Assembly (NCBI GenBank): GCA_020720045.1
Contig: DYPH01000009.1
Coordinates: 1 to 55,874 of the forward strand
Direction of reading: 5' to 3'
DNA: 55,874 nt
Source: Sorangium cellulosum
Lineage (GTDB): Bacteria; Myxococcota_A; Polyangia; Polyangiales; Polyangiaceae
Below the pieces are notes generated by a model. The model did not search any database. It saw only the letters and a list, made by a program, of their open reading frames with translations, and had not been told where the DNA came from. Shown here in pieces: positions 1 through 55,874 of the stretch. The position numbers and the translations under genes are program-made. Numbering within the stretch: the stretch's first letter is position 1; each line of letters opens with the position of its first letter.

Positions 1-90
1 ACGCGTCCGTCCGCGAAGCGGGAGACGGCGCGGAGTTCTCAACACACGCGTCCGTCCGCGAAGCGGGAGACGGCGCGGAGTTCTCAACAC
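1..90. repeat. Element A tandem array (two 45-bp copies)
   Basis: Two identical 45-bp units lie head to tail (1-45 and 46-90), and a third begins at 91 but diverges after about 9 bases. Each unit holds the hairpin core CCGC-GAA-GCGG and ends in TTCTCAACAC. On the other strand the unit matches copies inside manA (31297-31341, 31381-31425), the radical-SAM gene (37483-37527) and the array at the right end of the window (55775-55874). The array sits directly upstream of the Mur ligase start, so it may lie in its promoter region or at the end of a gene outside the window. Confidence 0.9.
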
Positions 91-117
91 TCGCGTCCGA
101 AGTGGTAGAGCAGTTCG

Positions 118-1824
118 ATGCGCTACCTCGATGCTCGGCGCCTGACCGGCCCGAATCTCCTCGCAAAGACGCCGCTCGTCGTCGTCGAGGTCGCCCTCGC
201 CCCCGGAGAGGCGACGGACGCCGAGCGCCGCTACCGGAGCGAACTCGCGCGCGTCTGTGGGCGCGTCGGAGTCCCGGCCCCTGCGGCCTCGGGGGACCGC
301 GCTCGCGTGCACACCGGTGGAGCCGTCTTCGCCTTTGAGGCCCCCTTCGATGTGATGCTCGCATACACGGAAGTGGCTGAATTGGCTGCCATTGCCGCCT
401 CTGAGGCGCCTAACCCGGCCCTTGAAGACGAAGCGATTTCGCGCATCGTCGCCCAGTTTGCCGCCGAGGCGTGCCCCGCATTGCTTGACCTCCTCGCCGC
501 CGGGGCCGCGCGCGGGGTTCCGGTCCTGGCCGACGATGACGGCGTCTCCGTCGGGCTCGGCGTGCATTCCATGTATTATGCACGTGCTGAGATCCCCCCG
601 GTTGACGGCGGGCCCACTTGGACAGCGGCCGCGACGATCCCGATCGCGCTGATCACCGGCACAAACGGGAAGACGACCTCGTCGCGGCTCCTCGCCCATA
701 TCGCTGGAAAAGCAGGGTTTACCGTCGGAGCGACGTCGACAGACGGCGTGCTCGTCGGCGGCGTCCTTCAGGAAAAAGGGGACTGGACCGGCCCCGCCGC
801 TGCCCGAGAAGCGCTTCGAAATCGGGCCGTCGATTTTGCCGTCCTCGAGACGGCCCGCGGCGGGATCCTCCGGCGGGGGTTGGCGCTCGCCGCCTGCGAC
901 GTCGCACTTCTTACGAATGTATCCGGTGATCATCTCGGCGATTACGGCATTGAAGATGTGCCTCAGATGGCGGAAGCGAAGGCGGTCATCGCCGACGGCG
1001 CCAAGAGCGTCATCGTGAATGCTGCCGACCCTGTGCTCCTCGCGCTCGCAGCAGAGCGCCCGTGGGGAGCAGTCGAAATGCTCGTTCTATTTGCCGATTT
1101 CTCGGGGGTGGACGCGGCACGCGTCGCGGAGAGCGAACGCGCGATCGCCGCCCACCGTGGAGCTGGCGGGCGTTTCGTCGTTGCGCGTGATGGTTCCATC
1201 TATGCCGGTTCTGGCGCTGCAGAAGAGCTGCTCTTTGCCGATTCTTTGGCGCCGATCACCTTCGGCGGTGCCGCCCGCTACAATGTCGAGAACGTCCTCG
1301 GTGTCGTCGCCGCGTCGCGCGCGCTCGGCCTCCCGTCATCCGCGATCGCCGAAGGGGTTGCCACCTTCGGGGCGGCAGAAAATCCCGGCCGCGGCACCCT
1401 CGTCGCGAAGGGGGATGCCCGTATTTTCCTCGATTTCGGCCACAACCCCGACGGCGTCCGCGCCCTCATTCCGCTCGTCGCCGCCTTGCGTGGGGCATCG
1501 GGTCTGACGGTCATCGCCGGCTTGGCGGGGGACCGCAGCGACGACGATGTGGCCGCCGTCGCCGCCGCCATCGTCGCCATGGGGCCCGACCGCGTCTACG
1601 TGCGTGAGCTTGAACGGTACCTGCGCGGTCGCGAACTTGGCGAAATTTCAGAACTTTTTGCGAAGGAGTTCGCCCGCTACCCGGCGATCGCTTTCGCCCC
1701 CGCTTCGAGCGAGGTCGACGCTCTCCAGCGTGCCGTCGCCGCTGCCCGCGGGGAGAAGGGGCATTTGATCCTCCTTCTCGTCCACGTCGATCACGACCCG
1801 GTCGCTGGCTATCTCGCCGAGTAA
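118..1824 (+). CDS. Mur ligase family protein, cyanophycin synthetase-like (no ATP-grasp domain)
   Basis: A 568-residue protein. It opens with a motif like the N-terminal domain of cyanophycin synthetase (RYLDARRLTGPN) and continues into a Mur-ligase ATPase domain with the P-loop ITGTNGKTT near residues 179-187. Further CphA-like motifs follow: STDG, D-TGP, VLETARGGILRRGL and NVSGDHLG, then a C-terminal ligase domain (FLDFGHNPDG). Full CphA is about 870-900 residues and has a central ATP-grasp domain that adds Asp; that domain is absent here. The protein may therefore perform only one ligation step, or act on another substrate. It converges 1 bp away on cphB and iadA, which degrade cyanophycin, supporting a link to this polymer. 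The ATG at 118 fits the family N-terminus. The exact reaction is not determined by sequence. Confidence 0.8.
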   Translation: MRYLDARRLTGPNLLAKTPLVVVEVALAPGEATDAERRYRSELARVCGRVGVPAPAASGDRARVHTGGAVFAFEAPFDVMLAYTEVAELAAIAASEAPNPALEDEAISRIVAQFAAEACPALLDLLAAGAARGVPVLADDDGVSVGLGVHSMYYARAEIPPVDGGPTWTAAATIPIALITGTNGKTTSSRLLAHIAGKAGFTVGATSTDGVLVGGVLQEKGDWTGPAAAREALRNRAVDFAVLETARGGILRRGLALAACDVALLTNVSGDHLGDYGIEDVPQMAEAKAVIADGAKSVIVNAADPVLLALAAERPWGAVEMLVLFADFSGVDAARVAESERAIAAHRGAGGRFVVARDGSIYAGSGAAEELLFADSLAPITFGGAARYNVENVLGVVAASRALGLPSSAIAEGVATFGAAENPGRGTLVAKGDARIFLDFGHNPDGVRALIPLVAALRGASGLTVIAGLAGDRSDDDVAAVAAAIVAMGPDRVYVRELERYLRGRELGEISELFAKEFARYPAIAFAPASSEVDALQRAVAAARGEKGHLILLLVHVDHDPVAGYLAE

Positions 1825-1825
1825 C

Positions 1826-2653
1826 TCATGCCTTCTTGGCGTGGGCTTTTCGGCTTTCCAGATTGAAGCTGCCGCCGTCGGCGATGATATGAAGCCGGAC
1901 GTTTGTCATCGTCACCGGCTTCCCCTCTTTGATCTCCGCGATAGAAGAGTGGGTGAGTTCGGAGGCATCGAGGATCGTGAGGGCGCCCGCGCCGACGACC
2001 GTCAGGTGCTTGTGGTGGTCGATAAACGCCGCCGTGTCTTCGTCGAGGCCGACGCCGACCGCGAACGGGTTGTAGGCGAGCGCCGTCAGCAGGCGACCAA
2101 GGCGATCTCGCTGGCGAAAATGCTGGTCGATCATGATGCGGTTCGTCAGCCCGAAGCCGGGGACGAGGGTCACTTCGCCGGCGTGGGGGGTGTTCCCCTC
2201 CTTGCCGTAGGCGATCATGTGCTCGCTCAAGATGGCGGCGCCGGCGCTCGTTCCGCCGACCGTCACGCCACGGGCATTGGAACGGCGAATTGTCTTTGCG
2301 ACATTTGTGCCACCGAGGATCGTCGTCAAACGGAGTTGATTGCCGCCGGTAATGAAGATTCCGTCGGCATCTTCGAGGATCTCAAGCCACTCTTTGTTCG
2401 CGGCATCGTCGCGGCTTGCGTACGGCAGCGCGTGCGCGTGGCCGGCCCCCAGCTTTTTGAAGAGCTTCTCGTAGCGGGCGCCGGTGTCCGGGAGCATCGA
2501 GGCGGTCGGGATGATCGCAATGCGCGCCCCCTTGCCACCGGAGACTTCGAGGAATTTTCGAAGGATATCGGCGTTCCCTTCTTTGTCCTCGGCGCCACCG
2601 ATGGGGACGATGTAACCGCGCTTCTTGTCGCCTTCGATCTTCGCAGGACTCAT
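1826..2653 (-). CDS. cphB: Cyanophycinase
   Basis: A peptidase family S51 enzyme that cuts cyanophycin (multi-L-arginyl-poly-L-aspartate) into beta-Asp-Arg dipeptides. At 275 residues it has the usual length. Visible motifs are the N-terminal IVPIGGAEDKEG, then ADGIFITGGNQLRL, then GTSAGAAI near residue 130 holding the nucleophilic Ser, and later VGVGLDEDTA. An upstream in-frame ATG at 2695 exists, but the homologous N-terminus begins at the 2653 ATG. The gene lies 75 bp downstream of iadA on the same strand, so the two probably form an operon whose products act in sequence. It converges on the Mur ligase gene with a 1-bp gap. Confidence 0.93.
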   Translation of the reverse strand: MSPAKIEGDKKRGYIVPIGGAEDKEGNADILRKFLEVSGGKGARIAIIPTASMLPDTGARYEKLFKKLGAGHAHALPYASRDDAANKEWLEILEDADGIFITGGNQLRLTTILGGTNVAKTIRRSNARGVTVGGTSAGAAILSEHMIAYGKEGNTPHAGEVTLVPGFGLTNRIMIDQHFRQRDRLGRLLTALAYNPFAVGVGLDEDTAAFIDHHKHLTVVGAGALTILDASELTHSSIAEIKEGKPVTMTNVRLHIIADGGSFNLESRKAHAKKA

Positions 2654-2728
2654 GGATAGTCGGCCCACGTCGCGCAAAACGCCCGTCGCCGTCAAGCGGT
2701 TCCGCAGTTACTTCGCCCCCGAAGGCTG

Positions 2729-3895
2729 TCACTCGAAGGTGCCGCGCACCGTCGGCACGCCGTGCCGCACCACGACGCGCCCTCCGGCGAGGACGTCTCG
2801 CACCTGGTGCTCGTCGCTGAGGACGACCAGGTCGGCGTCGGCGCCGAGTCCAATGCGCCCTTTTTGGTGCAATCGCAGAAGGTTGGCGACGTTAGTCGTA
2901 AAGACCGGGAGGACGCGTGCGAGCGGATGGCCGCGCTCGAGGAGGGCGCGTAGCGCTCCCGCGAGGGCGCTCGGGCGCGCGAAGTCCATCCGGACGAGCT
3001 CCCCCTGGCCGTCGAAGGTGGGAAGGCAGCCGCCGCCGTCCGAACTGCACGTGATGCGGCCGTCGGGCGCGCCGGCGGCCCAGTAGCGCTCGATGGCGTC
3101 TTCCGCCGACCAGGCGTCTTCGCCGTCTTCGACGGGGAAGGCGGTCACATCGACGGTTACCCCCCGAGGCGCGATCGCGAGCGCCTCGTCAAAGAGGGCT
3201 TTGTTGCGATTGACGTGCGTCGGATAGAAGACCCGTGGTGGGAGTTCGGTTTCATCGAGGGCGCGCCGCACGAGGGAAAGTCCTCGTTTTCCATCGCCAA
3301 GGTGCAGGTGTAGAACACCTGCTTTTCCAGTCATCAAACCGCCTACGTGGCAATCGGCGGCGATCCGGATGAACTCCTCAAACGTCGGTTGGGAGGAACG
3401 ATGGTCCGAAATCGCCAGTTCACCGACGCCGACAATCGGCTCCACAAACGCGATATCTCGGCGCACAGAGCCGGAAAGAGTTACCGGAGGCACCTCGTAG
3501 CCGCCCGTCCAACAGTAGGCGGAGAGCCCCTCGACGCGGAGGGCGTTCGTCGCGGCGACCAGGTTTTCCATGGAGCGCGTCGTTCCGTCGGTCCCCAAGA
3601 GGCCGACGACCGTCGTGATTCCGCCAAGGGTAAATGCGGAAAGAGGCACCGCGGGAACCCGCGTGTGAGGCCCCGCCTCGCCGCCGCCGCCGGTGCTGTG
3701 AACGTGCGCGTCGAGGAGGCCCGGAATAACACGTGCACCCTGCAGTGAAATCTCCGTCACGTGCGCTGGAGCAAAGCTCTCGATGGGGGGTAGTTTTGGG
3801 GCGATCGCCAGGATCTTCCCGCCGCCGATGAGCAAATCGCAGATGCCGAGTGGCTCAGGGGCGAACACGGAACCGCCGCGCAGGAGGAGGAGCAT
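2729..3895 (-). CDS. iadA: Isoaspartyl dipeptidase (beta-aspartyl-dipeptidase)
   Basis: A metal-dependent amidohydrolase of 388 residues, matching the roughly 390 of E. coli IadA. The HxH metal motif LLDAHVHSTGGGGEAG is near residue 62, a likely carbamylated Lys sits in MTGKAGVLHLHLGD, the later His ligand lies in FYPTHVNRN, and the catalytic Asp in CSSDGGG. The enzyme splits beta-Asp-X dipeptides. Next to cphB its natural substrate is probably beta-Asp-Arg from cyanophycin, giving free Asp and Arg. It is the first gene of the iadA-cphB pair and starts at an ATG at 3895, divergent from the small gene at 3956. Confidence 0.93.
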   Translation of the reverse strand: MLLLLRGGSVFAPEPLGICDLLIGGGKILAIAPKLPPIESFAPAHVTEISLQGARVIPGLLDAHVHSTGGGGEAGPHTRVPAVPLSAFTLGGITTVVGLLGTDGTTRSMENLVAATNALRVEGLSAYCWTGGYEVPPVTLSGSVRRDIAFVEPIVGVGELAISDHRSSQPTFEEFIRIAADCHVGGLMTGKAGVLHLHLGDGKRGLSLVRRALDETELPPRVFYPTHVNRNKALFDEALAIAPRGVTVDVTAFPVEDGEDAWSAEDAIERYWAAGAPDGRITCSSDGGGCLPTFDGQGELVRMDFARPSALAGALRALLERGHPLARVLPVFTTNVANLLRLHQKGRIGLGADADLVVLSDEHQVRDVLAGGRVVVRHGVPTVRGTFE

Positions 3896-3955
3896 GGTGA
3901 CCGCCTACCGCAACCGATGCCGTCACCGCCACCCGTCCGTGGTAGCACCCGCGGC

Positions 3956-4327
3956 ATGGCTTCCACGCACCCGCGCATCGTCCTCGTTGAAACCGTCCGC
4001 AGCTTTGCCGCCCAGTATTTTGCCGACGTCATCCCCGAAGCGGCCCTCGCCGCCTACGGCGACCGCGCCGTCTACCTCCACGACCTCGCCTTCGAGGGGA
4101 CCCTCTTCGACGTCATCCCGGAGACGACGTCAACCGACGAGAATGCTGAAGAAATTCTCGGTGCTCTCGATCAGTTCACCGAAGAATACGACGACGACCT
4201 CGCCGATCTCGTCGGCGGCGCCCCCGCCGAGGGGTGGGAGCGCGGTCTCCATCTGGATGCCAGCTATGAGCAGGTCGTCGAAGCCTTCAAGAAGGACGGC
4301 TTTGAAGTTCGCGCGATTTCCTTCTGA
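3956..4327 (+). CDS. Small acidic hypothetical protein
   Basis: A 123-residue acidic protein with many Asp/Glu residues in its middle (TSTDENAEEILGAL, EEYDDDLADLVGG). No signal peptide or membrane segment is visible. I do not recognise the family. An upstream ATG at 3917 would add a Pro/Arg-rich leader that looks noncoding, so the ATG at 3956 was chosen. It is divergent from iadA (60 bp apart) and converges on the large lipoprotein gene with a 6-bp gap. Codon use is the same GC3-rich pattern as its neighbours, which supports a real gene. Confidence 0.65.
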   Translation: MASTHPRIVLVETVRSFAAQYFADVIPEAALAAYGDRAVYLHDLAFEGTLFDVIPETTSTDENAEEILGALDQFTEEYDDDLADLVGGAPAEGWERGLHLDASYEQVVEAFKKDGFEVRAISF

Positions 4328-4333
4328 AGCGGT

Positions 4334-7300
4334 TCAGAATGGGGCAGGAATACCCGGGGCAAGTGTGAGTGCTCCGGTTCCGTAGTTCGCGTAGGTATTG
4401 AGAATTTCGCGAGCGAGCGCGACTTCCGTCAATCGCGTATCGTTCGTGCGGACCGTGGCTCTCAAATAGCGGATCGCTCGGGCATGATCGCCGCGGACGG
4501 CGAAACCGAGCCCCAGGTAGGCGGTAATTTCGGCCCCCTTGCGCGGGTCGCTCGCGTAGGCGATCAGTTGTTCTTCCGTCGGGTTTCCGGCGATCGGGCC
4601 GACGACCGGCGCAGCGATCCAGGCTGCGGCGACTCCGTAGTGGCTGGTCGGCGCTTTGAGGGGGGCGAGGGCCGCCTTCACGCGCTCGGTATCCCGGCTC
4701 CGCAGGAGGGCAATCGTGGCGACGAGGAGGTCACTCTCGTCGCCGCTGTTGGCAACTGTCTTCGGTGTCGGCGCGATGCCGTCGAGGAAGAGGTCGTCGG
4801 CGCCCGCGACCAGGCAGAGGTCGCCAAAACCGCCGCGCCGTGCGGCCGCCGGGAGCGCAGCGTCGAGGAAGGTGCGCGCTTCCTTCCGCCCAAGGCCGCG
4901 GTCAAGCGCTCGGTACACATTCACCGCCTCCATCGGGGACCCGTGGACCAACGACGCGTCCGTGAGCGCGGTCAGGAAGCGGATTCGGGCGTTTTCACGA
5001 GGACTTCTCGCAAGTTGGTCCGCCAGGAACAGGCCGACGCGCACGCGGCCGTTCACGTCGGCGGTGCCGCCGGTGCGCGCAAAAAAGGCAGGGACGATCT
5101 TGGTCGCCGGGACGCCGCCATCTCCGCCATCGGCACGCCAAAGCGTCGTGAAAATGCGGGTGCTATCCATCGAGAAGGCGCCGTCCTTTGCGGCAACGAG
5201 CGGCCTGACGACCCCCGGCCCGTCCCCGGCCAATGCGGCAACGGCGGCCCGTCCGAACTCGCTCCGGTGGTAGCGGCGCTCGGCATCCTCGAGGAGGCGC
5301 GCGGCGGCGGGGGCGTTCTGGAGGCCTGCTTCCGCGATTGCGGCGTCTTGAAAGGGGCTGTTAGCGGCAACACCGAGGATCGGTGCGAGTACCTCTTTTG
5401 CCTCTTTGAACTTGCCTTGGCGAAGAAGGACTTTTGCCAAAGTGTCGCGCACAAGTGCTGCGTCGAGATCGACCCGCTTCGGATACTGCTGAATCCAGGA
5501 ATTCGCGACGACAGCTTCCGCAGAATCGGCGCCACGCGAAGCCAGGAGTTCCCCGGCTTCGGCGACGTTACTGGCAGAAATACTGAGTGATTTTAGAAAC
5601 GTTGCGGTCTCTTCGGCGGGATCCCCTTCGGAAGAAATGAGAAACGCTTGAAGGCGCGCGCCGCTCCCGCAGCGCGTGTCGGTCGCGAGCTTCTTGAGGG
5701 AAACAACCGGTGCAAGCGCCGCAAAACCGGGCACACTCTTTCCGCGTTGCAACGGTGGGAGCTGCCGGCGCAGCGTCGCGAGTTCCAAAAAGCAATTCTG
5801 GGTCCCGACCGCGCGCGTCCCCGCCGCGTAGATGGCTGCGCTCACCGGCGCGGCGAAGGTTTGGCTCGCGACGAGGTGTCCAAATCCTGGGGCATGGGAG
5901 GGGCGCCGATCGCTGGCGCGTGCCACTTCGTCGACGAGCTTTTCCGACGTGGCCGTCTCACGCTCCCCGCCGGCGGGCGGCGGGCGGCCTGGCAGCGCCC
6001 GCGCCGAGACGAGCGACGGGAGCACAGCAGCGGCCGAAGCCCCGGAACGGGCGAGCCACTCGGCCCGCAGGCGCGCCGCAAACGGCGTCGCGAGGGGGGC
6101 GCTCGGGCCGCCGGTGAGGGCTGCCGTGCGCTCGTCGATGGCGGCGAGGGTCGCCTCGATGCCGCCGCCGCGGATCGTCGCGAGGGAGACCGGTGCCTGC
6201 ACGGCCGCGAAGATGGCCGCTTCCGCAAGAGCACGCATTTCGACGCGGAAATGCTCGTTGGCGTTCGGCAAATTCCCGAGCGCATCTGCGATGTTGAGGG
6301 CGTCGATGGTCGTCGCAGGCCCGTCCGTTCGCAGGCGCGTGAGCGGCGCCGCGTCGGGGCCGATCGCTCTTCCGAGCGCTTCCAGAGCGCCTGGGAGGTC
6401 GTTGGCCGCTTCAGCGGCGAAGGAGCCGCGGGCGTTGAGTGTGGAGAGTTGCGCGCGCTCGACGACGGTCGCGACGGTGGCACTTCGGTCGGCCAGCGAG
6501 CGCTCGGCGACGAAGGCGCCGAAAATCGGTTCTACTTGGCGATCATAGCGGGCCCGGAGGACCGTCGCCGCCTCGCCGGTGTAGGTCTTCGCACCGAGAG
6601 CGCCACGGTCGCGCGTGGCAAACGCAGCCATCAGGCCGCTCGTCCCCGCGTAGGTGCCGCCCATCGTCTCATAGCCAAGGGCGAGGGCGAGCGCGGCGCG
6701 GGTGTTCGGCAAGAGCGCCTTGGCGCCTGCCGTCGCGCGGACGAAGAGTTCAATCGCGCGCGTGGCGAGGGGATCCGTGCGGTCCCAGGGATCGTCGACA
6801 AGGAGAAGCAACGACGCGGCTGCGGCGGCGCCATCGGCGAGCGCCTGCGGGTCGTCGGGCGTCGCGGCGAGGGTCGCTTCTGCGCGGCCGAGCAGCGGAA
6901 TCGCCACCGCCGTCGCGAGAGGGACGCGCGCATCGAGCTTCGCGACCGTCCCCGGGTCGGCAACTCGTGCCGGCGCGACCTTCGCGCTCAGGGCGTCAAC
7001 CCACGCGTCGAAGGTGTCGTCCTTCACCACGAAGGGGCCGTTCGGCGTCGGATAGCTCCGTTCGGTCGCCGTGAGCTCATCGAGGAGGCGCCCGTCCCCC
7101 GCTTTGGCCGGCGTCACCTGCGCGATGCGGACGGCGACATTCGTGAACCGGCGGTCGGCGACGCGCGCAAAGATGCGGTCCGAATTGTCGATTTTTGCTC
7201 GAAAATCCCCGGTAAACGACGCGTTCGGCAGCGGCGTTCCCGGGGCTGGTGTGGAAGCATTGTCGCTCGGAGCCGGCTTCTTCTTGCAGGCGGCGAGCGA

Positions 7301-7360
7301 GGACGATGCAGCCAAGAGGGCGAGGGCAGAGGCAACCAGGCGCGGGGCAAAAGGCTTCAC
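4334..7360 (-). CDS. Large putative lipoprotein (1008 aa) of unknown function
   Basis: The N-terminus has a hydrophobic signal and lipobox (ALALLAASSSLAAC followed by KKK), so the protein is probably lipid-anchored in the cell envelope. The rest is Ala/Leu-rich and looks helical, with stretches that could be degenerate TPR or solenoid repeats (for example around VLLRQGKFKEAKEVLAPILG and the C-terminal RGDHARAIRYLRATVRTNDTRL), but no catalytic motif is seen. The start is a GTG at 7360 that overlaps the TGA of the upstream Usp-like frame (GTGA), suggesting translational coupling. Large alpha-solenoid lipoproteins are common in myxobacteria; the function here is unknown. Confidence 0.8.
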   Translation of the reverse strand: MKPFAPRLVASALALLAASSSLAACKKKPAPSDNASTPAPGTPLPNASFTGDFRAKIDNSDRIFARVADRRFTNVAVRIAQVTPAKAGDGRLLDELTATERSYPTPNGPFVVKDDTFDAWVDALSAKVAPARVADPGTVAKLDARVPLATAVAIPLLGRAEATLAATPDDPQALADGAAAAASLLLLVDDPWDRTDPLATRAIELFVRATAGAKALLPNTRAALALALGYETMGGTYAGTSGLMAAFATRDRGALGAKTYTGEAATVLRARYDRQVEPIFGAFVAERSLADRSATVATVVERAQLSTLNARGSFAAEAANDLPGALEALGRAIGPDAAPLTRLRTDGPATTIDALNIADALGNLPNANEHFRVEMRALAEAAIFAAVQAPVSLATIRGGGIEATLAAIDERTAALTGGPSAPLATPFAARLRAEWLARSGASAAAVLPSLVSARALPGRPPPAGGERETATSEKLVDEVARASDRRPSHAPGFGHLVASQTFAAPVSAAIYAAGTRAVGTQNCFLELATLRRQLPPLQRGKSVPGFAALAPVVSLKKLATDTRCGSGARLQAFLISSEGDPAEETATFLKSLSISASNVAEAGELLASRGADSAEAVVANSWIQQYPKRVDLDAALVRDTLAKVLLRQGKFKEAKEVLAPILGVAANSPFQDAAIAEAGLQNAPAAARLLEDAERRYHRSEFGRAAVAALAGDGPGVVRPLVAAKDGAFSMDSTRIFTTLWRADGGDGGVPATKIVPAFFARTGGTADVNGRVRVGLFLADQLARSPRENARIRFLTALTDASLVHGSPMEAVNVYRALDRGLGRKEARTFLDAALPAAARRGGFGDLCLVAGADDLFLDGIAPTPKTVANSGDESDLLVATIALLRSRDTERVKAALAPLKAPTSHYGVAAAWIAAPVVGPIAGNPTEEQLIAYASDPRKGAEITAYLGLGFAVRGDHARAIRYLRATVRTNDTRLTEVALAREILNTYANYGTGALTLAPGIPAPF

Positions 7361-7750
7361 GCCCCCGCGGATACTCGGACTCCGCGCCGATCGGTTGTGG
7401 CGTTCTGCCCCAGTCGGTCAGACGCCGCTGACGTGGAAGTCGAGGGCGCCAAGACCGAACGTGTCCCCGCCGGCGAGGCTACTCCGTCGCTGGTGGCGCT
7501 CGTGATGGATCGCACACAAGGCTTCGGGATTGTTCGTCCTTTCGCGCTCAGCGACGCAGGACGGGCAGGGCGGTTCCGCTCAAGTTCATCGTCTTCAATG
7601 CGGTCCGGATCGCTCGTCCCCGGAATGGCGGCGACCGCGTGAATGACCGCCTTTGCGTGCCCTTTCGCGAGGCGTCGTGCGACGCGAAACGCCTGGGCGG
7701 AGAGATCGGAAAAATCGATACCGACGACGAGAACGAACGGATGAGTCATG
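7357..7750 (-). CDS. Usp-like N-terminal fragment with unrelated tail
   Basis: The first 43 residues (start MTHPFVLVVGIDFSDLSAQA, then FRVARRLAKGHAKAVIHAVA) match the opening beta-strand and helix of universal stress proteins. After about residue 45 the family signal stops and the frame becomes Ser/Arg/Thr-rich without the usual nucleotide-binding G-x2-G-x9-G(S/T). Another frame just downstream reads a short zinc-site-like stretch (CPSC...LCAIHHERH), so a frameshift or decay is possible. Against decay, the present frame ends exactly in a GTGA overlap with the lipoprotein gene. It may be a truncated Usp domain or a degrading gene. Confidence 0.45.
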
Positions 7751-7877
7751 GCAAAAGCCTCCGAGGCGCCGCACAGCGAGGATCGTGCCGGCGCGCTCGG
7801 AACCTGAAGCGCAAAAAATTCAAGGCGCAACCGCTGCGCGGGATGCCGGCGTTGCGCGCGGCGCGCCCCGTTTGCAC

Positions 7878-8063
7878 TCAAACCTTGCTGGCGGTGCGGA
7901 GAACGACGCCGTGATTGTCGAAGACGGCTTGGGCGATCCGCTCGGTAAGTGCCCGTTCGAGCTCCTCGGGATGCTCAAAGAGGGACCATGCCGGGGTGTC
8001 GTCGGTTTCGTGGGGGATCGCGAGGGAGGGGCAGAAGCGCGTCGATGGGGCAAGATGCCCCAC
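7878..8063 (-). CDS. Short hypothetical protein (61 aa)
   Basis: A small frame starting 11 bp after the stop of the TPR-like gene, on the same strand. The C-terminal half (ELERALTERIAQAVFDNHGV) looks like an amphipathic helix and protein-like. No family is recognised and no signal peptide is visible. Support comes from its operon-like spacing; it could also be chance in a high-GC sequence. Confidence 0.35.
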   Translation of the reverse strand: MGHLAPSTRFCPSLAIPHETDDTPAWSLFEHPEELERALTERIAQAVFDNHGVVLRTASKV

Positions 8064-8074
8064 TCCGTCTGCGG

Positions 8075-10492
8075 TCAGTCGGCGAGGCCGAGCGCGTCGG
8101 CCTGGGCGTTCTGGCGTTCCACGGCAGCCTCATCCCCGGCGGCCGCTGCGAGCCCAAGCCAGACGAGGCCCGAGGCGGCCGGGTGCTCGGTGAGAAGGCG
8201 ATGAAACGCCGCTACGTCTTCCGTCGCAGGGAGCGCGAGCGTCCCGAACACCCCTGGAACGGCCTCATTCTCGACAAAAACACGATAGCTTTCACCGCTG
8301 TGGCGTTGGAGTTCTCCGCCGGCCTCGTCCACGGCACGGCGCAGATCCCCCCAGGCCTCGTCGGAGGGGGCGGCGCCATCGAGGGTAAAATACACGTAGT
8401 TGGGCTGCGCCAACACAGCGAGTGCAGGATACACGTAAGGGGACTCGCGGGTTCCGTCGCCGTCGAGCGGCTTGGGGCGCATCAGGAACGTGGTTTGGTA
8501 GAACTGGGGGCGGTCTGGGGCGCTGATCACGAGTCCGCGTGCGGTCGCCGGGCCGGTCCGCAGGGCGAAGGTTTCGAAGGGGCTTTCCAGGTCCTCGAAG
8601 CCGTCATCGAGGCGGAGCCGACAGTAGGCCCACGCTTCGTCAATCGGGTCGCTGTCGCTGCCTGATTCTGGAGGATCTACGGGGAGTTCCAGGGCGGCTG
8701 CGCTCGCACGTACCGCCGGCCAGTCCCCGAGCCGCGTGGCGAGGAGGATACGCTCCCAATGGTCGTTCGGATCGGGGGTGCGGGCGCAAATCGCCGTGTA
8801 GTAGGCGAGTGCCGCCGGGTAGTCGTCGAGGGCGATCGCCGCTTCGGCGGCGAATCTTCGTGTATTCATCACTGAATCGTCGCCGGCGATCACCGCGTCA
8901 AAGGCCTCCCGCGCGCCCCGGTAGAGGCGCATGCGCTCATGGCGCCCGCGTGCTTTTTCTGCGGCGGCGCGCGCATCGAGGCCGCGTAAGAAGTAGCCGT
9001 CGGAGGCGATTCCTGGCGAAGAGCGAGCAGCGAGGAGCGCCTCGACGAGTGTCGCTGTTGCCGCCCGATCGCCGGCAGCACGCAAGACCGCGCCGTAGAC
9101 GTAGGTGACCTCGCGCTCGTAAACGCCGGCGGCGACGAACGGTTCAAGGAGGGGGCGGGCGTCGTCGAGGAGGCCCGCGTGGAGGTAGGTTTCCCCGAGC
9201 GCGACCGCGAGCGGCACCCGGTCCAACAAAGGCTCCTGCCGGGTCGCCTCAACTGCCATTTCCAAGAAGATCAAACGTTCATCGGCGGAGAGAACTTCCG
9301 CGCGATCGCGGAGCATGCCGAGAAGAGCCTCGGATGTTCGTGCTTCGACGGGGACCGTTTCTTTCCATGCATCATGCAGTTTTGTTTGAAGCGCTTCGAG
9401 CATCGATTGAAAATCCCGCAGCACTTCATCGGGATCCTGGGGCCGCTTCGGCAGCTCCGCGACGGTGCTCCCGAGCACCGGAAGCGGGCGGAGCTTGTGA
9501 CGGAGGCGCGTAAGGCGACGGACCGCCTGCCGGAGGGACGGCGGAGAGGAGCGGGCCACAGCGAGGCGCGCGTGGATCTCCGTCGTGTGAAAGGCGGTCC
9601 GGAAGGCGCCGTGGGCCTCCAGTGTCGCGCCGAACTCCTCCAGGAGCTGCCCGAGGTGCGCGTCGTTCGGGGCGACTCCACCGGCGACGAAGAGGCTCAT
9701 TGTCTCGGCCCAGCGCTCGTAATATGCTGGAGTTGCAATAATTTTTGCGAGGGGAGGCAGCGCCGCTTCGGCGTCCGCCCAGCGGCCAAGCTCGGCAAAG
9801 ACGCGGGCGCGGGCGAGCATGTAGCGGGTGGTGTCGTCGCCGTCGTCGGGCCTCCGGTCGAGCGCTTCGAGGGCAAGTTCCGGCTCGCCGAGGTCGAGGT
9901 GGGCCTGCATGCGGTCGCCCCACAGGTTCGTCCCCCCGCGGGTCCCCGCCGCGGCGAGTTTCGCCTCCTGGCCATCGAGGAAGGCGATCGCCCCGCGCGG
10001 ATCGCCGCCGTCGACGAGGGCAGCCGCGTACTCGCCAGTGATGCAGACGAAGCAGGGCCAGGTCGCGTCGATGCGGGCGAGCGTCTCTCCGGCGACCGCG
10101 CGGCGCTCCTCGGCAAAGCCGGGCCCATCGACGATCCCGTAGGCGACCCCAAGATCTTGAACGGTACAGACCGCTTGCGGGCATCCGTGCGCCGCTTCGC
10201 TGTGGGCAAAATCGACGAGGGCGACCGCATCACCGAGCGCCTTTTCCCCTTCGAAGCGCTTCAAGACGCGACTTTGCAAATCCCAGTGGCGAAAGAAGAG
10301 CTCGACCCACGGCAATTTGGCCGCCTTCGCGAGGGCGAGCGCTTCCGGAATCGCCGCATCGAGCTTCGCGTGATCGTCGTCGGTCACGTAGCCCGGCACC
10401 TCGCGCATGAGCGTCGCGAGGCGCTTCGCTTCCGGCGTCTTTTCGCCTTGGAGGGAACGCGTTGTTTCGTGGACCCAGCTCCAAATATTCAT
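8075..10492 (-). CDS. Large TPR-like helical-repeat protein coupled to HSP90
   Basis: An 805-residue protein made of helical-hairpin repeats of TPR character (for example LGETYLHAGLLDDARPLLEP and AAIALDDYPAALAYYTAI). No signal peptide or membrane segment is present, so it is probably cytoplasmic. Its ATG at 10492 lies 4 bp after the htpG stop, giving a tight htpG-TPR pair; a more distal ATG at 10585 inside htpG would add an unlikely leader. TPR proteins are well-known HSP90 partners in eukaryotes, binding a C-terminal EEVD. This HtpG ends in TASKKV, so any interaction would use other contacts. Its role as a co-chaperone is inference from gene order. Confidence 0.7.
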   Translation of the reverse strand: MNIWSWVHETTRSLQGEKTPEAKRLATLMREVPGYVTDDDHAKLDAAIPEALALAKAAKLPWVELFFRHWDLQSRVLKRFEGEKALGDAVALVDFAHSEAAHGCPQAVCTVQDLGVAYGIVDGPGFAEERRAVAGETLARIDATWPCFVCITGEYAAALVDGGDPRGAIAFLDGQEAKLAAAGTRGGTNLWGDRMQAHLDLGEPELALEALDRRPDDGDDTTRYMLARARVFAELGRWADAEAALPPLAKIIATPAYYERWAETMSLFVAGGVAPNDAHLGQLLEEFGATLEAHGAFRTAFHTTEIHARLAVARSSPPSLRQAVRRLTRLRHKLRPLPVLGSTVAELPKRPQDPDEVLRDFQSMLEALQTKLHDAWKETVPVEARTSEALLGMLRDRAEVLSADERLIFLEMAVEATRQEPLLDRVPLAVALGETYLHAGLLDDARPLLEPFVAAGVYEREVTYVYGAVLRAAGDRAATATLVEALLAARSSPGIASDGYFLRGLDARAAAEKARGRHERMRLYRGAREAFDAVIAGDDSVMNTRRFAAEAAIALDDYPAALAYYTAICARTPDPNDHWERILLATRLGDWPAVRASAAALELPVDPPESGSDSDPIDEAWAYCRLRLDDGFEDLESPFETFALRTGPATARGLVISAPDRPQFYQTTFLMRPKPLDGDGTRESPYVYPALAVLAQPNYVYFTLDGAAPSDEAWGDLRRAVDEAGGELQRHSGESYRVFVENEAVPGVFGTLALPATEDVAAFHRLLTEHPAASGLVWLGLAAAAGDEAAVERQNAQADALGLAD

Positions 10493-10496
10493 GATT

Positions 10497-12371
10497 TCAG
10501 ACCTTTTTGGACGCGGTGGCGCTTGCGAGGAGGGTGTCGACGGTCGCCGTGTAGGCGGTGAGCGCCACCCCGAGCTGGGTGCCATCGCTGGGGGTGCCGG
10601 CCCCGGCGAGGAGCGGAATCAGACTCCGCAAGAGGACCAGCGGCGGCGATTCGGCGCTCCACGCAGTGGGGGCGGCGAGCAAGCGGGCGATCGGTGGACA
10701 GTCGCAGTTCACGAAGAGCCGCGTCTTCACCGTTGCCTGAATCGTCCGCGTATACAAACGTGCAAGTCCCAGCGCTGCGCTCGCAATTTTCTTAGCCGCT
10801 TCATCGCTTTCTACTCGCGCCTTGAGTTCGGCGTCGCGATCGGGCACGAGGACGAACGGGAGGTTGGCCGGCGCGAAGCGTGCCGCGACGATTTCCTGGC
10901 CGGTTGCCCCAAATAGCGTATCGAGCATGCCGCGTTGGTCGGCGGTAAGTGTCGTTACACGTTCGAAAATTTCCTCGTTCCCCTCGTCGGTCCCGAGGCG
11001 CACAACCCGGCCACCCCGGCGCTCCGTGTAGCGCAGTGCGAAGCGGTAGACGGCGTAGCGGGTGCCGGTGGCGACGGGCGTTTGCAGCGCGCGGAAGAGC
11101 ATCTCCTCGAAACCGCCGTGCTCGGAAAGCGAGACATAAACGGTCCCTTCTCCCCGTTTGAGAAGGCGCTTGACGGTGAGATCCCCTTCCGAGGTAGGGA
11201 GAGTGAGTTCATCGGCCAGAACGTCAAAGAGGGCGGGGCTTGCCAGCGCGGCGCCGAGGAGTGCTTCGTTGTGGCGGGTGAGGACGCGCCGCCAGGTCTC
11301 CGGTTCCTCCTTGGAGAGCGTCGCGAGCCCACGCACAAGCGACGCCTCGATGTGGGCGGCGGTCGCGTCAAAAAGTGCATCTTTTTGAAGGTCTTCGCGG
11401 CTCGCCGTCGGTACAAGCCGCCGCGATTCGACGGCCCCCGCGACGAAGCCGGCCCAGGCGGGGAGGAGGTCGCGCCCGTCGTCGTCGAGCATCATTCCGC
11501 GGACGTAGATGGTGAACACGCGGTTATCGCTGGTGCCGTAGGTTGCGCCATCTTGGAGCCATAGAACGCCAGCGACATCGGTGCTGCCGTCGGTCGCGGG
11601 GGCGATCGGAATCGTCGCCAGCGGCGCAAAGCGTTTTTCCATCCGTTCCGCGAATGAGAATCGCAGCTTTCGCGTCCGAAGGGGATTTGTCTCCTCGATA
11701 CGCCACGGCGGTTTCTCCGCATTGATAGCGACGGGATTGTCCCCGACAAAAACCGGAATCGTAAGGAGCGCGCAGTACTTCTCCAGGACGCTCCGGAGCG
11801 CATCTTCTTCGGCAAGCGCGCGAAAGCTCCCCTTCAGCCGAATCTCGACGACGGTCCCGATCGCGCGCGGCGTGCACTTTTCCAGGGTGTACGTCTCTCC
11901 GGTGACGCTCTGGTAGCGATACCCCTCTTCGGGGGTTTGGTAGCTCGTCGTCGTGACGACGACGCGGTCTCCGACGACAAAAGCCGAGAGGAACCCAAGA
12001 CCGAACATGCCGATGAGATCGTTGCTCGGATCCTCGAGCGACGCATCATTGCTCGTAGATCGGCTCCGAAGCTCGCGCGTCATTCCGGTACCTACCGTCG
12101 CGAGGTAGCGAACAATCTCGCTTTCGGTGAGGCCGGCGCCGCGGTCTTCGACGATCAGCGTCCCCGTCCCGTCGACGCGTACGTAGATCGCCCCCTCCGT
12201 CCCCGTCTCCTTGCCGGGCGCTTCGATGCGTCGCCGGACGCACGCATCGTGGGCGTTTTGGACGAGCTCGCGCACCGCGACCAACGGTGTAGAGTACAAG
12301 TTATTTCCGAGGACGGTCATGAGACCGCTGAGGTCGACGCGGGTCGTATGCAGGCGCTGCGGTTCGCTCAT
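10497..12371 (-). CDS. htpG: HSP90-family chaperone HtpG
   Basis: A 624-residue protein with the GHKL ATPase motifs in order: LYSTPLVAVRELVQNAHDAC (Asn box), VEDRGAGLT (DxGxG), GMFGLGFLSAFVV (the GxxGxG lid) and GTVVEIRLK. The middle domain carries YVRGMMLDDDGRDLLPAW, and then RLVPTASREDLQKD, which corresponds to the catalytic-loop SRE-LQ of HtpG. The C-terminal part is divergent. The overall length is normal for bacterial HtpG, an ATP-driven cytoplasmic chaperone. The sequence is less canonical than housekeeping HtpG (DRGAG instead of DNGIG), so it may be a specialised paralogue working with the TPR protein encoded downstream. Confidence 0.88.
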   Translation of the reverse strand: MSEPQRLHTTRVDLSGLMTVLGNNLYSTPLVAVRELVQNAHDACVRRRIEAPGKETGTEGAIYVRVDGTGTLIVEDRGAGLTESEIVRYLATVGTGMTRELRSRSTSNDASLEDPSNDLIGMFGLGFLSAFVVGDRVVVTTTSYQTPEEGYRYQSVTGETYTLEKCTPRAIGTVVEIRLKGSFRALAEEDALRSVLEKYCALLTIPVFVGDNPVAINAEKPPWRIEETNPLRTRKLRFSFAERMEKRFAPLATIPIAPATDGSTDVAGVLWLQDGATYGTSDNRVFTIYVRGMMLDDDGRDLLPAWAGFVAGAVESRRLVPTASREDLQKDALFDATAAHIEASLVRGLATLSKEEPETWRRVLTRHNEALLGAALASPALFDVLADELTLPTSEGDLTVKRLLKRGEGTVYVSLSEHGGFEEMLFRALQTPVATGTRYAVYRFALRYTERRGGRVVRLGTDEGNEEIFERVTTLTADQRGMLDTLFGATGQEIVAARFAPANLPFVLVPDRDAELKARVESDEAAKKIASAALGLARLYTRTIQATVKTRLFVNCDCPPIARLLAAPTAWSAESPPLVLLRSLIPLLAGAGTPSDGTQLGVALTAYTATVDTLLASATASKKV

Positions 12372-12425
12372 GGCGCCGCATCTTCGTCGAATCCGGGTGC
12401 GGTTACGAGGGGATCTCGGTCGTCG

Positions 12426-12920
12426 CTAGTCGCACATCGGATCGCCGGGCGGGCAGCCGCCGAGGTGGCGTACTGGCGCCGATTTGACGACGGGCGCGCG
12501 CGGAAGAAGCGCTTCGCCGTCGTCGCGATGGTCACGTGCGTATGCGATGTCGAGCGCGTCACCGAGCGCTGCAACCCCCGACGCACCGGTGACGACGACG
12601 AGGGCGACGAGCGCGACCCGCGTGAAGAGCGGGGCACGACGCGGGCGCAGGCAGGCGGTCGGGACCGGGCGGCCGTTCGCATCTGCTTCGTAACGAATGC
12701 AGAGTGCACCCATCGTTCCCGAACGTTCATGGTCGGCCAGGAGGCGATCGACCTCGGTCACCGTCACCGCCGACAGGTTGTGGACCTGCTTGTTGCAGGC
12801 GGGGCAGGGGCGGGAATCCCCCTGGCGCGGGACCTCGGCTTCGCGCCCGGCGGCGGGGAGCGGGCAGGGGCGAGCGATCGAGATCGACGCGAGCGGGAGG
12901 CGTTTGTGCGGCGAAGCCAT
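12426..12920 (-). CDS. Single-pass membrane protein with N-terminal Cys motif (myxobacterial family)
   Basis: 164 residues. The N-terminal half holds CPACNKQVHNLSA followed by a Cys near CIRYEADANGRPVPTAC, a pattern I recall from short myxobacterial proteins of unknown function (Cys pair, V-x-NLSA, C-x-RF). One transmembrane segment follows (VALVALVVVTGASGVAALG), and the C-terminus ends in GGCPPGDPMCD. The cysteines suggest a metal-binding or redox knob, but nothing more specific can be said. It lies 54 bp upstream of htpG on the same strand. Confidence 0.65.
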   Translation of the reverse strand: MASPHKRLPLASISIARPCPLPAAGREAEVPRQGDSRPCPACNKQVHNLSAVTVTEVDRLLADHERSGTMGALCIRYEADANGRPVPTACLRPRRAPLFTRVALVALVVVTGASGVAALGDALDIAYARDHRDDGEALLPRAPVVKSAPVRHLGGCPPGDPMCD

Positions 12921-12992
12921 CGCAGGGGAACACCGGCAACCGGCGCCGCCTTTGGTGGGGCGTGGGGCGAGCGATCATGCGAGGGTGCCGCG

Positions 12993-13364
12993 ATGTTGAA
13001 GATTCACGAGATCACCGAAGCCGACGGCTCGCTCACCGCGATCGCCGTCGCCGTCGAAGCGGGGGCGGTCGGTCTGGCTACGGCGGGGCGGTTCCTGCCG
13101 CTCCCGGACGGGGCCCTCGATGCCGTCGTGCGCCGCTTTGGTGGGCCGTTGGAACCGTCCGAAACTGTTCGAGAAGTGGGCGTTCTCCCCCTGCCGGACG
13201 GACGCTCGATCAGGCACGTTCGCCACCTGGCACGCTTCGACGTGATCGCCCGCGACTACGTTGCCCTCACGCCGGTCGGCGGCGACGACGAGTATGTGGC
13301 GCTCGCAACGACGGTCGCCGGCGCATGGATGCATCTTGCACGTGGTTTCTCGCGGACCGAATAG
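12993..13364 (+). CDS. Hypothetical protein (123 aa)
   Basis: A soluble-looking 123-residue protein rich in beta-strand patterns (LTAIAVAVEAGAVGLATAG). It has no signal peptide and no recognised motif. The ATG at 12993 was chosen because the open frame upstream of it runs antisense through htpG and the Cys-motif gene. It is divergent from the 12426-12920 gene (72 bp apart). Codon use is GC3-rich like its neighbours. Confidence 0.6.
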   Translation: MLKIHEITEADGSLTAIAVAVEAGAVGLATAGRFLPLPDGALDAVVRRFGGPLEPSETVREVGVLPLPDGRSIRHVRHLARFDVIARDYVALTPVGGDDEYVALATTVAGAWMHLARGFSRTE

Positions 13365-13530
13365 ACCTGCCGTTCGGAAAATGCGCAGAATCTGCGTTTG
13401 TCGCGCAAGAAAACGCCATTGACGCAGCGACTGGGCATCGCGTCAACGGCGCGTTTCTGAGAGATTTTCGAGCGCGCTCGTCGTGGCATACCGACTGCTG
13501 AGCGGCGCGGCTTTCTCCCGGAGATCGCCG

Positions 13531-14646
13531 ATGATTCCCTACGTCAAAGGGCGCGTTGCCCGCCAAGCCCACGTCGAACTCCCCGCGGGGACCTGCGAGG
13601 AAGAGTACGCCCGATCGGGCTTTTCCGGCCGCTATGCACACCTTTATCGGACGGCACCGCCCGTTGCATGGTCACGCATCGAAGGGCCCCTGAAGCCGCG
13701 CGCCTTCGACCTGCGCGGCGTGGCAGCGGCAACCGGCGACTACCTCGCCGATCGCCGGCCCCAGCTTCAGAATGACGACGTCGTCGTGAGCTTCGCGCGT
13801 CTATCTGTTCCCATGCGTTGGTTTTTTCGCAACGCAGACGCGGACGAAATCCTCTTCGTGCACACCGGCGGCGGCACCCTCGAAAGCGACTTCGGCCCGC
13901 TCACCTACCGCCGCGGCGACTACCTCATCATCCCCCGCGGGACCGTCTACCGCCTCGTGCCGAGCGACGTCACCTCGCTCCTCGTGATCGAAACCCGTGG
14001 CGAAGTCCGCTTCCCGGACCGCGGTATGCTCGGGCAGCACGCCCTCTTCGATCCCGCCGTCGTCGACGTCCCATCGCCCGTGGAAGGAGAGCCCGGATCG
14101 TCCCTCGCCGCGAATGACGAGGGCGAATTCGAACTCCGCATCCTCGCACGCGGTGCGGTGACGCGTGTATTTTACCCCCATTGTCCGCTGAACACGGTCG
14201 GCTGGAAAGGGACGCTCTCCGTCCAGCGACTCAATGTGGCCGACATTCGACCGGTCTCGAGTGACCGTTACCACCTGCCGCCGTCGGCACATTCGACGTT
14301 TGTGACCGATGGCGTCGTCATTTGTTCGTTCCTCCCTCGCCCGCTCGAGAACGGGGATCCGAACGCGATGAAGGTCCCCTTCTATCATTCGAATATCGAC
14401 TTCGATGAGGTCCTCTTCTACCACGATGGGGAGTTCTTCAGCCGGACCGGGATCGACGCTGGGATGCTCACCTACCACCCCGCCGGGATCCATCATGGCC
14501 CGCAGCCGGGCGCCGAGGGGCGCTCGAAAGCGGCGAAAGAGACTCAGGAAGTCGCCGTGATGATCGACACGCGCCGCCCGCTTCACGTCGTCGACGGGGC
14601 CGCTGGCGAGGTCGTTGACTACTGGAAGAGCTGGGGCGCGCCGTGA
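13531..14646 (+). CDS. hmgA: Homogentisate 1,2-dioxygenase
   Basis: A non-heme Fe(II) ring-cleaving dioxygenase converting homogentisate to maleylacetoacetate. It has 371 residues and a cupin fold; the C-terminal region keeps the family's metal-site layout with His/Glu in FYHSNIDFDEVLFYHDGEFF and a final His in HHGPQPG. The start at 13531 has an upstream GGAGA at good spacing. The gene is the first of three tightly overlapping genes (GTGA overlap with hppD), matching the Phe-Tyr-homogentisate route run backward along the operon. Further ring-product enzymes (maleylacetoacetate isomerase, fumarylacetoacetase) are not in this window. Confidence 0.92.
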   Translation: MIPYVKGRVARQAHVELPAGTCEEEYARSGFSGRYAHLYRTAPPVAWSRIEGPLKPRAFDLRGVAAATGDYLADRRPQLQNDDVVVSFARLSVPMRWFFRNADADEILFVHTGGGTLESDFGPLTYRRGDYLIIPRGTVYRLVPSDVTSLLVIETRGEVRFPDRGMLGQHALFDPAVVDVPSPVEGEPGSSLAANDEGEFELRILARGAVTRVFYPHCPLNTVGWKGTLSVQRLNVADIRPVSSDRYHLPPSAHSTFVTDGVVICSFLPRPLENGDPNAMKVPFYHSNIDFDEVLFYHDGEFFSRTGIDAGMLTYHPAGIHHGPQPGAEGRSKAAKETQEVAVMIDTRRPLHVVDGAAGEVVDYWKSWGAP

Positions 14647-15725
14647 CCCACGCTTCGACATTTACCACCGCACAGGCAGCACGAGAAGTGACGATGAACG
14701 CAAATAATCCCATCGGTCTTAATGGCATTGAGTTCGTCGAATGGAGCGGTCCTGATCCGGAGCGACTGGCCCAGATCCTTCGCGACTTCGGCTTTTCCAA
14801 GGTGATGCGCCACGCGACGCGCGCCGTCGACTATTGGCGCCAGCACGACATTCACATTCTCGTGAACGTCGAGCCGGGGTCGTTCGCCGCGAGCTTCCAG
14901 GTCGAACATGGGCCGTGCATTTCGGCGATGGGATGGCGGGTCACCGACGCCGAGAAGGCGCTCACCGAAGCAGTCCTCCGTGGCGCGGTCGTCGCCCCTA
15001 CGCGCGACTACGGGCCGCCCGCGATCCGCGGAATCGGCGACAGCCTGATCTACTTTATCGACGACCGCAGCCCCGCCGCCGACCGCTACTCCCGGCTTGG
15101 ATTTGTGCCCCATCCGAATGCGGAATTCCGGCGCGACGCCGGCTTCCTCGGGATCGACCACCTCACGAACAACGTCCCTCGCGGGACGATGCAGGCGACT
15201 GCCGACTTCTACAAGCGGGTCTTTGGCTTCACCGAGGTGCGCTACTTCGACATCCGCGGGAAGAAGACGGGGTTGACGTCCTACGCGCTCCGATCCCCCT
15301 GCGGTCAATTCTGCATTCCGATCAACGAAGGCAGCGAAGACAAATCGCAAATCGACGAATATCTTCGCGAGTACAAGGGGCCGGGCGTCCAGCATCTCGC
15401 CTTCTTGACCGACGACATCCTCAACTCCCTCGACGCGATGGACGGCGGGACGATCGAGACCCTCGACATCGACGACGAATACTACCGCGAGGTCTTTGAC
15501 CGCGTTCCGAACGTCACCGAGGACCACGAGGCGATCCGTCACCGGAACGTCCTCGTCGACGGAGACGCCGAGGGGTACCTCCTTCAGATCTTTACGAAGA
15601 ATCTGATTGGCCCGATTTTTATCGAATTGATTCAGCGGAAGAATCACCTTTCCTTCGGCGAAGGAAATTTTGGGGCGCTCTTCCGTTCCATCGAGCGTGA
15701 CCAAGAGCTGCGAGGCGCACTGTGA
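14643..15725 (+). CDS. hppD: 4-Hydroxyphenylpyruvate dioxygenase
   Basis: A two-domain VOC-fold enzyme turning 4-hydroxyphenylpyruvate into homogentisate. The Fe(II) facial triad is visible as GIDHLTNNV (near residue 172), GVQHLAFL (near 250) and IFIELIQRK (near 325). The C-terminal signature GNFGALFRSIERDQ is typical. The start could be the GTG at 14643, overlapping the hmgA stop as GTGA, or the ATG at 14694, which better matches the family N-terminus (NNPIGLNGIEFVEW) and has AGAAG upstream. It overlaps phhA by 4 bp (GTGA). Confidence 0.93.
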   Translation: MTHASTFTTAQAAREVTMNANNPIGLNGIEFVEWSGPDPERLAQILRDFGFSKVMRHATRAVDYWRQHDIHILVNVEPGSFAASFQVEHGPCISAMGWRVTDAEKALTEAVLRGAVVAPTRDYGPPAIRGIGDSLIYFIDDRSPAADRYSRLGFVPHPNAEFRRDAGFLGIDHLTNNVPRGTMQATADFYKRVFGFTEVRYFDIRGKKTGLTSYALRSPCGQFCIPINEGSEDKSQIDEYLREYKGPGVQHLAFLTDDILNSLDAMDGGTIETLDIDDEYYREVFDRVPNVTEDHEAIRHRNVLVDGDAEGYLLQIFTKNLIGPIFIELIQRKNHLSFGEGNFGALFRSIERDQELRGAL

Positions 15726-16468
15726 ACGCGCGAAATCCGCCGGTGGAACTCGCGCCGCCATCGAGCGCGGCCGATTTGCGCGCCTTCTCGACCGTTGAAC
15801 ATGACACGTGGCGGCGCCTCTTCGCCCGGCTCGGCCCCTGCCGGGAGTCGCAGGCCCATCCGCTGTTCACGCAAGGCCTCGGCGTGCTCGGCATCAACGG
15901 AGCCGCCATCCCCAACCTCGACGCCGTCAACCGGCGGCTCTTTGCGGCGACCGGCTGGCGCGGCATCGTCGTAGCCGGTCTGGAGGATGGTCCGAGCTTC
16001 TTCGCGATGCTGGCGCGTCGCGAGTTCCCGATCGGGAACTTCATTCGCGACGCGCGAGACCTTTCCTACACGCCCGAGCCGGACGTCTTTCACGATCTGT
16101 ACGGCCATTTGCCGCTCCTTGTAGACGAGCGCTATGCCGCATTCTGTGAGGAATTTGGAGTGGTTGCGTCGCGTCATACCGACGACCCTGCCCAGCTTCG
16201 CCAGTTCGAGCGCCTCTTCTGGTTCGGCGTGGAGTTTCCCCTCGTCGAGACCGACGCCGGTCGTCGCATTTTCGGTGGCGGCATCCTCTCCTCGTTTGGC
16301 GAGTCGAACTACGCGCTCTCCGACGAGCCGGAGGTTCGCCCCTTCGACATCGAGGCGATCCGCCATCAGGAATTCCGGATCGACGAGATGCAGCCCCGCC
16401 TTTTCGTGCTCGACCGCCCGGAGACGCTCTTTGGCTGTCTCGGCGCGTTTGAAGCGGGACTTCGCTAA
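15722..16468 (+). CDS. phhA: Phenylalanine 4-monooxygenase
   Basis: A tetrahydrobiopterin-dependent Fe(II) hydroxylase making Tyr from Phe. At 248 residues it has the bacterial single-domain length. Iron ligands are His124 and His129 in FHDLYGHL and Glu171 in FWFGVEFPL. The start is a GTG overlapping the hppD stop (GTGA), so hmgA, hppD and phhA are translationally coupled. Tyr aminotransferase, needed between PhhA and HppD, is not adjacent and is presumably supplied elsewhere. Confidence 0.93.
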   Translation: MNARNPPVELAPPSSAADLRAFSTVEHDTWRRLFARLGPCRESQAHPLFTQGLGVLGINGAAIPNLDAVNRRLFAATGWRGIVVAGLEDGPSFFAMLARREFPIGNFIRDARDLSYTPEPDVFHDLYGHLPLLVDERYAAFCEEFGVVASRHTDDPAQLRQFERLFWFGVEFPLVETDAGRRIFGGGILSSFGESNYALSDEPEVRPFDIEAIRHQEFRIDEMQPRLFVLDRPETLFGCLGAFEAGLR

Positions 16469-16497
16469 ATACTCTTTGCCGCTTCTCGGAGACTCTT

Positions 16498-18021
16498 ATG
16501 AAGAAGTACCAGGAACAGTCGGTTCTTTTCGTCGAGATCAATGAGGCGGAGAAGTATTTTCTCGATCGATACCTCGCCCGCGGCCTCCTCCCGAACTTTG
16601 CCAAGCTCGCGAAGGATGGAGCGTTCGTCGTCACGAAGATCCCCGGCTGGAGCGACGACGGAACCCCCGGCTCGCGGGCCTGGCGAGACATTATGCCGTG
16701 GGTGATTTGGCCCAGCCTCTACACGGGGCTCGCCGCCAAAGATCACGGCGTCGTCGCGTTTGGCCAGGACACCGCTCCACTCCAGGGCAAGTGTCTGTGG
16801 GACGTCCTCGATCGGCACGGGATCTCTGCGGGCGTCTTCGGGAGTCTCCAGTCCTACCCGCCGCGCAACCACGGCCAAATGCGCTTTTACGTGCCCGATA
16901 GCCTTTCGGATGACGCAGCCTGCTTCCCGCCGGAGGTCCGCCCCCTCCAGGAGTTCTGCGTTTCAGCGGCCCACAATTACTCGGAAGATTTCCTGACTCA
17001 TGCCATCGAGGGGGCGAAGCACCTTCTGCAGAGTCCACGCTGCGGCGTGCAAGCAAAAACCCTCGCGAAGCTCTTCCTGCAGGTTCCTCGCGAGAAATGG
17101 TACGGGCCTCATATGGAGGCCGACCGTGCGTTTCTTCATTCAGCATTGTGCGTCGATGCGTTCAAGTATCTGTACGCGAAACATCGGCCGCGGTTCGCCA
17201 CGGTTCACATGAATCATATCGCCTACTCCCAGCACCGCTATTGGCGGGCTGCGGAGCCGGCGCGCTTTTCGGACGAACTCTCGGAGACCGACACGCGCTT
17301 CTTTGCGACCGCCGCCGCCCGCAACGCCTACGAGGCGAAGCATGCCGATCGCATCCAACGTGCCTTCGTCTACGCGGACGAAATTCTGGGCGAGCTCCTT
17401 GCGTTAGCGGGGGACGAGACGCTCGTCGTCGTCACGACGGCGCTCGGTCAGGAACCGATCGACCCCGTCCACGAGATTCACAATCCTGTCGTTCGTCTAA
17501 CGAACGAAATCGCGTTCTTTGATGCCGCTGGTCTCAAGAACTACCGCGTTTATCATCAGATGAATCCAGATTTGACGATTACCTTCCTCGAGGAATCCGA
17601 AGCTGCGGAAGCCGAAAAGATCGTCGAGGCCTTCTACGTCGATGCGGGAACGCCCACGAGCGCCGAGCCAGCACCGCTCTTCACCGTCGAGCGGATCGGG
17701 CGCCAGCTCTTCTGCGAGTTCCGCATGCCGGTCGGGCTTTACGGGAGGACGAATGGCGTGACGATTCGCCACCGGAACCGTCCGTCGCTCGCATTTCCGT
17801 TTGGGGAACACGTCTCCCAGCACGGCACGAACGACCAGAGCACCGCCCAGCATCGCGACGACGGTTGGCTCCTCATCGGCGGCAAGGGGATGAAGGTTGA
17901 AGCGCTCCGGAAGGAGATCGCCGTGACCGAGGTCGCGCCGGCCATTCTGGGACTGTTTGGGCTGCCGCCGGAGCCGTGGCAGCAATTGAACGGCGCGCCC
18001 TTCACCGTCACGCCCCGCTAG
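16498..18021 (+). CDS. Alkaline-phosphatase-superfamily / type I phosphodiesterase-like protein
   Basis: 507 residues. The opening (VLFVEINEAEKYFLDRYLARGLLPNF) and the nucleophile-region motif VIWPSLYTGLAAKDHGV match the phosphodiesterase/nucleotide pyrophosphatase branch of the alkaline phosphatase superfamily. The central VHMNHIAYSQHRYW and the C-terminal HVSQHGTNDQ supply probable metal-binding Asn/His residues, although the usual late DHG is altered. No signal peptide is seen. Such proteins hydrolyse phosphodiesters or transfer phospho-groups; the substrate is unknown. It starts 29 bp after phhA and may be co-transcribed with it. Confidence 0.75.
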   Translation: MKKYQEQSVLFVEINEAEKYFLDRYLARGLLPNFAKLAKDGAFVVTKIPGWSDDGTPGSRAWRDIMPWVIWPSLYTGLAAKDHGVVAFGQDTAPLQGKCLWDVLDRHGISAGVFGSLQSYPPRNHGQMRFYVPDSLSDDAACFPPEVRPLQEFCVSAAHNYSEDFLTHAIEGAKHLLQSPRCGVQAKTLAKLFLQVPREKWYGPHMEADRAFLHSALCVDAFKYLYAKHRPRFATVHMNHIAYSQHRYWRAAEPARFSDELSETDTRFFATAAARNAYEAKHADRIQRAFVYADEILGELLALAGDETLVVVTTALGQEPIDPVHEIHNPVVRLTNEIAFFDAAGLKNYRVYHQMNPDLTITFLEESEAAEAEKIVEAFYVDAGTPTSAEPAPLFTVERIGRQLFCEFRMPVGLYGRTNGVTIRHRNRPSLAFPFGEHVSQHGTNDQSTAQHRDDGWLLIGGKGMKVEALRKEIAVTEVAPAILGLFGLPPEPWQQLNGAPFTVTPR

Positions 18022-18432
18022 TTCGCGGTCCTTTTTTCGGCGAATGCGTTCTCCGATCCGGTGGCTCGCCGGACGGAGACGAACGCCTAGGCGCTCCGCG
18101 CTTTTTCTTGCGCGAGTGCTTGACGCTCGCGATGACGTCGGTCAAAACGCGCCGGTCTCCCATCCTGCACGTCGCAGGCGCTGGGCAGAAAGAAAGGCGC
18201 GAAGAACGATGCACCCCTCGGTACCCTACGGCTCGCGCTGCTCCGAAAATCGCTGATTGTTCCCCTGGTTAGGGGCACGGCGGTCGGGTGGTGTGGGCCG
18301 TTTCTACGACGGATTCACGCTTCTTTCTTTTGACCTCTAGGGCGTTTCTTTCCTGCCTTCGTTGCCGTTTCCTCTGCGCCTTTGGCGCTTCTGGTCGGGC
18401 GAGGGGGAAGGGCGCCACCCCAAGAATATCCC
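18022..18432. other. Intergenic region holding one element B copy and the rbfA leader
   Basis: This 411-bp gap shows no convincing gene. It contains an element B copy at 18049-18087 and a small CCCCT-GGTT-AGGGG hairpin near 18258-18271. A T-rich stretch (18318-18355) precedes the rbfA start. No tRNA-like cloverleaf was seen. Confidence 0.5.
18049..18087. repeat. Element B copy (39 bp, intergenic)
   Basis: It follows an AATGCG and reads TTCTCCGATCCGG, a short loop, then CTCGCCGGACGGAGACGAAC. Including flanks the ends are GCGTTC and GAACGC, a perfect inverted pair. It belongs to the same family as the B copies inside manA, the HNH gene, the radical-SAM gene and the RNA ligase gene. Confidence 0.85.
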
Positions 18433-18768
18433 ATGGGCAATCGCAAATTCGTCGATGGGCCGCGCACCGAATCCTCGGTCGCCGGCCATCGGCATCAACG
18501 CCTCCAAGAACTCATCCACGAAGAACTCGCCGCCCTCTTTCGCGACGACGTGGAAGACCCCTCGCTCGACGGCCTCGCCGTGCGCGCGGTCGTCCTCTCC
18601 GTCGACTACCGAAACGTACGCGTGCATCTTGCTGGGGATTCCCAGGTTTCCGTCGATTTACCGGTCGCTCGCGCGCTTGCGCGAGTTACGCCGTTTCTGC
18701 GGGCGCGCCTTGCAGAAAGCCTCGATCTCAAACGAGTTCCCGAGCTTCATTTCGTGGTGGATCGCTGA
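18433..18768 (+). CDS. rbfA: Ribosome-binding factor A
   Basis: A 111-residue KH-fold protein that binds the 30S subunit and helps 16S rRNA 5'-end maturation. Recognisable elements are RHQRLQELIHEELAALF near the N-terminus, the core VRAVVLSVDYRNVRVHLA, and the C-terminal LRARLAESLDLKRVPELHF followed by VVD. The ATG at 18433 gives the usual N-terminus. It stands alone here rather than in the common infB-rbfA-truB cluster. It is followed by a hairpin and a strong intrinsic terminator. Confidence 0.88.
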   Translation: MGNRKFVDGPRTESSVAGHRHQRLQELIHEELAALFRDDVEDPSLDGLAVRAVVLSVDYRNVRVHLAGDSQVSVDLPVARALARVTPFLRARLAESLDLKRVPELHFVVDR

Positions 18769-18770
18769 GT

Positions 18771-18802
18771 CTGTGTCGCAAGGTTGCCGCCTTGCGACAC
18801 AG
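18771..18802. repeat. Perfect 13-bp inverted repeat after rbfA
   Basis: CTGTGTCGCAAGG and CCTTGCGACACAG pair perfectly around the 6-base loop TTGCCG. It starts 2 bp after the rbfA stop. No T-run follows, so it is more likely an mRNA-end stabilising hairpin than a terminator by itself. Its TTGCGACAC text recurs in the 42-bp tandem array at 43528-43740. Confidence 0.8.
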
Positions 18803-18807
18803 AGAGC

Positions 18808-18840
18808 GGAGGTAGGGACTTCGGTTCCTGCCTCCTTTTT
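18808..18840 (+). terminator. Intrinsic terminator with UUCG tetraloop downstream of rbfA
   Basis: The stem GGAGGTAGGGAC pairs with GTTCCTGCCTCC (two G-U pairs) around the loop TTCG and is followed directly by TTTTT. This is a textbook rho-independent terminator for rbfA. Confidence 0.88.
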
Positions 18841-19076
18841 GCATGGGCGCGAAGAAAAAGTGAATACCGCCGGAAGGGTTTTTATCGCTGCCTGGTTGCA
18901 TTCCCGAGGCCGGCAACGAGGCCGCTTTCCCCAAGGAGGCTTCCCTACCAGAGACTCGAAAGTGTTCATCTTCCCCCAGCGAAAGTGACGAGAAACCTGC
19001 AAAGAGAAAGGACATGCGCATAGGCGGATCGTGCCCGGTTGCGAGAGCGACCCGGGGCAGGATTCCGCTTTTTTGT
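18841..19076 (+). other. Intergenic stretch ending in a terminator-like hairpin; possible small RNA or leader
   Basis: After the rbfA terminator there are about 180 bp without a credible reading frame. Then comes an imperfect hairpin at 19024-19068 (GCGGATCGTGCCCGG against CCCGGGGCAGGATTCCGC) followed by TTTTTT. No protein gene lies between the two terminators, so the second could end a small RNA or act as an attenuator ahead of the lipoprotein gene at 19123. No known RNA family was recognised. Confidence 0.35.
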
Positions 19077-19122
19077 CGCATCGGTCCTCGCTCTTCTGGG
19101 CGAGCCCACGTAGCCTGCGCGC

Positions 19123-20331
19123 ATGCGTTCGCAGCGAACTCCGCGCCCTTTCCCGCTCGCCGCCCTGATCGTTGCCCTCGCCGCTCTTCCGGTGCTCGCG
19201 TGTGCCGACGAGGCGACCGTCGATGAAGTGACGGAAGACGATCTCACGGCGACGAACAAGGTCGTCCCCAACGATGTATCGTTGCTCGTCCCGCTTCCGG
19301 CTGCCGCCGACCTCGATGCACTCATTCCCGCATCTGCGGCCGGTTCAAAAGGGGTTCTTGTCCCCGAGACGACCTTCGGTGTGTTGCCGCCCCTCGATCC
19401 GCTCTCGCCGGCGAAGGGGGCTTACACGAACTTCCGCGTCGTCGGCCTTCGCGTCGATCCCTGCTTCGCCCTCCCTGGCGCCCCGGAATCGGCCTGCAAG
19501 AATCAAATTCGGTTGGTGCTCCAACCGTTGTACGTCGACCCGGGAGACAGCAAGAAGGTCCTCGCCGCCGACGCCGCGATCCACGTCTTCTACGACCAGA
19601 CCCGTGAGAGCCTGCTCGCCTTCGTGAAGCAGTTTTTGGCATTGAAAAAGGCCTCCGGTGGCTACCGTTCGTCGATGGTCGGCCTCCACCCGCTCCTCAC
19701 GAAGGAGGGGCCGCGCGGCCCGTTTGCGAAGGGCCTCCGCGACCTGCTGTTGGCAAACGTGGGCGGTGCGAACCTCTCGCGGGTCACCTTCCTCACGCGG
19801 GAGGCCTCCCGGCAAGAGCAATGGAAGCTCGGCGGCTTCGATTTTTCCGCCGGGAAAGCGACGTCGATGAAGATCGCTACCCTCGGCAGCGAGACCGTGC
19901 AGACGGTCTCCAATGCGGGTTTCGGTCTTTCGGCGTTCAACGTCACCGTGACGCCGCCGCCGAAGGCGAAAGACAACCTCTCGAAGCTCCTCAATAACTC
20001 GTCTTCGTTGAGCAAATCGGAGGCGCTCGCCGTCTGGCAGAGCGCGCTGCGCATCGAGAACCCGACGAAGCACAGCCCCGACACCATGGATTGTGCGAGC
20101 TGCCACCTCACGCACGCCCGCGGTGGTGTCGAGCAGACTTTTGCATTTGATGCGTCAACCGACGGGAACACATTCACCTCGGCGATCACGACCAAAGGGG
20201 CGACCGTGAAGAACGGCGGCGACCTGCACGCGTTCTCCTACAAGGGGGCGACCGCCCTCGTGAGTCAGCGGACGGTCAACGAGACCGCTTCCGTCGTGAC
20301 GGCGATCAACGCGCTTCTTGCGGCGAAGTAG
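19123..20331 (+). CDS. Putative lipoprotein with one CxxCH heme motif
   Basis: 402 residues with a signal and lipobox ending in ALPVLAC. The single CASCH motif near residue 324 could bind one c-type heme, with Met or His ligands uncertain. The rest shows no known domain. The protein is probably envelope-anchored. The 3' end overlaps the convergent kptA gene by 26 bp. Related multi-hundred-residue lipoproteins with a late CxxCH are common in myxobacteria; the role is unknown. Confidence 0.7.
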   Translation: MRSQRTPRPFPLAALIVALAALPVLACADEATVDEVTEDDLTATNKVVPNDVSLLVPLPAAADLDALIPASAAGSKGVLVPETTFGVLPPLDPLSPAKGAYTNFRVVGLRVDPCFALPGAPESACKNQIRLVLQPLYVDPGDSKKVLAADAAIHVFYDQTRESLLAFVKQFLALKKASGGYRSSMVGLHPLLTKEGPRGPFAKGLRDLLLANVGGANLSRVTFLTREASRQEQWKLGGFDFSAGKATSMKIATLGSETVQTVSNAGFGLSAFNVTVTPPPKAKDNLSKLLNNSSSLSKSEALAVWQSALRIENPTKHSPDTMDCASCHLTHARGGVEQTFAFDASTDGNTFTSAITTKGATVKNGGDLHAFSYKGATALVSQRTVNETASVVTAINALLAAK

Positions 20332-20953
20332 GGGCGGCTCGCAGGTACTCGAACATACTGCACAATCGGGCTACGCGCGCTTCGTCAACGGCTGATCGCC
20401 GGCGCTTCACCGGGTGGACGCCGACGATCGCTTCGACGGGGACCGATCGCGTGAGCAATACACCGTTCGGCGCCCGGTAGACGGGGAGCCCGGCGGCGCG
20501 GAGGTGCACGGGGTCGACGAGAAGAAGCAGGTCGACGTTCGCCCGCTTGCCGACGGTCGCGTCGACGCTCGCCGCGAGGTGGACGTGGGAGCGCTGGCCG
20601 GCGTGGATGCCGCTGGTGGCGATCGCCTCGGCGGCGGCGAGGGAGGTGCCGTGGAAGATCGGTGCATCTTCCAGGTATTCCATCCAGCTCGCTTCGATGG
20701 CGTCGGCGTCGACGACGGGGCCCGAGTGCCCTTGGACGGCACGAATCCGGTCCCCCTCGATTTCGAAGCGCTTCTTGTCGTTCTGGGCGACGGCGGCGTC
20801 GAGGAGGTCGCGCCGCATGCGGAGGAGGCGAAGGACGTCGGCGATCGGCGCGAATCCTTGGGGATCGAGGGGGAGGCCCTCTTCCACGGCGCCATGCCGT
20901 AGGAGCCAGGAGAGCCGCTTCGACGCGGTCTTGATCGGGGTCGAGGTGTTCAT
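20306..20953 (-). CDS. kptA: RNA 2'-phosphotransferase (Tpt1/KptA family)
   Basis: A 215-residue enzyme that moves an internal RNA 2'-phosphate to NAD+. Family motifs are SKRLSWLLRHGA at the start, FHGTSLAAAEAI, and RSHVHLAASVDA with the NAD-contacting Arg/His. YRAPNGVLLTR lies near the end. The length is normal. In bacteria the natural substrate is unclear, because tRNA splicing of the fungal type is absent. It is divergent from lysR across a palindromic operator, so it may be part of that regulon. It overlaps the upstream lipoprotein gene tail-to-tail. Confidence 0.9.
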   Translation of the reverse strand: MNTSTPIKTASKRLSWLLRHGAVEEGLPLDPQGFAPIADVLRLLRMRRDLLDAAVAQNDKKRFEIEGDRIRAVQGHSGPVVDADAIEASWMEYLEDAPIFHGTSLAAAEAIATSGIHAGQRSHVHLAASVDATVGKRANVDLLLLVDPVHLRAAGLPVYRAPNGVLLTRSVPVEAIVGVHPVKRRRSAVDEARVARLCSMFEYLRAAPTSPQEAR

Positions 20954-21003
20954 GGGGAGAAGTATGCGCGGGCGCCGCCCCGAGGGGAATTCGCCGTTGG
21001 ACG

Positions 21004-21030
21004 AGAGCTATCGGGATCGCCGATAGTTCT
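21004..21030. promoter_or_regulatory. Palindromic operator between kptA and lysR
   Basis: CTATCGG-GATCG-CCGATAG is a perfect 7-bp inverted repeat, and 10 of 11 pairs match when it is extended outward. It ends 5 bp before the lysR GTG and lies 51 bp upstream of the divergent kptA start. Position and form suit autoregulation by the LysR protein and control of kptA. Confidence 0.65.
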
Positions 21031-21034
21031 CCTC

Positions 21035-21925
21035 GTGGATCTTGAGACATTGCGTGCGCTCGTCGCCTTCGCGGATGCCGACTGCAACCTGACCCGCGCC
21101 GGGCAGGCCCTCGGGCTCTCCCAGCCGGCGGTGCATGGGCGCCTCGCGGCGGCGGGGATCTCCTTCGGGAAGCCCCTCTACGAGCGCCGCGGCAGATCGC
21201 TTGCGCTTACCGACGCGGGGCGGAGCGTGCTCGGGTGGGCGCGAGACGTCGTCGAAGGCGAAACGCGGGTCCGCGCGGAAGTGAGTGGGGTCGCCTCCGC
21301 CGAGCAGATCGTCGTGGCGTGCGGCGAGGGGGCGCTTGTTCACCTCGTTGCGCCTCGGCTCGCCCCGTTCGCGCGGGAGGCGCCGGGAGTCCTCGCATTT
21401 CGGGTACTTGGCGGTGCCGCAGCGCTCGCCGCCGTCGCCGAGGGGCGGGCCCATCTCGCGGTAACGGTCGCTTCGGGAGAGGCCGCGACAGGGGGCCACT
21501 TGGCGATTCGCGTGCTTCTCGAAAGCGCGCCGGTTGCCCTTTTCCCGCGCGAAGGCCCGCGTTTGCCAGGGAGAGCGCCGACGCTCCCCGTGGCCGAACT
21601 CCTAAAACATCCGCTCTTGTTGCCGCCGCGCGGTCGACCGCTTCGCGAGCAATTTGAAGGGCTTGCCGGACTTTGTCGAAAGCCGCTTCGCGTCGCCGTA
21701 GAGGTGACGGGGTGGGAAGCGGTCGTCCGCCTTTCGGAACTCGGCGTAGGAATCGGAATTGTAAACGACTTTGTTCAAACCCCCGCGCTACAACGAAGGG
21801 CGATTGTTGGGACGACGCGTGTGACCTATGCCGCGTTTCATCGCCCCGGTCGAAGTTCCCCGCTCCTGGCGAGAGTCCTCGCGCTCCTTGGGGGGGATAG
21901 CATTCCGCGCCGCAGTCGCCGGTAG
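21035..21925 (+). CDS. LysR-family transcriptional regulator
   Basis: 296 residues. The N-terminal winged helix-turn-helix is visible (LETLRALVAFADADCNLTRA, then LGLSQPAVHGRL), followed by a periplasmic-binding-like effector domain with the ELGVGIGIVNDFV motif near the end. It starts at a GTG 5 bp after the palindromic operator. It is divergent from kptA, which is a plausible target; the effector ligand is unknown. Confidence 0.85.
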   Translation: MDLETLRALVAFADADCNLTRAGQALGLSQPAVHGRLAAAGISFGKPLYERRGRSLALTDAGRSVLGWARDVVEGETRVRAEVSGVASAEQIVVACGEGALVHLVAPRLAPFAREAPGVLAFRVLGGAAALAAVAEGRAHLAVTVASGEAATGGHLAIRVLLESAPVALFPREGPRLPGRAPTLPVAELLKHPLLLPPRGRPLREQFEGLAGLCRKPLRVAVEVTGWEAVVRLSELGVGIGIVNDFVQTPALQRRAIVGTTRVTYAAFHRPGRSSPLLARVLALLGGDSIPRRSRR

Positions 21926-21942
21926 CTCGACGCTCGATCCGG

Positions 21943-22617
21943 TCAGGCGCTGGCCGCTAGCATTTCCGTCGATGCGCGCATCGAGCGGTCGTGAAATTTT
22001 CCAAAGAAAACAAGTGCAACGGCCGCGCCGATGCCGACGAGGAACATGTCCCGCTGGGCGTCCCAGACGTCGCCTTGACTCCCGAGGAAGGCCTGGCCGA
22101 GGTCGCCGGCGACGACGAGCGTCGTCCACCACTCGATGAGTTCCCAGAAGGCACCCGCTGCGAAAACAACCGAACCGGCGAGGAAGCCGAGCCAGCCGCC
22201 GACGACGAGCGGCGTCTTCCGCAGGAGGATTTCGCGCGCCAAGAGGGCGGGGAAGAAGCCGAGCGCGAAGTGCCCGATGCGATCGTAATGATTGCGAGAA
22301 AGGTGGAAGGTCTCTTTGGCCCAATCGCCGAGCGGTGTGTTGGCGTACGAGTAGAATCCGCCATAAATCAATACGAGAAGATGGAGAAACGTCCCGATAT
22401 AGACGACGTCTGATAGTCGGAACTTCTTGAAGGTCGCCGCCTGCCAGGCGACGAGGAGGAGGCCGGGGACGACCTCCAGCGCCCAGTTTTTTCGGCCGGC
22501 CGGCGGGTTCCAGGCGGTCGCCAGGCAGATCAGCGTGAGCGCGGCGAGCAGAGCGAGCGGCAGGCGTTCTCCGACCCGGCTCGCTGGGCGGAGAAGATTG
22601 CGTTGGGCGGGGGGCAC
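21943..22617 (-). CDS. DUF2238 (YjdF-like) integral membrane protein
   Basis: A polytopic membrane protein with the family signature HYDRIGHFALGF followed by ARE, and several hydrophobic helices (LALLAALTLICLATAW, GFLAGSVVFAAGAFWELIEW). The function is unknown in the family. The longest frame starts at an ATG at 22713 whose CATG overlaps the divergent prsW ATG at 22712. That would add a Arg/Pro-rich leader, so the GTG at 22617 near the first membrane helix is preferred. Confidence 0.78.
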   Translation of the reverse strand: MPPAQRNLLRPASRVGERLPLALLAALTLICLATAWNPPAGRKNWALEVVPGLLLVAWQAATFKKFRLSDVVYIGTFLHLLVLIYGGFYSYANTPLGDWAKETFHLSRNHYDRIGHFALGFFPALLAREILLRKTPLVVGGWLGFLAGSVVFAAGAFWELIEWWTTLVVAGDLGQAFLGSQGDVWDAQRDMFLVGIGAAVALVFFGKFHDRSMRASTEMLAASA

Positions 22618-22711
22618 CGCGCGACTGTACGCCCCCTTGCAGCGACTTTGTGCGTTGCCGTGCGGGGTCGACCTGCACCCGGGGCGGCGGTTGCGGTAGC
22701 GTGCGCCGTTC

Positions 22712-24016
22712 ATGCACTACCCGATGCATCACGCCCCCGCCGCTCCGCCGCCGCGCCGAGACCCGGAAGCGACCCGAAAGCTCGTCGGGTGGATCCTCTA
22801 TTGGTTCTTCCTCGCCATCGGCGCGCTCCTCTTTGGAGCGATTTTCTTCGTTTCTCCGCTATTTTCGAAGCACGCCGATGTCGCCTATCACTCGCTCTGG
22901 GTCGGCATCTGCCTCGCGCTTCCGATGCTCCTCATTTACCTGTGGGTGCCTTGGATCGTTGATCGCTTCGATCCGGAGCCGCTCTGGGCGCTGATGACCG
23001 TCCTCGCCTGGGGGGCGATCGCCGGCTGCGGCTATGGGGCGCTGATCAACACCATGTTCCAGGGGATCGTCGCTGCGGTCACCGGCGACGAACAATTCGC
23101 CGATGCGGCCGGCGCGTGCATCAGCGCGCCGATCGTCGAGGAGGGGGTGAAAGGGCTCGCGATCTTCTGGATCTTCTATTTCCAAAAGCGTGAATTTGAT
23201 GGCGTTGTCGACGGGATCATCTACGCGACCTTCGCCGCGCTCGGCTTCGCGGCGTTTGAAAACATCGTGTATTATGCACGTGCGAGCGACGCCCAGATCC
23301 TCGAAGGGAAGGACGGCGCCCTCGCCACGACCTTCTTCCTCCGCGGCATCCTCGCCCCGTGGGGGCACCCGCTCTACACGGCGATGACCGGAATCGGCTT
23401 CGGCATCGCCCGCGAGACGGAAAAGACCTGGGTCCGCTGGCTCGCCCCCCTCGGTGGCTATTGCGCGGCGGTATTCCTCCACTTCGTCTGGAACTTCGCG
23501 GCGACCGTCTCCGGCATGCTCATGCTCGTCATGTTGCCGCTCTGGCTTCTGTTCGTGGTCGCCTTCCTCGGGATGCTCGTTTGGCTCGTCGCCCGGAAGG
23601 GGAAGATCATTCGCAAGCACCTCGAGGACGAGGTTCTTCTTGGGAATATGACCCCTTACGAACTCGACCTCGTCTCGTCCCCCTTTGGGTCGTTCCGCGC
23701 CACGATGAGCTACGGCGGCTCCTTGGGCCGGAAATTCATCACCGCAGCATCCCGGCTCGGCCTCTCGAAATGGCACGCGGGGCGAGCTGCCCGGGGGCGC
23801 AAAATGACCGTCTCCGCCGACTTCGTCCTCCCGCTCCGTCGCGAACTCCACGACCTCCGCGCCCGCATTCAGCACGCGGTCGGGCGCCCGATCCCGATGC
23901 CTCAGGCTTGGGATCCGAGCCAGGCGCCGCGAAACGTGCATCCCCAGCAGCAGCATCCCCAACAGGGCTACCCCCAGCACGGCTACCCGCCCAATAACCC
24001 ATGGGGCCGGCGGTGA
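22712..24016 (+). CDS. PrsW-family intramembrane metalloprotease
   Basis: 434 residues with seven or eight membrane helices in the N-terminal two thirds. The catalytic motifs are IVEEGVKGLAIFW (EExxK), FENIVYY, GHPLYTAMTG and FLHFVWNF, matching the PrsW/CAAX-protease-like family that cleaves membrane proteins such as anti-sigma factors. The C-terminal cytoplasmic tail is Pro/Gln/His-rich with repeated QQHPQQGYPQHGYP. It overlaps the next gene by 4 bp (GTGA), suggesting an operon. Confidence 0.85.
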   Translation: MHYPMHHAPAAPPPRRDPEATRKLVGWILYWFFLAIGALLFGAIFFVSPLFSKHADVAYHSLWVGICLALPMLLIYLWVPWIVDRFDPEPLWALMTVLAWGAIAGCGYGALINTMFQGIVAAVTGDEQFADAAGACISAPIVEEGVKGLAIFWIFYFQKREFDGVVDGIIYATFAALGFAAFENIVYYARASDAQILEGKDGALATTFFLRGILAPWGHPLYTAMTGIGFGIARETEKTWVRWLAPLGGYCAAVFLHFVWNFAATVSGMLMLVMLPLWLLFVVAFLGMLVWLVARKGKIIRKHLEDEVLLGNMTPYELDLVSSPFGSFRATMSYGGSLGRKFITAASRLGLSKWHAGRAARGRKMTVSADFVLPLRRELHDLRARIQHAVGRPIPMPQAWDPSQAPRNVHPQQQHPQQGYPQHGYPPNNPWGRR

Positions 24017-24642
24017 AGCAACTGCAATCTACACGTATTATCCTGGTTCGGCACGGGCGGACGAAGGACAACGAGCGGCGTGTCTTTCAAGGGCAGAAGG
24101 GGGGACCCCTCGACGACGTCGGCCAGCGCCAGGCGGTGCTCGCCGCGGGGCGCCTCGGCAACAAAGAGATCGATGCCGTCTATGCCTCCGATTTGATTCG
24201 TGCTTCCGAGACGGCGCGCATTCTTGCGACACCCCACGGCCTCGTCGCCGAGCTCGATCCGCGCCTGCGTGAGGTCGATGTCGGCGGGTGGTCGGGCCTC
24301 GGGACCGACGAAATTCGCGTTCAGTTTCCCGAAGAGTACAGCGCCTGGAACCGTGGCGACGACGTGCGTCGGGGGGGAGGCGAGAGCTACGCCGACGTCG
24401 CGATCCGGATGGAGCAGGCGATCGACGAGCGGGTGAAGCTCACGCCGCGGACGACGATGCTCTTCGTGAGCCACGGTGGCGCGATCCGCGCCTACGTCGC
24501 GCGGGTCACCGGCTGCCCGCTGCCGGCGCTCGGGGCGGTCGCGAACACGGGGATCAGCGTGCTCGAGCGCTCCTCGAAGGGGGCGCGGCTCGTCGTGTAC
24601 AATGACACCGCTCATCTCGGAGACGTCGCGCTCAAGACGTAA
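24013..24642 (+). CDS. Histidine phosphatase (phosphoglycerate-mutase-like)
   Basis: About 209 residues. The N-terminal ILVRHGRTKDNERRVFQG is the RHG catalytic motif with phospho-His. YASDLIRASETARIL carries the substrate-binding Arg, LREVDVGGWSG the catalytic acid region, and FVSHGGAIRAYV the second His. It may dephosphorylate a small metabolite (for example alpha-ribazole phosphate or a sugar phosphate); the substrate is not clear. A GTG at 24013 overlaps the prsW stop; an ATG at 24001 is an alternative. A terminator follows. Confidence 0.85.
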   Translation: MKQLQSTRIILVRHGRTKDNERRVFQGQKGGPLDDVGQRQAVLAAGRLGNKEIDAVYASDLIRASETARILATPHGLVAELDPRLREVDVGGWSGLGTDEIRVQFPEEYSAWNRGDDVRRGGGESYADVAIRMEQAIDERVKLTPRTTMLFVSHGGAIRAYVARVTGCPLPALGAVANTGISVLERSSKGARLVVYNDTAHLGDVALKT

Positions 24643-24669
24643 TCTTTGCGCAAAAACGCCGATTTTGCA

Positions 24670-24713
24670 GCGACGATGGACGCACGCCCGCTTCCATCGT
24701 CGCCCTGTTTTTG
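24670..24713 (+). terminator. Intrinsic terminator after the histidine phosphatase gene
   Basis: GCGACGATGGA pairs perfectly with TCCATCGTCGC over a 12-base loop. The downstream stretch CCTGTTTTTG supplies the U-run. It ends the prsW-phosphatase operon 19 bp before the next gene. Confidence 0.85.
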
Positions 24714-24731
24714 TGCTAGTTCGTCGCACCC

Positions 24732-25505
24732 ATGAGCGAAGCAGCACGCGGTCCTGGTCTCATTGAAATCGACGTTCGTGAGTTCGGCGGAAAGAAAGAC
24801 GGGGTTCGCCAAGAGTCGAACGACCGCCTCTTCTTCCAGCTCTTCGTCTTCGACGCCGCCCCCGGCCAGAGCGGCGACGCCGTCGCCAAGCAGCTCGGTG
24901 AGCTCTTGACGGCGCGGAACATCAGCGGCGTCGTCTACGCCGATGCGAACGGCCCCCGTGGCGTTGGCCTGCTCACCTGGTCCTACGAGCCGACCCATTT
25001 CGTCGAGAACGTCCGCCCGCTCTTTTCAGAACCGGGACTGATCGATGTCACCTTCCGCGAAGATTTCACCATGCTCGGGCGCACCTACTCGCTCGGTTAC
25101 GAGCCCGACCTCGCCCATGTGCTCTTCACGCGGCCGGTGAACAATGTTCTCGACGAGAAGCTCGGTTGGCACGTCTGGTACCCGCTCCGTCGCAACGGCG
25201 CCTTCGCCAAGCTCTCGCCGGACGAGCACGGTGCCGTGTTGAAAGAGCATGCAGTCATTGGCTTTTCCTACGGTCAGGCGGGTCTTGCCCATGACGTCCG
25301 CCTCGCGTGCCACGGCCTCGACGCCAAGGACAACGAGTTTGTGATCGGCATCGTGAGCGACAAGCTCCATCCGATTTCCCACCTCGTTCAAACGATGCGG
25401 AAGACCCGGCAGACGAGCGAGTTCATCTCCCAGATGGGCCCCTTCTTCGTCGGCCGCGTCGTTCATCGTAGTGTCGGTCCGTCGCCGGTCCCGCCGAGCG
25501 CCTGA
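24732..25505 (+). CDS. Chlorite dismutase / HemQ family protein
   Basis: 257 residues. The C-terminal signature HGLDAKDNEFVIGIVSDKL and TMRKTRQTSEFISQMGPFFV is diagnostic for the Cld/coproheme decarboxylase superfamily. The N-terminal half includes LFFQLFVFDAAPGQSGD. In most bacteria such proteins act in coproheme decarboxylation or peroxide-linked heme chemistry rather than chlorite breakdown. It is flanked by terminators on both sides, so it is probably a single-gene unit. Confidence 0.82.
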   Translation: MSEAARGPGLIEIDVREFGGKKDGVRQESNDRLFFQLFVFDAAPGQSGDAVAKQLGELLTARNISGVVYADANGPRGVGLLTWSYEPTHFVENVRPLFSEPGLIDVTFREDFTMLGRTYSLGYEPDLAHVLFTRPVNNVLDEKLGWHVWYPLRRNGAFAKLSPDEHGAVLKEHAVIGFSYGQAGLAHDVRLACHGLDAKDNEFVIGIVSDKLHPISHLVQTMRKTRQTSEFISQMGPFFVGRVVHRSVGPSPVPPSA

Positions 25506-25533
25506 AACGGGCTGCACCCCCGGAAGGGGCAAA

Positions 25534-25566
25534 ACGTCGCGAGCGATTTTGAACGCTTCGCGACGT
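25534..25566 (+). terminator. Terminator-like hairpin after the Cld-family gene
   Basis: ACGTCGCGA-GCG pairs with CGCTTCGCGACGT (one bulged base) over an 8-base loop ATTTTGAA. The following CTTCCGTTTCT is only moderately T-rich, so termination strength is uncertain. Confidence 0.65.
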
Positions 25567-25626
25567 CTTCCGTTTCTGCTCTAAATGATGCGACCGGGCC
25601 GAACCGGACCGCGATAAGAGGCGACT

Positions 25627-26808
25627 GTGGACGCGAGCCTTCGTGAAGTCTTCGATTTGGTCGTTCGCTGGATTCACCTGATCGCCGGGATCATGTGGGT
25701 CGGCAACAGCATGCTCTTCAACTGGCTCGACAGAAACCTCGAGAAGCCGGAAGGGGCCAAGAAGGGGCTCTTCGGCGAGATCTGGATGCTCCATTCGGGG
25801 GGCTACTACCAGGTCGAAAAGAAGATGATCGAGCCTGGGCAAATGCCCAAGACGCTCCATTGGTTCAAATGGCAAAGCTATTCGACCTGGATCTCTGGCA
25901 TCACGCTTCTCATTCTCGTTTACTACATGCAGGACGGCTTCCTCGTCGATGATGGGGCTCGCCTCACGACCGAGCAGGCGAAGGACTTCGGTCTCGCCTT
26001 CGTGTTTGGTGGATTTGCTATCTACGACCTTTTGTGGCGCACAATTGGCAGGAAATCCGAGCAGATCGCCCACGCGTTGACGCTTGCGATGTTCGTCGGG
26101 GCGCCGTTCTTGGCCTGCCACTTCCTCGCTGGTCGCGCCGCCTACATCCATGTCGGCGCGCTTATCGGCACCTGCATGGCGGGGAACGTTTTCCTGGTGA
26201 TCGTCCCGTCCCAGCGCGAGTTGGTGAAGAAGACCGAGTCGGGAAATACCCACGATCTTTCGCTGAGCGACCGCGCGAAACAGCGCTCGATCCACAATAA
26301 CTATTTCACATTTCCGCTGCTCTTCTTGATGGTGAGCAACCACTTCCCGCTCACGTACACCAACAAGTATCCGGCATTGATGCTGATCTTCTTGGCGACG
26401 ATCGGGGCCCTCGTTCGCCACATCCTCAACATCCGCTTTACCTTCCAAGCCTGGATCCCGGCACTCGCGTCGGTGCTGACCATCGGCATCGTCGGCCTTG
26501 TGATGGCGGTCCGGATTTCGAACGCCTCGACGGTGCCGACGGAGAAGGTCCCCTTCGCGCGTGCGGAGGCGATCATCCAGCAGCGCTGCCTCCCCTGCCA
26601 CGCGGCCCACCCGACGGACGACATCTTCACGGTGGCGCCGAAGGGGGTGATGTTCGACTCGAAGGAGCAGATCAAGACGCTCGCTTCGGAGATCAAGATG
26701 CGGGCGGTCACCTCAAAGCAGATGCCCCAGGGGAACAAGACGCACATCACCGACGAAGAACGTGCGACCCTCGGCGCATGGGTCGCTGGTGGCGCGCCGC
26801 TCGACTGA
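25627..26808 (+). CDS. puuD: Urate hydroxylase PuuD with C-terminal cytochrome c domain
   Basis: 393 residues. The N-terminal membrane domain starts VRWIHLIAGIMWVGNSMLF and has eight or so helices typical of PuuD (urate hydroxylase/guanine deaminase-linked). The C-terminal domain carries a CLPCH heme c motif near residue 320, consistent with passing electrons to the respiratory chain. It oxidises urate to 5-hydroxyisourate in the purine degradation pathway. No other urate genes are nearby. The start is a GTG at 25627. Confidence 0.85.
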   Translation: MDASLREVFDLVVRWIHLIAGIMWVGNSMLFNWLDRNLEKPEGAKKGLFGEIWMLHSGGYYQVEKKMIEPGQMPKTLHWFKWQSYSTWISGITLLILVYYMQDGFLVDDGARLTTEQAKDFGLAFVFGGFAIYDLLWRTIGRKSEQIAHALTLAMFVGAPFLACHFLAGRAAYIHVGALIGTCMAGNVFLVIVPSQRELVKKTESGNTHDLSLSDRAKQRSIHNNYFTFPLLFLMVSNHFPLTYTNKYPALMLIFLATIGALVRHILNIRFTFQAWIPALASVLTIGIVGLVMAVRISNASTVPTEKVPFARAEAIIQQRCLPCHAAHPTDDIFTVAPKGVMFDSKEQIKTLASEIKMRAVTSKQMPQGNKTHITDEERATLGAWVAGGAPLD

Positions 26809-26810
26809 AG

Positions 26811-28442
26811 ATGGTTGAAAACTTAGGGATTTTTCTGGCAATTCTCGCAGTTGCCGCCTGCGGAACGACAGTCCCAGGCACGACGGAGCCGAGTGACGCG
26901 GCGGTCGCCGACGGCCCATCCCCCACCCAAGAAGACGGGGGATCGACCGACGCCGCCCGCCCGACCGACGATGGCTCCGTCGCCGATGGCGCAATCGACG
27001 CCGGCTGCCCCAGCGACACCTTCTCCGACTGTTCGCCAATGACGCGCGCCTCGTGCACGGTCCCGCCGCTGCCTGCCGCGGGGGATGTGACCTGGCTTCC
27101 GAACGTCATCTACAGCACGCCTTTCCGGGGCACCGCCGGGGCGCAGCCGCAAGCGCTTGATCTTGCAGTGCCTAAAGTCGCGCGGGGCGCTCCGTTTGTC
27201 GTCATCGTCCACGGCGGCGGCTGGCGCGGCGGCGATAAGAGCGACCACCGGGACGACCTCCTTCGCCTCGCCGGCCAAGGGTATGTCGCCGCAGCGATCA
27301 ACTACCGGCTCGTGAACAACGGGGCGGTCCCGAACCGCGCCCCCGCCGCCGCGAGCGACACCCGCTGCGCGATCCGCTGGGCAAAGGCCCATGCCGCCAG
27401 CTACGGCGCCGACCCCGATCGCGTTGTAGCCGTCGGCGCATCGGCAGGGGCGAACCTCGTCGCGCTGCTTGGGACTTCCCCGAACGACGCCGACCTCGAC
27501 GCCACCGACGGCGGCGCCTGCGAGACGAGCGGCACCCCCAAACCGGCTGGAATTGTTTCCTATTACGGGCGGATGGACCTCCGGCGACCGCCGATCCCCG
27601 ACTACCTCGTCGACTACATCGGCCGCGACGGCGATTGGCTCGGGCGCGAGTCGGCAAACTCGCCGGCGCTCCACGTCAGCGCGTTGGCCCCGCCGTTTTT
27701 GCTGATTCATGGCCAGGCCGACGGGACCGTCCCTGTCGAACAATCGCGTTTGTTTCACGATGCGCTCGATCGGGCGTCGGTGCCGAATGCGCTCGTCGAA
27801 CTCCCCGGCCAAGACCATGGGTTTCCGCTTTTCGCGACGACCCCTGGTCACCTCCCCGCGAGCTGCTCGACGCTCCAGTTTCTCAGTCATTTCCAGCCAG
27901 ATCCGCCGGTCTTGCGCCCCCAGCGGACCGTCGTGTACGTCCTCAAAGAGACGGCCCCCGGCGAGCAGATTTTCCTTCGCGGCGGCCATGCGAACGGGCT
28001 CGTCGCTGCCGGGAATGCGGCGCAGGCCTTTGAGCCGATCCGGTATCTCTCTACGAAGAATGCGACGTCGTCCCTGGGAAAGCAGAGCGATCTCTTTCTC
28101 GATTGGTCGAGCGACTCCCTCCTTGATTGGACCTGCGATCAATGGCCGGCGAGCTTCGGCCCGAGGCGAACGTATTCCTCCGACGGCTACGGGGAAGATC
28201 CCGAAAACCGTTGGGGGCTTCACGCTTGGAAGTTCGACGTGCTCATGGACGGCGCGCCCGGGGAGTGGTTTGAATTTAAAGCGGTTTTGAGGCGTTCTGG
28301 GGCCGGCGGGGCCCAAGACTCCTGGGAGCCCGATGTGAATCAGCCAGGAACTCCGTTTGTGACGGGAAATCACTGGGCGAAAAAGGGGGCGATCACGTTT
28401 GTCCGTTTTGGCGGCAGTGCAGTGACATCCTCCCCGCTTTGA
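26811..28442 (+). CDS. Alpha/beta-hydrolase lipoprotein (esterase-like)
   Basis: 543 residues. The signal ends in the lipobox LAVAACG, followed by an Asp/Pro-rich linker to about residue 60. The catalytic domain shows the oxyanion motif HGGGWRGGD, the nucleophile elbow GASAGAN, an acid in HGQADGTVP and a His in GQDHGFP, as in carboxylesterase/BD-FAE-like enzymes. A further C-terminal domain with Trp-rich strands may bind carbohydrate, but its family is not certain. It starts 2 bp after puuD, so co-transcription is possible, though functions differ. Confidence 0.75.
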   Translation: MVENLGIFLAILAVAACGTTVPGTTEPSDAAVADGPSPTQEDGGSTDAARPTDDGSVADGAIDAGCPSDTFSDCSPMTRASCTVPPLPAAGDVTWLPNVIYSTPFRGTAGAQPQALDLAVPKVARGAPFVVIVHGGGWRGGDKSDHRDDLLRLAGQGYVAAAINYRLVNNGAVPNRAPAAASDTRCAIRWAKAHAASYGADPDRVVAVGASAGANLVALLGTSPNDADLDATDGGACETSGTPKPAGIVSYYGRMDLRRPPIPDYLVDYIGRDGDWLGRESANSPALHVSALAPPFLLIHGQADGTVPVEQSRLFHDALDRASVPNALVELPGQDHGFPLFATTPGHLPASCSTLQFLSHFQPDPPVLRPQRTVVYVLKETAPGEQIFLRGGHANGLVAAGNAAQAFEPIRYLSTKNATSSLGKQSDLFLDWSSDSLLDWTCDQWPASFGPRRTYSSDGYGEDPENRWGLHAWKFDVLMDGAPGEWFEFKAVLRRSGAGGAQDSWEPDVNQPGTPFVTGNHWAKKGAITFVRFGGSAVTSSPL

Positions 28443-28533
28443 GTCGGCGGTGCGAAAACGGCGCGCGCCCGCTGGGAGCGGCGGTTGGGGAATACGGTCG
28501 CCGTGTTGGTCCCCACAGGGTAGGCTGAGTCCT

Positions 28534-29640
28534 ATGGCGCTCCACCCCTCTGCCCGCTCCTTCTCAAAGGCCCTTCCGCTCCTTGTTGCCCCCGCCATCG
28601 TTGCGGCCTGCGGTCTCTCCTTTGACGCTCTCCCGACGACGACACCGGTCGACGCTGGCGAGCGCGATACCGGTCCCGACACCTCCGTCGATGCCGCGAG
28701 GGACCAGAGTGCCCCCGACGTCTTCGTCCCCGACACCGGCCTCGACGCCGCCGACGATGCCGACGCGAACGTCATTCCCGACAGCGGCCCCGACGTCGCC
28801 CCCGTGGACAGCGGGCCAGCGTGCAACGACGCCCAACTGGCGGCGAACGAGATCACCGTCGCGACGTCGACGACGTTCCCCTTCAAGGCGAGCTATACCC
28901 CAGTATTTCTTGGGGCTGTGCCGGGCGGGAAGAAGCTCGGCGCGTGCGCCGTCGAGGGGGATTCGCTGGTCGTCGCCTACGACGTCGGCACCCCTACGGC
29001 GAGCCTCCAGCGGATCCCGCTCGTCCGGACCTGCGACGGCGCCCACGTCTCGTCGATCGGTGTGGCGGCAAAGATCGTCGATGCGCCGGGGATCGACCTC
29101 GGATTCCTAAGCAATCCGTACGCCTATGTGCCAACGCGCGCGTCGGCGACGGTGTTCCCCTATTTTGAATGTGCGAATGGCGCCGCCGCCTGCACCAAGA
29201 AGTTCGACTTCACGACGGGCGAGTTGACCGCCCCGTCGCTTTCCCTCGCGCTCCTGCCGGACATCTTCAATGTGGCGACACTCCGGGCTTACGCGACGTC
29301 GTCGGCGACCATGTATGACGTCGACAAAGCCTTGAAGACGTTGACCAAAATCAACACGCTCACCTCGTTCCCGGTTACGCAGCCGGTCGCCGTGGGCGCC
29401 GGTTCCCCAGTATTCGGCCCCCGCTACGCGATCAGCCCCGTCGACGGATTGATGAAGATTTCGTTCCTCGAGATCGACAACGATGGTGTCCTCATTCGGC
29501 CGAGCGGCGCGGCGATCTTCGCAACGACGACGATTCCGCTCCGCGGCGCCTGTCGGGACCTGGCGACCGGCGACATGATCTTCACGGCCTCTGACGGCAG
29601 TGGTCGCATCGACAGCATCAAGGGCTTCGCGAAGCCGTGA
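28534..29640 (+). CDS. Lipoprotein with Asp-rich linker, function unknown
   Basis: 368 residues. The signal ends with APAIVAACG. It is followed by the Asp/Ala/Pro-rich spacer typical of myxobacterial surface lipoproteins (repeated D-x-D/DT/DA). The rest is beta-rich and resembles an outer-surface adhesin-like or beta-propeller-like domain, but no motif is recognised. The ATG at 28534 lies well placed before the signal; the frame upstream of it looks noncoding. Confidence 0.72.
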   Translation: MALHPSARSFSKALPLLVAPAIVAACGLSFDALPTTTPVDAGERDTGPDTSVDAARDQSAPDVFVPDTGLDAADDADANVIPDSGPDVAPVDSGPACNDAQLAANEITVATSTTFPFKASYTPVFLGAVPGGKKLGACAVEGDSLVVAYDVGTPTASLQRIPLVRTCDGAHVSSIGVAAKIVDAPGIDLGFLSNPYAYVPTRASATVFPYFECANGAAACTKKFDFTTGELTAPSLSLALLPDIFNVATLRAYATSSATMYDVDKALKTLTKINTLTSFPVTQPVAVGAGSPVFGPRYAISPVDGLMKISFLEIDNDGVLIRPSGAAIFATTTIPLRGACRDLATGDMIFTASDGSGRIDSIKGFAKP

Positions 29641-29965
29641 CCGGAAATCAACTAACTAGATCACAACCACTAGATCTAGCTGACAGCTAGACTTAGTAGA
29701 AGAAGAACGGGTGCTTGGGCTTGTGCGGCGAACGTTGCATGGGCCCATTTCTATGCGTAATGCACCCAATCGTGCGCCCGCTGCCCGCCGGAGATCCGTC
29801 GTTCGCCCACGATCGGTCGCTCCGCCCTCCAAAGGCCACTCGCTCGCCCGAAAATCCCCACTCTTCCCCGCGAATTCCCAAACGCAAGACGCGCGGAAAC
29901 AGACCCCCTTTTGAGAGCCTGTCCCGCGCTATTCAATTCGGAGGGCGGCGCGTTGCGCGACGCGC
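29641..29965. other. Convergent intergenic block with an AT-rich palindromic patch
   Basis: This 325-bp gap separates two convergent genes. Its first 60 bp are unusually AT-rich for the window and contain CTAGATCTAG and a perfect 8-bp inverted repeat TCTAGCTG-A-CAGCTAGA (29675-29691). The remaining part contains only weak overlapping frames. The patch could be a bidirectional terminator or a mobile-element end beside the transposase gene. Confidence 0.5.
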
Positions 29966-30946
29966 TTACGCCGCCGGCGAAAGCGCGTGCACCTCGCGCG
30001 GATACCCGTAGGTGAAATGCATTTTCCCTGTCCCCGCAGGGAACGTCACGCACCGCTTTCCGGCTTTCACCGCCTCCAAAGCGCTTCGATGGGCCTTCCG
30101 AAAGGCCCGCATTTCCGCGATCAAGCGCTTCGCGACTGCCAGGTCGCCCGCCGTCGTGTGGCGTGGGGTTCGCTCGCCGAACGGCTCAAAGCTCGTCGCT
30201 CGTGTGCGCGGACTCGTCGCCAGGACCCGCAGGCGACCGACAAATCTTCCCGAATGGCGCCGCCTTCCCTGTTTCACGTTCCGTTCGAGATGGGCCGCCG
30301 TCCGCTTTGTCATTTCCGAGAGATCGCCGAACAACACGATCGCTTCCGCCGGCGCCGCCAGCCGGAAGGTTACTTCTGGCGGGTTCGTTGCGTCGTCCTG
30401 GGCCAGGTACTCGAGGGGCCGCCGCACGACGACGGACTTCCCCAAGAGATCTTCCACAGAAGAGACCATTCCAGGCCACTCTTCCGGCGAAGCAACCAGC
30501 CCAGCCGCGACCGGATTGGCAATCACATAGGCGATCTTCTGGGCGATCGCCTCGGCCCCTTCGAGGCGATTGTATTTCTCGGAGCGCCGGCTAAAAATGC
30601 TCTCCGCGAGCCCGTAACGGACCTTCACCATGTTCGCGAACATCGCATTTCGCTTTTGGAGAAACTTGCCGATCTCTCCCCGGCGATCCAACAGGATTTC
30701 GTGAATATGATTCGACATCACACAGACGGCAATCACGGCAACGCCGTACGCCTCGGCATAGCGGGCAGTCGCGTATTGATAGAGCTGCTCCACGCTTGAT
30801 GGGCGTGGCTCCCCGGGGCCTGATGCCGCAGCGCGCGTCTGTTTTCCAGCGCTTGCGTAGTTTGGCGTCAGCTTGTGGGCGCGCTCGACGCAGCGCCGTG
30901 TGACTTCGTAGAAGGTGCCGGGGAGGTATTGCTGGGGCGAAGACAT
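29966..30946 (-). CDS. IS200-type / REP-associated tyrosine transposase (RAYT-like, Y1 HUH)
   Basis: 326 residues. The N-terminal half has the HUH nickase motif SNHIHEIL, preceded by YLPGTFYEVTRRCVERA. It also carries the Tyr-containing helix AYVIANPVAAGLV that forms the phosphotyrosine with nicked DNA. The Arg/Lys-rich C-terminal half ending in FPAGTGKMHFTYGYPREVHA is typical of the long Y1 transposases of myxobacteria. No IS200/605 hairpin ends are obvious, so it may be a domesticated RAYT mobilising short palindromes. A partial element B copy lies about 115 bp upstream and A/B copies are within 500 bp. The ATG at 30946 was chosen over one at 30979. Confidence 0.85.
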   Translation of the reverse strand: MSSPQQYLPGTFYEVTRRCVERAHKLTPNYASAGKQTRAAASGPGEPRPSSVEQLYQYATARYAEAYGVAVIAVCVMSNHIHEILLDRRGEIGKFLQKRNAMFANMVKVRYGLAESIFSRRSEKYNRLEGAEAIAQKIAYVIANPVAAGLVASPEEWPGMVSSVEDLLGKSVVVRRPLEYLAQDDATNPPEVTFRLAAPAEAIVLFGDLSEMTKRTAAHLERNVKQGRRRHSGRFVGRLRVLATSPRTRATSFEPFGERTPRHTTAGDLAVAKRLIAEMRAFRKAHRSALEAVKAGKRCVTFPAGTGKMHFTYGYPREVHALSPAA

Positions 30947-31060
30947 GTCCGCCGCCCCCCAGGCCGCATGCCAACGCAAATTCCCTGGAAAATGCGCAGT
31001 TCACGAGCGGCGAGGGGGTGGCCCCGACCGAATTCGCCTGGCCCGGGCCAGGGGGGGAAG

Positions 31061-31090
31061 CGCCCGGCGAAGCGCCGGATCGGAGAACAA
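31061..31090. repeat. Element B partial copy beside the transposase and manA ends
   Basis: The text CGCCCGGCGAAGCGCCGGAT, followed by CGGAGAACAA, matches 30 bases of the B family (reverse orientation). It sits 1 bp after the manA stop and about 115 bp upstream of the RAYT-like gene. Confidence 0.75.
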
Positions 31091-31091
31091 A

Positions 31092-32402
31092 CTACAGGGC
31101 GAGCTCCCCTTGGCCGACGGTTGCGACGAAGGCGGTGCCCCCCTGAAGGGTGACAGGGGCAGCGTCGGCGGCGATGAAGAGCGCCTCGCTCGGGGCGAGC
31201 GTCATCGGGGGCGTGCCGTCGCTCGCGATCGTGGTGCCGGGGCCGATCGCGACGACAATCGCAGGGCCGTGGATGGGGCCGCTCCCTGCCGACGCGTTTG
31301 CGTCGAACTCCGCGCCGTCTCCCGCTTCGCGGACGGACGCGTTTGTCTCCGCCCGGCGTGACGCCGGGTCGGAGAACTCGTTTGCATCAGACTCCGCGCC
31401 GTCTCCCGCTTCGCGGACGGACGCTCCGCCCGCTTCGTAGCGGGCGAGGGCGAAATCGCGGGCCGGCGTCCGGTAGTGGGCGAAATGATCGGTGCCGACC
31501 GCCGGCTCAAAGACGACGACCGCGTAGGGGGCGATATCGAGGACCTTCGCGAGCTCTTCCCGGTCGACGTACTTCGGCGTGAGGCCGCCGCGGAGGACGT
31601 TGTCGGAGGCGGCCATGATCTCCACGGCGAAGCCCTCCAGGTAGGCGTGCAGGTTCCCCGCGGGGAGGTAGAGCGCCTGATTCGGCTTCAGTTCCAAGAG
31701 GTTGAGGAGCAGCGAGGTGATCGCCCCGGCGTCGTCCGGATAGGCGTCCCCGAGGCGGGCGAGCCAAAAATACGGGTCGGTCTTCGCCGTCGGCCGGCGC
31801 GCCTTGGCAGCCGCCACCGCCGGGCGGACGAGCGCGGCGCGGGCCTCTCCGGTGACGCCGAGGAGGGTCAGAAAGGCTTCGCGGAGGTTTCCTGCGTCGA
31901 GGAGGGTGACGATCGGGGCGAGGGCGTCGACCTCAAGTGCGCGAAGAAGCGCCGCGCTCTCGGCCGGCTCCCGGAAGCCGCAAAGCGCCCAGAAGGGCGT
32001 AAGTACGCAGACAAGTTCCGGTTTGTGGTTGTTGTCTTTGTAGTTCCGGTGGGGGGCTGCCCGCGGAATGCCGAGCGCCTCTTCGTGAGCGAAGCCGGCC
32101 TCCGCTTGCGCCTTGCTCGGGTGGGCCTGCAGGGAGAGCGGCTCGGCGGCGGCGAGGAGCTTGAGCAGGAAGGGGAGGCGCCCGAATTCGGCGGCGATCG
32201 CGGTACCGAGGAATTCGACCGGCCCGGAGGCGATCGCGGCGTCGAGGGGGCGGCCGTCGTCGAGGGAAGACGGGGCGTTCGGATGGGCCCCCATCCAGAG
32301 CTCGGCCTCCGGTTTTTCGCTCGGCGGAAGGCCCCGAAGGGCGGCGAGGTCCTGCGTGGAACCCCAGGGGTAGGCCATCACCGTGTTCGTCAGTCGCTGC
32401 AT
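31092..32402 (-). CDS. manA: Mannose-6-phosphate isomerase (class I) with repeat-derived insert
   Basis: A type I phosphomannose isomerase converting mannose-6-P and fructose-6-P. Zn ligands are in LSLQAHPSKAQAEAGFAHEE (Gln, His), YKDNNHKPELVC (Glu) and LPAGNLHAYLEG (His). The length of 436 is above the usual 390. The excess is a 43-residue insert encoded by elements A-B-A (31297-31425), lying between the two C-terminal cupin strands after YEAGG. It reads SVREAGDGAE twice, with EFSDPASRRAETN between. The insert is exactly 129 bp, so the frame is kept. The catalytic core is intact. The start at 32402 (MQRL) or 32414 is uncertain. Confidence 0.9.
   Translation of the reverse strand: MQRLTNTVMAYPWGSTQDLAALRGLPPSEKPEAELWMGAHPNAPSSLDDGRPLDAAIASGPVEFLGTAIAAEFGRLPFLLKLLAAAEPLSLQAHPSKAQAEAGFAHEEALGIPRAAPHRNYKDNNHKPELVCVLTPFWALCGFREPAESAALLRALEVDALAPIVTLLDAGNLREAFLTLLGVTGEARAALVRPAVAAAKARRPTAKTDPYFWLARLGDAYPDDAGAITSLLLNLLELKPNQALYLPAGNLHAYLEGFAVEIMAASDNVLRGGLTPKYVDREELAKVLDIAPYAVVVFEPAVGTDHFAHYRTPARDFALARYEAGGASVREAGDGAESDANEFSDPASRRAETNASVREAGDGAEFDANASAGSGPIHGPAIVVAIGPGTTIASDGTPPMTLAPSEALFIAADAAPVTLQGGTAFVATVGQGELAL
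31297..31425. repeat. A-B-A repeat cluster inserted in frame in manA
   Basis: Three abutting elements: A (31297-31341, 45 bp), B (31342-31380, 39 bp) and A (31381-31425, 45 bp). Their sum is 129 bp, or 43 codons. The cluster follows a GACGCG, and the first A also ends in GACGCG. On the manA strand they encode two near-identical peptides of 15 residues flanking a 13-residue one. Confidence 0.9.
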
Positions 32403-32490
32403 CGTCGCACCCACGGTACTCGACTTGCCCGCCGGCGGCCCACTTCGCTCCGCGGCGCTTTACGTGGCGCAACGCGGGATCACGCTTGGT

Positions 32491-32618
32491 GCGCGTCCGC
32501 CCGGAACCGCCGGAGGCGGTGAGGAAACGGCGCGCACACGTGCAGGTGCGCGTCCGCCCGGGAACCGCCGGAGGCGTCCGCCCGGAACCGCCGGAAGCGG
32601 TGAGGAAACGGCGCGCAC
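32491..32618. repeat. Element C cluster (REP-like hairpins)
   Basis: Three copies, one truncated, of a hairpin element begin with GCGTCCGCCCGGAACCGCCG at 32493, 32550 and 32574. The first and third continue to AGGAAACGGCGCGCAC, 45 bp in all, and the middle one stops after 24 bp. The hairpin core is CCGCC-GGA-GGCGG. They lie between the divergent manA and lipoprotein genes. They share the first bases with element A but not the rest, so C is a separate or older family. Confidence 0.8.
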
Positions 32619-32674
32619 GTGTCACTGACGAATCGTTGACGGCGGCGCCCGTTGCGGGGGACGCTCCCAGGAAT

Positions 32675-33403
32675 ATGCGCCGCTCGAATCTTCAAATCAC
32701 CCCGTTTTTTCACGCGTTCTTGGCCGTCGGTCTCCTTGCCTGCGGCACAAACCCGCCCGCCTCGCCGGCATCGCCGACGCCCGAAGCCCCTCCAAGCGCA
32801 ACGCCCTCCGCCTCTTCAACGGCCACGGCGCCGGTTGCCGCAACGCCTGCGCCGGCCGCCATTGAGCCTTCCGTCCACGGCTGCCGCCTCTTCCCGCTCC
32901 TCCACGAGCCGACCGTGGAGCGCGTCTCCGTCGCCCGTCTTTCGGCGAATGGCGGCAAGGGGGATTCGGTCGTGACCGCCAAAGACGACGCCGACAAAGT
33001 GCTCTTCACGGCGACCGTTGCGACCCTCGACAGCGCCCTCTGCGAGCATCTCCCGAAGGTCGATCACCTGCTTTTTCTCTCGCGCGCCGCCGATGGGACG
33101 ATGGCGGCCCACATCTACCGGCCGACGGCAAAAGCCGACGTCGCCAAAGACGCGGCCACGCTCTGCCAGTCGGAGATTGCGGCGGCGAAGCTCGGCGACG
33201 GCAAAGGGCGCGGTACGCCGGAGGCGCTCCAGCAGGCGGCCGGGGCGGTCACCTCGCAGAAATACCGGGATTTGATCTTCGATTCCCTCTTCGGCGAGCC
33301 CCAGGAGAAGGTCACCGCGATCGTCTCCGGCATCCCGAAGGCGGTCGACGCCGACCTGCCGCCCGGCACCGCCTGCCCGCTCCGCACGCCGACGAAGCAC
33401 TGA
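32675..33403 (+). CDS. Putative lipoprotein, function unknown
   Basis: 242 residues. The signal ends in AVGLLACG, followed by a Pro/Ala/Ser/Thr-rich spacer to about residue 65. The folded part is mostly helical with a Cys pair (CRLFPLL, SALCEHLP, and later ATLCQSE). No family was recognised. The ATG at 32675 follows the element C cluster; upstream frames are made of the repeat. It converges on xthA with a 3-bp gap. Confidence 0.65.
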   Translation: MRRSNLQITPFFHAFLAVGLLACGTNPPASPASPTPEAPPSATPSASSTATAPVAATPAPAAIEPSVHGCRLFPLLHEPTVERVSVARLSANGGKGDSVVTAKDDADKVLFTATVATLDSALCEHLPKVDHLLFLSRAADGTMAAHIYRPTAKADVAKDAATLCQSEIAAAKLGDGKGRGTPEALQQAAGAVTSQKYRDLIFDSLFGEPQEKVTAIVSGIPKAVDADLPPGTACPLRTPTKH

Positions 33404-33406
33404 CGA

Positions 33407-34342
33407 TTATTCGAAGGTCACCACAAGGGGGGCGTGGTCAGAAGTCCCGTATTTGGCAAGGACTTCGGCGGTTTTCGCCTGCATACCGGTTAGGATGTAG
33501 TCGATGCGCCAGCCGAGGTTCCGCTCGCGGGCCTTCGCCCAGTAGGGCCACCAGCTGAAGAGGCGATCGGCGTCCGGGTGGAGGGCGCGGGTGACGTCGA
33601 CGAGGCCGGTCGCGAGGAGCGCGGAGAACCGTTCGCGCTCTTCGACGCGGATGCCGATCGGCGGGAGGCCGTCGGAGCCGACTTTCCGCTGGCTCGGGTG
33701 GATGTCTTTGTCGGTGTGGGCGATGTTCAAATCCCCTGCGATCACCAGCGATTGCGCCGGGTGATTGGTGGCGTAGGTCTTCGCCCAGGGGACGAGCGCG
33801 TCCCAGAACCGGAGCTTCGCGTCGTAGTCTTTGCCGCCGTTGGGGGCGTACATCGCGACGAAGGTGATCGTGCCGATCTCGGCGACGAGCACGCGCGTCT
33901 CGAAATCGAAGGGGGGCGGCGCCGCGGCGAGCGTGAGAGGCAGGCCTGCCGCTTCCAGGTAGCCGGCGCGAACGTGAATCGATACGCCCGAGTAGCCCTT
34001 GTCGCCGTGCCAGGCGCTCACGTAGCCGGGGAGGAGCGCAGCAAGCTCGGCGGCGCTGAGGCCCGGCTCTTCGTCCGCAGGCGCGGGCGCTGCAACGGCG
34101 GCAAAAAGGTCGGGGGCGGCCGGCGCGGCGTCGGCGGAGGTCTTCTTGGCCGCCTTCGCCGCCTTCGGGGCCTTCGCCGGCTTCTCCGCCTTTTCCCCGG
34201 TAAAAACGCCCGCATGGAGCTGGCTCGGCGCGGCTTTGATCTCCTGAAGACACAGGATATCGGGCGCCTCCGCCTCCAAGAAAGCGACGACCTCCGGGCC
34301 CCGGGCACGAATCCCATTCACGTTCCAGGTGACGATTTTCAC
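33407..34342 (-). CDS. xthA: Exodeoxyribonuclease III (AP endonuclease)
   Basis: An EEP-fold nuclease for abasic-site repair: MKIVTWNVNGIRAR opens it, followed by LCLQEIKA with the metal Glu. Further on come YAPNG, GDLNIAHTDKDIHP, RIDYILT and the final TSDHAPLVV catalytic His. At 311 residues it is about 45 longer than typical. The extra part is a low-complexity Ala/Lys/Pro/Asp segment from about residue 50 to 95, between the LQEIKA strand and the GYSGVSI region. That insert resembles a flexible linker and is not one of the A/B elements. The catalytic residues appear intact. Confidence 0.9.
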   Translation of the reverse strand: MKIVTWNVNGIRARGPEVVAFLEAEAPDILCLQEIKAAPSQLHAGVFTGEKAEKPAKAPKAAKAAKKTSADAAPAAPDLFAAVAAPAPADEEPGLSAAELAALLPGYVSAWHGDKGYSGVSIHVRAGYLEAAGLPLTLAAAPPPFDFETRVLVAEIGTITFVAMYAPNGGKDYDAKLRFWDALVPWAKTYATNHPAQSLVIAGDLNIAHTDKDIHPSQRKVGSDGLPPIGIRVEERERFSALLATGLVDVTRALHPDADRLFSWWPYWAKARERNLGWRIDYILTGMQAKTAEVLAKYGTSDHAPLVVTFE

Positions 34343-34378
34343 GCCGGGTCGCTTAGCGCAAAAGCGGCGGGGATGGCG

Positions 34379-35158
34379 CTACCAGCGGTCGATCCCGTGC
34401 CGGGCGATCAGGTTCGGCATGCCCGCGCGAATCCCCGTCGGCCGCGCTGTGGCGGGGAGTTGGCAGAGCTGGACGAGGTGTTGGAGGAGGTCCGGGAACG
34501 GATCGTCCGCAATGACCGATTTCACGAGATCGGCGTGCTCGGTCGCACCGTCCGTCGTCGCGCGGTCGAACTCCTCGATCAACACCTGAAGCTTCAAGAA
34601 CGCGTTCCCCGATCCGGCGTCTCGCCGGGCGGGGACAAACGTGTTTCGCCGCGCCTTGGGGAGGTTTCGCGGGGACGCTTCGTCGTTCAAGCCGAAGACG
34701 CGAATGCTCTCTGTCCCTTTGCGGCTCTCAGGAGTTGGAAAGTACTTCCCCGTATGAGGGTGGAACAGCAGGTGCTCGATCGGATGGTCTTCTGCGGGAT
34801 TGAGGAGGAGCGGTTCCCCGGAATCGACGGGGAACTCGTCGCGCTTTAAGTTGCTATTGCAGTAGGTACACGCGAGCAGGTAGTTCGTCCACGTGAACGC
34901 CTGATGGGGGTAGTGCTTCTTGGGGTAGAAGTGCTCGATATCGGTCCCCAAACCGTCACCGCAGTACATGCAGCGGCTTCGCGCGCCGGCCATCTTTTCG
35001 AGCGTCTTTCGGATCGCCGTGAAGCGGGGCTTGCTCTTCGATTTCCAGAGGGTTTGCGCCGCAGCTACCGGATCGCTCGCACCAGCGACTTCCGCCGTGC
35101 GTTTCGCCAGCTCCTCGATCTCCGTCGCTTCCAACGGAAGGCGCAGGACGCGCCTCAC
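34379..35158 (-). CDS. HNH endonuclease, Septu PtuB-like (module 1)
   Basis: 259 residues. The zinc/HNH core is CMYC (63-66), DIEHFYP with the catalytic His76, TNYLLAC with Asn92 and Cys97, and CNSNLK to about residue 105. This is the PtuB-type HNH found as partner of PtuA ATPases in Septu and retron Ec78-type defence; the pair is thought to cut nucleic acid after phage sensing. Residues 172-184 are an in-frame element B insert (NTFVPARRDAGSG) inside the post-HNH region. Removing it restores ARRNAFLKLQ. The start overlaps the ATPase stop (ATGA). Confidence 0.85.
   Translation of the reverse strand: MRRVLRLPLEATEIEELAKRTAEVAGASDPVAAAQTLWKSKSKPRFTAIRKTLEKMAGARSRCMYCGDGLGTDIEHFYPKKHYPHQAFTWTNYLLACTYCNSNLKRDEFPVDSGEPLLLNPAEDHPIEHLLFHPHTGKYFPTPESRKGTESIRVFGLNDEASPRNLPKARRNTFVPARRDAGSGNAFLKLQVLIEEFDRATTDGATEHADLVKSVIADDPFPDLLQHLVQLCQLPATARPTGIRAGMPNLIARHGIDRW
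34605..34643. repeat. Element B copy inside the Septu HNH gene (39 bp, in frame)
   Basis: The copy follows AACGCG and runs from TTCCCCGATCCGGCG to GGGGACAAACGTG. It is exactly 39 bp, so 13 codons are added to the HNH gene without a frame change. Confidence 0.88.
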
Positions 35159-36435
35159 AGGGAAATCGCCCGAGCGACGGCGCGGAGCTTGCGATCGGCC
35201 TCTTCGCCCACGTCGTCCGGGAGTTTTTCGGCGAGCGCTCGATGGGCGGCCCGGTCGGCGTCGGTCGCGGTGCCGGTCATCATCTTCACCTCAAGGCCCG
35301 CAAGCTCGGTGCGTAACGCTTCTGCGTGCGGCGAGTGCGCATGTTCCAGTCCGAAGAGTTCGCTCATCACAGCGTCATCGGCGCCCCCGGTAACAATCGA
35401 GGTATAGAGGCGGTCGTCGACGACTTCCATACGGCGATCTTCACCAGGGGCGGGGAGGCGGACAATACCCCTTGAACTGGCTGCCTGGCAGATGAATGGA
35501 CTGTGCGTCGTGACAAGGAACTGAAGGTTGGGAAAGTGTTCGGTCAGCCAGAAACCGATCTTTTGCTGCCACGCGACGTGCATGTGCGCGTCGACCTCGT
35601 CGATGAGCACGACCCCCTCGTGGGGGCATACCGGTCGCTCGTCGGACAACGCAAGGCTCCCGAAACACTCGACCAGCCGCCGCACGAGATCGAGCACGAG
35701 GGCGGTCACCGTGCGGTAGCCGTCGCTCACCTGTTGGAGGGCGAGATCGACCTGATCGCGGCGGATCCAGAGGCCGTCGGAGTCGACTTTCAGCACGGTG
35801 GCCCCGTCCGGGAGGAGGCCGTCGTTGAGCAGCCGCAGGGCGTCGCGGACCAACTCTCCGGCCCCCGGCTTCTTCTCGTAGTCACGGAGTTGGAGGTGCT
35901 GGAGCCACTCGACCGATCCGGCGAGGGGCGAAGCTTCACGGAAGAGATTGGCCACACGCGCCCAACGCGAGCCGTCACGGTCCTCGCTGCTCGTCGTAGC
36001 CCCGAGGTGCCGGAAGGGGCCGTAGCCGGCGAGAAACCAGTCACGAAAGGAAGAGGAGCCCCACAGCCCACTCCTGGGTCCTCCTGGATCCAACTTCCGG
36101 CCCTCTTCGATCCGCGTTTGGCCGTCTGCATTCCGGACGGTCGTCCATTCAAGCCTTGCGTGCTGAAGGCCGCAGGCACCCTCGTCTCTCTCGCCACCGA
36201 GGACCCAACAATCGATGCTGCCGGAGCGATGCTTGACCGGCAGGTACAGCTCAAAAGGCCCGACTGAACCGAGCAGCGTCGCTGCGATTGCGCGCAGGAG
36301 CGTCGTCTTGCCCGACCCGTTGCGGCCGGCGAAGACCGTCCATCCGGCGTAGCCCCCGTCGGCGCGCGCAAGCGACGTTCTGTGTGTCCCCCGGAAGGGG
36401 CCGAGGTCTGAGATTTCGATCTCGGAGAGGTACAT
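35155..36435 (-). CDS. ABC/OLD-type ATPase, Septu PtuA-like (module 1)
   Basis: 426 residues. Walker A GRNGSGKTT lies at 37-45, the ABC signature LQQVSDGYRT near 233, Walker B VVLIDEVDAHMH near 272, and the H-loop THSPFIC near 310. The C-terminal helical domain holds AVMSELFGLEHAHS, a feature I associate with PtuA. With the downstream HNH gene (ATGA overlap) it forms a Septu-type pair. The promoter must lie in the 85 bp upstream of 36435. Confidence 0.87.
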   Translation of the reverse strand: MYLSEIEISDLGPFRGTHRTSLARADGGYAGWTVFAGRNGSGKTTLLRAIAATLLGSVGPFELYLPVKHRSGSIDCWVLGGERDEGACGLQHARLEWTTVRNADGQTRIEEGRKLDPGGPRSGLWGSSSFRDWFLAGYGPFRHLGATTSSEDRDGSRWARVANLFREASPLAGSVEWLQHLQLRDYEKKPGAGELVRDALRLLNDGLLPDGATVLKVDSDGLWIRRDQVDLALQQVSDGYRTVTALVLDLVRRLVECFGSLALSDERPVCPHEGVVLIDEVDAHMHVAWQQKIGFWLTEHFPNLQFLVTTHSPFICQAASSRGIVRLPAPGEDRRMEVVDDRLYTSIVTGGADDAVMSELFGLEHAHSPHAEALRTELAGLEVKMMTGTATDADRAAHRALAEKLPDDVGEEADRKLRAVARAISL

Positions 36436-36520
36436 TTCCCCTAGTTAAGGCGACCGCCCCCGCGGGCGCTACCTTCTTGCGGGCAGTATCTGTGGTGTCC
36501 CGCTGTTCGCCGCGAGCCCC

Positions 36521-36922
36521 ATGAAACCGAACGACCCGCTCACCTCGCCGCTTCGGGCGACCGCCCTCTTTGGCGGCGTGTTCTTGGTCGCTTTTGCCGT
36601 CAACGGCGTGCGGTTTTTGCTCGGGCTGCGGCCCGGTTCGGTCGCCGCATCTTCCGATCCGCCGGCCGCCGCGATGCTCCTCGGCTGGCTCGCATTCGCG
36701 GTCGCTTCCGGGGTCTCGGTGGCGGCGGTGCGCCGGCGTCGCTGGGCGATTTCGACGAACGCGGTCACTGGCCTTGTTGTCGGTTTCTTTTATGCATTCG
36801 GGTGCCTGGCGACCTTCGGTCGCACCCTCCACGGCGGCGGGGGCGCCATCGCGCTCGCGGTCGGAACGTGGGGCGCGGTTGCGTGGGCGATCGCGTCGGG
36901 GCTCACCGACGCGGGGCTGTAG
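36521..36922 (+). CDS. Small polytopic membrane protein
   Basis: 133 residues with four predicted membrane helices (ALFGGVFLVAFAVNG, AMLLGWLAFAVASGV, AVTGLVVGFFYAFG, AIALAVGTWGAVAW). No family is recognised. It lies between the divergent Septu ATPase and the radical-SAM gene. Confidence 0.65.
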   Translation: MKPNDPLTSPLRATALFGGVFLVAFAVNGVRFLLGLRPGSVAASSDPPAAAMLLGWLAFAVASGVSVAAVRRRRWAISTNAVTGLVVGFFYAFGCLATFGRTLHGGGGAIALAVGTWGAVAWAIASGLTDAGL

Positions 36923-37482
36923 CGTTTCGCGATATCCTCGCGCGCATGGAGCCTGGGAAGCGGCCGATTCGTCGGTACACGGAAGACGGGGCCGAGCTCT
37001 GGTTCGCGCCCGAGGACGGCGTTTCGGTCCGCATCGCGAGCGCGCGGACGGCGGCGTTTCGGCGGCGGGTTCCTCGGGTGGTGATGTTTGGGATCACGAA
37101 CCGCTGCAACCTCGCCTGCAGCTTCTGCTCGCGGGACGCGTCGCTCCCGAGCGCGTGGACCGTCGACAGCGCCGCTTCCATCCTCGAGGAGCTCGCTGCG
37201 GAAGGGGTGCTCGAGGTCGCGTTCGGCGGCGGGGAACCGTTTCTTTTCCAAGGGTTCGACGTGCTCGTGAACCGGCTCCGGGCGACGACGCCGCTCGCCC
37301 TCTCGGTCACGACGAACGGCACCGCCATCACCCGTGCGCGCTGGCCTCGGTTTGCCGGCGTGTTTGGGGTCGTCCGCCTGTCGGTCTATCCGGAGGTCGA
37401 TCTCTTCGGCGAAGACGGCGCTGCGACGGTGCTCCGCGAGGCGGGGCAGCGCTGGGGGGCGAACCTTCTCGTGGACGACGCG

Positions 37483-37527
37483 TTTGCAGAGACCTCCGCG
37501 CCGTCTCCCGCTTCGCGGACGGACGCG
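37483..37527. repeat. Element A copy inside the radical-SAM gene (45 bp, in frame)
   Basis: The 45-bp copy begins after GACGCG and itself ends in GACGCG. It adds 15 codons (FAETSAPSPASRTDA) to the radical-SAM coding frame without disrupting it. Confidence 0.88.
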
Positions 37528-37953
37528 TCGCTCGACGCTCTACCCGGTCAGCTCGTCGCCCTCGCTGCGGCGGGCGCGGCCGATGTGTCGATCCTCTCGT
37601 ACATCGGCGTGGGGAAGCCGATTGCGCTCGGGCCCGGAGCGGCAGGGGCGCGGCAGAGGCTTGCGCAGATCGTTGCGGCGTCGCCGATCCCCTGCCGGCT
37701 CTCGGTCTGCCTCGGCGGGTCGGTCCCCATCCATCGCCTGTGGGACGGCGCCACGCGGAACGGCGATTGCGGCGCCGGCGTCGACTTCGTGTCGCTCCTC
37801 CCCGATCGCACGATGGCCGCCTGCTCCTTCCAAGACCCGATCCCGTCTTTGGCCAAGCCGGTCTCCTCGGCCCGCGACGTCCTCGCGACCTACGTCGTCG
37901 AACGGCTCGCCCTCTCGCTCCCGTCGCCGCGGAGCGGATGCCTTCGCAACAAA

Positions 37954-37989
37954 CTTAACGAACTCAACGAACTCAACGAACTCAGCGAT
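37954..37989 (+). repeat. Four 9-bp repeats encoding Leu-Asn-Glu
   Basis: CTTAACGAA, CTCAACGAA, CTCAACGAA and CTCAGCGAT run head to tail, coding LNE-LNE-LNE-LSD. This is an in-frame microsatellite-like tract inside the radical-SAM gene. Confidence 0.8.
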
Positions 37990-38157
37990 GAACCCGCGCT
38001 GGCGCCTCGCCCGAACATTGCGATTTGGCAGGGGTTTTCCGGGAACAACAGCGGCGAGTGCGTGCTCGCTGCGACCTTCGCCGACGAGACCGACGCCAAG
38101 GCCTACCTGGCGCGGCTCCTGCCGACCTACGAACCGGAGATCGACTACCCGGACGCG

Positions 38158-38195
38158 TTCTCCGATCCGGCGGCTCGCCGGGCGGGGACTAGGCG
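38158..38195. repeat. Element B copy (38 bp) that breaks the radical-SAM gene
   Basis: It follows GGACGCG and ends with GGCG; a GCG is repeated at both borders. Other B copies are 39 bp, so this one lacks one base. The final part reads GGGGACTAGGCG, giving a TAG in the downstream frame. Excision of 38158-38195 restores one open frame. Confidence 0.85.
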
Positions 38196-39223
38196 TGGCA
38201 GGAGGTCTTCGCCGCCGAGAAGATTTCGGTGCCGAGCTACGAGGAAGAGGGGATTTTCCCGCGGCAAACGCCAGAAACGCTGGGTCAAATCGGCGCGACC
38301 GTCTTCGCCGTCGGCTACGGGCTTGATGACGTCTTCCCCGAGCTCCGGGCGCTCGCCTACCGGAAGCGGGCGACGGTGCACCCCGGCGGGATGCACGTGC
38401 ACGGAACGCCCTTCCTCGTCGCCGCCCTCGCGACCGCGTCGCGGGGGGACGCCCAAGCCGCGCTTCGGGTCGCGAGCGAGAAGGGCTTCGGCGCGTATCC
38501 CTACGGGAAGGTTCTCTTTCTCACCGCTCCCCTCGGAGACATCGACGAGCTCGCCGTGCGAGTCTCTGCGGTCGCCGCCGGGCGTCCGGTCGCTGCCGCC
38601 TACGTGGCCGACGGTTCCCCGACGCTGGCCGCCGAGATCCCAGAAGTCTTGAAGCGGCTCGGCGACCGCCCGAAGCTTGCGCCGCGGACGGTCGTTTCGT
38701 TCTCCGAGTGGCCGGCGCCGACGGAAAAAGGCGACGAGGCGGTCGCCCGGTTTGTGCGTTGGCTCGGCGACGAGCGCCACGAGCGCGTCGCGAGCCAGCT
38801 CTGGTTTCCGACCTACCGGGGCACAAGCCGCATCGCCGTCGAGGCGCTCCGCCGGGGGGCCCGCGTGGAGAGCTTTGCCGGGGAAGCGCTCCTTCTCTAC
38901 GTCCACATCTTCGCCGCCTGGCACGCGCCCCGAACCCCCGAATTCCGCGCCCGCCTCGCCGCCTGCGTCGAAGCGGTCCGCACCCTGTTGCCGAACGTCG
39001 CCATCACCGCGGAGGAGCGCGGCCTCCGTTTCAGCCTAACGAGCATCACGCCGGCAGCGACCGTTCAGCCGCTCGTCGCCATCGCCCGCGCGCACCAATT
39101 CGGGTTCCGCGTCGGCGTCCGCGAGGCAGAACCGCTCCACGTCGCCCTCGGGGGGCTCTTGGACGCGCTCTCCGATTCCGGCCGCCGGAATGCACGCCCC
39201 CTGCGGTAGCGTTCCCAAATTCA

Positions 39224-40729
39224 ATGAAGCGTTCTGCCGTGTTCGCCGTTCTCGTGGCGGTCGCCGCCCCGTTGGTTGCCTGCACCCCGTCTCCGCCGTC
39301 GCGGGCCCCCGTGGAAAAGGCCCCTCCAACGCTGGAGCCGGTCCGTTCGCCTGCTTCGCCGGCGCCGAGCGGAGACTCGGCGAAACGGTTGGCGCCCGCC
39401 GAGGTGCCGATCGGCCTTGCGGCGCCGTTTGCTGCGCCGGTGCCCGCGGCGGTCGCCAAGAACGAGGTTGGCGTCGGCCTCCTGGCGAAAGGGAAGTTCG
39501 CCGAGGCGCGCCTCGCGCTGGATGCGGCGGTCGCCCTCGATCCGTCGTTCGTCCTCGCGCGCTACAATCGGGCCTGCGCGGAGGCGCGTGCCGGCGATTT
39601 TGCCGCCGCCGCCCGGGACATGACCGCCGTGTACGACGTCGATTTCGTCGGCTCCCGGGCCCACGCCGAGCACGACGCCGACCTCACCGCCTTCTGGGCA
39701 AGCGCCGAAGGGGGGGCCGTCACCGCGAAGGTCCCCGCCTACGAGGCGCGCTACCAACGGGTGATCGACCGCGGGCTCCGTGCCCTCCTCTGGGCGGGCG
39801 GGGGAGGGCGCGTGCAGCCGACCGTGCTGCGCGTCGGGGTGTTCGACGTCGCGACCCAGCGTTTTGTCGCGGTTGCGCCGCGCGCGAACAAGCCGGTCCT
39901 TGCGTTTGCCGGGGCGGCGCTCCCCTACGCGGTGCTCGTCACCGGGGAGGTCCGCGAGATGCTTGGTGGCGACCTCGACCCGGGCCAGTCGCTCGACACC
40001 CTGCAAACCTACCGCTTCGATACCTCCGGGGCGCCGACGAGCGTCGCCAAGCTCGGCGGCGCCGAGGCCCACCAGGCCGACTGGGGGCTCGCCCCGAACG
40101 GCTACGTTTTCCACGCGTTTCAGCCGACGCTCGCCGCCCACGGGGGGCTCACGGTGACCTACAAAGTCGCCCCGAGCGGAGACGCGGCGAAGCTGGCACC
40201 GCCGACGAAGCGGATCCACGAGGAGCGCGAGGAGCTCCCCGCCGACCGCGCGAGCTACCCGGTGCGGATCCTCGCCGGCTACAACCACTGGGGCCGCGTC
40301 ATCGAGGAGACGACCGCCGGTTACCGCTTCCACGCGGGGTCGGAGAATACGCTCACCCCACCGAGCGGGCGCCCCCTCACGATCCCGAAGGGGATCGGCT
40401 ACTTCCGGGCAGCGCCGAACGTCATCGCCGCCGCCGACGGCCGCCAGCTCCTCCTTGTCTGGCGGGCCGCCACCCTCGCCTGCGACCCCGCCCAGACGAT
40501 CCCGGGCCGCTACAAGCTCGCCCGCGTCTTTCCGGAGACGGGGGAGGTCATCCCCCTCGGCGAAGGGGCCGGGGCCGGATTCGGGGCGTTCGGCTCCGAC
40601 GGGAAGCTGTACGTGCAACGCGATCGGCGCGTTTTCCAGCTGAGTGACGACAGCAAGACCGAGTCGCCGCTCCCGGAGGGGGTGCTCTTCGTGCCCCCGC
40701 TCATCGACGCGCCCGAGTGCGGATTTTGA
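39224..40729 (+). CDS. TPR-like lipoprotein of unknown function
   Basis: 501 residues. The signal ends in VAAPLVACT, then a Pro/Ala/Ser-rich spacer. A TPR-like pair follows near residues 85-130 (GVGLLAKGKFAEARLALDAA and ARYNRACAEARAGDFAAA). The long C-terminal part is beta-rich (likely beta-propeller-like: repeated FDVATQ, YRFDTSG, AGYNHWGRV). No enzymatic motif is seen. Its ATG at 39224 lies 14 bp after the radical-SAM stop. Confidence 0.72.
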   Translation: MKRSAVFAVLVAVAAPLVACTPSPPSRAPVEKAPPTLEPVRSPASPAPSGDSAKRLAPAEVPIGLAAPFAAPVPAAVAKNEVGVGLLAKGKFAEARLALDAAVALDPSFVLARYNRACAEARAGDFAAAARDMTAVYDVDFVGSRAHAEHDADLTAFWASAEGGAVTAKVPAYEARYQRVIDRGLRALLWAGGGGRVQPTVLRVGVFDVATQRFVAVAPRANKPVLAFAGAALPYAVLVTGEVREMLGGDLDPGQSLDTLQTYRFDTSGAPTSVAKLGGAEAHQADWGLAPNGYVFHAFQPTLAAHGGLTVTYKVAPSGDAAKLAPPTKRIHEEREELPADRASYPVRILAGYNHWGRVIEETTAGYRFHAGSENTLTPPSGRPLTIPKGIGYFRAAPNVIAAADGRQLLLVWRAATLACDPAQTIPGRYKLARVFPETGEVIPLGEGAGAGFGAFGSDGKLYVQRDRRVFQLSDDSKTESPLPEGVLFVPPLIDAPECGF

Positions 40730-40734
40730 GGGGG

Positions 40735-40752
40735 CTCGCGGGCGCCCGCGAG
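40735..40752. terminator. Perfect 18-bp palindrome between convergent genes
   Basis: CTCGCGGGCGCCCGCGAG is its own reverse complement. It lies 5 bp after one stop and 5 bp before the convergent stop, so it is probably a bidirectional transcript-end hairpin, though without a T-run. Confidence 0.55.
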
Positions 40753-40757
40753 GCAGA

Positions 40758-41606
40758 CTAGGCGCGGAGCCGTTCGAGGAGCTCTTCGCCGCGCGGATCG
40801 TTGCTCCAGGCGGAGGTGCGCAAGTCGGCGCAATCCCACAGCTCTTGGGCCAGTGCGGTGAGCGTCGCCTCGTCGTCGGCGGTGAACCACCAGTCGGTCT
40901 GATCGGGCGTCGCGGTCAGTAGGAGGCGCCCGCCGGCACCTGTTGAAGGGGGCCCGCCCGCGCGCGAGAACCGGTACTGGGTCCCCGGCCAGCCGGAGGT
41001 CGTCGGGCCTTCGTCGAAGCGCTCGCGGAGGAACGCCAAATCGCGCTCGGTCAGCGGCGTCGCCTGCGCCTGCAGCAGGATCGGGTCTGTTTCGTTGAAG
41101 GTCGGCTCCACCCAAATCGCCGTGTGATCCCAGACTTGGCAGGCGACGAACGTGGAGAAGCTCGGCGCGCAGGGGAGCCACGGGGCCTTGAGTTTCGCCT
41201 CGTCCGTCCCCCTCACTTCGTTCGGACGGACCGAGGCCTCTCCGTCGGGATCGGCAGAAACCACGACGGGCGGGTCGTCGCTGCCGTCGAGGGCGAGTGC
41301 CCACGCGCAGACGTCCTGGTTTTCGCACATAAATACGAGGTGATTGCTCTCGTGAAGCCAGTCCCGCTTCTTGCCCCATGCCCACGAGATCGGCGCGCCG
41401 AGATCTTCGAGGGCGACCGGTGCGTCGCAATTGCTGTGTTTGCGAAGCAGCTCCATGCCGTTGTGCATGCCGAACCAGGCGACGAACGACGCCGGAAATC
41501 GGATCCCGAGCGCCTCCGCGCGGAGCTCCAAGGCGGCCATTGCCAACGGATCGGGCTCACCAGCGATGCCCAAGCGGGCGAGAGTTTGGGTGTGGAAGGG
41601 GGTCAT
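40758..41606 (-). CDS. SMI1/KNR4 (SUKH)-like protein, third gene of module 2
   Basis: 282 residues. The N-terminal half has SUKH-like features: LGIRFPASFVAWFGMHNGMEL, then PISWAWGKKRDWLHE. SUKH proteins include immunity proteins to polymorphic toxins. It starts inside the DUF4276 stop (ATGA overlap), so it is translationally coupled to the ATPase-DUF4276 pair. Its likely roles are guarding against the system's own nuclease or acting as an unrelated cargo immunity gene. The SUKH match is by pattern only. Confidence 0.6.
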   Translation of the reverse strand: MTPFHTQTLARLGIAGEPDPLAMAALELRAEALGIRFPASFVAWFGMHNGMELLRKHSNCDAPVALEDLGAPISWAWGKKRDWLHESNHLVFMCENQDVCAWALALDGSDDPPVVVSADPDGEASVRPNEVRGTDEAKLKAPWLPCAPSFSTFVACQVWDHTAIWVEPTFNETDPILLQAQATPLTERDLAFLRERFDEGPTTSGWPGTQYRFSRAGGPPSTGAGGRLLLTATPDQTDWWFTADDEATLTALAQELWDCADLRTSAWSNDPRGEELLERLRA

Positions 41607-42295
41607 GAAGCGCTCTTACCAAGTGTACCGAGCCGCTCCAGCGCTTCGACCCACGCGTGAAACCGCGGGCACTGTTTGCGGACCGCCGCGATGCCGGCGT
41701 CGGCCAACGCGAGCGGCCCGTGAACGGTCTTCCGGTAGCTTGGAATGGCATTCTCAAGGCGCTTTGAAGGGGCCGTCTCTGCCCCGTCATTCACATCCTC
41801 CGGAAGGAGGTTGATGATCTCTTCGGTGAGCTTCTTGAGACCTTCACGGTCCTGCGCCGTTTCAAGGGTCTTTTCGACGGAAGGGAGCGCGGCAAGCACC
41901 AGCGACTCGACTTCGTGGCGTTGGATGTACGGCAGAAAACGAGGGTCGTTGATTGCGGTCGCCATCGCGCTTTCCAGTGCGGCGCAGCGTTTCATGGAGT
42001 CCTGCTCGCTCGCGGCGGCGGGCAGGCCCGGCATGTTCGTCGGGAGGGCGTAGAGATCGAGCAGCGTCGTGACGCGAACGACCGGCCGCCTGTCTCGCAA
42101 GACGTTGCCGATGTCACGGCGCCAGTGGTCCCAGTTGCTGCCACCACCCATGCGCTTCGTTCCGTTTCGCGCCCGAGACGTGGTGACGACAATTGGCGTT
42201 GCGTGGACCGAGTGAAGAACCAGATGCTCACGCAAGACGTCGCTTACAAACGCCTCTTCGGTCTGCCCTTCCACGACGATGTACAGGGGCGTCAT
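41603..42295 (-). CDS. DUF4276-like (Toprim-type) partner of OLD ATPase (module 2)
   Basis: 230 residues. The N-terminal motif LYIVVEGQTEEAFVSDVL is characteristic of DUF4276, which resembles Toprim nucleases: the EGxTE Glu and a later VTTLLDLYALP Asp would chelate metal. RHEVESLVLAALP adds another acid. Its ATG at 42295 overlaps the ATPase stop (ATGA); the open frame reaches further upstream, inside the ATPase. AAA-DUF4276 pairs resemble AbiL/RloAB-type OLD systems. Confidence 0.75.
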   Translation of the reverse strand: MTPLYIVVEGQTEEAFVSDVLREHLVLHSVHATPIVVTTSRARNGTKRMGGGSNWDHWRRDIGNVLRDRRPVVRVTTLLDLYALPTNMPGLPAAASEQDSMKRCAALESAMATAINDPRFLPYIQRHEVESLVLAALPSVEKTLETAQDREGLKKLTEEIINLLPEDVNDGAETAPSKRLENAIPSYRKTVHGPLALADAGIAAVRKQCPRFHAWVEALERLGTLGKSAS

Positions 42296-49497: not shown

Positions 49498-50124
49498 CTA
49501 CGCCTTCGCCTGGAGCACTCCAAAGTAGGGGCGGAGCGGCATGTCTTTCGTTTCCGCCGCGAGCAGCTTCTTCCGCCCCTCCGCGTTCCCCTTCGGATGC
49601 CGCGCGCGGGCACGTACCTGGAACGCTTTCCACGCCTCTTCGCGGAGGCGTGGCAAATCGCCGTCGTTCAGGCCGAGCTTCTCGAGATCATTGGCGAGCA
49701 CAGGATCGTCGCTTACGAGCCAGAGCCCTTCCTTCCCCGCGCGTCGCTCGTAGCGGAGTTGGTCGACCGTCGTCGCGGGGAGGACCGGATCGACGGTTAA
49801 GCAGTGGCTCCCCTGGCGTTCGTCGCAGGAATGCGGGCTCGAACAGGAGGCGACGAGGTTCGTCCACGTCAGCGCGAGGGTGGGGTCCGTTGAAATCGGG
49901 ACGCGATGGGCGAGCCGGATGGCGCTCGCCCCGTCTCCGTCGGCGCGGATTCTCCCCATGCAGAACGCGCAGAGCCCCCGCTGTTCGGCGACGGCGATCA
50001 GGCGCAGCTTGGGTTTGTCGAGGGAATCGAAAACGGCCCGCGCCTGCTCCTTCCCGGTGAGTGGCCCCTCGGCGGCGACCGCAGTCATCCACGCGGGGCG
50101 CGGCTGCTTGGCGAAGGTCCTCAC
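49498..50124 (-). CDS. HNH endonuclease, Septu PtuB-like (module 5)
   Basis: 208 residues. Zinc/HNH core: CAFCMGRI, then IRLAHRVPI with the catalytic His, LTWTNLVASC and the CDERQG Cys. The pattern fits the TIGR02646-like family of PtuB/retron Ec78-type HNH effectors. The start is a GTG at 50124 that overlaps the TGA at 50121-50123 of the upstream ATPase continuation (GTGA). That overlap implies that the ATPase was once read to 50121. Confidence 0.82.
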   Translation of the reverse strand: MRTFAKQPRPAWMTAVAAEGPLTGKEQARAVFDSLDKPKLRLIAVAEQRGLCAFCMGRIRADGDGASAIRLAHRVPISTDPTLALTWTNLVASCSSPHSCDERQGSHCLTVDPVLPATTVDQLRYERRAGKEGLWLVSDDPVLANDLEKLGLNDGDLPRLREEAWKAFQVRARARHPKGNAEGRKKLLAAETKDMPLRPYFGVLQAKA

Positions 50125-51395
50125 GGCGCCTCCGCGTCGTCGTCCCCTTCCGGCGGGAGCAGACCTTCTTGGAAGACCAGCTCGGGATCGTCCCCCTCCA
50201 CGGTGGCGCGGAGTTCCGCGAGAAGTTCCCGCGCGCGCACCACGTTGTCGGCGTCGACGGCATCTTTCAGCGCGTTGAGCTTGGTCTGGACGTCGGGCGG
50301 ACGACCGCTGTCTCCGAAGACGCCGAGAATGCTGTTTGTGTCGCGTAGGCAGGTGCCCTGATGAACCGGACGCAGCGCGAACTATTCGAGGATACGAACG
50401 TTCTCCGAATGCACCGACGAGAGCACCTGAGGGGAGTGCGTCGTGACCACAAACTGGGTCTTCGGGAAGATGTTCTGGAGCGTCGGAAGGATCGTCCGCT
50501 GGAGCCCCGGATGGAGATGGAGCTCGATCTCATCGATAAGCACCACCGCTTCGTGCTCCAGCGGATTTTCTGCGCCAGGGGTGGCGAGCACCATCCGCCG
50601 CGCGAGATCGCCGATGAGCGCCAAGAGGCACTTTTCGCCGTCAGAGAGTTGTGCGACGTCGAGGCGATGCTCCCCTTTTGTCAGCATCATTCGCTGTTTG
50701 GGGCGCCGCTCGATGCGAAGCTCGGTGAGCCCGGGGAGCATGCGTTCGATCGCATCGCGGACCGCGGGAAGCCGAGACGACACCGGCGCGCCGCCCTCCA
50801 GGTTGGCGAGGCGCTGCTCATTGAAGGCGTCCTCTTCGTCCCGATACCATTCGAAGAAGTCGCGAAAATTGGATGTCCCGTTTTGAAGCGCACCGTCGTA
50901 GGCGGTCGGCACACCATAGGTGTCTACTGTTTGAAAACGCTCGGGGATTTCGAAGACATTTCGCGCAACCGTGTAGTGAACAAAGAGCGGCGGGGTGGTG
51001 TGATTGATTAGAAGTTGCGCTGCATTGTGATCGCGGTCGACGAGGGGGCGGCCGGCCCCTACGAACGCTCTGCTTCGCGTAAAGTTGACCGTCCAACCGG
51101 CAGGGAAGACCCTGGAAACGGATGGCGCGTCCACCTCAAGTTTGAGCGTGCTTTGGTGCGCGCCGTGATGGAGATCTGCGTCGGAGAGAAGCACCAGACC
51201 GGAAACGGTATCGGGGGCGTCGGTGCCCTGCGCGATGTCCTCGTGAATCGCCTGGGCGACCGCGGCGATCGCTGCGAGGATCGACGATTTGCCGGCGCCA
51301 TTCACTCCGACCAGCACCGTCACCGATGGGTGGAAGGCGAGTTCAAGCTGCGCAAAGCCGCGGTAGTTTTCCAGGGAGAGCGTGCGCAGCCGCAT
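50121..51395 (-). pseudogene. PtuA-like ATPase with an in-frame amber codon (module 5)
   Basis: The intact part (51395 to 50385, 337 codons) has Walker A GVNGAGKSS at 30-38, the signature QLSDGEKCLL near 247, Walker B VVLIDEIELHLHP near 286 and TTHSPQVL near 313. It stops at TAG (50384-50382) after VRILE. The same frame continues for 86 codons, opening FALRPVHQGT, then DTNSILGVFGDSGRPPDVQT and helices typical of the PtuA C-terminal domain, to a TGA at 50123-50121 that overlaps the HNH start. It is probably a recent nonsense mutation in a formerly 424-residue ATPase, unless the codon is read through or the base is a sequencing error. Confidence 0.8.
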
Positions 51396-51445
51396 GGCCG
51401 CGACCTATACCTGGCGCCGTCGCGCGAAGCGATAGAGAGAAACCG

Positions 51446-52348
51446 GTGACGCCGCGCCGCCGCCGGCGCTACCGTCGTTCCGTGCTCGCCCGTCGCTGCG
51501 CCCTCGTGTTCGCCCTCGGGGGCGTTTTTGCGTGTGGGGCGCCCGCTCCGGTTTGCCCGGTGCTTCCGGCGGCGCGTTCCATAAGCGCGCCGCCGGCCGT
51601 CGAAGCCTTGCCTCCGGCGCCGGTGCCCGTCCGTTCGCGACCGCCAGCGTCGCGAGAGACGGCGGGCCCACTTCAACAGGTACGCTTCCTGCCGACGATG
51701 GTCGTCGCCGATGAGGAGGGGGTGATCGTCACGACCGAGGGGCTCCCGTTCCTGGAGGAGCCGACGAGCCCGGCGTTTTTGGGGCTCGCCGCCGCCGTCG
51801 AAGAGGCGCTCGCCGATCGTGGGATCGGCAGGGCCGTCGATTTCGCTGGCGAGCTCTCCGTCCGCGAAACGACGGTCCGCGAGCCGATCCGCCCCCTCCC
51901 GCCGCCACCACCGGGGAGGAGCTGTATGGACCTCGCGGAGTCCGCCGCCATGCTGATGCAGTGCCACCTGACCCTGTTCGACAAATGGGCGGTGAGCGGG
52001 AAGGGGACGACGACGACCCGCACGGATGCGGCGCGGCCTGGCGATTATCTTGCGTATCCGCGCTTTTGGGGGCGCTGCCTCGATGACCGGTCGGTGCCTC
52101 GATCGCCGCGATCGGGCGGGATCAGCCTTCGCATCGAGCGCCGGTTTATCGCCGTGGCGAAGGGGAACTTCCCCGAGATCGCATGGAAAACCACCGGCCC
52201 CGCTTCCGAGTGGGCGCGCATCTTGGTGACGCGGGAGGTGCTCCGGAAGGGGCAGCCGCTTCCGCCCGAGCCCGTTGAGGATCCGGCCGGCGGCCCCCTC
52301 TTCCGGAGCCCGCTCGCGGCGCTCGTCGGGGTGCATTGTGGGCGGTGA
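51446..52348 (+). CDS. Putative lipoprotein, function unknown
   Basis: About 300 residues. An Arg-rich N-terminus leads to a signal with the lipobox VFALGGVFACG. A Pro/Ala-rich spacer follows; the folded part contains three Cys residues (GRSCMDLAES, LMQCHLTL, GRCLDDRS). No family is recognised. The start could be the GTG at 51446 or at 51482. It overlaps the start of the thioredoxin gene. Confidence 0.65.
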   Translation: MTPRRRRRYRRSVLARRCALVFALGGVFACGAPAPVCPVLPAARSISAPPAVEALPPAPVPVRSRPPASRETAGPLQQVRFLPTMVVADEEGVIVTTEGLPFLEEPTSPAFLGLAAAVEEALADRGIGRAVDFAGELSVRETTVREPIRPLPPPPPGRSCMDLAESAAMLMQCHLTLFDKWAVSGKGTTTTRTDAARPGDYLAYPRFWGRCLDDRSVPRSPRSGGISLRIERRFIAVAKGNFPEIAWKTTGPASEWARILVTREVLRKGQPLPPEPVEDPAGGPLFRSPLAALVGVHCGR

Positions 52349-52862
52349 ACCGCAGGAGAAGCGTCGCAAATTCCCCCGTTTCCTGGGCGAAATCGCGCTG
52401 GTGCTCGTGCTCGTCTACGGGATCGGCCGCTACCAGACGCGCAACCACCCCCGCGGGCTCCCGCCGAACGTCGCCCTCACCGCCGATTTGGACGTCCCCC
52501 GCCCGGCGAACCTCTCGGACTTCCGTGGGAAACCGACGCTTGTCGTCGTCTGGGCCCCGTGGTGCGGCGTCTGCAAGGCGGAAGCGGACAACGTCGCCCG
52601 GGCAAAGCGCTGGCTCGGCGACCGGGCGAACGTGGTGACCGTCGCCGCCGCCTACGAAAATGTCGACGAAGTACGGGCCTTTGCCAAGGCCCACGACCTG
52701 CCGACGCCGGTCCTCCTCGCGCCGCCCGCCTTCCCGAAGGCCTTCGGGATTCAGGCCTACCCGACCGTCTTCGTCCTCGATGCCGCGGGGAACCTGGTTG
52801 GATCGGCGCAGGGGTACACGAGCACGATCGGCCTCGTCGTCCGCGCGCTCACCGCCGGGTAG
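52338..52862 (+). CDS. Membrane-anchored thioredoxin-fold protein
   Basis: 174 residues. An N-terminal membrane helix (FLGEIALVLVLVYGIG) anchors a thioredoxin domain, probably in the periplasm. The active site is WAPWCGVCKAE and the cis-Pro site is AYPTVF. It resembles ResA/DsbE- or TlpA-type thiol-disulfide proteins. The GTG start overlaps the stop of the upstream lipoprotein gene, suggesting an operon. Confidence 0.82.
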   Translation: MGGEPQEKRRKFPRFLGEIALVLVLVYGIGRYQTRNHPRGLPPNVALTADLDVPRPANLSDFRGKPTLVVVWAPWCGVCKAEADNVARAKRWLGDRANVVTVAAAYENVDEVRAFAKAHDLPTPVLLAPPAFPKAFGIQAYPTVFVLDAAGNLVGSAQGYTSTIGLVVRALTAG

Positions 52863-53436
52863 TTGAGACAGACGGGGCCCGCAGCGCTGCGAGCGCTTGG
52901 CGGATCATCGTCTGCGCGGCGAGCGTCGTCTCCTCGAGGGTGAACCCAAAGAGCGTGCGGTAGTAGTTCCAGGTCGTCGCGCTCAGGAAATAGCGAATGT
53001 TTGCCGCGGCTACGCGGCGCTCCTCGACGGGCACGTCTGGGAACGCGCCGTCGATGCAGCGCTCGGTCGCGCGCCACCGCTCCTTCGACGCCGTCTCTAC
53101 CATCCGTTGGAAAATCTCCGGGTGGAGCGCCGCCCGCGTGAGCGCCCCGCGCGCCTCAAACCGCGCGTAGATCGACGCCACATAGCCGACGAGGCCGGCA
53201 GGTTCGGTCGGCACCGGGGGGAGGTGGAGCGTCTCGGTCACCGCTTCCGTCACCCCGTCGAGGAACGCCTCCCGCGTGGCGAAATAGCGGAAAACGGTGC
53301 GTTCTGCCGTCCCCGCGCGCGCCGCAACCGCCCGCATCGTGAGCGTCTCGACGGAGCCGGCTTCGAGCTCGGCGATCGCCGCCGCGAGGAGGGTCAGGCG
53401 GGTCTGCTCGGAGGTCCGGTCGGGCGACGTGCGCAT
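52849..53436 (-). CDS. TetR-family transcriptional regulator
   Basis: 195 residues. The helix-turn-helix is LTMRAVAARAGTAERTVFRYF near residues 38-58, followed by a helical ligand domain (TTWNYYRTLFGFTLEE near the end). It is divergent from the cupin gene across a perfect 10-bp palindrome (53457-53479), its probable operator. The ATG at 53436 lies 21 bp from the palindrome. The convergent thioredoxin gene overlaps its 3' end by 14 bp. Confidence 0.85.
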   Translation of the reverse strand: MRTSPDRTSEQTRLTLLAAAIAELEAGSVETLTMRAVAARAGTAERTVFRYFATREAFLDGVTEAVTETLHLPPVPTEPAGLVGYVASIYARFEARGALTRAALHPEIFQRMVETASKERWRATERCIDGAFPDVPVEERRVAAANIRYFLSATTWNYYRTLFGFTLEETTLAAQTMIRQALAALRAPSVSTTRR

Positions 53437-53456
53437 CCCCTTGCGGTAGCATGAGC

Positions 53457-53479
53457 GAATGTCATACAGTATGACATTC
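53457..53479. promoter_or_regulatory. TetR operator: perfect 10-bp palindrome
   Basis: GAATGTCATA-CAG-TATGACATTC is a perfect inverted repeat with a 3-bp centre. It lies between the TetR and cupin starts (21 and 35 bp away). The arrangement is classical for repression of both genes. Confidence 0.8.
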
Positions 53480-53514
53480 CCGTCGTCGTCCCCCTTCGCC
53501 TGCGAGAAAAAGCC

Positions 53515-53967
53515 ATGTCCCAGGAGACGTTTCACCTCTGTCGCGCGGAAGATGCGCCGCCCCTCGCGGTGCTCGGCACCGGTGTCCGCTTCGTCGGGCC
53601 TGCTGCGCTCGTCGGTGGGGCCTGGTCGTTGATGCACGTCACCGTCCCCGCCGGGGGAGGGCCGCCGCCCCATCGGCATGCGTGGGGCGAGGCCTACTAC
53701 GTCACCGCGGGGGCGCTTCGGTTCACCCTCGACGCGGGTGTTGTCGACGTCGGGCCCGGCGACTTCCTCTACGTCCCCCCGGATGCCCTCCACGGCTTCG
53801 TCGGCACCTCGGAAGTCCCCGCGCAGGTGCTCATTTTTGATGCCCCGGCGCAGGCGGAGGGCTTCTTCCACGCCGTTCATGCCGGCGGTGATCGCGCCCT
53901 CGGCCCGTCGGAGGTCGTCGCGATCGGCGCCACCCACGGCATCCATTTCGCGCCGCCGGCTCGCTAG
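53515..53967 (+). CDS. Cupin-domain protein
   Basis: 150 residues of small beta-barrel cupin. Metal-binding residues fit PPPHRHAWGEAYYV with two His and a Glu, and a final His in PPDALHGFVG. The function could be a dioxygenase-like or ligand-binding protein; related small cupins include quercetinase-like enzymes. It is under the likely control of the divergent TetR regulator. Confidence 0.78.
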   Translation: MSQETFHLCRAEDAPPLAVLGTGVRFVGPAALVGGAWSLMHVTVPAGGGPPPHRHAWGEAYYVTAGALRFTLDAGVVDVGPGDFLYVPPDALHGFVGTSEVPAQVLIFDAPAQAEGFFHAVHAGGDRALGPSEVVAIGATHGIHFAPPAR

Positions 53968-54378
53968 GTGCGCGTCGACGACGACGGGGCTTTTGGTCGC
54001 TCGCTGGCGGCGATGCACCTCCTCCGAGAACGCGACGCCGTCCTCGCCGCCTTCCGCGGAGCGACCTGCCCGTCACGAACGCTCCTCGTCGTCGGCGAAC
54101 CGGGCGTCGGCAAGCGGACCTTCTGCGCCCCCCTCGCGCGCGCGCTGGGCGGGCCGATCGTCGCGAACATCGACGCCGCCGATGACGAAGAGATCGCCGC
54201 CCACCTCCGAAGGATCCGGCGGTCGCCAGAGCCCTTTTTTGCGACGAGCTCCTGCGCGCTGAGCGATCCCAGCTTCCCGGACGCGCTGCGCCCCTACTTC
54301 CCGTGGTCGGTCGTGATCCCGCCGCTCCGCACGCGCCCCGAGGACGTCGCCCCTTACGTCCACCACCACCTGGCGTGA
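53968..54378 (+). CDS. Truncated AAA+ fragment (sigma54-activator-like)
   Basis: 136 residues. The Walker A-like GEPGVGKRTF lies near residues 43-52. The end VVIPPLRTRPEDVAPYVHHHL resembles the IPPLRERPEDI region of sigma54-dependent activators. The middle lacks the GAFTGA loop and sensor motifs, and the C-terminal half of an activator is missing. It starts with a GTG immediately after the cupin stop. Beyond it the text decays, so it is probably a remnant. Confidence 0.6.
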   Translation: MRVDDDGAFGRSLAAMHLLRERDAVLAAFRGATCPSRTLLVVGEPGVGKRTFCAPLARALGGPIVANIDAADDEEIAAHLRRIRRSPEPFFATSSCALSDPSFPDALRPYFPWSVVIPPLRTRPEDVAPYVHHHLA

Positions 54379-54503
54379 ACCCCGAGGCTGCTCACCGCCA
54401 CCAGGATCACGGCGCGCAGCGCGCGGGGGAGAGAATCGCTCATGCGTGGCGGGATCTACCGGATGTGCCTTCGTGCAGGAACGATCACGGCCGCCCGTTC
54501 GCG

Positions 54504-54531
54504 ACGCCCAGCAAATAAACGTGCTGGGCGT
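54504..54531. repeat. Perfect 10-bp inverted repeat (AAA+ fragment downstream)
   Basis: ACGCCCAGCA and TGCTGGGCGT pair around the 8-base loop AATAAACG. It is a strong hairpin in an otherwise gene-poor stretch, 125 bp after the fragment. Confidence 0.65.
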
Positions 54532-54580
54532 GGGGTCGCGAAGGACGGCCGGCTCTTCGACCGCTTTCCGGCGACGAACG

Positions 54581-54904
54581 TTATCGTTCGCAGTACCCGA
54601 AGCTGCAGCGGGGCGTCGCCGCCGGGCACTCGGCGGAGGTCTTGCACACCTGGCAGGAAGTCCCCACCGTCCGCGAATCCATGTAGCAGCCGCAGGGGTC
54701 CGGCGGCGAATACGACGACATCGGCCCCATGTCCTCGGTGCGGGAGACCTGCATCGCGGACTGGGGCACGAGGCGTTCGCCGATCACGACATCCAAGAAC
54801 TTCACCGTCGGTACCGGAAGCTTGAATGAGAGATAGGCAAGGAGTTGCGCAACGTTGGCGTTAAGCGGCGGCTTGTCGGTACCGACCTTCGCGAAGAAGT
54901 GCAT
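54581..54904 (-). CDS. Cys-rich protein C-terminus, possibly 5'-truncated
   Basis: 107 residues. The C-terminal half is Cys-rich (PDPCGCYMDSRTVGTSCQVC, then TSAECP, then CSFGYCER). The ATG at 54904 is not preceded by a signal peptide, and the open frame runs about 80 bp further upstream without a start codon. It is therefore likely a 3' part of a larger secreted Cys-rich protein whose 5' end was lost. Confidence 0.5.
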   Translation of the reverse strand: MHFFAKVGTDKPPLNANVAQLLAYLSFKLPVPTVKFLDVVIGERLVPQSAMQVSRTEDMGPMSSYSPPDPCGCYMDSRTVGTSCQVCKTSAECPAATPRCSFGYCER

Positions 54905-54982
54905 GCTGCTCCAGAGCGGGTAGGAGCTGAGGCTCGTCCCATACGTGGATAGCGCGCTATCCTGAATGGGACGCGCCTCACT

Positions 54983-55735
54983 TCAACCGTCGTCACGACG
55001 CGATGCCCCGGCTTCGCCGGATTCATCGACAAGCAGGCGTCCGAGGAGCTCTTCGCGGGTGACGTCGCAGTCGGTGAGCATCAGCCCTTCGGTGGCTCGC
55101 GGCGCGCCGGTCGCGTTCTGGGGGTAGTCGTCGGTTTTCGCAAAGCGGCAGCGGATGAACGTCGCCCCGCGGAGGTCGCGTCCGCGCCAGTAGGTGCCTC
55201 GGAAATCGCAGTCGACGAAGCGGGTTCCGTCGGTGGTTGCGAGCGCGCCAAAGTCCTCGGTTGCCCCGAGGTTGCAGCTCCTAAAGTCGCTCCCGGTGAC
55301 GGTCGCGCCGTTCCAGGTGGTGTCCCACAATTCGCACCGGATGAAATCGATTCCGGCGAGCGTCGCGTCCCCCCATTGGGAGCGAAACGCCTGGGTATCG
55401 AGGAGGATCGAGTTCTTCAGGACGGCACGGTTAAAGCGACCGAGGTTGAGGTTGCAGGTATCAAAGAGCACCTCTTCAAACGAGGCACTCTGGCACCGCG
55501 CCGACAGGAGCAGCGTCCGCCGCAGTTGGCTCTTGGAGCATTCTGTACCTCGGAGGATGGCGTGCCGGAGATCGCACTCTTCAAACTCGGTATTTCGCAC
55601 CTGGACGCGCGTGAGATCCCACACTTGAAAGGAGCTGGCGACGTAGCGCCGCCCCTCCACCACAAGCCGTTCCCCGGTCCGGGAGCCGTTGAGCCACGCC
55701 TCGTGGGCGGTCACCGTCGCGCGCGTGAGTTCCAT
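54983..55735 (-). CDS. Pentapeptide-repeat protein
   Basis: 250 residues with the A/S-(N/D)-(L/F)-x-x periodicity of pentapeptide proteins (for example EFEECDLRHAILRGTECS, IDFIRCELWDTTWNGA, VDCDFRGTYWRGRDLRGA). They fold into a right-handed quadrilateral beta-helix that mimics DNA or binds proteins; some protect gyrase. The specific role is unknown. No signal peptide is seen. The tail is Asp/Arg-rich. The ATG at 55735 was chosen as the first in a coherent frame. Confidence 0.85.
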   Translation of the reverse strand: MELTRATVTAHEAWLNGSRTGERLVVEGRRYVASSFQVWDLTRVQVRNTEFEECDLRHAILRGTECSKSQLRRTLLLSARCQSASFEEVLFDTCNLNLGRFNRAVLKNSILLDTQAFRSQWGDATLAGIDFIRCELWDTTWNGATVTGSDFRSCNLGATEDFGALATTDGTRFVDCDFRGTYWRGRDLRGATFIRCRFAKTDDYPQNATGAPRATEGLMLTDCDVTREELLGRLLVDESGEAGASRRDDG

Positions 55736-55774
55736 CGGGGCGATGCTTTCACAGCAGCCTCGTCGAGGCGATCT

Positions 55775-55874
55775 GCATCGGACTTCGCGCCGTCTCCCGC
55801 TCCGCGGACGGACGCGTCAGCATCGGACTTCGCGCCGTCTCCCGCTCCGCGGACGGACGCGTCAGCATCGGACT
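55775..55874. repeat. Element A tandem array at the right end of the window
   Basis: Two full 45-bp units (55775-55819 and 55820-55864) and the first ten bases of a third. They begin GCATCGGACTTCGCGCCGTC and carry the CCGCGGACGGACGCG core. They are the reverse-orientation relatives of the array at 1-90. Confidence 0.9.

Follow-up and report, generated by a model that had tools for sequence, protein, structure and literature searches.

The window analyzed here (55,874 nt of Sorangium cellulosum, assembly GCA_020720045.1, contig DYPH01000009.1, positions 1 to 55,874 of the forward strand) probably holds two kinds of mobile DNA side by side: an IS-like element with ends of its own, which carries the gene of a predicted Y1 transposase (tnpA), and two independently mobile families of short palindromes, P39 and P45. 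A first-pass annotation, in which P45 was element A and P39 element B, had described the transposase as surrounded by these palindromes and proposed that it could mobilize one or both of them in trans. The features are collected in Table 1; the genome searched comprises 6.34 Mb, and the sister genome used for comparison is that of a congener, a Myxococcales MAG.

Table 1 Features of the window, and sites at which P39 or P45 units differ cleanly between the two genomes
Feature	Position	Strand	Description
IS-like unit with tnpA	29673..31057	-	About 1.38 kb; from alignment of 9-10 copies and paralogue BLAST ends
IS right-end palindrome AAGTCTAGCTGTCAGCTAGATCT	29672..29694	-	Family at 13 distinct genome places, at 7 of which it forms the right end of a tnpA copy
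tnpA	29966..30946	-	326-aa predicted HUH/Y1 transposase; TnpA_REP (RAYT) fold in the model; long C-terminal part
IS left-end palindrome CCTGGCCCGGGCCAGG	31037..31052	-	Conserved upstream of the aligned tnpA copies
Truncated P39	31062..31088	-	Between manA stop and IS left end
manA	31092..32414	-	Mannose-6-phosphate isomerase, 440 aa; C-terminal part holds P45-P39-P45
P45 core	31307..31340	+	Inside manA; 45-bp unit 31291-31335 missing from sister manA
P39 core	31345..31377	-	Inside manA; in both genomes
P45 core, second	31391..31424	+	Inside manA; in both genomes
P45 unit, 45 bp	37476..37520	+	Within a 735-codon open frame; sister genome without the unit
Clean site W31291			45 bp, in manA; filled here, empty in sister
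Clean site W37476			45 bp; filled here, empty in sister
Clean site L023			135 bp = three units; filled here, empty in sister
Clean site L204			45 bp; empty in sister; separate larger difference nearby
Clean site L194			39 bp; filled here, empty in sister
Clean site L058	about 479-486		39 bp; filled here, empty in sister
Clean site L060			Two units; filled here, empty in sister

The transposase and its IS-like element

The tnpA reading frame is open, as annotated, and its translation contains both the HUH motif SNHIHEI, supplying H80 and H82, and the sequence YVIANP, in which Y140 sits; all 41 aligned relatives share S78, H80, H82, Y140, and N144 without exception. Taken as a single sequence, TnpA gave a weak Pfam match to Y1_Tnp (15.8 bits versus a cut-off of 23) and no match in a PDB search, and it missed the cut-off of the NCBIfam equivalog NF047646 (REP_Tyr_transpos; 40.1 bits versus 80), a model matched by 39 of the 41 relatives. 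A profile built from the 41 relatives ranked E. coli TnpA_REP (4er8) first (E 2.7e-6), with Y140 aligned to the Tyr of YIYINP. The AlphaFold2 model is confident (pLDDT 89.1), and its closest structure is again 4er8 (Z 13.7, rmsd 3.0, 155 of 165 residues), followed by the IS608 transposase (Z 8.9), with the ISDra2 transposase also behind. Because the profile match, the fold match of the model, and the invariant catalytic residues agree, we assign TnpA as a TnpA_REP-type Y1 nuclease, of predicted activity, with an extra C-terminal part (about residues 170-326); the RAYT-like identity first read from the motifs is thereby upheld by profile and predicted fold. Further RAYTs were absent from the genome in the NF047646 search (11 places, all of the tnpA family), as were other Y1_Tnp families with the Y1_Tnp model (2 places, both of the tnpA family).

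The TnpA protein is encoded at 12 places in the genome, 9 of them full-length, at 66-82% identity. The DNA around these copies can be aligned solely between the left-end and right-end palindromes, and BLAST of non-orthologous copies halts at identical edges, delimiting a unit of 1335-1408 bp in the 8 copies measured. Both ends carry a conserved hairpin, the two palindromes being unlike each other, and neither P39 nor P45 lies at either terminus in those 8 copies. Terminal inverted repeats were not found, the left and right ends being no more alike than shuffled sequences in all 8 copies, and no shared target or direct repeat was seen outside the ends, in a comparison of filled sites only. The 12 places and the ends of its own rule out a single-copy RAYT beside its REPs. 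A truly dispersed REP was likewise rejected for the right-end palindrome, 7 of whose 13 distinct places are IS ends; 627 kb of unselected sister contigs contain two right-end and no left-end matches. The right-end palindrome also occurs apart from tnpA right ends, at G000:C319:20519 (L094) and G000:C142:28365 (L086). The element is old: its copies are only 66-82% identical, and the comparable ones are common to the sister genome, the site being occupied in both genomes in all four cases with an aligned outside flank (the window copy, L007, L011, and L012).

The P39 and P45 palindromes

P45 has the core CGCGCCGTCTCCCGCTTCGCGGACGGACGC in a 45-bp unit, and P39 has the core GTTCTCCGATCCGGCGNNNCGCCGGGCGGAGAC in a 39-bp unit. 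Allowing up to 3 mismatches, the genome contains 241 copies of P45 (114 + 127) and 165 copies of P39 (83 + 82), numbers that lie beyond chance because the same patterns read backwards give none. Both families are short palindromes in high copy number, as REPs are, and among the matches listed many form tandem arrays of 45- and 39-bp period. The 5′ GTAG/GTGG foot is missing from P39, which starts with GTTC, and by eye was not seen in P45 among the copies listed. The P39 stem is bulged, and some of the changes in it are compensatory, for example at pair 3-30 in 5 of 79 distinct cores. The A-B-A cluster of the first-pass annotation corresponds to P45-P39-P45 inside manA, and its partial element B, about 115 bp upstream of the tnpA ATG, to the truncated P39, the final six bases of which are gone at the start of the IS left end and the hairpin tip of which is lost in the sister genome.

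Other repeats were seen as well. A third palindrome family (GCGTCCGCCCGGAACCGCCG...CGGCGGTGAGGAAACGGCGCGCAC, 32493-32618) is polymorphic between the two genomes; it is inserted in the sister genome at 32843 (54 bp, with the direct repeat GCAGCTGCG) and in L048 (a copy of 57 bp). A fourth (GCGAGAGACGGCGGGCCCAC..., 51635-51679; also in L050, L045, and L009) differs in length by 75 and 111 bp and has 14 matches in the 627 kb of unselected sister contigs. A fifth (TTCCTCGATCCGCGC..GCGGGCGAGGA, in L011 and L058) resembles a sibling of P39, with differences of 35 or 36 bp. The window further contains a tandem array of 42-bp period (43475-43730), an 89-bp direct repeat (47373-47461 and 49333-49421; 98% identical, spacing 1960 bp), and a tandem repeat of 14 bp (46513-46565).

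Mobility of P39 and P45

Comparison with the sister genome was possible for 22 site clusters: 4 were identical, 8 had a different copy number, and 10 were without a detectable sister copy. Inspection of these 10 left 5 clean cases; W31056, L073, and L192 had a lost or degraded hairpin tip, L038 and L189 were messy, and these five were excluded from the tally. Together with W31291 (clustered as a copy-number difference) and L023, the clean status of which comes from direct sister alignments, there are seven sites, in unrelated places, at which the sister genome is empty and the flanks are undisturbed. Because presence differs so cleanly, P39 and P45 have moved since the two genomes split, and with two genomes compared the differences are most plausibly explained by insertion rather than by precise loss. 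At E 1e-50, the region 37900-55874 had no match in the sister genome, which is uninformative alone. The hairpin tip of P39 has been lost repeatedly in one genome only (31062-31088, L261, L104, and L165, where 12 bp are lost relative to L004, with similar losses at the others).

Substitutions around 13 insertions were sorted by codon position. At manA, W37475, L242, and L191 they favor a single codon position that is shared by the two sides (less cleanly at L050), so that these four insertions lie in frame within genes; like RPEs, the palindromes have therefore entered unrelated protein genes in frame. The codon class shifts across the insertion at L194, L204, L023, and L060, as would be seen at the edge of a gene or in intergenic DNA, with the same unit lengths, and the pattern is ambiguous for the remaining 4 of the 13.

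The direct repeats flanking P39 and P45 are short and variable. Their excess for P39, 0.49 of 5 bases, is larger than in any of 200 permutations, and that for P45, 0.31, does not exceed the permutations (maximum 0.40). Y1 transposition is not known to produce flanking direct repeats; as proof against a Y1 mechanism, target-site duplication was set aside as too infirm, P39 exceeding the permutations and P45 not.

Association of tnpA with P39 and P45

The description of the transposase as surrounded by the palindromes holds for the window copy, its sister orthologue, and one further sister copy, but not for the other tnpA copies. Outside the IS, the window copy alone among the 9 genome copies has P39 or P45 within 1 kb, the other 8 being without the flanking palindromes of a REPtron; in the sister genome 2 of 9 copies have them, namely the window orthologue and L169, in which the first codons (the 5′ end) of tnpA are replaced by a P45-P39-P39 array. 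When the IS itself is included with 1 kb around it, P39 or P45 occurs at 4 of 9 full-length loci here and, in the sister genome, at 3 of the 9 copies examined (with as many as 6 or 5 mismatches allowed, upstream distances being measured from the gene start). For 3.4-kb windows drawn at random from unselected sister contigs the fraction is 0.086, a background to be read with the roughly twofold higher density of P39/P45 in the present genome. The excess is mostly P39 lying right behind the tnpA stop, within the IS, with degenerate copies common to related ISs: P39-like sequence directly follows the stop in L004, L005, and L010, and is degenerate in L007 and L009. The IS has therefore carried P39. 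P39 and P45 insert in and around the IS as in other DNA, and no REPtron layout has been formed; the anatomy expected of a cognate enzyme-palindrome pair is missing.

Among 116 relatives, close TnpA relatives (at least 64% identity) occur in the present genome and its congener alone, whereas any TnpA homologue is found in 40, with at most 39% identity outside the genus among the matches listed. P39 is likewise present in 2 of the 116 relatives; the same two genomes are the only ones with P45, both among the 116 and among 377 genomes of the phylum. The correlation is perfect, but since it is confined to a single genus the co-occurrence counts as one event.

Discussion

On the reading that we prefer, TnpA would serve to transpose its own IS of 1.34-1.41 kb, most likely by recognizing, in single-stranded form, the two dissimilar hairpins at the IS ends. 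P39 and P45 would be independent REP-like hairpin elements, recently mobile, which insert as discrete 39- and 45-bp units, within genes and between them, and which additionally expand in tandem. A unit length that is a multiple of the codon may let insertions inside genes survive, presumably under selection on frame. They are probably moved by machinery acting in trans, for which tnpA would be the best single candidate. Several observations count against keeping the two kinds of DNA apart: the P39 inside IS copies, the locus counts above background, and the shared narrow distribution. A transposase that stays in place while the palindromes move is the role supposed for RAYTs with REPs, and a static TnpA beside mobile palindromes would fit it.

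The source of the mobility is a separate matter. It may well be, at somewhat less than an even chance, that another, unrecognized enzyme moves P39 and P45, as with the CGTC REPs and RPEs, which have no known dedicated transposase. No flanking transposase is reported for CGTC REPs, RPE-4 and RPE-6 among them (Di Nocera 2013), and the weak flanking repeats of P39 point the same way; the flanking repeats of P45, on the other hand, stay below the permutation maximum, and the search for candidate enzymes covered Y1 models alone.

That the window TnpA moves P39 and/or P45 in trans, in the manner of RAYTs and REPs, while keeping its own IS ends, is in our estimate unlikely. The TnpA_REP fold, the position of TnpA as the sole Y1/REP_Tyr family found in the genome, the same two genomes for gene and palindromes, the bulged and partly compensated P39 hairpin, the P39 within several IS copies, and the mobility of the palindromes since the split beside a static IS all speak for this part of the original proposal. 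Against it, the IS has its own, different end palindromes, 8 of 9 copies are without the REPtron layout outside the IS, P39 starts with GTTC instead of GTAG/GTGG, the co-occurrence concerns one genus, and one enzyme would have to serve at least two unrelated palindrome families. A wider reading, that a multi-copy enzyme of TnpA_REP fold with a long C-terminal domain moves in trans at least two unrelated families of in-frame 39/45-bp hairpins, appears slightly less likely still. It is improbable that P39 and P45 do not transpose and that slippage, gene conversion, or precise deletion makes all the differences, as the tandem copy-number changes and the repeatedly lost hairpin tip might suggest, since seven unrelated sister sites are without the unit, flanks undisturbed, and precise loss that often is less likely than insertion.

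The genus lends itself to the study of how REPs and coding palindromes such as RPEs spread: filled and empty sites can be placed precisely in its two sister genomes, the units are short and discrete, and there is a single family of Y1 transposases. P39 and P45 add 13 or 15 residues in frame, a possible route to new protein segments, and mobilization in trans by TnpA, if true, would be the missing enzyme link from REPs to RPE-like coding palindromes.

It is worth comparing the two kinds of DNA with known systems. TnpA shares with TnpA_REP/RAYT (TnpA_Y1 class 2 as described by Quentin et al. 2018) the HxH and Y---NP motifs and a predicted fold nearest 4er8, but differs in its 12 divergent places, its 326 aa with a long C-terminal part, its IS-like unit with own ends, the lack of flanking REPs at most copies, and an NF047646 score below the cut-off. 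Each tnpA_REP is described as going with its own REP family, whereas two palindrome families that differ in sequence are concerned here, and Table 1 of the same paper lists subclasses 2.1 and 2.3 as long proteins with C-terminal domains and no associated REPs, subclass 2.3 being multi-copy (mean 3.9, 74.8% identity, median 325 aa) (Quentin 2018). By published description only, TnpA resembles these subclasses in length, C-terminal part, and absence of REPs, although the W motif appears by eye to be FS in the window protein. With IS200/IS605 it has in common a Y1 transposase, two end hairpins, and a multi-copy mobile unit, but the protein here is twice as long, the copies are not near-identical, and Y---NP takes the place of Y---Q. 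A REP-type transposase without REP flanks also recalls the TIRYT/TIRtron as described by Di Nocera (2013), an identity ruled out by the lack of terminal inverted repeats in 8 of 8 IS copies. RAYTs without REPs and REPs without RAYTs are both described (Quentin 2018; Di Nocera 2013; Bertels and Rainey 2011; Corneloup 2021; Minnick 2024), and the literature speaks of CGTC REPs without a dedicated transposase and of REP dissemination as poorly understood; in the open-access literature on Myxococcota REPs or tyrosine transposases, no title or abstract start describes a system such as this. The palindromes themselves come closest to the Rickettsia palindromic elements and CGTC REPs, likewise small, in frame in unrelated genes, and without a known transposase, although RPEs are given as about 150 bp (PMC10969869) versus 39/45 bp here, differ in sequence, and contrast with the GC-rich host of P39 and P45.
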